26,936 nucleotides of DNA from positions 1-26,936 of IMG/VR virus record IMGVR_UViG_3300044714_000043; one strand, 5' to 3'. The notes under the pieces were generated by a model. That model worked only from the letters and a program-made list of their open reading frames with translations, was not told the origin of the DNA and made no database searches. Both the position numbers and the translations under genes were made by a program. Below, piece by piece: positions 1 to 26,936 of this stretch (position 1 is the stretch's first letter; each line of letters begins with the position of its first letter). Source of the DNA: a virus.

Positions 1-203
1 TTCATGAAATCATCGAGGGCCCATTCCTGCTCGATGATGTCGCCGTAACGGTCGATGCGGTTCGACGACGCGACAAACCTCGAGAACCGGGACTCGTCGA
101 CGTGATCGAGGAACGCTTCCTTGATGATGCGGCGCGGCAGCGGCCCCGTGGTGCGCGGCGCAGCCTCGGCGGCCAGGTGGTTAGGGTCTGCCAATCTTGC
201 CAT
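1..203 (-). CDS. HK97-family prohead protease, N-terminal part (cut by window edge)
   Basis: The minus strand from the ATG at 203 reads without a stop to base 1, giving 67 residues. The segment FVASSNRIDRYGDIIEQEW followed by LDDF is the typical start of HK97-type phage prohead proteases (F-ASTE-VDRYGD-VE-W-LDNF), the serine proteases that mature the capsid. The catalytic residues would lie beyond the window. GGAGG directly abuts the ATG, which is too close; an in-frame TTG at 194 has better spacing and may be the true start. It lies downstream of the acidic-protein gene in the same direction. The assignment rests on this short N-terminal signature. Confidence 0.7.
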   Translation of the reverse strand, partial: MARLADPNHLAAEAAPRTTGPLPRRIIKEAFLDHVDESRFSRFVASSNRIDRYGDIIEQEWALDDFM

Positions 204-263
204 CCTCCGCTCGAAGCGAGTAAAACCCCGCTTGGGTGAACGAGCGTTGGGGAAGGCTAAAGA

Positions 264-301
264 CCCCAATTTCGGGGCCGGTTCGTCGGCCCCTTTTTTT
301 T
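264..301 (+). terminator. Intrinsic terminator on the plus strand, with overlapping alternative hairpin
   Basis: GGGGCCG (274-280) and CGGCCCC (287-293) form a 7-bp stem with a 6-base loop followed by eight T (294-301). A smaller hairpin CCCC-aattt(c)-GGGG (264-277) shares the GGGG arm, so the two structures exclude each other. The flanking genes on both sides are on the minus strand, so the terminator points against them. It may block antisense transcription, or end a small plus-strand RNA starting in the leader at about 205-265. Confidence 0.7.
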
Positions 302-335
302 GTCCGCGGCGGCTAAGGCCCCGCGACGGCGACGC

Positions 336-974
336 TTATTCCTCTTCCTCGACGTGAACCGCAAGATCCCCGTCGCCCATCTCCGACACGTCCAGGACCT
401 CGCCTTCGTCCGGCGTGATCGTGACCGAGCCGTCGTCGTGTTCCTCGACCTGGGCGCGCGCCACCCGGCGCGGCGGACGCGGCATGTTCAGCGCTGGCGC
501 CGTCAGCAGCACGTCGCCGGTGTCTTCGATCAGGACCTCGACATCGCCGTGATCGTCCTCGACAACGCCGACGATCTCCTCGCCCTCCTCCGGTGTGATC
601 GTCACGGACCCGTCCGCATTTTCTTCCGCGGTCGCACGCAAGGCGCTCTCGATCGAGGGATCGAACGGCTCCAGGTCCGGCGCGACATCCTCATTCTCGT
701 CATCGTCGAACTCGCTGTCCGCGAGCTCGTCGCCGGAGGGGAGGGAGGGGGATAGGGGTTCCATCTCCGGCGTCACATCCTCGCGAGTCATGACTGCGGT
801 GCGCGCCTGTGCCGCGATCCTGTCCAGCATGTAGAGCGCAGCGTTGCCGCGTCCCTGATGTGCGGCCCCTGGCGTGACCGGCGCGGTCCCGCCAAGGGCG
901 GGGGCGCGCGGCGGCGGCCCGGCAGGGCCGGCGCGATTGAGATACCCTACCCCCTCGCGTGTCTCGATCGTCAT
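336..974 (-). CDS. Acidic phage protein with two DGSVTITP(E/D)EGE motifs, unknown function
   Basis: 212 residues from the ATG at 974, chosen because GGGAGG lies nine bases upstream; an ATG eight codons earlier has no such site. The N-terminal third is rich in Pro, Gly and Ala. The rest is very acidic (runs such as EFDDDENEDVAPD) and carries two copies of a motif, ADGSVTITPEEGE and DDGSVTITPDEGE, about 75 residues apart. It is the first gene of the leftward structural operon, ahead of the prohead protease. A scaffold or DNA-mimic-like role is possible but not shown. I do not recognise the family. Confidence 0.65.
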   Translation of the reverse strand: MTIETREGVGYLNRAGPAGPPPRAPALGGTAPVTPGAAHQGRGNAALYMLDRIAAQARTAVMTREDVTPEMEPLSPSLPSGDELADSEFDDDENEDVAPDLEPFDPSIESALRATAEENADGSVTITPEEGEEIVGVVEDDHGDVEVLIEDTGDVLLTAPALNMPRPPRRVARAQVEEHDDGSVTITPDEGEVLDVSEMGDGDLAVHVEEEE

Positions 975-1006
975 GCTGCGAGCCCTCCCGCTAACCATGT
1001 CCGTGC

Positions 1007-1035
1007 CTTATAGCTCGCTTTGTGACGATCGTTAA
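1007..1035 (-). promoter_or_regulatory. Sigma70-like promoter for the leftward structural operon
   Basis: On the minus strand TTAACG (1030-1035) and TATAAG (1007-1012) are separated by 17 bases, matching 4/6 and 5/6 of the consensus hexamers. Transcription would start near 1000, about 25 bases before the ribosome-binding site and ATG at 974. Confidence 0.5.
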
Positions 1036-1110
1036 ACGCAGTCGCTAGATTTTGTGGTGCGCAGCGCGTGACTCTCCGCGCGAACGCAGTCCGGGGAGAC
1101 TGTCGGCGCC

Positions 1111-1145
1111 GTCCAAAAATGGGGGGGGGTCCTCCAAAAATTTTT
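1111..1145. other. Candidate cos/terminase-recognition site (G9 tract between TCCAAAAAT repeats)
   Basis: Nine consecutive G (1121-1129) lie between two copies of TCCAAAAAT (1112-1120 and 1133-1141); the second runs into AAAAATTTTT (1136-1145). It sits about 90 bp upstream of the small terminase gene, where cos or pac sites are commonly found. Position and composition are the only evidence. The rest of 975-1233 holds the divergent promoter and no ORF I can support. Confidence 0.3.
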
Positions 1146-1233
1146 CGAAACCACGCGAACTGGTTCCGGCAGGCAATTTTAACCGCGTGCAAAAGCTAGC
1201 GAACCGGCCGGCTCGTGGGCTACACCGCGCGGC

Positions 1234-1785
1234 ATGGCGCAGTCATCTCGGCCAACGTCGCGGCGAAAGGGCGGCATCGGACGCCCGCCCAAGCCGGTGG
1301 CGTTGCTAAAAATCCAGGGAACATTCCAGCCGATCCGGCGGCAGGGTGACGAACCCCAGGCGGTCGGCGATCTGGCGACGAAAGCGCCGCCCGATTGGAT
1401 GACGCCGAGCATGCGGGATTTCTGGACCGAGACGCTGGTCGACGCGCCCAAGGATATTTTGCGGCGGATCGATTGGGCGTTGTTCGCGGGGTATGTCGAG
1501 ACTTGGGATCGCTACACCAGGCTAGTGCGCGCGCAACAGCGTCTCGACGCGGCGACCGAGGTCCCGTTCCTGATCAAGGGCGCGTCGGGTCCGCACATCT
1601 CCCCTTATCTGCGGCAGATGGATCGGTGTCTGTTGTTGCTGGCGCGGTATGGCGGCGAGATGGGGTTCACCCCGGCAGGGCGCGCGCGGCTGGCGGTCGC
1701 ACGATTGCAAGACGAGGACGACGACGCGCAAAGTTGGGCGGCCCTGCGCCAGCTGCGGGTTATTGACGGAGGAAAGGACAGCTGA
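1234..1785 (+). CDS. terS: Phage terminase small subunit, P27 family
   Basis: 183 residues, a normal length for P27-family small terminases, which recognise phage DNA and load the large subunit for packaging. The family layout is present: a basic N-terminus with GRPPKPVALLKIQGT, then PPDWMTPSMRDFWTE, a helical central part, the ISPYLRQMDRCLLLLARY segment, and the C-terminal MGFTPAGRARL motif. It is followed with a one-base TGATG overlap by a small gene, then another small gene and the large terminase, all in one operon. No clear Shine-Dalgarno sequence precedes the ATG. The function is well supported. Confidence 0.9.
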   Translation: MAQSSRPTSRRKGGIGRPPKPVALLKIQGTFQPIRRQGDEPQAVGDLATKAPPDWMTPSMRDFWTETLVDAPKDILRRIDWALFAGYVETWDRYTRLVRAQQRLDAATEVPFLIKGASGPHISPYLRQMDRCLLLLARYGGEMGFTPAGRARLAVARLQDEDDDAQSWAALRQLRVIDGGKDS

Positions 1786-2003
1786 TGCCTGAGACACGAT
1801 CCGGCGCATTAGGACGCGCGGCACGATTGGGGTTCCCGCGGTCATCGGTCGTCAAGTCGTCCGGCGGCGGCTATTTCATTGCACCCCGCGGCGTTACTGC
1901 GACCGGTGCGAAGCATGCTTATGCCGAATGCAGGAACGGCGGCGGGTCTAAGCGGATGTGCGCGGGCGTCGCCCATAAAGTCCAAGGCGGCAGGCGGCGC
2001 TGA
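1785..2003 (+). CDS. Small basic phage protein between the terminase genes, unknown function
   Basis: 72 residues, basic, with the pattern GFPRSSVVKSSGGGYFIAPR followed by AKHAYAECRNGGGSKRMCAGVAHKVQ. The ATG overlaps the terS stop by one base (TGATG), and GGAGGAAAGG upstream (1769-1778) is a good ribosome-binding site. The stop overlaps the next ATG in the same way. This shape (FIAPRG, AKHAYAEC, GG-K--CA-VAHKV) recalls small uncharacterised proteins of phages and prophages. The two cysteines might bind metal, which is speculation. Tight coupling suggests a packaging- or head-related role. Confidence 0.75.
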   Translation: MPETRSGALGRAARLGFPRSSVVKSSGGGYFIAPRGVTATGAKHAYAECRNGGGSKRMCAGVAHKVQGGRRR

Positions 2004-2227
2004 TGACGATCCGGATCAATCTGTTCCGCAAAGGCGACGCTGATCAGATTGGTCTGCGGCGCTGGTCATTGGTTCCCCGTGTCGGCGACGACATGGTCGT
2101 CACGGTCAATGGCGAAAACGTCCTCCTACGGGTGACGCAGGTCGTTTGGGGTGTGACCGAACCCAGTCGCGAGGGCGGCGAGGCGGAAGTCTCGATCGAA
2201 TTGGACAAGGTCCCGGATACCGATTGA
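2003..2227 (+). CDS. Small phage protein preceding the large terminase, unknown function
   Basis: 74 residues starting at the ATG that overlaps the previous stop (TGATG). The sequence alternates hydrophobic and charged residues (DDMVVTVNGENVLLRVTQVVW), suggesting a small beta-sheet domain, and ends with EVSIELDKVPDTD. Its stop lies inside the probable TTG start of the large terminase, with a four-base overlap. Translational coupling places it in the packaging operon. No family recognised. Confidence 0.7.
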   Translation: MTIRINLFRKGDADQIGLRRWSLVPRVGDDMVVTVNGENVLLRVTQVVWGVTEPSREGGEAEVSIELDKVPDTD

Positions 2228-3921
2228 GCCCACACCTTGTCGAGGCGATCCAGTATGCGCAGGACGTCGCGTCTGGGCGGATCGCGGCAGGTCGTTGGGC
2301 GCGGGCCGCATGCGCGCGGTTCCTGGCGGACCTCGATCTAGCCGCGCGTCCGCGGTCACGCTGGCGCTTCGACGAAGGGCGCGCGGAATTTCCGATCGCG
2401 TTCGCGGGGCTGCTAGTCAACGTCAAGGGACCGCAGGCCGGCGAGACGATCGAACTCCTGGCGTTCCAAAAATGGATGCTGGCGAACCTGTTCGGCTTTG
2501 TGGACCGCAGGACCGGGCGACGGCGGTTCCGGCAGGCATCCATCTGGATACCGCGCGGCAATGGCAAGTCGACATTGGCGGCGATCCTCGCGCTATCCGT
2601 CACGTTCACCGAAAATGAAGCCGGTGCGGAAGGCTACAGCAGTGCGGTCTCCCGCGATCAGGCGCGCATCGTTTTGGAACTCGCCAAGGCGATGAGCGAG
2701 CGCACGCCCGAGTTCCGGCGGCAGTATGGCGTCCAGGTGAACGCTCAGGCGATTTCGCAGGCGCGGACGGGATCGTCGTTTAAAGCGTTGTCGTCGCACG
2801 CGCGCGCCCTCGACGGGCTCAACGTCTATTTCGCAGTGCTGGACGAGATCGGGTCGCACAAGTCGGCGGCGGTTTACAATGCGCTGATCACCGCGACCGG
2901 CAAGCGTGCCGAGCCCCTGCTGATCTCGATCTCGACGGCGACGGATCAGACGACCGGCGTCGGCAAAACCGTCTGGGATTACACCGAAAGCGTTCTGTCC
3001 GGACAGCTGCGCGACGATCAGTTTTTTGGCGTGATTTTCGATGTCGACCAGGGCGACGATCCTTGGTCGGAAAGGTCCTGGCGCAAGGCAAACCCCGGAT
3101 GGGGAGTCTTGGTCCAGCCCGAGGCGATCCGCGCGCTGGCGCGGCAGGCGCTGGCGTCGCCGGCCCTGCAGGCGGCGTTTAAGACGCGACATCTGAATGT
3201 CTGGGTGTCGGCGCAGAATGCGCTATTCGACAGCGACGCCTGGAAAGCGTGCGCTGATCCGGACCTCCGCCTCGAGGATTTCGAGGGCGAGGAGTGTTTC
3301 GCGGCAATCGACATGGCGACGCGGATCGACATCGCGGCCGGCGCGATCATCTTCCCGCGGCGTGATCCGGACGATCCGCAGAAAGTCACCTATGCGGCAT
3401 TTGCGCAGGCATGGTTGCCCGAGGCGGCGGTCGACAGCGAACGCAGTCCGTTCTATCCGCAATGGGCCGAGGCCGGCGCGCTGACCGTCACTCCGGGCGA
3501 GACGACGTCATTCGAGGCGATCGAGGATTGGCTCCACGAAATCGGATCGCGGTTCGATCTCCGGGCGACGGCTTACGATCCCTATTCGATGATGCAGTTC
3601 GCGCAGCGACTGACGAATGACGGGTTTCCGATGTTCGAATATCGGTCGTCGACGCTGAACTTCTCGGAACCGACAAAGCTGCTGGACGCGTTGATGCGCG
3701 AACGGCGCATCCGGCATAACGGCGATCCCGTCCTGGCATGGTGCATCGGGAACGTCGTCGGTCACTACGACAACAGATCGAACGTCTATCCGCGCAAGGA
3801 CGCGCCCGAGAAAAAGATCGACAACGCGATCGCGCTGATCATGGCGCTAGGCGTCTCGATCGCGAGCGAGCGCGACAGCGATTTCATCTATCAGGACGGG
3901 CGCGAACTCCTCGTTTTCTAA
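2224..3921 (+). CDS. terL: Phage terminase large subunit (HK97-type ATPase-nuclease)
   Basis: About 565 residues from a TTG at 2224 that overlaps the preceding stop; an upstream in-frame TTG at 2146 exists, but the family normally begins near PHLVEAIQYAQDVASG. The protein is the DNA-packaging motor. The ATPase domain has a Walker A-like PRGNGKST (about residues 110-117), Walker B FAVLDE (about 203-208) and the following motif-III region ISISTATDQTTG. The nuclease domain starts near the acidic AAIDMATRIDIAAG and ends with KIDNAIALIMALG. Length and order of motifs are complete. It packages DNA into proheads made by the leftward operon. Confidence 0.93.
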   Translation: MSPHLVEAIQYAQDVASGRIAAGRWARAACARFLADLDLAARPRSRWRFDEGRAEFPIAFAGLLVNVKGPQAGETIELLAFQKWMLANLFGFVDRRTGRRRFRQASIWIPRGNGKSTLAAILALSVTFTENEAGAEGYSSAVSRDQARIVLELAKAMSERTPEFRRQYGVQVNAQAISQARTGSSFKALSSHARALDGLNVYFAVLDEIGSHKSAAVYNALITATGKRAEPLLISISTATDQTTGVGKTVWDYTESVLSGQLRDDQFFGVIFDVDQGDDPWSERSWRKANPGWGVLVQPEAIRALARQALASPALQAAFKTRHLNVWVSAQNALFDSDAWKACADPDLRLEDFEGEECFAAIDMATRIDIAAGAIIFPRRDPDDPQKVTYAAFAQAWLPEAAVDSERSPFYPQWAEAGALTVTPGETTSFEAIEDWLHEIGSRFDLRATAYDPYSMMQFAQRLTNDGFPMFEYRSSTLNFSEPTKLLDALMRERRIRHNGDPVLAWCIGNVVGHYDNRSNVYPRKDAPEKKIDNAIALIMALGVSIASERDSDFIYQDGRELLVF

Positions 3922-4024
3922 ACCATTAGAATTACTCGCTAAAAACCCGGAAAAGCACTTCTATTTTTTACGTAAATAATTATATTTAGGGTGTCACAGC
4001 ACCCCAAAAACAAGGAGTCATCCA
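3922..4024 (+). promoter_or_regulatory. AT-rich intergenic region with hairpin, probable promoter/leader
   Basis: A stretch rich in A and T (about 3942-3988) stands out in GC-rich DNA and contains TATATT at 3981-3986, a possible -10 element, although no good -35 is visible. It is followed by a hairpin GGGTG-tcacag-CACCC (3989-4004) and AAGGAG before the ATG at 4025. It may serve as a weak terminator for terL or as a new promoter for the small genes. Confidence 0.35.
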
Positions 4025-4270
4025 ATGGCAGATCGTTATGGACAGCGCGTCGAAATCCTCGGCGGCATGAGCGAGTTCGTCGGCAAGACGGGGCGGATCG
4101 TCGCAAAAGAGGGTCCGGCGTTCTATCGCGTCGAACTCGATCAGCCGGTCCATATCCGCGGCGTCGGCATGGTCGCCGACGATCTTTGGGAGAGCCGGCT
4201 ATTGCGGACGATCCGCAATCGTCCGGTGTCCGTCGAGGACATCGCCACCAGCCCGGCAGGCTGGCGGTAA
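4025..4270 (+). CDS. Small protein with KOW/SH3-like fold, unknown function
   Basis: 81 residues after a clear AAGGAG ribosome-binding site. The first 60 residues, YGQRVEILGGMSEFVGKTG then RIVAKEGPAFYRVELDQPV, have the G-x-V-x-V---G--G-V pattern of KOW or SH3-like small barrels that bind nucleic acid or protein. The stop overlaps the next ATG (TAATG). It opens the run of small genes after the terminase. A role in translation or as an accessory head/tail factor cannot be told from sequence; the fold call is by pattern only. Confidence 0.65.
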   Translation: MADRYGQRVEILGGMSEFVGKTGRIVAKEGPAFYRVELDQPVHIRGVGMVADDLWESRLLRTIRNRPVSVEDIATSPAGWR

Positions 4271-4482
4271 TGGCCCTTCCCTCGGCAGAGCAAGAGCAGC
4301 AAGTCAAATGGGATTTGCTGCTCGCCGATTTCGAACTCCGGTTGGAACAGGTCCTCCAGATCAAAAGCTTTGAGCCCAGGCGGCTCCTGTTCCAAGGACT
4401 GACAGCGTTCGCGGCGATCTTCGCGGCCGGCGGTGTTGTCGGCGGATTGCTCGTCCGCCTCTTGTCCGGTCATGGAGGATGA
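4270..4482 (+). CDS. Small single-span membrane protein
   Basis: 70 residues starting at the ATG that overlaps the upstream stop. The N-terminal half is charged and helical (EQEQQVKWDLLLADFELRLE), and the C-terminal part is a hydrophobic helix, LTAFAAIFAAGGVVGGLLVR. The next gene has the same plan (charged helix, then TALGTGAAIFAAGAAFVKIL), so the pair may be paralogous or act together. Small membrane proteins in this position can be holins or antiholins, but the lysin is 2.4 kb away and this is unproven. Confidence 0.6.
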   Translation: MALPSAEQEQQVKWDLLLADFELRLEQVLQIKSFEPRRLLFQGLTAFAAIFAAGGVVGGLLVRLLSGHGG

Positions 4483-4483
4483 A

Positions 4484-4708
4484 ATGAGCGATCCGCGGCT
4501 CAGCACCCCCGATGAATTGACGATCTACATCCGCACGGAGTTGGCGCGCATCGATCAGCTTCGCGCCGATGCCGATCGCAAACGGCAAGAATTTGAGCAC
4601 GGCCCCGGTTTGTATCGGATCGAAATCTGGAAAATCGTCGTAACTGCACTCGGCACCGGGGCGGCGATCTTCGCGGCCGGTGCCGCCTTCGTTAAAATAC
4701 TCGGTTGA
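4484..4708 (+). CDS. Small single-span membrane protein, similar plan to the preceding gene
   Basis: 74 residues; the start at 4484 follows GGAGG by five bases. Residues 1-45 are charged and probably coiled-coil (ELARIDQLRADADRKRQEFE), and 50-74 are a membrane helix. The motif AAIFAAG is shared with the previous protein. Transcription probably ends just after it at the hairpin 4709-4735. Function unknown; a holin or membrane-anchored accessory protein is possible. Confidence 0.6.
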   Translation: MSDPRLSTPDELTIYIRTELARIDQLRADADRKRQEFEHGPGLYRIEIWKIVVTALGTGAAIFAAGAAFVKILG

Positions 4709-4735
4709 AGGGGCGGGCCAACCGCCCCCTTCTTC
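4709..4735 (+). terminator. Intrinsic terminator
   Basis: GGGGCGG (4710-4716), a five-base loop and CCGCCCC (4722-4728) are followed by CTTCTTCT, starting just after the stop at 4708. The U-tract is imperfect, so some read-through into the next gene is likely. Confidence 0.6.
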
Positions 4736-4758
4736 TCTCACACACCGGAGTTAAGACA

Positions 4759-5070
4759 ATGACGATCATCCTGCGCGATGACGACATTCGCGCGTTCGAT
4801 GCAAAGGCGTTCTCGTTTCACCCGGAGGACGGCTGGTTTGTCGCAGAGGCAAGCGATGTCGGGTTCCGTCAATGCTTCCAGATTTACGACGACGCATGCG
4901 ACGAAGGAATCGCACTGCGCGGCTGTCGGTCGACGGTGCGCTATTACCTGAGCGAGGTTAAGCGCAATCCGGACGGCGACGTCCAGGTCTGGATATTCAA
5001 GCCCATCAGCGAGGACGCGCGGCGCATTCCGCGGTGCAGCGGGACGCAGGTCCACATCCTTAACGACTGA
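4759..5070 (+). CDS. Hypothetical phage protein
   Basis: 103 residues from the ATG at 4759, preceded by GGAG; an in-frame upstream start would read from the terminator. The protein is mixed alpha/beta, starting with MTIILRDDDIRAFDAKAFSF and ending GTQVHILND, and contains several cysteines. No motif recognised. It stands alone between two terminators (4709-4735 and 5073-5094). The leader AAGACAATG is repeated before the next gene (5111-5118), suggesting related leaders for short genes. Confidence 0.6.
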   Translation: MTIILRDDDIRAFDAKAFSFHPEDGWFVAEASDVGFRQCFQIYDDACDEGIALRGCRSTVRYYLSEVKRNPDGDVQVWIFKPISEDARRIPRCSGTQVHILND

Positions 5071-5072
5071 CC

Positions 5073-5094
5073 GGGCGCGCAAGCGCCCCTTTTT
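5073..5094 (+). terminator. Intrinsic terminator
   Basis: GGGCGC (5073-5078), loop GCAA, GCGCCC (5083-5088), then C and five T (5090-5094). It follows the stop at 5070 directly. Confidence 0.75.
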
Positions 5095-5115
5095 CACAAT
5101 GCAGGGATCAAGACA

Positions 5116-5268
5116 ATGGATCGCGACGAATGGTTTGCGGACCTTTACGGCTGCCTCGCGGACATGGGCGCGACAGCCTATGACGAGACCGAGGCAATTC
5201 GGCTTTACGAGCGCGGATATTCACCGGCGGACGCGGCTGGTGAATTGGCGTGCGATGGCGAGGAGTAA
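5116..5268 (+). CDS. Short phage protein (50 aa), unknown
   Basis: ATG at 5116 to TAA at 5266-5268, beginning MDRDEWFADLYGCLADMG and ending in an acidic tail. The middle (ETEAIRLYERGYSPADAAGE) looks like two short helices, with SPADAA resembling helix N-caps in small DNA- or protein-binding modules. The leader AGGGATCAAGACA is like that of the 4759 gene, and the downstream gene's AGGAG overlaps its last codons. No function assigned. Confidence 0.55.
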   Translation: MDRDEWFADLYGCLADMGATAYDETEAIRLYERGYSPADAAGELACDGEE

Positions 5269-5273
5269 CCCCA

Positions 5274-5480
5274 ATGGCACGGCAGTACCTCCCGCCACTC
5301 GGCACGGTTCCGGCGTGGCATGTCACGGTCATTACCAGGGATGCCGCGGACATCATCGCGCACACCCTCTGCGACGATGAAAAAGAATGTCAGGCAGTCG
5401 CGACGATCTCGCGCAGTGAGAACCTGTCGCATCGCATCGTCATCCGGTCGCCCTTCGGCAAAGTTTACGATTGGGTATAG
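5274..5480 (+). CDS. Small phage protein, unknown
   Basis: 68 residues, ATG at 5274 with AGGAG (5261-5265) eight bases upstream inside the end of the preceding gene. The sequence (HVTVITRDAADIIAHTLCDD, then HRIVIRSPFGKVYDWV) suggests a small alpha/beta domain. No family recognised. It lies in the same short transcription unit as its neighbours. Confidence 0.55.
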   Translation: MARQYLPPLGTVPAWHVTVITRDAADIIAHTLCDDEKECQAVATISRSENLSHRIVIRSPFGKVYDWV

Positions 5481-5489
5481 GGGGCAACC

Positions 5490-5699
5490 GTGAACGATCT
5501 TACGCAATTCAGCGCACTCGTTGCCCTTTGGATCGGCGGCCTCGGTTTTTTCGCATTCCTATTCAATCGCCTTGAACATCGCATGGATCGCCTGGACGAC
5601 GATTTCAAAGAACTGCGACGCGATCTCGGCGAGGAATTCCGCGCTCAGCGCGCCGAGGTCACTGCGCAAATCCAAGCAATCCTCGCTAACAGGAAATAG
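5490..5699 (+). CDS. Small membrane protein with C-terminal coiled coil
   Basis: 69 residues from a GTG preceded by GGGGG. Residues 5-25 form a membrane helix (FSALVALWIGGLGFFAFLFN). The remainder is a charged heptad-like helix (RLEHRMDRLDDDFKELRRDL) ending in AQIQAILANRK. This plan, one membrane span then a coiled coil with RLE-RMDRLDD, is common in small phage proteins annotated as hypothetical or holin-like. The function is unproven. Confidence 0.6.
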   Translation: MNDLTQFSALVALWIGGLGFFAFLFNRLEHRMDRLDDDFKELRRDLGEEFRAQRAEVTAQIQAILANRK

Positions 5700-5738
5700 A
5701 GCGATCAGCCCCGCTCGCGGTCAATAGGAGCAACACCC

Positions 5739-5990
5739 GTGATCATGGCAAAGGTCTTTTACTTCCGCAAAAACGCGCGTCCGGACGGGGTCGCCGGTCT
5801 GGCGCAAGGTTACTATTACCAGATCGATCTCATGCCGCCGGTGGGGCCGTTCAAGCTCCGCGCCGAGGCGGTCAAACAGGCGCAGATCGCGGGCGATCTC
5901 GAAAAGGCCCGCACCGCCCTTCTGAGCGACCCCAAGGTGCGCATCGGGTCCGCAGTCATGCGGGACTATCTCGACGAAAGGAAGCGCTGA
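5739..5990 (+). CDS. Hypothetical phage protein
   Basis: 83 residues from the GTG at 5739, eight bases after AGGAG (5726-5730); the ATG two codons later is less well spaced. It begins MIMAKVFYFRKNARPDG and continues with a Tyr-rich beta segment (GYYYQIDLMPPVGPFK) and a helical C-terminus. The next start follows the stop by one base, indicating coupled expression. No family recognised. Confidence 0.55.
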   Translation: MIMAKVFYFRKNARPDGVAGLAQGYYYQIDLMPPVGPFKLRAEAVKQAQIAGDLEKARTALLSDPKVRIGSAVMRDYLDERKR

Positions 5991-5991
5991 G

Positions 5992-6300
5992 ATGCCCGCG
6001 GGACGCCCCCGGCGGGTCGCGGCGGTCGGCCATGCGCCGTCGCTCCTCGACGCCGCGCTGTTGACCCAGGTCGAAACGTGGCGCCGTCAGCAGCCCGAGC
6101 GGCTGAGCCTAAAAACCGCGGTTGAGCGGCTGTTGCTGCGCGGGCTGCGCGCGGAGCGCGACGACGAAACCCTCGGCATGACCTGCCCCGAATGCGGCGG
6201 CGAGGACATCGAGGACATCACCATTCCGGTGCGCTGCCGCGACTGCGGACATCGCGGCGACCCGGACGAGTTTTTGCCAAAGGAGTCCACGCGATGCTAG
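5992..6300 (+). CDS. Ribbon-helix-helix-like protein with C-terminal zinc ribbon
   Basis: 102 residues. The first 55, after a GRPRR tail, resemble ribbon-helix-helix DNA-binding domains (LLTQVETWRRQQPERLSLKT, then AVERLLLRGL). Residues about 64-90 form a CPEC---CRDC zinc ribbon (two CxxC knuckles about 15 residues apart). The pair suggests a small DNA-binding regulator, or a protein that binds nucleic acid through the zinc ribbon. Its stop overlaps the next start, so the two genes are translated together. The domain calls are by pattern. Confidence 0.6.
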   Translation: MPAGRPRRVAAVGHAPSLLDAALLTQVETWRRQQPERLSLKTAVERLLLRGLRAERDDETLGMTCPECGGEDIEDITIPVRCRDCGHRGDPDEFLPKESTRC

Positions 6301-6584
6301 GCGAATGCGACATCGAGGCGGGCGCGACTGAGGTCGTGTTGACCTATCTGATCCCGGTCTATGTCGTCGTGCGCAATGACGGCGACGGCAAGGGTCCGCG
6401 GGTCGACAAGGTCGTTGTCGACGACGAAGCGAGTTTTGACCTGGGTAATCGCAAATGCGCGCGCGTCGACAGCGGGCGGCTGTTGCCGATGGGCGACCCC
6501 GCGGTGGTCGAGGCGATCGGCGTTGTCGAAAAGCCGCGACCGCAATTCGAGGTCGAGTGGCCGGCCTGGGGATTCGGCTGGTGA
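6294..6584 (+). CDS. Hypothetical phage protein
   Basis: 96 residues, ATG at 6294 with AAGGAG upstream and a 7-base overlap with the preceding gene. Beta-strand-like stretches (EVVLTYLIPVYVVVRN, then RVDKVVVDDEASFDL) and an aromatic C-terminus (EVEWPAWGFGW). The stop overlaps the GTG of the next gene. Function unknown. Confidence 0.55.
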   Translation: MLGECDIEAGATEVVLTYLIPVYVVVRNDGDGKGPRVDKVVVDDEASFDLGNRKCARVDSGRLLPMGDPAVVEAIGVVEKPRPQFEVEWPAWGFGW

Positions 6585-6850
6585 AAACCGCCCGGAAACC
6601 CCGTCCGACGATAGACGAACGCATGCGCCCCCTCGCGCTGATTTTCTGGCGAATGGCGCACAACGATCGTGACAACAACCTCACCATCGATGAGCAAGCG
6701 GTGTCAGTGATGGCCGCGGCGCTGGGGAAATTGCTAGAGAAATTTGGGCGAGATCAATTTACTAAGGGGATGGCGGCGGCCATGACAAGAATCTGGTCAG
6801 ACTGCGCCAAAGACCAATGCGCCATCAGGGACGGGACCCCAGCCGCCTAG
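6581..6850 (+). CDS. Hypothetical helical phage protein
   Basis: 89 residues from the GTG that overlaps the preceding stop (GTGA). Largely helical (MRPLALIFWRMAHNDRDNN, LGKLLEKFGRDQFTKGMAAA). It is the last gene of the run and is followed by a strong terminator at 6879-6905. No family recognised. Confidence 0.5.
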   Translation: MKTARKPRPTIDERMRPLALIFWRMAHNDRDNNLTIDEQAVSVMAAALGKLLEKFGRDQFTKGMAAAMTRIWSDCAKDQCAIRDGTPAA

Positions 6851-6878
6851 AATTCGGCTGGTAGGCCACCAAATGAGG

Positions 6879-6905
6879 GAGCGGGCTTCGGCCCGCTCTT
6901 TTTTT
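6879..6905 (+). terminator. Strong intrinsic terminator immediately before the lysin gene
   Basis: GAGCGGGC (6879-6886), tetraloop TTCG, GCCCGCTC (6891-6898), then seven T (6899-6905). This is a textbook terminator with a stable UUCG loop. It ends only 12 bases before the probable lysin start at 6918. An in-frame ATG at 6873 would make the ribosome translate through the hairpin. Confidence 0.9.
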
Positions 6906-6917
6906 ACGGTGCGCGCT

Positions 6918-7301
6918 ATGAGTTGGATCGCCCCGGACCCCGCATCCTACGCCGGCAAGGGCGAGGGCAGCGGGCATTGTGTCGCCTTCGTCCAGGCCGC
7001 GGCGCACGCGCCCCACACGTCTTACTGGCGGCGTGGCGTCAAGGTCCGCGGCAACCAGGTCGCGACCGGGACGGCGATCGCCACGTTCAGTCGGGACGGC
7101 CGCTATGAGAACCGGGTCGACGGCGCCTCGCATGCGGCGATCCTGATCGCCCAGGATGGCGGCGGGCTCCGCGTGTGGGACCAGTGGAAGGGCCACCCGG
7201 TAAGTCAGCGGACGATCCGCTGGAAGGGCGGCCAGGGCACCGCCAACAATGACGGCGACGCCTATTTCGTGATCGAGGGCCCACCCCCCACCGCGGCGTG
7301 A
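6918..7301 (+). CDS. BPSL0067-like putative cell-wall hydrolase (endolysin candidate)
   Basis: 127 residues. The order of motifs GEGSGHCVAFVQAAAHAP, then W-x-x-G--V-G------GTAIATF, the SHAAILIAQ segment, VWDQWKGH and a final NN-GDAYFVIE matches BPSL0067-family proteins. These are related to CHAP/NlpC-type amidases and are used by phages and effectors to cut peptidoglycan. The likely catalytic pair is the Cys of GHCVAF (about residue 21) and the His of SHAAIL (about 72). There is no signal peptide, so it would need a holin. No Shine-Dalgarno sequence is visible before 6918; an alternative start at 6873 passes through the terminator. The family match is from memory. Confidence 0.7.
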   Translation: MSWIAPDPASYAGKGEGSGHCVAFVQAAAHAPHTSYWRRGVKVRGNQVATGTAIATFSRDGRYENRVDGASHAAILIAQDGGGLRVWDQWKGHPVSQRTIRWKGGQGTANNDGDAYFVIEGPPPTAA

Positions 7302-8018
7302 TCAGGCGGCGATCTCGATCGCCCATCCGTGACTCTTGCGGTTGACGATGCGGATGATCCCCGGATAGGTCCGGCGCAAACGGCGAATGCAGTCGCGCTC
7401 CATCGCTTGCGTCCGGTAGTCGCGGCATCCGCCCGCGGTGTCCCAATGCAGGTTGACCCAATAGATATACTGCGCGCAGACGACGCCACCGTCCTCGGCG
7501 ATGCAGCGCGCGCATAGTTCATAGTCCTCCTTGACCGGATAGCTTTCGTCGAAATAGGTGCGCCCGTCGTTGACGATCCCCATGCAGCTGGCGGTAACGT
7601 AGGATCGCCAGCGAAACGGCCAGTAGGGATAGATCGAGCGGGTCGCGCCGTCGGTCGCCACGCCCCAGATGCGATAGGACAGCTGCTCCGTCAGGTCGAA
7701 CAGCTTGACGAATTCCCCGAGCCAGATCCGCTCGTCGAGGCGGACGCGCATCGTGTCGCGCTCGCGCAGCTTCGAATATCCGGCATAGTGCGAGTCGTCG
7801 TCGATCATCACCACCCGGCGGTCCTCGGTGCTGCGCAATATCCAGTTCCGCGTCGCGGTGATCCCGTGGATTTCATCCGGAACGGCGACGACGTGGCGCG
7901 CGCCCATCCGCTGATAGGCCGGCACCTCGAGCGCGGGAACGAACAGCGTCGCGGACGGCAGCACCGTCTGCGTCGTCACCCGGCCGGCGCGGCCCTTACT
8001 CGGGACGGCGATCAGCAT
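7302..8018 (-). CDS. GT-A-like glycosyltransferase, TET-associated (TAGT) type
   Basis: 238 residues from the ATG at 8018 (a TTG at 8027 with AGGA just upstream is an alternative). The N-terminus MLIAVPSKGRAGRVTT, HGITATRNWILR, the metal-binding VVMIDDD (residues 73-75) and YFDESYPVKEDYELC near 156-169 are the pattern of TAGT-like glycosyltransferases of phages. Family members are proposed to glucosylate modified bases, though many occur without a known partner. No TET/JBP dioxygenase or hydroxymethyl-base enzyme is in this window. It is the last gene of the leftward operon and overlaps the ParB-domain gene by 23 bp or more. Confidence 0.6.
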   Translation of the reverse strand: MLIAVPSKGRAGRVTTQTVLPSATLFVPALEVPAYQRMGARHVVAVPDEIHGITATRNWILRSTEDRRVVMIDDDSHYAGYSKLRERDTMRVRLDERIWLGEFVKLFDLTEQLSYRIWGVATDGATRSIYPYWPFRWRSYVTASCMGIVNDGRTYFDESYPVKEDYELCARCIAEDGGVVCAQYIYWVNLHWDTAGGCRDYRTQAMERDCIRRLRRTYPGIIRIVNRKSHGWAIEIAA

Positions 8019-8763
8019 TGCGGGCAATTCGTCCTGGCGGCGGCGGTCGTTGCTTGACTTGCGACGTCTGCGGGTTCTGTCCGCCCTTGCGGGTCCGGCC
8101 CTCGCGCAGCTGGACGGCCGGCCGCTCGATCAGGCGCAGGACGTCCGCGGCGGCGACGACGCGTTGTGTTCCGACATCGTCAAACGGCGAGCCCTTTTTG
8201 TAGCCCCCGCGGCGCACCGGGACGAGCGACAGCGCGACCTTGAGCCGTTCCCATTCGGCGGCGTCCTGGCACATGATGACGGCATATTCGCGGGCGGGTT
8301 CCAGTTGCAGCGCCTGCGGCAGCTCACCCCCGAAATCGTCGCGCGCGGTCGCGTCCGCGGTCGCGAACCCGAGCATTTCGAGATCAAAGCCCTCGTTGTG
8401 CAAGTCGGCGAGTTCGACCCGCAGCAATCCGTTATCCCAGGCGGCGTTGAGAGCGATTTGATTGTCGGCGACGCGATAGGCGCGCTTCTGCGCGGCGGTC
8501 CAGCCGCGGGCGACGATCACCGGGACCTCGAGCAGGTCCAGCTGCGGCGCGGCGAGCACGCGCCCATGTCCGGCGATGATCAGGTCCGCTTCGTCGATCA
8601 GGACCGGCATCGTCCAGCCGAATTCGCGGATCGAGGCGGCGATCGTCGCAATCTGTTTCGCGGTATGTTTCCGGGCATTGCGCGCATAAGGGATCAGCTG
8701 CGCGACCGGGCGGCGCTCGATCGTCTCGATCGGCCACGCACGCGCGGCGGCGGTGTCAGACAT
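7996..8763 (-). CDS. ParB/Srx-fold N-terminal domain protein
   Basis: 255 residues from ATG 8763. Residues 10-110 are a ParB N-terminal domain: VAQLIPYARNARKHTAKQI, IREFGWTMPVLIDE, then the box AGHGRVLAA with the GHGR motif and RAYRVADNQIAL. In many alphaproteobacterial prophages this domain is fused to a DNA methyltransferase; here no methylase motif (DPPY/NPPY) follows. The C-terminal part has EWERLKVALSLVPVRRGGYK and VGTQRVVAAADVLRLIERP, then a basic tail. It is co-transcribed with the glycosyltransferase, hinting at a DNA-modification role; this is inference. Confidence 0.75.
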   Translation of the reverse strand: MSDTAAARAWPIETIERRPVAQLIPYARNARKHTAKQIATIAASIREFGWTMPVLIDEADLIIAGHGRVLAAPQLDLLEVPVIVARGWTAAQKRAYRVADNQIALNAAWDNGLLRVELADLHNEGFDLEMLGFATADATARDDFGGELPQALQLEPAREYAVIMCQDAAEWERLKVALSLVPVRRGGYKKGSPFDDVGTQRVVAAADVLRLIERPAVQLREGRTRKGGQNPQTSQVKQRPPPPGRIARNADRRPE

Positions 8764-8776
8764 CGGCGCCGGCGGC

Positions 8777-8801
8777 AAAAGAGCGGGCGGCAGGGCCGCC
8801 C
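8777..8801 (-). terminator. Terminator-like hairpin inside the leftward operon
   Basis: Read on the minus strand, GGGCGGC (rev. comp. 8795-8801), a three-base loop, GCCGCCC and then GCTCTTTT. It lies between the small membrane protein gene and the ParB-domain gene. The short U-tract suggests partial termination or processing. Confidence 0.45.
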
Positions 8802-8854
8802 AAGTTTGGGAGGAATAAACGCGAAACGACGCTGTCTCGTCTCACCCCGGCACC

Positions 8855-9013
8855 TTATCCCAGCGTCCCGACGATGATCCAGCTGATCAGCCCCCATAGG
8901 ACCGCCCCGAGCCCGAGGGCGAGGATGAGTCCGCGCACCCGTCCGATTGGCGGCCGCGCAGGCTTGGCGGCTGAGAGGGCCCCGGAGAGGCGCAACAGGT
9001 CAATCGCGATCAT
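8855..9013 (-). CDS. Small membrane protein (52 aa)
   Basis: ATG at 9013, eight bases after the RuvC-like stop. It encodes MIAIDLLRLSGALSAAKPAR and then a hydrophobic helix (LILALGLGAVLWGLISWIIV) to the end. No strong ribosome-binding site is visible. Placement in the operon and the clean membrane helix support a real gene; function unknown. Confidence 0.45.
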   Translation of the reverse strand: MIAIDLLRLSGALSAAKPARPPIGRVRGLILALGLGAVLWGLISWIIVGTLG

Positions 9014-9021
9014 GCGCGTTT

Positions 9022-9621
9022 TCACGTGAAACGAGCCCGGTCGCCGAGCGCGAACAGCGGTCCAGCACTTCGGGCTTTCGGGAACAGCACCGCCTCGGCA
9101 TAGACCCAGAGGGCGAGCGCGTCCGCCTCGTCCTCGCTGACATCGGGCCAGCCATAGACGGCGCACATCTTTTGCGTCGCGGCTTTCTTGTTCTCCCGGC
9201 CGCCCCACGAGCCGTTGCCGGTGAAGTGGCGGCAGATGACGTTGGATTGCTCCTCGCGGCAGGGGAGCCCGCGCTCGTGCGCGATCATCTCGACCAGGCC
9301 GCACATCGCGAACAGCCGGCGCACCACGTAAATGTCGATCGGCGTCGACGAACTCGGCGTCGTCGAGATCACTTGGCCGGTTTTTGTGCGGACCTTTTTC
9401 GGCGCGAACCGCGGCACATAGGGCGCCTCGAATACGACCATCCGCGGCTGGGATTTGGCGCAGCAGCGATCGAGCCAGACGCGGAATTGCGCCAGGACCT
9501 CGCCGGTGGCGTCGCGCGGTTTGCCCGAGCGGAAATGCCCAAAAGCGGGACGGTCGCCCGGCATGCCATAGGCCCAGCCGGTCGTTGTGGCGACGTCGAG
9601 CGCGAGGATGCCGCCGGTCAT
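9022..9621 (-). CDS. RuvC-like Holliday junction resolvase
   Basis: 199 residues. The RNase H-fold motifs of phage RuvC-like resolvases are present: ILALDVATTTGWAYG with the first catalytic Asp (D9), MVVFEAP with the Glu (E65), and SEDEADALALW with the C-terminal acidic pair (D164/D167). Such enzymes cut branched recombination or replication DNA before packaging. Its ATG overlaps the preceding stop (TGATG). A copy of its first 14 or so codons lies upstream at 10294-10208, divided from it by one gene. Confidence 0.88.
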   Translation of the reverse strand: MTGGILALDVATTTGWAYGMPGDRPAFGHFRSGKPRDATGEVLAQFRVWLDRCCAKSQPRMVVFEAPYVPRFAPKKVRTKTGQVISTTPSSSTPIDIYVVRRLFAMCGLVEMIAHERGLPCREEQSNVICRHFTGNGSWGGRENKKAATQKMCAVYGWPDVSEDEADALALWVYAEAVLFPKARSAGPLFALGDRARFT

Positions 9622-10211
9622 CAGGTCATGCCGAAATGCCGGCGATCGGCGATGCGTTGCGGCTGCTCGCGCTCCAACTTCTGCTCGATCTCGGCGAAGT
9701 CGAGAGACCGCATGGCTTCGTCGACAGGGGCCAAGCTTTCGAGAAAGACGCGGGCGGCGTCCGACAGCACCGCCAAGGAAACAATCTGGGTGCGCAGTTC
9801 GAGGCTCTGTTTCTCAATCTTGGTGATGGCGGCCTTCATCATCGCCTCGATCGAAGTCTTGGCGACCCGGCGCAGTTCGGCCCGACGCGAGTTGAGCGCG
9901 TTTTCGCCGCGCCCCGACCAGCTCATGCCGATCGCCGGCGCAAACGATTTCGGGATGCCAAGGTCTTCGCAACGGGCCGCTATTTTGGCTTGGGACTCGG
10001 CGACGACTTTCTGCGCCTCCTCGGTCGCCGCCTGCCAGATTTCGTCTTGATCCCAGGAATAGACTGCGGCCAATTTCTTCTCGAAATCGGCGATGCAGTG
10101 CGCTGCCTGTTCCTCGGCGTGGGCCTTGAGGACCTTCGCCCGATCCTTGATGATCATGCTCAGGTCGTGGGTCTCGTTGCGGCTCAGCACGCGGCCGTTT
10201 TGAATCATCAT
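9621..10211 (-). CDS. Helical phage protein of unknown function
   Basis: 196 residues from the ATG at 10211, with GGAG seven bases upstream. Mostly long helices rich in Ala, Lys and Glu (AKVLKAHAEEQAAHCIADFE, IEKQSLELRTQIVSLAVL), likely coiled coil. The centre, GIPKSFAPAIGMSWSGRGEN, looks conserved. It is translationally coupled on both sides: its start overlaps the ruvC-fragment stop by ATGA, and its stop overlaps the resolvase ATG. The position suggests a DNA-processing accessory; family not recognised. Confidence 0.65.
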   Translation of the reverse strand: MMIQNGRVLSRNETHDLSMIIKDRAKVLKAHAEEQAAHCIADFEKKLAAVYSWDQDEIWQAATEEAQKVVAESQAKIAARCEDLGIPKSFAPAIGMSWSGRGENALNSRRAELRRVAKTSIEAMMKAAITKIEKQSLELRTQIVSLAVLSDAARVFLESLAPVDEAMRSLDFAEIEQKLEREQPQRIADRRHFGMT

Positions 10212-10294
10212 CGGGTTTCTCCGGGCCAGACTTCGCCGAGCGTGGCGAAGGCGGTCGTTGTCGCGACATCGAGCGCGAGCAATCCACCGGTCAC
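10208..10294 (-). pseudogene. Duplicated 5' fragment of the RuvC-like resolvase gene (28 codons)
   Basis: From a GTG at 10294 with GGGAGG (six-base spacing) it encodes VTGGLLALDVATTTAF and then diverges (ATLGEVWPGETR) to a TGA overlapping the next ATG. The first 15 residues nearly match the resolvase start MTGGILALDVATTTGW, and the DNA matches over about 40 bp. It is a truncated duplicate that still has the best ribosome-binding site in the region. It may now serve as a leader peptide driving coupled translation of the 10211 gene. Confidence 0.7.
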
Positions 10295-10340
10295 AGGCTC
10301 CCTCCCAGAGCCCGCTGGATGTGGGGTAAACCTCCCGGCA

Positions 10341-10526
10341 TCATCTTATCTGATCGCAAGGCGGCCCTCCTATGGTCCCTGAACCGCTCCCCAGCCCCAC
10401 AAAAAACCGCAACGATGTCGCAACGGCAGGGGCGCCAGCCGCAATTTCTTGCGATTTTATTGCAGCAATTTGATCCGCCACCATTTTGCCCAGGGCGCAG
10501 TCATGCGGTGCCCAGGGCGCAGTCAT
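10341..10526 (-). CDS. Possible small ORF downstream of gapR-like gene (doubtful)
   Basis: 61 codons whose ATG overlaps the GapR-like stop (ATGA). The first codons lie in a 22-bp tandem duplication, so the start may be an accident of that repeat. The product (for example MVADQIAAIKSQEIAAGAPA) has no recognisable motif and no Shine-Dalgarno sequence. The remainder of 10295-10522 has no other supportable feature. Confidence 0.25.
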   Translation of the reverse strand: MTAPWAPHDCALGKMVADQIAAIKSQEIAAGAPAVATSLRFFVGLGSGSGTIGGPPCDQIR

Positions 10527-10531
10527 GCGGT
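10488..10531. repeat. Tandem 22-bp direct duplication across the gapR-like stop codon
   Basis: The 22-bp unit starting GCCCAGGGCGCAGTCATG occurs twice, at 10488-10509 and 10510-10531, identical, with a partial third copy (GCCC) after. It contains the stop codon of the minus-strand GapR-like gene. This is a recent slippage or local duplication. Confidence 0.9.
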
Positions 10532-11011
10532 GCCCGCGGCGTCGTCGCCGAGGTGCAACCGCGCCGCCTGCAGCGCCTCGGTGGCGTCCTTGCGCGGACG
10601 GCCGCGGGGCCGTCGCGGTTGATGCACCGGCTGTTCGTCAAAGGATCGCGGCTTGCGCGCCCGCCTCCCCGCTGGCGGGTGCGCGGCATGGATCGCCTCG
10701 GCGCGGTCCATCGCGGCATCGCCGAGCGGCGTGCCGGCGAGCATCCCCAAGGCGCGGCGATAGCTGTCGAGGAGCGCATAGCGGGAATGGCGGGCGGGCT
10801 CCTCCATCTGCCGCTCGCGGACGATCTCGCGCAGGATCGTCGTATCAAAGCCGGCGTCCTTGGCCTCGGCATAGATTTCTTTGATCTCGACGTTGAGGTC
10901 GTTGCGCTCGTTGTGCTTTTCCTCGATCCGCCCGACGTAGCGTTGCAGCGCGGTTTCGTTGATGACCCCGCCGAACTGGTCGGGGATTTCATCCCGCAGT
11001 GTCTTTGCCAT
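10523..11011 (-). CDS. GapR-like DUF2312 nucleoid protein
   Basis: 162 residues; GAGGG eight bases before the ATG. Residues 15-95 carry the DUF2312 signature: LQRYVGRIEEKHNERNDLN, EIKEIYAEAKDAGFDTTILR, EIVRERQ, then LLDSYRRALGML. In Caulobacter GapR binds overtwisted AT-rich DNA ahead of replication forks and aids topoisomerases; phage copies could help phage replication or counter the host protein. The C-terminus (RRPRGRPRKDATEAL) adds an AT-hook-like RGRP not found in short host GapR, extending it to about twice the usual length. The family call is strong, the phage role is inference. Confidence 0.88.
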   Translation of the reverse strand: MAKTLRDEIPDQFGGVINETALQRYVGRIEEKHNERNDLNVEIKEIYAEAKDAGFDTTILREIVRERQMEEPARHSRYALLDSYRRALGMLAGTPLGDAAMDRAEAIHAAHPPAGRRARKPRSFDEQPVHQPRRPRGRPRKDATEALQAARLHLGDDAAGTA

Positions 11012-11014
11012 AAA

Positions 11015-11653
11015 TCATACCCTCGTCTTGGTTCGCACCCATCCGAGACCCAGGAGCATTATCGCGAACAACCCAAGCGTCGCGGGCTCGGGAACCCCGC
11101 TGAATTCCATCGTCGCCTCGAGGTCCTGATCCGCGGCGGTGAAAGCGGCATCAAACAGTTCGGCATTGCTGGCGATCGCCGGCAAACCGGCATCGGTAAA
11201 GGCGGCGTCGAGGGCGCCCGCCGTCGGCGGGAACGTCTCGGTATTGAGCACGGCGCCGTTGACCAGCATCGTCTCGGTGACAGGACCAGGCGCGCCGACC
11301 AGGCCGTTGTAAGTATCGGTCGTCAACCCGGCAAACCCGGCCGGCACTGCAAGCCCGGTCTGCGTCGCGGTGATATCGAGAGTATGACCCGCACCGGTGG
11401 CCCCGGTTACACTGAGGGTAACAGTGCCGAGATCGGGTGCAGGCACCGCCGGCACCCCGGTTATGTCGATTGTCACGTCCGAGAAATTCGGATCACCGGT
11501 CAAGGTGCCGATCAAGTTGCCGGGCGACGGCGTGGTTTCGAGCAAGGTTTGCGGCACCCCGTTATCGGTCAGGGTAAGCGTCAGGGTTGCGTGCGCCGGT
11601 CCGGCGGACGCAAGCGCCGCGGCAGCAGCTGCGGCGATGATCAAGGAACGCAT
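11015..11653 (-). CDS. Secreted PEP-CTERM-anchored protein, likely cargo gene
   Basis: 212 residues from the ATG at 11653, which follows GAGAGGAG by seven bases. It has a signal peptide (MRSLIIAAAAAAALASAGPA, cut after AHA) and a Thr/Gly-rich beta-type body (TLTLTLTDNGVPQTLLET, DVTIDITGVPAVPAPDLGTV). The C-terminus is a complete PEP-CTERM sorting signal: VPEPATLGLFAIMLLGLGWV followed by basic RTKTR. Such proteins are exported and processed by host exosortases. It sits inside the phage replication operon between an unknown gene and gapR, so it is probably a moron. The open frame continues upstream to 11875 without a stop. Confidence 0.8.
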   Translation of the reverse strand: MRSLIIAAAAAAALASAGPAHATLTLTLTDNGVPQTLLETTPSPGNLIGTLTGDPNFSDVTIDITGVPAVPAPDLGTVTLSVTGATGAGHTLDITATQTGLAVPAGFAGLTTDTYNGLVGAPGPVTETMLVNGAVLNTETFPPTAGALDAAFTDAGLPAIASNAELFDAAFTAADQDLEATMEFSGVPEPATLGLFAIMLLGLGWVRTKTRV

Positions 11654-11875
11654 GCTTGTTCTCCTCTCGGGTTCAAATTGCGGTGCGGTATCCAGCGGCG
11701 CGCGAACCAGCAATCTGCCGCCGCAGGCAGTGCAGCCCGGCCCTTTGTCATTCCCCGTACAGGCACCAAACGGGTCGATAACCCAGCAGCCGGCGCGGTG
11801 GTCGCACTCGCCCGGCCGGATCGCCTCACGGTGCGGACGCCATTTGTCGATTAGGGCTTGCGGTGTCACGGTCAT
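11654..11875 (-). CDS. 74-codon Cys-rich ORF fused in frame ahead of the PEP-CTERM gene
   Basis: The ATG at 11875 overlaps the upstream stop (ATGA), typical of this operon, and the frame runs without a stop into the PEP-CTERM ORF. The segment has five cysteines (GECDHRAGCWVIDPFGACTG, GPGCTACGG) that suggest a small zinc-binding phage protein. Either the two genes were joined by loss of a stop codon, giving a 286-residue fusion with an internal signal peptide, or both starts are used. The internal start has the better ribosome-binding site. Confidence 0.5.
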
Positions 11876-12300
11876 TCCTCGGTTGCGGTAAGGCCAAGCC
11901 CGGCCTGGATCGCGGCGAGGTCGCGCGGGTCCGTGGCGCGTGGCGCGAAAGCCGCCCGATTGCGTTCCTCGAAAGCCGCGATGTTGGCGCGGTATTCCGC
12001 GAGGCGCCGATCGACATAGGCGACGTCTTCGGCAGTAGGTTCGCGGCGCTCCGGGCGCGACTTGATACCACCGTAAAACTCGACCGCTTGGTTTACGAAA
12101 ACCCCGTCAAACCATTTGCCGTCTTGGTCAACTGAATATTTCTGGCTAAAATCGCCAAGACGCACCCGGCGCCAAGCGTAGCGATAGGCGTGAAATTGGC
12201 GCTTCTCGATATCGTCGAGCACAGCAAAGCCGCCGGCGGCGACCTTGTCGACCAGCGCGCGGCGATGGTGTTCACTCGGGAAGAAAAGATCGCTGATCAT
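11872..12300 (-). CDS. Hypothetical phage protein of the replication operon
   Basis: 142 residues; its ATG overlaps the stop of the helicase-loader-like gene (ATGA). The product starts MISDLFFPSEHHRRALVDKV and contains RRVRLGDFSQKYSVDQDGKW and a charged helical C-terminus (VAYVDRRLAEYRANIAAFEE). No known motif. Tight coupling on both sides suggests it works with the replication proteins. Confidence 0.6.
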   Translation of the reverse strand: MISDLFFPSEHHRRALVDKVAAGGFAVLDDIEKRQFHAYRYAWRRVRLGDFSQKYSVDQDGKWFDGVFVNQAVEFYGGIKSRPERREPTAEDVAYVDRRLAEYRANIAAFEERNRAAFAPRATDPRDLAAIQAGLGLTATEE

Positions 12301-12734
12301 GACGATACGGGTACTTTTCGCCAGCGATCGAAGACGCGTTTGACTTCGGCGAGGTCCGCCCGAGCGAACCAGTGCTCGTCAAGCACACCTAGCCGTTGCT
12401 CCGTGATCCAGTCGCGCATCTCTGCGGCAAGCCGGTTTTTCTCGATCTGATCTTCGGGCGACAACAGCGGCGGCGGCGGCAAAGCCGGATAAAAATCCTC
12501 TTCCCCATCGGGATCACGTGCGGCGGCAGCGCGAATTTCCGCCGGCGATGGAAAGTAACGCTCGTGGTCGCGCATGAGCGCACGCCCTGCCGCCGCGACT
12601 TCGGCGCGCGATAAATCGCCGAGTGCATCGAAATAAAGCTCGGCCGCACGCGGGGACAAATGATTGCCGAAAATCTCGCCGAGATCATCGAGCAACTGCG
12701 CGATGTCAGACCGCAAGCCCCTGTTTGCGCGCAT
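12297..12734 (-). CDS. Helicase-loader-like (G39P/lambda P-type) phage replication protein
   Basis: 145 residues from the ATG at 12734, ten bases after AAGGA and overlapping the end of the upstream gene. The arrangement LLDDLGEIFGNHLSPRAAEL, YFDALGDLSRAEVAAAGRAL and MRDHERYFPSPAEIRAAA recalls helicase loaders of the G39P group (a helical domain ending in RFPP--EI). They bring the DnaB-type helicase to the replication origin. The position directly after the initiator-like gene agrees. The similarity is weak and seen by pattern only; the C-terminus (WFARADLAEVKRVFDRW) is unassigned. Confidence 0.45.
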   Translation of the reverse strand: MRANRGLRSDIAQLLDDLGEIFGNHLSPRAAELYFDALGDLSRAEVAAAGRALMRDHERYFPSPAEIRAAAARDPDGEEDFYPALPPPPLLSPEDQIEKNRLAAEMRDWITEQRLGVLDEHWFARADLAEVKRVFDRWRKVPVSS

Positions 12735-13716
12735 AATTTGCAAATCCTTCGGCAATTGCTCGACGGCGTTCCTCGGCGCGGCGCTCCCACGGCGGAGGCC
12801 GACCACGGATAGGCATCAAAATCTCGCCCTGTACGCGGCGCGGGTTGATTCCGAGCGCTCGCGGATTGGTCCCTTCTGCCCGTCGATTTTTGTGACCAGC
12901 AAAGCGGCGCTGCTCTGCCCCCACATCGTGGGGGAAAGGGGGCAGCCCGGGGGATTCTAAATCTAAGTCTGAGTCTATAGGGGGGGATTGGGGGGGCAGC
13001 GGTGAAACGGCTGTTTCCGTTACATGGAAACGGAACGCGAATTGTGAATTATCAGCGGCTTGTCCCTCATGTAACGTTTCATCGTGGGGGGGTGGTGTCT
13101 TGTGCGGCATCAGCCCCGAGGCTTCCCATTCCGCAAGCGTCATCGCCGCCTTGCTATGGTTGCAGGTGGCGCAGGCGGTCGCGAGGTTGTCCGCTTCGTT
13201 GCTTCCACCTCGCGATAACGGAATGACGTGATCAATCTGGAACGGCCCGCGTGCTGTACCGCAGTAGCGGCAGCGATTTCCGTCCCGTCTAAATATCGAA
13301 CTGCGCGGATCGTCGCCGGCGGCCTTACGTCGTGCTCGCATCGCGCGCACTCGAATGGTGCTGGCGCCGACTTTCCGCTTAACCTCGGCCCCGATGGCTT
13401 GCGCCGCGGCGACCGCCGTTTGCCCCTGGCGTTTGGCCCAATTGGCGATCGTGTCGCCGACGATGCGGCCGAACTTGCGCAAGCTGGCGATGATGCGCTC
13501 GACGGCCTCCGGTGCGATCCGCAGCCACGCGGCCCAGACCCGCGGATCGAACCCGGCGATCGAGCCGGTATCGGGCGCGTGCTCGGTCGTCCAGGTCAGC
13601 AACTCGACAAAGGTCGCCCCGACCAGGCCGGGCGAGGTTCCGGCATCATCGGCGACCGCGAGCCACAGCGGGTCGGTCAAGGCATGCGGATAGAGCTTGC
13701 ACCAGCGCTCGGACAT
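12706..13716 (-). CDS. Replication-initiator-like protein with internal HNH endonuclease domain
   Basis: 336 residues. Residues 1-95 look like the N-terminal winged-helix domain of phage replication organisers (WCKLYPHALTDPLWLAVADD, LRKFGRIVGDTIANW). Residues 138-200 are a complete HNH nuclease: FRRDGNRCRYCG, QIDHVIPLSRGGSNEADNL, ACATCNHSK with both CxxC zinc pairs. A linker with the acidic IDSDLDLES, common in such Rep proteins, leads to a basic C-terminal helix. The nuclease might nick the origin or be a domesticated homing element inserted into a rep gene. The HNH call is firm, the replication role is inferred from layout and neighbours. Confidence 0.7.
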   Translation of the reverse strand: MSERWCKLYPHALTDPLWLAVADDAGTSPGLVGATFVELLTWTTEHAPDTGSIAGFDPRVWAAWLRIAPEAVERIIASLRKFGRIVGDTIANWAKRQGQTAVAAAQAIGAEVKRKVGASTIRVRAMRARRKAAGDDPRSSIFRRDGNRCRYCGTARGPFQIDHVIPLSRGGSNEADNLATACATCNHSKAAMTLAEWEASGLMPHKTPPPHDETLHEGQAADNSQFAFRFHVTETAVSPLPPQSPPIDSDLDLESPGLPPFPHDVGAEQRRFAGHKNRRAEGTNPRALGINPRRVQGEILMPIRGRPPPWERRAEERRRAIAEGFANYARKQGLAV

Positions 13717-13729
13717 CGCGCTCTCGCCG

Positions 13730-13798
13730 TCACAAGAGGACAGCAGGGCGGCGGGCTTGCGCCCCGGCGAACGGTTCCCATTTCGTTGCTGTCGACAT
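13730..13798 (-). CDS. Possible 22-codon leader ORF before the replication operon
   Basis: ATG at 13798 follows GGGGAGG with a seven-base gap, and a TGA at 13730-13732 ends it 14 bases before the rep ATG. It encodes MSTATKWEPFAGAQARRPA followed by VLL. The ribosome-binding site is far better than that of the rep gene itself. It may be a leader peptide; I cannot confirm expression. Confidence 0.35.
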   Translation of the reverse strand: MSTATKWEPFAGAQARRPAVLL

Positions 13799-13807
13799 CT
13801 AGGGCCT

Positions 13808-13867
13808 CCCCGGCTGGGGTGTTGACAATTTCCCCAAAAGCCCCCGGCCTACCCCGGCTGGGGGCTT
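13808..13867 (-). terminator. Paired hairpins between repressor and replication operon (terminator/attenuator)
   Basis: AAGCCCCC (13838-13845) pairs with GGGGGCTT (13860-13867); read on the minus strand it is followed by TT and then GGGG, so the U-tract is short. The motif CCCCGGCTGGGG occurs at 13808-13819 and again at 13852-13863, 44 bases apart. It could stop repressor transcripts, or be an attenuator or antitermination site on the replication transcript that begins near 13980. Confidence 0.45.
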
Positions 13868-13986
13868 CGTCATCTCGATACGGGAGGGGCTTTCACGCAA
13901 ATAGCTGGCATGGCTTAAGACCCCCCGATTTGATAAATTCGCGGCTGGATTTGTGTCCCTGCGGGAGCAGGTCCGACTGGATCAGG

Positions 13987-14016
13987 ATTTCACGGCGACG
14001 CGGAAAGGCCCGTCAA
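13987..14016 (-). promoter_or_regulatory. Promoter for the leftward replication operon
   Basis: On the minus strand TTGACG (14011-14016) and TGAAAT (13987-13992) are 18 bases apart. The same hexamers and spacing (TTGACA-18-TGAAAT) form the rightward promoter at 14741-14770, which supports both. The rest of 13868-14119 shows nothing else I can support. Confidence 0.5.
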
Positions 14017-14119
14017 GCAGATTTTCCGGTTCGCGTAGGCTTGGACAAAGCCGATATTTGCCAAACGCATGAACTAATTTCGAAATCTGGCGACCAGTCT
14101 AACCATATTGGAATTTCGA

Positions 14120-14587
14120 TTAGGGGTTTGGTTTGATCGCCGAGCGCGGCCGATAGTAGACGGTCGCCGAATATGTCCCGCGATCGGTGACCTCGACCTT
14201 CAAAAAGCGCTGCACCCCGCCCTCGTCGGGTGTCGTTGTGTCATCGACGATATCCAGCCCCGGCGCCTCGACATCCGGCGCGATCGATCGGGCGAGTTCG
14301 CGCAACAATTCCGCGCGGCGTTCCGGAGCGAGTTGCGGCCACAGCGCGAGGATTTGGTCCTTTGGTTCCATCGGCGCCATCTCGCTAAAGAAATCCCAGG
14401 GTCGGACGTGAAAAGCCGGTGCCAGACGATACATCCATTCGATGGTCAACCGCTGGCGGCCGAGTTCGAGCCGGTTGATCGTCTCGCCCGTCGTCGGCGG
14501 CCGGCATCGATCGGCCACCTGGCGCAGCGTCAGACCCGCCGCCGCCCGCAATTCCGCCAATCGATGTTCATGGCGAGATCGCACCAT
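14120..14587 (-). CDS. XRE-family phage repressor (CI-like)
   Basis: 155 residues from ATG 14587; the longer open frame to 14689 lacks a suitable start. Residues 5-60 are an XRE helix-turn-helix domain (RLAELRAAAGLTLRQVADRC, then TGETINRLELGRQRLTIEWM). The rest is helical and then an acidic/beta tail (LKVEVTDRGTYSATVYYRPR) without the Ser-Lys dyad of self-cleaving repressors. It is divergent from a Cro-like gene across a region with repeated operator-like sites. It probably keeps lysogeny by blocking the rightward promoter; this follows from the layout. Confidence 0.75.
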   Translation of the reverse strand: MVRSRHEHRLAELRAAAGLTLRQVADRCRPPTTGETINRLELGRQRLTIEWMYRLAPAFHVRPWDFFSEMAPMEPKDQILALWPQLAPERRAELLRELARSIAPDVEAPGLDIVDDTTTPDEGGVQRFLKVEVTDRGTYSATVYYRPRSAIKPNP

Positions 14588-14596
14588 CCGGTAACC

Positions 14597-14780
14597 TGCC
14601 TGTAATTTTATCGTCAGAAAACATTTTATATTTTCCACCCCTGTTGTGGCCCCGCCATTTTTGCATAACCAATTCAACAAATTAACCAAACGCCTGGGTT
14701 ACAACACCACGCAACTGTCTGAAATTACGCGAATCGCCTCTTGACAGAGACGCGATCGAGGGCCTGAAATTAACCGTTAG
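14597..14780. promoter_or_regulatory. Operator region with three CTG(A/T)AATT sites
   Basis: Three similar sequences lie between the divergent repressor and Cro-like genes: CCTGTAATTTTATCG (14599-14613), TCTGAAATTACGCG (14718-14731) and CCTGAAATTAACCG (14763-14776). The third overlaps the -10 of the rightward promoter and the first overlaps the leader of the repressor gene. This fits binding sites for the repressor or Cro-like protein. The whole of 14588-14852 holds no other gene. Confidence 0.5.
14741..14770 (+). promoter_or_regulatory. Rightward early (lytic) promoter
   Basis: TTGACA (14741-14746), an exact -35, 18 bases, then TGAAAT (14765-14770). A putative operator (14763-14776) covers the -10. 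It would drive the Cro-like gene and the recombination operon. Confidence 0.6.
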
Positions 14781-14852
14781 CGAAGAACGCGTGACCCAAG
14801 TCGCGGCGTCTGGGAACAAGAACCGTCTTCTGGTAATGAGGGAGGCGACGAA

Positions 14853-15119
14853 GTGAAACTGCGCGAATGGCTAGACAAAAAAGACCTGATCGTTCCGGAG
14901 TTCGCCCGTATCTTAAGGGTAGCACCATCAACTATTTACAATTGGCTCAACGATCCCCACGCCGTCCCAAATCACACCAAGGTTTGCGCGGTCTATAAAG
15001 TCACGCGCGGGCAGGTGCCGCCGTGCGATCTCCATCATCTCGAATGCCCCTATCGGGCTGCCGCCTTGAAAGCCCAACTCGCTGACGCGGAGGTGCCACG
15101 CGAAACGGTCGCGCGATGA
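14853..15119 (+). CDS. Cro-like HTH regulator
   Basis: 88 residues from the GTG at 14853, seven bases after GGAGG. Residues 1-50 are a small Cro/YdaS-type helix-turn-helix: MKLREWLDKKDLIVPEFARI, LRVAPSTIYNWLNDPHAVPN. The C-terminal part has CDLHHLECPYRAAALKAQL. It is the first gene on the rightward early transcript, divergent from the repressor, the classical place for Cro. The stop overlaps the next ATG (ATGA). Confidence 0.75.
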   Translation: MKLREWLDKKDLIVPEFARILRVAPSTIYNWLNDPHAVPNHTKVCAVYKVTRGQVPPCDLHHLECPYRAAALKAQLADAEVPRETVAR

Positions 15120-15361
15120 TCCGTTTCGTCATCGATGAGCCGGCGTTTCGTCGCCTCGTCGCCGGTCAGCCGCTGACCGTTGAGGGCGTCGAGATCATGA
15201 TCTCGGGGAGGATCGGCTGGGTAAAGTTGATGCGCGCGATCCTCGACGCGGTGGCGCCGGCGGCGCGCGACGCTACCGCACCGCTTCCCGAGGCGCGGCA
15301 GGGCGGCCCACCAGATCCGCCGCAGGCGCGCGAATTCCTACCGAGGAGTGGACGGCGATGA
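15116..15361 (+). CDS. Small phage protein, unknown
   Basis: 81 residues; ATG overlaps the Cro-like stop. It starts MIRFVIDEPAFRRLVAGQPL and VEGVEIMISGRIGWVKLMRA, an alpha/beta pattern, followed by a Pro/Ala/Gln-rich tail. The stop overlaps the start of the nuclease gene (ATGA). Coupling suggests a helper of the recombination module; no family recognised. Confidence 0.6.
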   Translation: MIRFVIDEPAFRRLVAGQPLTVEGVEIMISGRIGWVKLMRAILDAVAPAARDATAPLPEARQGGPPDPPQAREFLPRSGRR

Positions 15362-16206
15362 CCGGGCTCGCGACAGTCATCCGGTGTAGTGCCCTAACGG
15401 CATACCCCGATTGCAACCGGCGCGGTGCGGCGCGGTTGTTCTGGCGCGAGATCAGCAGCATGGGTTTTCGGCTGCGGTCGACGCCGCGCGGCATCGGCGC
15501 CGCGATCGGTAGCGCGGTGCACCGAGCGGCCGAGGTCATCCTCCGGGAAAAGGCCGAAAGCGGCACTCTGCCGCCGTCGACGGTCGCCGCTGATTGCGCG
15601 GCCGAGACGCTACTCGAAGGATTGCGCGAGGGTGTCGAGTTCGACCGGGTGACCGCGAACCAGGTCGAGGGCGAGGTTACCGCGGTCGGCATGGCGCGCG
15701 CCTATCATCGCGTCGTGGCGCCGACAGTTGACGCGGTGCTGATCGAAGAAAGGCTAGAGGCCGAGGTTGCCCCCGGTCTGATTCTGTCGGGTCAGCCCGA
15801 CGTCGTCGCGCGCGAGCCGCATCGGGTGCGCGATCTAAAAACTTCGACCCGCGCGAGCGGTGGTCATTGGCCGCAACTCGGTGCCTATTCATTGATCGTT
15901 CGCAGCAATAACATAGAGATTGAAGAGGCAGCGGTTGACAGTATCAGGCGAGTTGCGATCGGCAAGCCGCAGCCCGACCCAATATCGAAACCAGTGGCGA
16001 TCGCCCAGGCCGAGACGGCGGCAAGCAACATCCTCCGTCATATCGCGGGCGACCTCGAGACGTTCCGCAATGGCGATCCAGCGCGGCGCATCCTGCCCGG
16101 CGATCCGTGGGCGTTCCAGGCGAACCCGTCATCGATCTTGTGCTCGCCAAAGTATTGCCCAGCGCATGGCACTGAGTTCTGCCAGGAATGGCGGCAAAAT
16201 GAATAA
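15358..16206 (+). CDS. PD-(D/E)XK exonuclease, Cas4/RecB-like with four Cys
   Basis: 282 residues. The core motifs of RecB/Cas4 nucleases are visible: GSAVHRAAE (His about 55), a Glu in IEERLEAEV (about 132), GQPDVV (D148), VRDLKTS (D159, K161) and QLGAYSL (Q173, Y177). A Cys near the N-terminus (AYPDC, C19) and three at the C-terminus (LCSPKYCPAHGTEFC) fit the iron-sulphur cluster of Cas4-type enzymes. In phages this enzyme resects DNA ends for a RecT-type annealing protein, here RecT at 20436. The first pentamer array begins right after its TAA. Confidence 0.82.
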   Translation: MTGLATVIRCSALTAYPDCNRRGAARLFWREISSMGFRLRSTPRGIGAAIGSAVHRAAEVILREKAESGTLPPSTVAADCAAETLLEGLREGVEFDRVTANQVEGEVTAVGMARAYHRVVAPTVDAVLIEERLEAEVAPGLILSGQPDVVAREPHRVRDLKTSTRASGGHWPQLGAYSLIVRSNNIEIEEAAVDSIRRVAIGKPQPDPISKPVAIAQAETAASNILRHIAGDLETFRNGDPARRILPGDPWAFQANPSSILCSPKYCPAHGTEFCQEWRQNE

Positions 16207-16359
16207 GAGGACGCGAGCGGAAGGGAAATCCGAAGATATGACCAGACCAGCATGGATGTCAGGTGAGCGGATTGGTTTTATTGGATATGAAGTGACCTGA
16301 GTAGAACCGACGAGACTTGACAGAAGGTGAACCGACAGGATCAGAGAGGAGTGGTTTCA
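16207..16359 (+). repeat. NNNGA pentamer array, first segment
   Basis: Directly after the nuclease stop the sequence falls into five-base steps ending in GA. From 16207 to 16271, 10 of 13 pentamers end in GA; after a 17-base box (GGATTGGTTTTATTGGA, 16269-16285), 12 of 13 pentamers from 16286 to 16350 do. The array runs straight into the ribosome-binding site and ATG of the next gene, whose start region (16348-16364) resembles the box. TGA and TAG triplets occur throughout, so it is not coding. Confidence 0.88.
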
Positions 16360-16968
16360 ATGGATACGCTGACAATCCGCCTGAGAGGCTCGGCGCCGAC
16401 GATCATGCAGTGCGACCGATTGGTCAATCCGTTCGATACAATCACACGCCAGCTAAAGACGATCACTGCGAAGCGGAAAAAAACCGACGCCGACCTCGAG
16501 GAGATCAATCGGCTGAAATTCCTTGGCTCGCTCTATTACGAGCCCAAGATTGGGCCCCACTGGCCCGGTCAGAACATCGATCGCATGATCTTCGACGCGG
16601 CCAAGCTGTCGCGTCGCGGCCAAGACATCAAGCGCGCCTTCATGGTGATGGATGACATGGTGCCGCTGATCTATGACGGGCCGCGCACGCCCGAAGAGCT
16701 CTATGCGGATGCGCGGTTTGTCGATATCCGCTCGGTCGTGATCCGCGGCCAGCGCGTGATGACCTGCCGGCCGATCTTCCGGGAATGGAAGGTCGAATAC
16801 GAATGTGCCTATGACCCGGATGTGCTGAACCGCGACGACGTGGTCGCCTTCCATGCTACCGCCGGGCAGTTCATCGGTTTGAGCACTTACCGACCGCGCT
16901 TCGGGCGCTTCGGGGTCGAGGCCGTCGATGGCGTCGCCTTCATCGGCCAACCGCGGCTCGCCGCTTAA
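16360..16968 (+). CDS. Phage protein related to the 18521 product (family A paralog 1)
   Basis: 202 residues from ATG 16360, eight bases after GAGGAG; upstream in-frame codons read the array. It begins MDTLTIRLRGSAPTIMQCDR, has a basic middle (QLKTITAKRKKTDADLEE) and a conserved C-terminal half: VMTCRPIFREWKVEYE, DPDVLNRDDVVAFHATAGQF and the Gly/Arg-rich RPRFGRFGVEAV. The same order of motifs occurs in the 18521 product. The final Gly-rich strand-loop is reminiscent of RAMP-fold (Cas6/Cas7-like) proteins, which is only a suggestion. It lies between two pentamer-array segments. Confidence 0.65.
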   Translation: MDTLTIRLRGSAPTIMQCDRLVNPFDTITRQLKTITAKRKKTDADLEEINRLKFLGSLYYEPKIGPHWPGQNIDRMIFDAAKLSRRGQDIKRAFMVMDDMVPLIYDGPRTPEELYADARFVDIRSVVIRGQRVMTCRPIFREWKVEYECAYDPDVLNRDDVVAFHATAGQFIGLSTYRPRFGRFGVEAVDGVAFIGQPRLAA

Positions 16969-17619
16969 TTACATGGGAGTAGAAATGACCAGACAGTGAC
17001 TTGATGTGAAGGGAAGTAAGGACAGCCGACAGGATGTGATGTGAATCGATGCGACTGTAATAGATCAGTTCTGAAGTGACGTGATCAGAGAGGATTGGTT
17101 TATTGGAATGGAACGGTAGCAGAACGGACCCGAGCAGAAGCGATAGGACGTGAAGTCAGTAGAGGCGGATTCTCATTTGACGCGAAGTGATGTGGTCGGA
17201 GCAGCATGGATCTCAGAGGATTGGTTTATTGGAGTAGACGGGATGTGCTTACACCAGAAATGACGATGAGCGGCAGTGATTTGAAGCGACACGAGGGGAA
17301 GTGATCAGAGAGGATTGGTTTATTGGAGCAGAGCAGAAGGTGACCGTAAATCATCGGATGTCAGCAGACTATATAATATCAGAAGTGATATGAGCAGAAG
17401 GTGACCTGACAAGAGATCATCTGAGCGGATTGGGTTTACGAAGGAACGTTGGTTTATTGGACAGGAGGCGACCGGAATTTAGCAGACGCGATTAGAACGC
17501 GAGGGGATCACAAGCGAAGTGAAAGGATTGGTTTATTGGAAATGATGGGAGCACAGCCGAACCGAATAAATAGGATCGTGACCTGACTAGCTATGAAGTG
17601 AGCAGAGAGGATTGGTTTG
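16969..17619 (+). repeat. NNNGA pentamer array with repeated GGATTGGTTTATTGGA boxes
   Basis: About 650 bp without a gene. The sequence is built mainly of five-base steps carrying GA (TGA, AGA, CGA, GGA), with the phase shifting now and then. The box GGATTGGTTTATTGGA is exact at 17092-17107, 17218-17233, 17312-17327 and 17525-17540, and decayed at about 17426-17461. The variant GGATTGGTTTGATGGA (17609-17624) contains the start codon of the next gene. Spacing between boxes is about 84-126 bp, and most are preceded by AGAG like a ribosome-binding site. Cytosines are scarce on this strand. Confidence 0.9.
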
Positions 17620-18126
17620 ATGGATGACGAAGACGACCATCTCACTCAGCAATATCCAGCCTGGCGCGAGGCGATCAGTCGCCTGGTGCGTGACAAGCGG
17701 CTCATGCCGGACACGCTGTTCGAATTCGCCGAATTGTATGAACTGTTTTTGATCAAGCGGCCATTGCCATCGACACCGCTCGCCGAGGCGGAAAAGCTGA
17801 AACTGCAATTTCTCGCCCAGTTCGTCGACTTCGAGGAAGCGCTGTTGACCGAGCACCAGGTCGCGCTCGCCAATGTCCGCGGCGTCGGCTATCGCATCGT
17901 GCCGCCGGCGGAACAAACGACATGGGCCGAGCGACACGGCATTGCCGAGGTTCGCAAGGCGGTGCGCAAGCTTTCCGATCGCCTGACCAATGTCGATTTC
18001 ATCGCGCTCGGCGCCGAGGATCGCAAAGCCAATGCCGACGCCCTCGCACGTCTCGGCATGCTTGGCGGAATGCTGAAACAGGCGACCGAATTCAAGCTGT
18101 TTCCGACCGACAAAGAGGAAAAATAG
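17620..18126 (+). CDS. Hypothetical phage protein of the recombination operon
   Basis: 168 residues from ATG 17620 within the last box; GAGAGG lies about nine bases upstream. An acidic start (MDDEDDHLTQQYPAWREAIS) precedes a helical part and the motif ALANVRGVGYRIVPPAEQTT, WAERHGIAEVRKAVRKLSDR, then LARLGMLGGMLKQA. The GVGYRIVPP--Q core recalls conserved uncharacterised proteins of alphaproteobacterial phages. Its stop is followed at once by the duplicated recT start. Role unknown. Confidence 0.65.
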   Translation: MDDEDDHLTQQYPAWREAISRLVRDKRLMPDTLFEFAELYELFLIKRPLPSTPLAEAEKLKLQFLAQFVDFEEALLTEHQVALANVRGVGYRIVPPAEQTTWAERHGIAEVRKAVRKLSDRLTNVDFIALGAEDRKANADALARLGMLGGMLKQATEFKLFPTDKEEK

Positions 18127-18321
18127 ATGGCAGAAACTGCGCGCCCGCAGCTAGTCAATCCGCGCGAGGATGGCGGCGCACCCGCAGAGCCGGCCTTGCC
18201 CGGCGGGACGTGGCCCGTCCAGGCATGGCACGGCTTGGCACGGCATGGCAGGCGGGGCGCGGCGCGGCCGGGCGACGCGTGGCCTGGCGAGGCCAGGCAA
18301 GGCTTGGCAGGCACGGCTTGA
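18127..18321 (+). pseudogene. Duplicated, truncated start of recT running into the GGCNN array
   Basis: The first 28 or so codons (MAETARPQLVNPREDGGAPA) match the RecT start MAETTRPQLVEPRQDGGGSA, and the DNA stays similar for about 80 bp to the LP at residue 24-25. After that the frame reads only array sequence to a chance stop at 18321. AGAGGAAAAATAG before the ATG is a good ribosome-binding site, so a 64-residue peptide could be made. It marks the left edge of a probable insertion within the recT 5' region. Confidence 0.8.
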
Positions 18322-18504
18322 CGTGGCTTGGCGTGGCACGGCCCGGCCGGGCAAGGCCGGCAGGGCAGGTCGGGGCGCGGAGTGGCGAGGCGTGGCTGGG
18401 CTCGGCAGGCATGGCTGGGCGGGGCGCGGCGAGGCAGGGCTCGGCGAGGCAGGGCTCGGCAGGCAGGGCTGGGCGTGGCAAGGCTCGGCGGGGCAGGCTT
18501 TTAA
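18205..18504 (+). repeat. GGCNN pentamer array 1 (left flank of two-gene cassette)
   Basis: About 300 bp made of GGC every five bases (for example 18221-18250 six NGGCN units in a row, 18251-18310 eleven of twelve GGCNN units). The two variable bases change freely and the phase slips by one base at intervals. GCC is rare, so the strand is strongly G-over-C. No stop codon can arise easily, so all six frames look open; none should be taken as a gene. The array ends just before TAGAGGAGAAAATTC and the ATG at 18521. Confidence 0.9.
18410..18453 (+). repeat. 44-bp exact direct repeat, copy 1
   Basis: This 44-bp stretch beginning CATGGCTGGGCGGGGCGCGG occurs again at 19853-19896 in array 2 in the same orientation. 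The copies are 1,443 bp apart and enclose the genes 18521-19713. Recombination between them would delete or loop out the cassette. Confidence 0.85.
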
Positions 18505-18520
18505 CTAGAGGAGAAAATTC

Positions 18521-19231
18521 ATGCGCGGACAAGCAAACACTGGTAACGGCAAAGCGGCACGCGACCAAATCCCGCCACTCGCGCCGGCCGAGATCGACGC
18601 CGTATTGCAAAAGGGCAAGGTTGAAACAGTCGTTATCAGCCCACCCAATATGCAAAAAGCAGTGCTGCATATTCGCGGCCTCTCGCCGTACGTGCAGCAC
18701 AAATTCAGTCAAAAGGCGCAAGCGCAAATGGAGGAGACCCAGCGCGCCGGCACGCAGGCGCGCAGCCGTAAAAAGCGCGAGGCGCGCGACTTCGAATCCG
18801 GTTATCTGGCCGCCCAGCATATTTCTGTCGAAGGCTGGCGCGGTATCCCGGCACCCGCCTTTAGAAATGCGATGATTGACGCTTGTCGCCTTGTCGGGTT
18901 CGTAATGACCAAGGCGAAACTATCGGTTTTCGTCGAGGCGGACGGATACGACGCGAGCGACGGCACCCCGCTCGTTAAAATCATTGGCGTGCCCGAGATT
19001 CATAAAGGCTGGGGCCGCAATGCCAACGGTACGGCGGATTTGCGCTGGCGGCCATTGTGGCGGGAATGGGAAGCGAACCTTCCTCTGCGCTGGGATGCCG
19101 ATCAGTTCAGCGCGACTGACGTTTTTAACCTGACAGCGCGCGCTGGACTGCAAGTCGGTATTGGTGAAGGGCGGCCATCGAGCCCGAATAGCTTCGGCCT
19201 CGGCTGGGGTCTGTTTGAGGTTCTCGCCTGA
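18521..19231 (+). CDS. Phage protein related to the 16360 product (family A paralog 2)
   Basis: 236 residues from ATG 18521 with GAGGAG eight bases upstream. Notable segments: VLHIRGLSPYVQHKFSQKA, GWRGIPAPAFRNAMIDACRL, ADLRWRPLWREWEANLPLRW, VFNLTARAGLQVGIGEGRPS and SFGLGWGLFEVLA. The order RP-(L/F)-REW, D-D, ARAG--(I/V)G, RP, FG-G-(F)EV matches the 16360 product, so the two are distant paralogs. The glycine-rich ending is of the kind seen in RAMP-fold RNA-binding proteins, but no catalytic motif is visible. It overlaps the next gene by one base. Inference: a nucleic-acid binding partner of the recombination module. Confidence 0.65.
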   Translation: MRGQANTGNGKAARDQIPPLAPAEIDAVLQKGKVETVVISPPNMQKAVLHIRGLSPYVQHKFSQKAQAQMEETQRAGTQARSRKKREARDFESGYLAAQHISVEGWRGIPAPAFRNAMIDACRLVGFVMTKAKLSVFVEADGYDASDGTPLVKIIGVPEIHKGWGRNANGTADLRWRPLWREWEANLPLRWDADQFSATDVFNLTARAGLQVGIGEGRPSSPNSFGLGWGLFEVLA

Positions 19232-19713
19232 TGACGGATCGCGAAGCGCAACTCCGCAGCGAGCTCGAAGACCTAATCGACGCTGACGGCCGGATTTTCG
19301 CGGCCGACGTTGTCGATTTTGCGGTTCGCAATCCGGACAGCGAACTTCACCGCCGCTTTCAATGGGATCAGGCAAAAGCGGCTTATCAGCACTGGCTCCA
19401 TACTGCGAGGCATCTGATCGCCGTCTACGTCCTCGACGTGCGCGGCGAGCGGCGGACGATCTCGCTCACAACCGACCGCGTCAACGGCGGCGGCTATCGC
19501 GAGCGAGACGACGTACTGTCATCGGCCGAAATGCGGCGCCAGGCAGTGCAAGACGCGATTGCCGAAATTACGCGCTGGCGTGATCGCAATAATCACCTGC
19601 ACGAACTCGCGGAAATCTTCGCCGCGATCGATCGGGCGACGACTGGACCACCGCCAGCGCAGACCCGTCGAATGCGCCGGCTAACGCCGCCCGAGGAACG
19701 GCCGAGCGCGTGA
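19231..19713 (+). CDS. Hypothetical phage protein, second gene of the array-flanked cassette
   Basis: 160 residues; ATG overlaps the previous stop (TGATG). It contains FQWDQAKAAYQHWLHTARHL, VRGERRTISLTTDRVNGGGY and a helical end with ITRWRDRNNHLHELAEIFAA. The GGGYR--DDVL motif recalls uncharacterised proteins of alphaproteobacterial prophages. The stop is followed within ten bases by array 2. Function unknown; expected to work with the 18521 product. Confidence 0.65.
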   Translation: MTDREAQLRSELEDLIDADGRIFAADVVDFAVRNPDSELHRRFQWDQAKAAYQHWLHTARHLIAVYVLDVRGERRTISLTTDRVNGGGYRERDDVLSSAEMRRQAVQDAIAEITRWRDRNNHLHELAEIFAAIDRATTGPPPAQTRRMRRLTPPEERPSA

Positions 19714-19721
19714 AAAAGACG

Positions 19722-20420
19722 TGGCATGACGAGGCTTGGCGGGACATGGCTTGGCTAGGCAGGGCAGGCGTGGCACGGCGAGGCATGGCTGGGCGTGGCA
19801 CGGCGGGGCATGGCTGGGCGGGGCGCGGCGAGGCAGGCGTGGCACGGCGGGGCATGGCTGGGCGGGGCGCGGCGAGGCAGGGCTCGGCGAGGCAGGCATG
19901 GCATGGTTCGGCTTGGCACGGCAGGGTGTGGCGCGGCCGGGCAACGCCGGCTCGGCAGAGTTGGGCCGTTCAGTGCACGAGCGGTCTGGGCTTGGCAATG
20001 CAAGGCAGGCGCGGCCCGGCGGGGCGTGGCACGCCGTGGACAGGCGGGGCTTGGCCGGGCAGGGCGCGGCAGGCGTGGTGTGGCGGGGTTGGATGCGGCG
20101 TGGCACGGCACGGCGCGGCATGGCAGGGCGGGGCACGGCAGGCGGGGCAGGGCGGGGCACGGCGGGGCACGGCGGGGCATGGCTGGGCGGGGCAAGGCGA
20201 GGCAGGCGTGGCACGGCGAGGCGCGGCGAGACAAGGCACGGCCGGGCGTGGCGAGGCCGAGCGGGGCGAGGCAGGGCTCGGCAGGCACGGCACGGCACGG
20301 CACGGCGGGGCAATTGGCTGGGCGGGGCTAGGCGGGGCGCGGCAAGGCGGGCATGGCGTGGCTGGGTTAGGCGTGGTCTGGCGCGGAGCGGCACGGCATG
20401 GCTCGGCAGGCACGGCAAGA
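19722..20420 (+). repeat. GGCNN pentamer array 2 (right flank of two-gene cassette)
   Basis: About 700 bp of GGC at five-base intervals with variable dinucleotides, longer than array 1 and including nested 44-bp-period copies near 19808-19896. A less regular interval lies near 19945-20030. The same strand is G-rich as in array 1. It ends at GGCACGGCAAGATAGGGAG, which forms the ribosome-binding site of recT. Apparent ORFs of 150-320 codons on either strand here are artefacts of the repeat. Confidence 0.9.
19853..19896 (+). repeat. 44-bp exact direct repeat, copy 2
   Basis: Identical to 18410-18453 and in the same orientation; see that entry. A further partial copy of its first 30 bases precedes it at about 19809-19838. 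Confidence 0.85.
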
Positions 20421-20435
20421 TAGGGAGATCAATGG

Positions 20436-21524
20436 ATGGCTGAAACCACTCGCCCACAACTTGTCGAACCGCGTCAGGATGGCGGCGGCAGCGCCCCGGC
20501 TCTGCCCGCGGAAATTGAGGGCGGCTTGCCGGCATTGCCGGAATTCGAGGCGATGCCGCGCGGGTTGCGGATTTTCTTTGATCCAAAATGGCGCGAGGCA
20601 TGCCAGGCCGCGGCGACGAGTCTGTCGAAAGCGGTCGGCTTTGCACCGCCGCATCTGATCGGCAAGACCGAAAGCTGTCTCGCCGTCGTCAATCTGGCGC
20701 TGACCTGGAACCTCAGTCCTTACATGGTCGCGAGTTCCACCTATCAAATGCCCGGCGGCTCGGTCGGATATGAGGGCAAGCTTGTGCACGCGATCCTCGA
20801 AGCGTCGCGGCGGCTCGTTGGCCCGATCCGCTACGCCCATTATGGCGATTGGTCTCAGGTCCAGCGCAAATTCGAGATCAAGGAACGCCCCCGGCAAAAC
20901 CGCGACGGGCGCGGCGATGACGAGCGCGGGCCGATCAAATGGGCGGCCCCCACTTACACCGCACAAGACGAAATCGGGCTCGGCGTCACAGTGACGTGCC
21001 GGTTGCGCGGCGAGGACGAAGACCGCCGGCTCGATTTCGACATGGTCCAGGCGTTCCCGCGCAATTCGACATTGTGGGCAACCGATCCCAAGACCCAATT
21101 GCAATATGCCGCGGTGCGGCGGTTGGCGAGCACGGTCGTCCCGTCGCTGCTGATGGGCGTTCCGTTTGACGGCGAGCCGGACGGCGGCGGCGATTGGGCG
21201 AGCAATCTAGTTGACGTCACCCCGCTCGCCGAGCCCCGCGAACAGCCTGCGCAGCCCCCAGGGGCGGCCAGGGAACCCGGATCGCGCCGCCGCGCAACAA
21301 CGGCAGCCCCAGCGGAAAGCGCGTCCGGGGCGGCCCCAGAGGCACCCACAAACCTTGGCCCTGGCCACGAACAGGGCGAGACGGCGAAAGGTGACGCGCC
21401 GGCGGCGACAGATCAGTCGCAACCGGTCCGGGAAGCGGCGCCACCGGCGCAACAGACCGCACAACCCGCGCAACAGCCTGCCCCTGGCCCGAACAGGGGG
21501 CGTCGGGTCCATTTCGAGGCGTGA
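20436..21524 (+). CDS. recT: RecT-family single-strand annealing protein
   Basis: 362 residues; the ATG at 20436 has GGGAG eight bases upstream. The RecT core runs from about residue 45 to 250: GKTESCLAVVNLALTWNLSP, YMVASSTYQMPGGSVGYEGK, LVHAILEASRRLVGPI, and near the end WATDPKTQLQYAAVRRLAST with VVPSLLMGVPF. RecT anneals single strands made by an exonuclease, here the Cas4-like nuclease at 15358. The last 110 residues are a low-complexity tail rich in Pro, Ala and Gln, possibly for partner binding. The 5' end of this gene is duplicated at 18127. Confidence 0.87.
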   Translation: MAETTRPQLVEPRQDGGGSAPALPAEIEGGLPALPEFEAMPRGLRIFFDPKWREACQAAATSLSKAVGFAPPHLIGKTESCLAVVNLALTWNLSPYMVASSTYQMPGGSVGYEGKLVHAILEASRRLVGPIRYAHYGDWSQVQRKFEIKERPRQNRDGRGDDERGPIKWAAPTYTAQDEIGLGVTVTCRLRGEDEDRRLDFDMVQAFPRNSTLWATDPKTQLQYAAVRRLASTVVPSLLMGVPFDGEPDGGGDWASNLVDVTPLAEPREQPAQPPGAAREPGSRRRATTAAPAESASGAAPEAPTNLGPGHEQGETAKGDAPAATDQSQPVREAAPPAQQTAQPAQQPAPGPNRGRRVHFEA

Positions 21525-21528
21525 TGCG

Positions 21529-22116
21529 ATGGAAGAAATCGAACGCCTCGAAATCGACCCCGATCGTTTCGAGATCGGCCGGACGATCGCGTCGATCGAC
21601 GAGTCGACGACCGTGCAAATCGGTGAAGGCAAAGACCGGCTTTTGGTGCGCGCCTCGCCGCGGCGCGAAGGTTGCGGCGAGTGCACCTTTTGCTGCACCG
21701 CCCTCGGCATTAACGAATTGCAAAAGCTGCCGATGACACGGTGCCAGCATGTCGCCGGCAAGGGCTGCGGGATTTACCCAAACCGCCCCAAACCATGCCA
21801 GGAATATGCCTGCGGCTGGTTGCTCGGCAATTTCGATGCGCGCTTCCGGCCCGATCGCGTCGGCGCCTCAGTGACGTTCTATGTCGCGCCAGACTTCGGG
21901 TTTTATGCGGTTGTCGTCGTCAACAGCGCAAAGGTCCACCACAAGCGGCTGCGCCAGTTGCTCGACCGGCTGTTCAGTCAGCTGCCGGAAATCCGCGTCA
22001 TCTATGACGACAAGCACGGATCGATTTACCGCCACGGCCAACCGCCGCAGCGGTTTCGGATGATGAAACGGGCACCGGGCGATTACGAAAACGCGCTCTA
22101 TCTCATGCTGGATTGA
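21529..22116 (+). CDS. YkgJ-like cysteine-cluster protein
   Basis: 195 residues from ATG 21529, five bases after the recT stop. Residues 42-85 hold the cysteine cluster GCGECTFCCTALGINELQK, TRCQHVAGKGCGIYPNRPK, PCQEYACGW, with the CxxCxxCC pattern of YkgJ/UPF0153 proteins that bind zinc or iron. The C-terminal half is an alpha/beta region (VTFYVAPDFGFYAVVVVNSA). Its place between RecT and the SbcC-like ATPase suggests a role in phage DNA metabolism, unproven. Confidence 0.65.
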   Translation: MEEIERLEIDPDRFEIGRTIASIDESTTVQIGEGKDRLLVRASPRREGCGECTFCCTALGINELQKLPMTRCQHVAGKGCGIYPNRPKPCQEYACGWLLGNFDARFRPDRVGASVTFYVAPDFGFYAVVVVNSAKVHHKRLRQLLDRLFSQLPEIRVIYDDKHGSIYRHGQPPQRFRMMKRAPGDYENALYLMLD

Positions 22117-22122
22117 TCGGCG

Positions 22123-23820
22123 ATGGACATCGAAATCGGCTTGCGCAATTTCCGCGGCTGCGAGCGTGCCGAGATTTTGCTCGCGCCGATCGCCCTCGTC
22201 GCCGGTCGCAACGCCGCTGGCAAATCGAGCGTGGCGCAGGCGACGGGCGCGGTGTTGTGCGGCGCCACCCTCCCGTTCGCGGGTCTGTCAAAAGCATCGG
22301 CAGGATTGCTGGTCCAGACCGGTGCCAAGGATGCGCGCGTCGTGATCCAGGGCGAATCAGGAACGGCGCGGATCGATTGGCCGGCGGCTCAGTATTCGAC
22401 ACGCGATCAGCCGCCGACCGCGTCGATTTGGGCGGCCGGGCTCGACAGCGTCGCCCTGCAGCCGCAGGCGGATCGCGCCCGGATCCTCGGTAAACTGTTG
22501 CATGCTGATCCGACCCGCGAAGATTTGACCGGCGCGCTGGGCGAGGTCGAAATCGATGATCGCGATACGGTCAAAATCATTTGGGACCTGGTCGCGGCGC
22601 ACGGCTGGGATGGCGCGCTCGCGCTGCGCAAGGAAAAGGGCGCCGAATACAAGGGCGCATGGCGGCAGATCACCGGGGCGAATTGGGGCAGCCGCGTCGG
22701 GGCATCATGGGTGCCGACCGGCTGGCAGTTCGAATTTGAATCGCCGCATGAGAACGATCTCCTCGCCGCCCTGGCGCTCGCCAAGGGGAACCACGACAAG
22801 GCGGTCGCCGCGGCCGCGGTGTCGGGCGCGGAGCGGACGCGGCTCGCCGCCGAGGCCGCCGCCGTCGAGGCCCGCAAGGATACTTTGCAGCAGGCAGAAG
22901 CGACCGCCGAGCGGCTCGCCGGCGAGCTCGACGTCGCGCGAAACGCGCGCGCGGCGTTGCCCCCGGGCACCGTCGATCCGGGCATGCCGTGCCCGCACTG
23001 CGGCGGCTTTGTCGTGCTGCGCCGGGTCAATCTTGCCGAAACGCGTCTTGAACAGGCCGAAGTGACGCCGACCGCGGCCGAACTCAAACAGCGTCGCGAT
23101 GCGATTGCCCGGACCGATGGCGATATCGGCCGGTTGACCGGCCAGTTGAGCGAGGCCGCCCGCGCCGTCGAGACTGCGCGCCTTCGCATGCAAAATGCGC
23201 TCCTCGCCCGCACCAGTCTCGACAAGATGCCGCCGCCGGCCGAAGCCGAGGTCGATGTCGAGGCCGCCAGGATCGACGTCGAGAGCGCCGAGCGGCGACT
23301 AAAGGGGTTTCGGCAAAAGCGCGACGCCGACGACCTGCACGACAAGATCATGACCAACAACACGGTGATCGACATTCTGGCGCCCGAGGGATTGCGCACC
23401 GCCAAACTCAAGCGGGTGCTCGAAGCATTCAACGAAACGCAGCTCGCCACTCTCGCCGATGTCGCGGGCTGGCAACCGGTGAGCCTCGATCCGGAGATGC
23501 GGCTGAGCTACGGCGCGCGGCCCTACGCGTTGCTGTCGACCTCCGAGCAATACCGGGTCCGCGCGGTGCTGCAAGTCGCGATGGCGCGCCTCGACGGGTC
23601 GGCGATGGTGGTGCTCGACGCGGCCGACGTCCTCGACGGTCCCACCCGCGAAGGTTTGTTCGATTTGCTCACCGAGGTCGGGTTGCCGGCGCTCGTCTGT
23701 CTGACCCTGACGCGGCCGGAACAGGTCCCCGATCTCGCCGCGGCTGGACTCGGCATGTCCTATTGGCTCGACAGCGGCGTCGTCCGCCCGCTGCATGAAC
23801 CCGCGGAGGCGGCGGCATGA
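22123..23820 (+). CDS. SbcC/Rad50-like ATPase with zinc hook
   Basis: 565 residues. Walker A is GRNAAGKSS (28-36), then about 250 residues of Ala-rich coiled coil with a CPHC zinc hook (290-293), a second coiled coil, the ABC signature LSTSEQYR (471-478) and Walker B MVVLDAAD (495-502). Most ATPases of this family have Glu after the Walker B Asp; here it is Ala, as may occur in phage versions, so catalysis could be altered. Such proteins tether or process DNA ends with a nuclease partner (SbcD/gp47), which is not in the window; the Cas4-like nuclease is an alternative partner. About half the length of bacterial SbcC. Confidence 0.83.
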   Translation: MDIEIGLRNFRGCERAEILLAPIALVAGRNAAGKSSVAQATGAVLCGATLPFAGLSKASAGLLVQTGAKDARVVIQGESGTARIDWPAAQYSTRDQPPTASIWAAGLDSVALQPQADRARILGKLLHADPTREDLTGALGEVEIDDRDTVKIIWDLVAAHGWDGALALRKEKGAEYKGAWRQITGANWGSRVGASWVPTGWQFEFESPHENDLLAALALAKGNHDKAVAAAAVSGAERTRLAAEAAAVEARKDTLQQAEATAERLAGELDVARNARAALPPGTVDPGMPCPHCGGFVVLRRVNLAETRLEQAEVTPTAAELKQRRDAIARTDGDIGRLTGQLSEAARAVETARLRMQNALLARTSLDKMPPPAEAEVDVEAARIDVESAERRLKGFRQKRDADDLHDKIMTNNTVIDILAPEGLRTAKLKRVLEAFNETQLATLADVAGWQPVSLDPEMRLSYGARPYALLSTSEQYRVRAVLQVAMARLDGSAMVVLDAADVLDGPTREGLFDLLTEVGLPALVCLTLTRPEQVPDLAAAGLGMSYWLDSGVVRPLHEPAEAAA

Positions 23821-23849
23821 TGCTCATCGAGCGGACGAGGCACTGAGGA

Positions 23850-24176
23850 ATGAAGGTCTGGATTGCACAATATCTTTGCGGCCGGCAGCGCCACGCCATC
23901 ATGGCCGCTGCTGACGAAGCCAAAGATCGCGACGAAGCCGAGACGAAAATCGCCACGGCGCTGCGCAATCGGGTCGCCGACTTGCTGCGCGCCGAGGCGA
24001 TAAATCCCTGGTGCGCCCTCTGCGGCGCCGCCAGCGCCGAGTGGATTGTCGATTTGCAGCCCAGCCGCTTTCGCACGCTCGACGAAGCCTTGCCCACGAT
24101 GCGGCAGGCCGAGGCCGATCAGGCCGCGACTAACGCGGCGTTTGGTGATCTGCACCGCACGCAACGCAAGAACTGA
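23850..24176 (+). CDS. Hypothetical phage protein with CxxC
   Basis: 108 residues from ATG 23850 (AGGA immediately before). The N-terminal MKVWIAQYLCGRQRHAIMAA is followed by a helical part and WCALCGAASAEWIVDLQP with a single CxxC, then a helical tail. One CxxC can bind metal with the first Cys or as a dimer. It follows the SbcC-like gene by 29 bp. Family not recognised. Confidence 0.6.
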   Translation: MKVWIAQYLCGRQRHAIMAAADEAKDRDEAETKIATALRNRVADLLRAEAINPWCALCGAASAEWIVDLQPSRFRTLDEALPTMRQAEADQAATNAAFGDLHRTQRKN

Positions 24177-24191
24177 CGGGGAAATCCGCGA

Positions 24192-24503
24192 ATGACGACC
24201 GGCGATCTCCCGAACCTCGGCCAATGCTGCATGTGCGAGGGCGGGCCGACGCGCAACGTGATCATGCTGAGTCAGCGCGGCGCGATCCCCGGCCACGGTT
24301 GGGGTTGCGTCGTCTGCGACCTGCCGCTCGACGGCGCCTATGCGGTGTTGTGCGAGGCATGCCTGATCCGGTGGCAGCAAGACAATTCGCTGTTGACGGT
24401 CGCGTGTCGCGGCTGGCCGGGCGAGGGGCGGATCCCGATCACGGAGTTGCCGTCTGGCGTCTTCGACCACGACATGAGCCGGCACGCGGCGGACGAGCGA
24501 TGA
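24192..24503 (+). CDS. Small protein with three CxxC motifs, putative zinc-binding
   Basis: 103 residues; GGGGAAA upstream of ATG 24192. Three Cys pairs, CCMC (residue 12), CVVC (about 38) and CEAC (about 54), suggest a treble-clef or double zinc finger, followed by ACRGWPGEGRIPITELPSGV. The stop overlaps the next ATG. Possible nucleic-acid binding protein; function unknown. Confidence 0.6.
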   Translation: MTTGDLPNLGQCCMCEGGPTRNVIMLSQRGAIPGHGWGCVVCDLPLDGAYAVLCEACLIRWQQDNSLLTVACRGWPGEGRIPITELPSGVFDHDMSRHAADER

Positions 24504-24760
24504 TCGGCGCTAACCGCGACGCGGGCACTCGCGAGATTGCGCACGTTGTCGAACTCATCAAGCCGATCCTGGCGGGGCGCGAGCCCATAGTGCAGGGCGC
24601 CGTCCTCGCCGACTTGCTGGCGATCTGGCTCGCCGGGCACCAGGTCGAGGGCGACGCCGAGGCCACCCGCAAGCTGCGCGGCGACATCCTCGCGACGCAC
24701 CTGCTGATGGTCGAGGAGCTAACGGCGGTCAACGCCAGGATCATCGGCGCGGTGCCGTGA
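24500..24760 (+). CDS. Small helical phage protein, unknown
   Basis: 86 residues from ATG 24500 (ATGA overlap). Contains IVQGAVLADLLAIWLAGHQV and LRGDILATHLLMVEELTAVN, a helical pattern seen in small uncharacterised phage proteins of early operons. It is the last gene of the recombination operon before the excisionase-like gene. Confidence 0.6.
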   Translation: MIGANRDAGTREIAHVVELIKPILAGREPIVQGAVLADLLAIWLAGHQVEGDAEATRKLRGDILATHLLMVEELTAVNARIIGAVP

Positions 24761-24801
24761 CGTTCCGGGTCGGTTTGACATCGGGCGGGGAATGATCCAA
24801 T

Positions 24802-25212
24802 ATGGGGCACTACCGCGCGTTGGACCAAGTAGCAACCGATCTCCATGTTACGCCTCGCAAACTGCGCGAGACGATCCGGGAGCACCGGATCGCAGTCTTG
24901 AAGATCGGGCGGACCATCAACTTTGACGACTCCGCGTTGCGGCAGCTTGAAGACGCCTTGCGCGAGGAAGCCCTCAAATGTCACAGCAACAGCGACCAGC
25001 AGGACTCCGGATTGTCATCCGCGCGGACACCGGCGCGCTCACGATCGTCGGCACGGTCGCCGGGCAGCGCATACGACAACGCGCTCAGAGCAGCGATCTC
25101 CGGCTCGCAAAAGAGGAAGCCGTCAACCTCGAAAAAGATCTCCTCAAAGCCGAGTGGCATGGCGAACGTCGTGGCACTCGATCCTTCGGCCAAGCCGCCG
25201 AAAGCTATCTGA
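24802..25212 (+). CDS. xis: Excisionase-like MerR-type HTH protein
   Basis: 136 residues from ATG 24802, nine bases after GGGGA. Residues 1-55 are a winged-helix excisionase domain: MGHYRALDQVATDLHVTPRK, LRETIREHRIAVLKIGRTIN, FDDSALRQLEDAL. The remaining Ser/Pro/Lys-rich tail (PGSAYDNALRAAISG) resembles tails of alphaproteobacterial prophage excisionases. The last 235 bp overlap the integrase gene in another frame. A possible promoter TTGACA (24775-24780) with a poor -10 overlaps its start and may serve the integrase. It would bend att DNA and favour excision. Confidence 0.7.
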   Translation: MGHYRALDQVATDLHVTPRKLRETIREHRIAVLKIGRTINFDDSALRQLEDALREEALKCHSNSDQQDSGLSSARTPARSRSSARSPGSAYDNALRAAISGSQKRKPSTSKKISSKPSGMANVVALDPSAKPPKAI

Positions 25213-26051
25213 ACGCGACGACGCACAGTCCTAATCACTGCGCCCGCGTCGCCCGATTGCTTAAGGCGCTCGGCGAGCGCCCCCTGAACCAGGTCAATCA
25301 ACAGGTCGCGATCGAACTCAAAAAGAAGATGCTGCGACCCAATGCGAGCGCCCGCGCCTATGGCGATGCGATCGTCATGCCGTTGCGGGCGATCCTCCAC
25401 CATGCGCAAAAGCAAGGCTGGTGCGACATGCCCTATTTCGAGGTGCCGCAGGCGAAAGCGGGCCGCACGCTCTTCCTGTTGCCCCACCAGTTCGGGCGAC
25501 TAATCCCGGTCGCGGCGCCCCATCTGCGCCCGCTGCTGACGTTCCTTGCCGGCACCGGCGCGCGGATGGCCGAAGCCCTCGAACTCGATTGGCGCGACGT
25601 CGATTTGCAAGGTGCCCGCGCGATCTTCTGGAAGACCAAGAACGGCAAGCGCCGCAACGTCGAATTGCTCCCCGCGATCGTCGCGACGCTCGCCAATCTG
25701 TCGCACCGCGAAGGCAAAGTGTTTCGTTGGCAGGATCGCGCCGGCCGGGTGCGCGACTATGTCGATCGCGAGCGGCGCTATGGCGGGCAGATCAAGACCG
25801 CGTGGGCCGGCGCCTTGAAGCGGGCCGGTCTGTCGGCAGAGTACCATCCGCACGACCTGCGGCACACCTGGGCATCCTGGCATTATGCGATGCACCGCGA
25901 TCTGTTGCGCCTCAAACTCGAAGGCGGCTGGTCGTCGATGGCGCAGGTCGAGCGTTATGCGCACTTGCTCCCGGCAGGCCAGGAAGCCGCGATCCGCGCC
26001 TTCTGGCACGGCAATGACACGGACCCTGCGGCACAAGCTCTAAGTGCTTGA
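24978..26051 (+). CDS. int: Tyrosine-type phage integrase
   Basis: 357 residues; GAGGAAG seven bases before the ATG. Residues 9-64 are an N-terminal arm-binding-like domain (DTGALTIVGTVAGQRIRQRA), then a core-binding domain, then the catalytic domain with Arg I in GTGARMAEALEL, a Lys in TKNGKRRNVEL, the HDLRHTWASW box, GGW and the nucleophile Tyr in VERYAHL. It integrates the phage into the tRNA-Arg site next to it (26084-26129). Its N-terminal domain is duplicated in the 26190 gene, including 28 identical bases at 25048-25075. Confidence 0.93.
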   Translation: MSQQQRPAGLRIVIRADTGALTIVGTVAGQRIRQRAQSSDLRLAKEEAVNLEKDLLKAEWHGERRGTRSFGQAAESYLNATTHSPNHCARVARLLKALGERPLNQVNQQVAIELKKKMLRPNASARAYGDAIVMPLRAILHHAQKQGWCDMPYFEVPQAKAGRTLFLLPHQFGRLIPVAAPHLRPLLTFLAGTGARMAEALELDWRDVDLQGARAIFWKTKNGKRRNVELLPAIVATLANLSHREGKVFRWQDRAGRVRDYVDRERRYGGQIKTAWAGALKRAGLSAEYHPHDLRHTWASWHYAMHRDLLRLKLEGGWSSMAQVERYAHLLPAGQEAAIRAFWHGNDTDPAAQALSA

Positions 26052-26083
26052 TATAAAAACTACTATTTTGGATGGTCTACGCG

Positions 26084-26129
26084 TCTTCTAAGCGAGTGGT
26101 CGCAGGTTCAAGTCCTGCCGGGGTCGCCA
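26084..26129 (+). other. Attachment-site core: 3' end of tRNA-Arg(TCT)
   Basis: From TCTTCTAAGCGAG through the T arm GCAGGTTCAAGTCCTGC to the acceptor end GGGGTCGCCA, this is the 3' part of a tRNA-Arg with anticodon TCT. The sequence before 26084 does not form a tRNA 5' half, and the anticodon stem is mismatched there, so the crossover core starts about here. It is attP, or the hybrid att site of a prophage, 32 bp after the integrase. The rest of 26052-26189 shows no gene. Confidence 0.82.
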
Positions 26130-26189
26130 GGTTTTCTAAGGGTTTTTCAATATGTTAGGGACACCGAAACTGACGGGCCGAGACGAAAG

Positions 26190-26765
26190 ATGACGATCAA
26201 AAACGCACAGAAACGGAACCCTTCTGACACGGTAGTGGCACGGCGCGACACGACGCTGGCGCGACGTTCCGGTTCTATTCCACCATCGGCGGTGGCATTC
26301 AACCAGACCCTGTTTCGACGGATTCGCGACCTCCGGCGCGCCGCCGGGCTGACACAAACCCAGATTGCCGAAGCCCTCGATATCCCGTTGCGCAGTTATC
26401 AGCATTTCGAGAACCGCAGCCCGATCCCGGCCTATCTGATCCCGACCTTCGCCGAGTTGGTCGGAAGCGATATCGGCTTTGTGCTGACCGGCGACGAAAT
26501 TCGGCCTCGCGGGCTGCGCGTCATGGTCCATCGTGATACGGGCGCGTTGACGATTGTCGGCACGGTCGCCGGGCAGCGCATACGCAAGCGGGCGCAAAGC
26601 CAGCAGCCGCAACTCGCGCACGACGAAGCGGTGATACTCGAAGCAAAACTTTTGCGATCACAATGGGAGCGTGAACACTCAATGTCGCCGGCCGACGCAT
26701 TCGCCGGCGTGCTCAGAGCAACCGATCCGGCCTCGCGCGCGAAGCGCGCCATCTCGATAAAATGA
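26190..26765 (+). CDS. XRE regulator fused to an integrase N-terminal domain
   Basis: 191 residues. Residues 40-100 are an XRE helix-turn-helix (LFRRIRDLRRAAGLTQTQIA, EALDIPLRSYQHFENRSPIP). Residues 107-163 copy the integrase N-terminal domain: RDTGALTIVGTVAGQRIRKR against ADTGALTIVGTVAGQRIRQR, with 28 identical bases at 26557-26584. The C-terminus is short and basic. It starts 60 bp after the att core and is coupled (ATGA) to a Cro-like gene. It may bind the integrase arm sites and regulate integration, or be a remnant of an earlier prophage's integrase joined to a regulator. Confidence 0.75.
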   Translation: MTIKNAQKRNPSDTVVARRDTTLARRSGSIPPSAVAFNQTLFRRIRDLRRAAGLTQTQIAEALDIPLRSYQHFENRSPIPAYLIPTFAELVGSDIGFVLTGDEIRPRGLRVMVHRDTGALTIVGTVAGQRIRKRAQSQQPQLAHDEAVILEAKLLRSQWEREHSMSPADAFAGVLRATDPASRAKRAISIK

Positions 26766-26936
26766 TGCAGCTTGACGATTGGATCATCGCCAACGGTTTG
26801 AGCCGGGATGAGGTCGCGCGCCGGCTCCGTGTGCCCCGCGCCCGCCTCGACGCCTTGATCAATCGACAATTCAAGCGTCTTAGTCCCGCCCTCTATGAAC
26901 GGATTTATCGTCTTACCGACGGGCGAGTAACCGCCG
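26762..26936 (+). CDS. Cro-like HTH protein (cut by window end)
   Basis: 58 residues to the end of the window from the ATG overlapping the previous stop (ATGA). MMQLDDWIIANGLSRDEVAR, RLRVPRARLDALINRQFKRL is a small Cro/YdaS-like helix-turn-helix. It forms a two-gene unit with the XRE-integrase fusion. The C-terminus is not visible. Confidence 0.65.
   Translation, partial: MMQLDDWIIANGLSRDEVARRLRVPRARLDALINRQFKRLSPALYERIYRLTDGRVTA

What the first reader, a model, noticed from the sequence alone, without database searches (positions are those of the whole stretch)
16207..17624. NNNGA pentamer-phased arrays between recombination genes
About 800 bp of non-coding DNA in two segments follows a five-base rhythm ending in GA (12 of 13 consecutive pentamers at 16286-16350, 10 of 13 at 16207-16271). 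The remaining bases vary freely, so this is neither a simple microsatellite nor a classical tandem repeat. The coding strand is purine-rich and C-poor, so the RNA would be unstructured and could form R-loops. Possible roles: filament-register sites for a DNA- or RNA-binding protein of the module, a replication/recombination entry point, or a translation-insulating spacer.
Basis: partly seen in the sequence, partly recalled or inferred. Interest (0 to 1): 0.9.

Follow-up and report, generated by a model that had tools for sequence, protein, structure and literature searches.

The report
Phage VIPR guide-RNA arrays, NNNGA variant
The odd five-base rhythm is a set of guide-RNA arrays of VIPR, a newly described CRISPR-related weapon that phages use against rival phages; these arrays use a reduced repeat motif (NNNGA instead of GGYNN), and the same phage carries a second VIPR system with the usual motif.

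Summary
Lag-5 periodicity exceeds every one of 1000 dinucleotide shuffles (z 4.4 and 8.7), and the 12/13 and 10/13 counts are exact. The window holds four pentamer arrays: two NNNGA (16207-16359, 16970-17616) and two GGCNN (18200-18503, 19720-20430). They flank two paralogous genes, 16360-16968 and 18521-19231. Both match the solved SUSP1 Vipr protein (PDB 36pp; 6.5e-35, and 3e-50 for the second family), and the first folds like Csm3/Cas7. The gene at 17620 matches SUSP1 vap1. So these are guide (vrRNA) arrays of VIPR, described in a 2026 preprint (PMC13142463). Each NNNGA tract ends in a conserved tail. Over 100 relatives carry GG-anchored arrays; the window, L003 and L147 (one clade nested among them) have lost the first G. 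In the loci that lost the first G, G-loop residue 176, acidic in all GG-array relatives checked, is not acidic. A blind array-first scan recovered Vipr genes at 16 of 22 hypervariable GANNN arrays, against 0 of 97 control loci. No DNA target of an NNNGA guide was found, so its reading code is inferred. In a near-identical phage (L004) the NNNGA cassette is absent: a second, differently coded VIPR was inserted beside the GGCNN one.

The parts
15358..16206 (+). PD-(D/E)XK exonuclease gene upstream of the cassette (context)
   Evidence: Pfam PDDEXK_1 3.9e-10; phrog_69 exonuclease
16207..16285 (+). candidate vrRNA 1: 13 NNNGA units plus tail GGATTGGTTTTATTGGA (16269-16285)
   Evidence: HMM parse; counts
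16286..16359 (+). candidate vrRNA 2: 13 NNNGA units plus tail-like GAGGAGTGGTTTCA that also serves as the ribosome-binding region of the vipr start at 16360
16360..16968 (+). vipr gene of the NNNGA system (RAMP fold; G-loop IGLSTYRPRFGRF, T176 in place of D/E)
   Evidence: phmmer to PDB 36pp SUSP1 Vipr 6.5e-35; AF2 pLDDT 89.6; VIA Z 10.9 to Csm3; phrog_4652
16970..17107 (+). candidate vrRNA 3, tail 17092-17107
17108..17233 (+). candidate vrRNA 4, tail 17218-17233
17234..17327 (+). candidate vrRNA 5, tail 17312-17327
17328..17461 (+). candidate vrRNA 6 with a longer, partly doubled tail (17427-17461)
17462..17540 (+). candidate vrRNA 7, tail 17525-17540
17541..17619 (+). candidate vrRNA 8; its tail GAGGATTGGTTTG runs into the start codon of the accessory gene
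17620..18126 (+). vipr-accessory gene (vap1 family)
   Evidence: phrog_5926 4.1e-20; SUSP1 28031-28471 is phrog_5926 1.1e-75; BLASTP 33% over 80 aa, 1e-12
18127..18200 (+). fragment resembling the RecT start (MAETxRPQLVxPRxDGG), probable junction scar of the inserted cassette
   Evidence: sequence; L004 recT start aligns here 79.6%
18200..18503 (+). GGCNN array of the second VIPR system, blocks of 9-11 units broken by GGCA|GGC slips
18521..19231 (+). second vipr gene (distant paralogue, G-loop VGIGEGRP, E at the 176 position)
   Evidence: phrog_4652 5e-12; family profile to PDB 36pp 3e-50
19231..19713 (+). gene of unknown function next to the second vipr, candidate accessory gene
   Evidence: phrog_15946 1.6e-12
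19720..20430 (+). second GGCNN array, about ten blocks
20436..21524 (+). RecT gene (context)
   Evidence: Pfam RecT 2.5e-8; phrog_561

Best explanation
16207-18126 is a VIPR locus. The NNNGA tracts are guide-RNA (vrRNA) genes; the 16360 protein (Vipr, a Cas7/Csm3-like RAMP) coats each RNA one subunit per five bases, and the complex binds double-stranded DNA of rival phages by base pairing with the variable bases, silencing or blocking it; the 17620 protein is the accessory factor. Shown here: the protein families, the arrays, the conserved tails, their hypervariability, and the link between array and Vipr. Inferred: transcription, RNA loading, DNA targeting. In this variant the anchor has shrunk from GGY to GA. 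The most likely register is [N3 G A][N1 N2], in which N1N2 is the reading dinucleotide and N3 takes the place of the lost first G, so the predicted target is N1N2x repeated (one-base skip). The cassette was added next to another VIPR system with GGC/NN arrays.
For: Protein: single-sequence phmmer match to the solved SUSP1 Vipr protein, full length, 6.5e-35; RAMP fold; G-loop conserved. Neighbour: vap1 family. Arrays: lag-5 signal, tails, arrays differ between the window and L003 while genes stay 80-82% identical. Association: pentamer arrays beside nearly every relative examined in cultured phages, virus contigs and genomes; a blind scan for nine spaced GA dinucleotides gave Vipr at 16/22 variable arrays, 1/97 repetitive ones, 0/97 control loci. 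Code: the preprint's one-base-skip rule was reproduced from data fetched here, the 19 best guide-target matches among relatives all being skip 1. Register: N1 and N2 are independent and look like GGY reading pairs, while N3 depends on N2 in an opposite way in window, L003 and L147; the tail GGATTGGTTT resembles the tail of the GGA-anchored arrays of L151. Evolution: NGA clade 100/100, nested among GGY loci.
Against: No target of an NNNGA guide was found in 2.8 Mb of fetched loci, in 50,697 phage records, or by one exact IMG/VR pattern. Tract length (about 12 to 25 units, with single-base slips) is less regular than the 9-16 units of the preprint. The register [G A N1][N2 N3], as in GAC/NN arrays of other loci, is not excluded. 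No RNA data exist for this phage.
Confidence: 0.92

Rival explanations
1. The arrays are vrRNAs, but all three variable bases N1N2N3 are read, so that each five-base unit specifies a triplet and the guide reads its target without gaps or with a different skip.
For: Three positions are variable; two distant lineage members (L400, L407) also have NNNGA arrays with three variable positions.
Against: N3 is A/T-rich (67%) in a 63% GC phage, and its dependence on N2 is unlike that of reading pairs in GGY arrays. The nearest relatives read two bases (preprint).
Confidence: 0.15
2. Register [G A N1][N2 N3]: the second G of GGY became A, the Y position became free, and N2N3 is the reading pair.
For: GAC/NN arrays exist in other Vipr lineages and show exactly a G-to-A change at the second position; N2-N3 dependence is also seen in L400.
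Against: In window and L003 N2N3 is biased against the pattern seen in true reading pairs, N1N2 is not; the GGATTGG tail and the S175 residue link the clade to GGA/NN arrays.
Confidence: 0.25
3. DNA-level sites, for instance register sites for RecT or a recombination or replication entry point.
For: The arrays lie between an exonuclease and a RecT gene.
Against: In other phages the same arrays accompany Vipr genes beside integrase, polymerase, ligase or tail genes with no RecT next to them; L004 has the recombination genes without the NNNGA arrays.
Confidence: 0.03
4. Neutral low-complexity or decayed coding sequence expanded by replication slippage.
For: Some blocks of the GGCNN arrays are near-copies of each other.
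Against: Anchor bases are kept and other bases vary freely in independent phages; NNNGA units are mostly distinct; 16 of 22 variable GA arrays but 1 of 97 repetitive ones carry Vipr.
Confidence: 0.02

Closest known systems
VIPR of Escherichia phage SUSP1 (a type II system of PMC13142463; PDB 36pp)
   Same: RAMP-fold Vipr protein (34% identity over full length), vap1-family accessory gene downstream on the same strand, pentamer arrays both before and after vipr, tract followed by an invariable tail, phage-borne.
   Different: Anchor NNNGA instead of GGY/NN; a short tail with no evident fold, where the preprint predicts a conserved fold with a pseudoknot for SUSP1; the accessory gene is separated from vipr by six guide tracts; the last guide tail overlaps the start region of vap (and of vipr); two VIPR systems in one genome.
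Class 1 CRISPR-Cas Cas7/Csm3 backbone
   Same: RAMP fold (Z 10.9 to Lactococcus Csm3) and, by analogy, a guide RNA coated at fixed intervals.
   Different: No repeat-spacer array and no other cas family among the proteins examined; guide information is interspersed within pentamers; five-base instead of six-base register.
GGA/NN arrays of IMG/VR loci L151, L155, L401
   Same: A at the third anchor base, Ser at G-loop position 175, similar tail (GGATTGG followed by a T-rich stretch).
   Different: Both Gs kept and position 176 acidic; separate branch of the tree.

Membership tests
VIPR | Vipr protein: single-RRM RAMP with G-loop, homologous to SUSP1 Vipr | tested here: met
   phmmer 6.5e-35 to PDB 36pp; second protein's family 3e-50; fold
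VIPR | adjacent vipr-accessory (vap) gene | tested here: met
   17620-18126 and SUSP1 28031-28471 share phrog_5926 and align at 1e-12
VIPR | tandem pentamer array with conserved anchor alternating with hypervariable bases (GGY/NN or a related consensus) | tested here: met
   GGC/NN at the second system, GA anchor at the first
VIPR type II, strict | GGY anchor in each unit | tested here: not met
   NNNGA units: the first anchor base has 0.10 bits, the third is A in 94% (register as argued). Hence a variant, not a standard type II locus
VIPR | invariable 3' tail after each tract | tested here: met
   GGATTGGTTTATTGGA or close variants after tracts in window, L003 and L147
VIPR | 9-16 units per guide | tested here: inconclusive
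   about 12 to 25 units, slips inside tracts; transcript ends unknown
VIPR | guide RNAs are transcribed and co-purify with Vipr | not testable with these tools
   needs RNA and protein work
VIPR | target read as NN with one-base skip | tested here: inconclusive
   rule reproduced for GGY relatives; no target for NNNGA guides
CRISPR-Cas class 1 | repeat-spacer array with adaptation or effector cas genes | tested here: not met
   no such repeats and no cas family among the proteins scanned

The most novel reading that the evidence does not exclude
The NNNGA arrays use a different reading code from known VIPR guides: with the anchor reduced to two bases, a third base per unit becomes available and is read, or conditions recognition through N2, giving a denser code that evolved several times together with loss of the acidic G-loop residue 176.
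Probability: 0.15. Interest if true: 0.85.

Novelty: new variant of a known kind. Interest (0 to 1): 0.66.

Why it matters
VIPR is known from one preprint whose main text describes GGY/NN guides 'or a related consensus'. This locus shows how far the anchor can erode (to GA, and to [G/C]A in L147) while the system keeps many distinct guides. It also gives a protein-guide covariation that one mutagenesis experiment can test: residue 176 of the G-loop is D or E in all GG-array relatives checked (115 proteins) and T, A or V in the six loci (four lineages) that lost the first G. And it shows two VIPR systems with different repeat codes stacked in one phage by cassette insertion, which suggests orthogonal guide sets that do not cross-load.

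Tried and rejected
Target search for NNNGA guides under eight reading rules in the fetched loci gave only chance-level matches. tblastn with predicted target peptides, blastn with concatenated N1N2N3, and one exact IMG/VR pattern gave nothing. The window's own GGC guides gave no target either. The host is unknown: no close Vipr or terminase relative in 385 alphaproteobacterial genomes. Rfam: nothing. Special RNA folding of the tracts: none. S175 as a universal marker of an A third anchor base: rejected, because L385 and L405 have GGA arrays with G175. A strict rule 'non-GG means non-acidic 176': not universal, because L348 and L393 have GAC-type arrays with D176. A match of the window's 15-base tail in 98 viral stretches: all chance apart from L003's contig. 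The preprint's supplement (fig. S17, the consensus of each type) could not be read, so a GA consensus may already be listed there. Automatic registering of four GG arrays (L166, L185, L188, L274) failed; these were not checked by eye.

Full report
WHAT IS THERE. In 16207-16355 and 16970-17616 identity at lag 5 is 0.45 and 0.43, against 0.28 and 0.27 in dinucleotide shuffles (0 of 1000 shuffles as high), while the two genes on either side of the first array show nothing. Units are NNNGA: over 232 units from the window and its relative L003, N1 carries 0.00 bits, N2 0.13, N3 0.10, G 1.14 and A 1.63. A hidden-Markov parse splits the region into eight tracts, each followed by GGATTGGTTTATTGGA or a more or less altered form of it. 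Two further arrays with unit GGCNN lie at 18200-18503 and 19720-20430, in blocks of about 9-15 units separated by a one-base slip (GGCA|GGC).

THE PROTEINS. The genes at 16360-16968 and 18521-19231 are distant paralogues (phrog_4652 at 2e-52 and 5e-12). A literature search for pentanucleotide repeats in phages led to PMC13142463, a 2026 preprint that describes VIPR: a phage RAMP protein (Vipr) with guide RNAs built of YNNGG repeats, which silences rival phages. The SUSP1 gene pair at 28474-29061 and 28031-28471 of KT454805, with one array before and three after, fits the preprint's SUSP1 locus. The 16360 protein aligns with it over its full length at 34%. The name is settled by the PDB: entry 36pp, 'SUSP1 Vipr protein', is matched by the single window sequence at 6.5e-35, and by the profile of the second protein's family at 3e-50 (that profile also held the 16360 and SUSP1 proteins, so the independent evidence for the second gene is phrog_4652 at 5e-12). 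The AlphaFold model (mean pLDDT 89.6) matches Csm3/Cas7 subunits with Z up to 10.9. The 17620 protein belongs with SUSP1 vap1.

RELATIVES. Lag-5 arrays lie beside the gene in nearly every relative examined: cultured Pseudomonas, Mycobacterium, Gordonia, cyanobacterial and E. coli phages, bacterial genomes and IMG/VR contigs; the one locus without a scored array, L024, ends at the gene. Nearly all use GGC or GGT plus NN; L151, L155 and L401 use GGA plus NN. The window, L003 (88% identical protein) and L147 (64%, with [G/C]A anchors) lack the first G; they form one clade (100/100) nested among GGY loci. Scans with the NNNGA Vipr and vap profiles found no further close members.

BLIND TEST. Of 22 with variable bases, 16 encode a Vipr-profile match; of 97 repetitive ones, 1; of 97 loci from an unrelated 15-mer scan, 0. 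This scan also showed GAC- or GAY-anchored arrays in about ten loci, TGA (L416) and independent NNNGA arrays (L400, L407).

A PROTEIN-GUIDE COVARIATION. In the G-loop (IG.G[D/E].RPR.GRF) position 176 is D or E in 111 relatives found by an automatic motif and four more read by eye, all from loci with GG arrays as far as these could be parsed. It is T in the window, L003 and L147. It is also T in L164, the one other exception among the 35 proteins first aligned, and the L164 array, when then inspected, proved to be (G/T)GC rather than GGC. In the other lineages with a lost first G it is A (L400), V (L407) and V (L416). GAC-array proteins mostly have R, F, V, S or A, but L348 and L393 have D, so the rule holds best for loss of the first G. 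The clade also has H17 to Q and E53 to K (L164 also has Q17). The suggestion that residue 176 contacts the first anchor G is an inference; coordinates of 36pp were not available here.

CODE. As a positive control, 160 guide tracts from relatives were compared with 2.2 Mb of fetched loci under skips of 0, 1 and 2: the 19 best matches, several of them perfect over 18-22 bases, all use skip 1, the rule of the preprint. The same kind of test found nothing above chance for NNNGA tracts, and public searches failed. The register is therefore inferred. N1 and N2 are independent, and their joint table looks like GGY reading pairs. N3 depends on N2 (excess about 0.14 bits; 0 of 500 shuffles), with purine-pyrimidine alternation and few identical neighbours, the reverse of reading pairs, and L147 shows the same trend. 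Together with the A/T-rich N3 and the tail shared with GGA/NN arrays, this favours [N3 G A][N1 N2] with targets N1N2x. The alternative [G A N1][N2 N3] keeps about a quarter of the weight.

CASSETTE. L004 matches the window at 94.6% over 18190-21868 and at 85% over the exonuclease, but lacks 16207-18190 entirely: exonuclease, GGC array, second Vipr, GGC array, RecT. At 18127-18200 the window carries a copy of the RecT start, as expected of a recombination scar. L003 has the NNNGA cassette followed by a different protein with the same kind of start. So the NNNGA system was most likely inserted next to the GGCNN one (loss from L004 is less likely, given the scar), giving one phage two VIPR systems.

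LIMITS. The record is a 27 kb metagenomic fragment of unknown host. Nothing here shows transcription, loading or targeting. Fig. S17 of the preprint may already contain a GA consensus. Verdict: a new variant of a known, very recently described kind.

Noticed in passing
window 16346-16364 and 17607-17624: The tail of the guide tract doubles as ribosome-binding region and start codon of vipr and of vap (GAGGAGTGGTTTCAATGG, GAGGATTGGTTTGATGG), so Vipr bound to its own tail RNA could repress its own operon.
   Followed up: no
L325, L336, L348, L362, L381, L392, L393, L394, L417, L421: Vipr loci with GAC (or GAY)/NN arrays, a different anchor from GGY; in L325, L393 and L421 the array lies on the strand opposite to the gene.
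   Followed up: partly
L400, L407, L416: Distant Vipr lineages with NNNGA (L400, L407) or TGA/NN (L416) arrays.
   Followed up: partly
L318, L322, L370, L379, L402, L406: Variable GANNN arrays in viral contigs with no recognisable Vipr in the stretch fetched; perhaps truncated, perhaps a further protein family.
   Followed up: no
L028 3816-4000, L029 3621-3985 and 5149-5400, L030 4571-4730, L031 2885-3236: In actinophage VIPR loci the tracts are interspersed with tRNA T-arm-like sequence (GGTTCGANTCC); ARAGORN calls one doubtful tRNA in L030, Rfam finds nothing in L029-L031.
   Followed up: partly
window 18200-18503, 19720-20430: GGCNN blocks are separated almost always by the same one-base slip, GGCA|GGC, and have no obvious tail, perhaps overlapping guides.
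   Followed up: no
L362 about 3200-5200 of the minus strand and L400 about 7300-9900: Very large arrays (84 and 146 units parsed) next to a single Vipr gene.
   Followed up: no

Follow-up and report, generated by a model that had tools for sequence, protein, structure and literature searches.

Two VIPR modules with different guide scaffolds, side by side in one phage

What does a phage do with two related genes that each lie beside arrays of five-base repeats? The DNA analysed here (the window) is IMG/VR virus record IMGVR_UViG_3300044714_000043, 26,936 nucleotides, and the genes that start at positions 16,360 and 18,521 are such a pair. The original prediction took their products to be distant paralogs, possibly RAMP-like, that might recognize the arrays with a five-base step. 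A system of this kind is already published. The available part of a 2026 preprint (PMC13142463) describes VIPR, used by phage against phage. It is built on Vipr, a small RAMP protein that phages encode and that is related to CRISPR proteins, and it has accessory genes termed vap. VIPR guide RNAs (vrRNAs) are alternating GGY and NN, and DNA is read with one base skipped per unit; besides GGY-NN, "a related consensus" is named in the preprint (fig. S17), as are "staggered arrays". Experiments reported there show that the SUSP1 Vipr binds vrRNA, represses transcription and recognizes double-stranded DNA with the 1-nt skip. In this system, to which the window's genes are homologous, recognition of arrays by protein with a five-base step has been demonstrated experimentally.

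Homology between the two products runs along their length. Profile-profile alignment gave a probability of 97.8% (E 9e-13, 173 columns), and the alignment retains the motif order first seen by eye: RPIFREW/RPLWREW, DPD/DAD, AGQFIG/AGLQVG, RP and FGRFGV/GWGLFEV. Two-sequence BLASTP aligned 46 residues of the motif stretch at E 4e-7. Both proteins match phrog_4652, Vipr A (16360..16968, + strand) at 2.3e-52 and Vipr B (18521..19231, + strand) at 5e-12; the SUSP1 Vipr matches the same family at 2e-98. The solved SUSP1 Vipr (PDB 36pp) was matched at E 2e-59 by a profile of Vipr A relatives (A4) and at 7.6e-4 by one of Vipr B relatives (A3). For the AlphaFold2 models of both proteins (pLDDT 88 for Vipr A and a weaker 70 for Vipr B) the best solved-structure matches are Csm3/Cas7 RAMPs (Z about 10 across 130-160 residues), so the guess of a Cas7-like RAMP fold was right. 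Given these matches and the A-B profile alignment, the predicted folds are neither unlike each other nor unlike the RAMP fold. Sequence and models together place both proteins in VIPR, as homologs of the SUSP1 Vipr with a predicted RAMP (RRM-core) fold; Vipr A is SUSP1-like (type II) and Vipr B is of a second type.

Five-base periodicity is found in the 27-kb record only at 16.2-16.35, 16.95-17.6, 18.15-18.5 and 19.7-20.43 kb. Pentamer arrays do lie beside both genes as first described, but they are not alike: those of module B are GGC-NN and those of module A are X-GA-NN. All features described below as belonging to the two modules are on the + strand. Module A comprises vipr A, a vap1 homolog and eight candidate vrRNAs, and by its sequence belongs to a SUSP1-like type. 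Two of the candidates precede vipr A, namely A1 (16201..16284, tail GGATTGGTTTTATTGG) and A2 (16285..16363), whose tail GGTTTCAATGG overlaps the vipr A start codon. The others follow it: A3 (16970..17106, possibly two overlapping guides), A4 (17107..17232), A5 (17233..17326), A6 (17327..17460), A7 (17461..17539) and A8 (17540..17623), the last with a tail, GGTTTGATGG, that overlaps the vap1 start. The constant tail GGTTTATTGG is thus present as GGTTTCAATGG at 16353-16362 and as GGTTTGATGG at 17614-17623, in both places overlapping a gene start. The vap1 homolog (17617..18126, likely starting at the ATG at 17620) matches phrog_5926 at 4e-20; the SUSP1 gene adjoining vipr matches this family at 1e-75, as do downstream genes of five other phages. 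A search of the region against Rfam found no known RNA, hammerhead included.

Module B consists of vipr B, an accessory gene and two long arrays. Array B1 (18222..18500) is made of GGC-NN pentamers punctuated by a four-base GGCA, and array B2 (19720..20417) has the same pentamers with GGCA every 9-15 units. Between vipr B and B2 lies the accessory gene (19231..19713), of family phrog_15946; elsewhere this family also follows vipr, being directly 3' of it in Cyanophage Cy-LDV1 and mycobacteriophage Brocalys. The vap neighbor is therefore phrog_5926, the SUSP1 vap1 family, in module A and phrog_15946 in module B, and module B appears on sequence to be another VIPR type than A. The GGCA unit, which comes about every ten units in the B arrays, recurs in Cy-LDV1, Brocalys and two other loci with a Vipr relative (L002, L004); it probably marks guide boundaries, and this punctuated architecture may be what the preprint calls staggered arrays (PMC13142463, as far as its available part describes them). 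GGCA punctuation of GGC-NN arrays was also seen in L029 and L030, as in L002 and L004.

The genes around the modules are those of a phage. Upstream, and outside VIPR, is a gene at 15358..16206 (+ strand; PF12705 4e-10, phrog_69 1e-9); downstream of B2 is a RecT-family annealing protein gene at 20436..21524 (+ strand; PF03837 2.5e-8, phrog_561 3e-37). Of the neighbors originally named, a Cas4-like nuclease and RecT, the second stands, but the nuclease is a PDDEXK (RecB-like) phage exonuclease. No cas effector operon was found, the neighbors being this exonuclease, vap, RecT and an SbcC-like ATPase, and a search for a CRISPR array by tandem repeats and periodicity turned up pentamer arrays only. 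The SbcC/RecF-like ATPase gene, at 22123-23820 downstream of recT, is present in the sister phage L022 as well. Farther away, an ORF at 11015-11875 on the minus strand ends in VPEPATLGLFAIMLLGLGWVRTKTRV, which resembles a PEP-CTERM sorting signal and is unusual in a phage, and an integrase gene (24978-26051) is followed by an HTH-like ORF (26190-26765) that nearly repeats the integrase N-terminal stretch DTGALTIVGTVAGQRIRxRAQS.

How did two complete VIPR modules come to lie side by side? Each of 56 other Vipr-bearing virus records has exactly one phrog_4652 match, a count to be read with the proviso that divergent Viprs may escape this family and that some records are fragments. Two sister phages carry one module each. 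In L001 (IMG/VR, 95% identical to the window over long stretches) the order is exonuclease, GGC array, vipr B, accessory gene, GGC array and recT, without module A. In L022 it is exonuclease, vipr A (protein 88% identical), GA array and vap1, after which comes another gene that starts with the same N-terminal leader; module B is absent. The exonuclease gene keeps its position, ahead of whichever module is present: A in L022, B in L001. Since each module is found alone in a sister phage, they appear to have been acquired separately and joined by recombination; the two Viprs are homologs, as the term paralogs implied, but not products of local duplication. Between the modules, at 18127..18205 (+ strand), is a 25-codon duplicate of the recT 5' end, seemingly a recombination scar, which aligns to 20430-20511 with a score of 73 (random pairs reach 39 at most). 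We infer that recombination at a recT-type leader joined the two modules. The leader common to recT and to the different downstream gene of L022 reads MAxTxRPQLVxPRx. The GGC-NN arrays of the window and L001 differ block by block. Beyond these sister phages, scans of genome contigs with Vipr A found no relative, a terminase scan of genome contigs found only two distant Chlorobiaceae prophages, and a DNA-level search of GenBank phages gave no near match to the record.

The arrays of module A depart from the published scaffold. Classing of the array units of some 110 loci that contain a Vipr relative showed GG-type units (GGC, GGT or mixed) in nearly all and GGA in four (L044, L058, L069 and L075); GA-type arrays were found in the window and L022 only. 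The B arrays are strictly GGC-NN, and the A arrays, which are not strictly GGY, come under the VIPR repeat definition only by way of the "related consensus" in the available part of the preprint. The register X-GA-NN was set by the constant tail, likened to the ends of GGA arrays: GGA arrays finish with GGATTGG and T-rich sequence, and the window's arrays finish with GGATTGGTTTATTGG. In this register the G is conserved at 75% and the A at 87%, with occasional six-base units, and the base X is T in 31%, G in 31%, A in 26% and C in 12% of units. L022 shares the GA scaffold and the tail, but its guides are different. X-GA-NN appears to be a derived unit, with A in place of a pyrimidine as its third scaffold base and almost no constraint on the first. 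Between the GGA-NN guides of L069 (4786-6420) and L075 (4046-5210) there is a conserved hairpin, CCGCCGTCGCAGAAATGTGACGGCGG.

Do the X-GA-NN guides still match anything? For guide A6, IMG/VR was searched for the exact eight-unit core under the 1-nt skip, and nine viral contigs matched. In one (L127) the match extends to 12 consecutive dinucleotides, 24/24 bases, running four units beyond the core and through the six-base unit; in another (L128) it covers 10 units. Both sites are antisense and fall at motif A (GLAYLDYSAQE) of DNA_pol_A-domain genes, and the skipped bases coincide with codon wobble positions. Decoded whole, A6 reads antisense as [KN]A[DE]S[CW]GLAYL[DE]Y[RS]A[HQ][DE][FL]GLA. Outside the core, 14 of 24 bases match in L127 and 13 of 24 in L128. 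A second, overlapping eight-unit core gave four matches that do not extend, with a chance-like 3-7 of 24 bases outside it. The decoded polymerase peptide, like most others, matched no Pfam or PHROGs family of the expected kind.

Guide A1 decodes antisense to [KN]AP[HQ][IM]GG[Y]S[FL]LARS, which corresponds to the QxxxY region of the phage exonuclease: HAPQIGAYSLLARS in L001, NVQIGCYSLLAQS in L022 and HWPQLGAYSLIVRS in the window itself. Its best nine-unit scores are 17/18 in L022, 15/18 in L001 and 15/18 in the window, and over 12 units it reaches 20/24 in L001; the skips fall on codon wobble positions, and the match works in the X-GA-NN register alone and requires a 1-nt skip. It was first seen after a scan of many windows, and a lone 17/18 is also expected from shuffled guides. 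Because single matches of this size arise by chance, the weight of A1 rests on the homologous site and on a gene-level test, in which its joint match to the three homologous exonucleases was higher than that of any of 3000 shuffled guides; on these three genes the other guides were unremarkable. Neither A6 nor A1 is matched in full by the best contigs, so the actual targets would be related to these. In silico, and with two guides, the noncontiguous code with its 1-nt skip appears to hold for module A.

A third decoded guide comes from the sister phage: L022 guide 3530 reads LV[DE]SPTGTG[KN]TLV[FL]G[DE], the SF2 helicase motif I LVESPTGTGKTLV (Pfam DEAD 0.013). This motif was absent from 4000 random guide sets, and shuffled decoys had no Pfam match. 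Most of the window's guides yielded no target. Exact target scans gave no match for A2, and four for A4 and five for one B block, none of which extends. Searched whole against 1.04 Mb of relatives' sequence, the guides found only themselves; tblastn of decoded 20-residue peptides in phages was too insensitive.

We conclude that the phage very probably carries two VIPR systems at this locus, and that GGC/NN guides of module B and X-GA-NN guides of module A would be directed against rival-phage genes. The arrays would be expressed as RNA and each Vipr would load on its own array, coating guide RNA built of five-base units: protein would hold the three scaffold bases of a unit, and the other two would read the target in the pattern NN-x-NN-x, which skips one base each time. 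Vipr A, loaded with X-GA-NN guides, would silence the polymerase, the exonuclease and other genes of competing phages, and Vipr B with GGC-NN guides would likewise silence competitors' genes by repression; the differing scaffolds would keep the two sets of guides from mixing. Pairing of A guides with messenger RNA may occur, since each of the two A target sites lies antisense to its gene.

Could module A instead be decaying, an ordinary GGY/NN VIPR whose arrays have lost the first scaffold base through mutation and have ceased to guide? The incomplete conservation of G and A and the six-base slips would fit this. We nevertheless consider it unlikely: L022 keeps the GA scaffold and tail with other guides, the vipr A and vap1 reading frames are open, and in the X-GA-NN register with the 1-nt skip there are still phage-gene matches for A1 and for A6, the latter even through its six-base unit. 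It is more improbable still that the arrays are simple repeats, protein-binding sites or coding sequence and that the two proteins act otherwise. The GGC arrays are indeed open in several frames, but the homologous SUSP1 system makes and uses such RNAs (PMC13142463, available part), arrays adjoin Vipr genes in phages of many hosts, and decoded guides match phage genes. Least probable, and rejected, is a contiguous GA/NNN code in which all three non-GA bases pair, as their similar composition might suggest: at the polymerase targets X agrees in only 2/9 and 1/9 units (20/27 and 19/27 with X added), as by chance, and shifted registers and other skip lengths also score as chance.

If the pair of VIPR systems is taken as the working model, which residues might read the scaffold? 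Viprs whose arrays have A at scaffold position 3 (the window's Vipr A, L022 and the four GGA loci) have T14, I15, W68 and M76 in common, and S175 is common to them too with few exceptions elsewhere; in 34 GG-type Viprs positions 14, 15, 68, 76 and 175 are mostly L, L/M, I/V/L, T/A/C and G/C. The GA pair, window and L022, have T135 and Q17, and R135 and H17 are almost invariant elsewhere. The tree splits GA and GGA Viprs (88/97), and the AU test allows a single origin (p 0.27); a convergent origin of the A-at-position-3 scaffold is accordingly not claimed. Since a single origin is not rejected, the residues common to GA and GGA Viprs may reflect shared descent and not function. That the two Viprs read mutually exclusive alphabets, as two orthogonal systems, with T14, I15, W68, M76, S175, Q17 and T135 setting the scaffold, is a tentative proposal to which we give somewhat less than even chances.

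The wider implication is that the guide scaffold of VIPR is open to change: it can drift to X-GA while the dinucleotide code and the skip rule stay unchanged, and this drift separates the bases held by protein from those that read the target. The natural series GGY, GGA and X-GA, with its co-varying residues, makes the scaffold-reading residues directly testable, and the presence of both scaffolds in a single phage suggests that orthogonal VIPR pairs could serve as tools. As decoded, the guides point to genes for replication and recombination in rival phages. These include the exonuclease of close relatives, at a site that differs in the phage's own allele. This pattern fits phage-phage conflict and self-avoidance.

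How does the locus compare with known systems? As far as the available part of the preprint allows this to be checked, both the pairing of two modules and the X-GA-NN scaffold are new; priority for the GA code is uncertain, given the "related consensus" of its fig. S17. Module A is closest to the SUSP1-type (type II) VIPR described there (PMC13142463): Vipr A and the ORF at 17617 belong to the SUSP1 Vipr and vap1 families, the guides are pentamers with a short constant 3' tail, and the 1-nt skip, wobble alignment and phage-gene targets are shared. Unlike that system, as far as it is described, module A has X-GA-NN in place of GGY-NN, an array between vipr and vap1, a very short tail (about 10 nt past the last repeat) and a second VIPR module adjoining. 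Module B resembles the Brocalys/Cy-LDV1 VIPR, with phrog_15946 as vap, in its Vipr, its accessory order and its long GGC-NN arrays with GGCA about every ten units, but differs in having a second module in the same phage. With class 1 CRISPR RAMPs (Cas7/Csm3) both modules share the predicted fold and the principle of protein-held bases that interrupt RNA-guided pairing at regular steps; the step, however, is five bases here and six there, and neither cas genes nor CRISPR repeats or spacers were found nearby.
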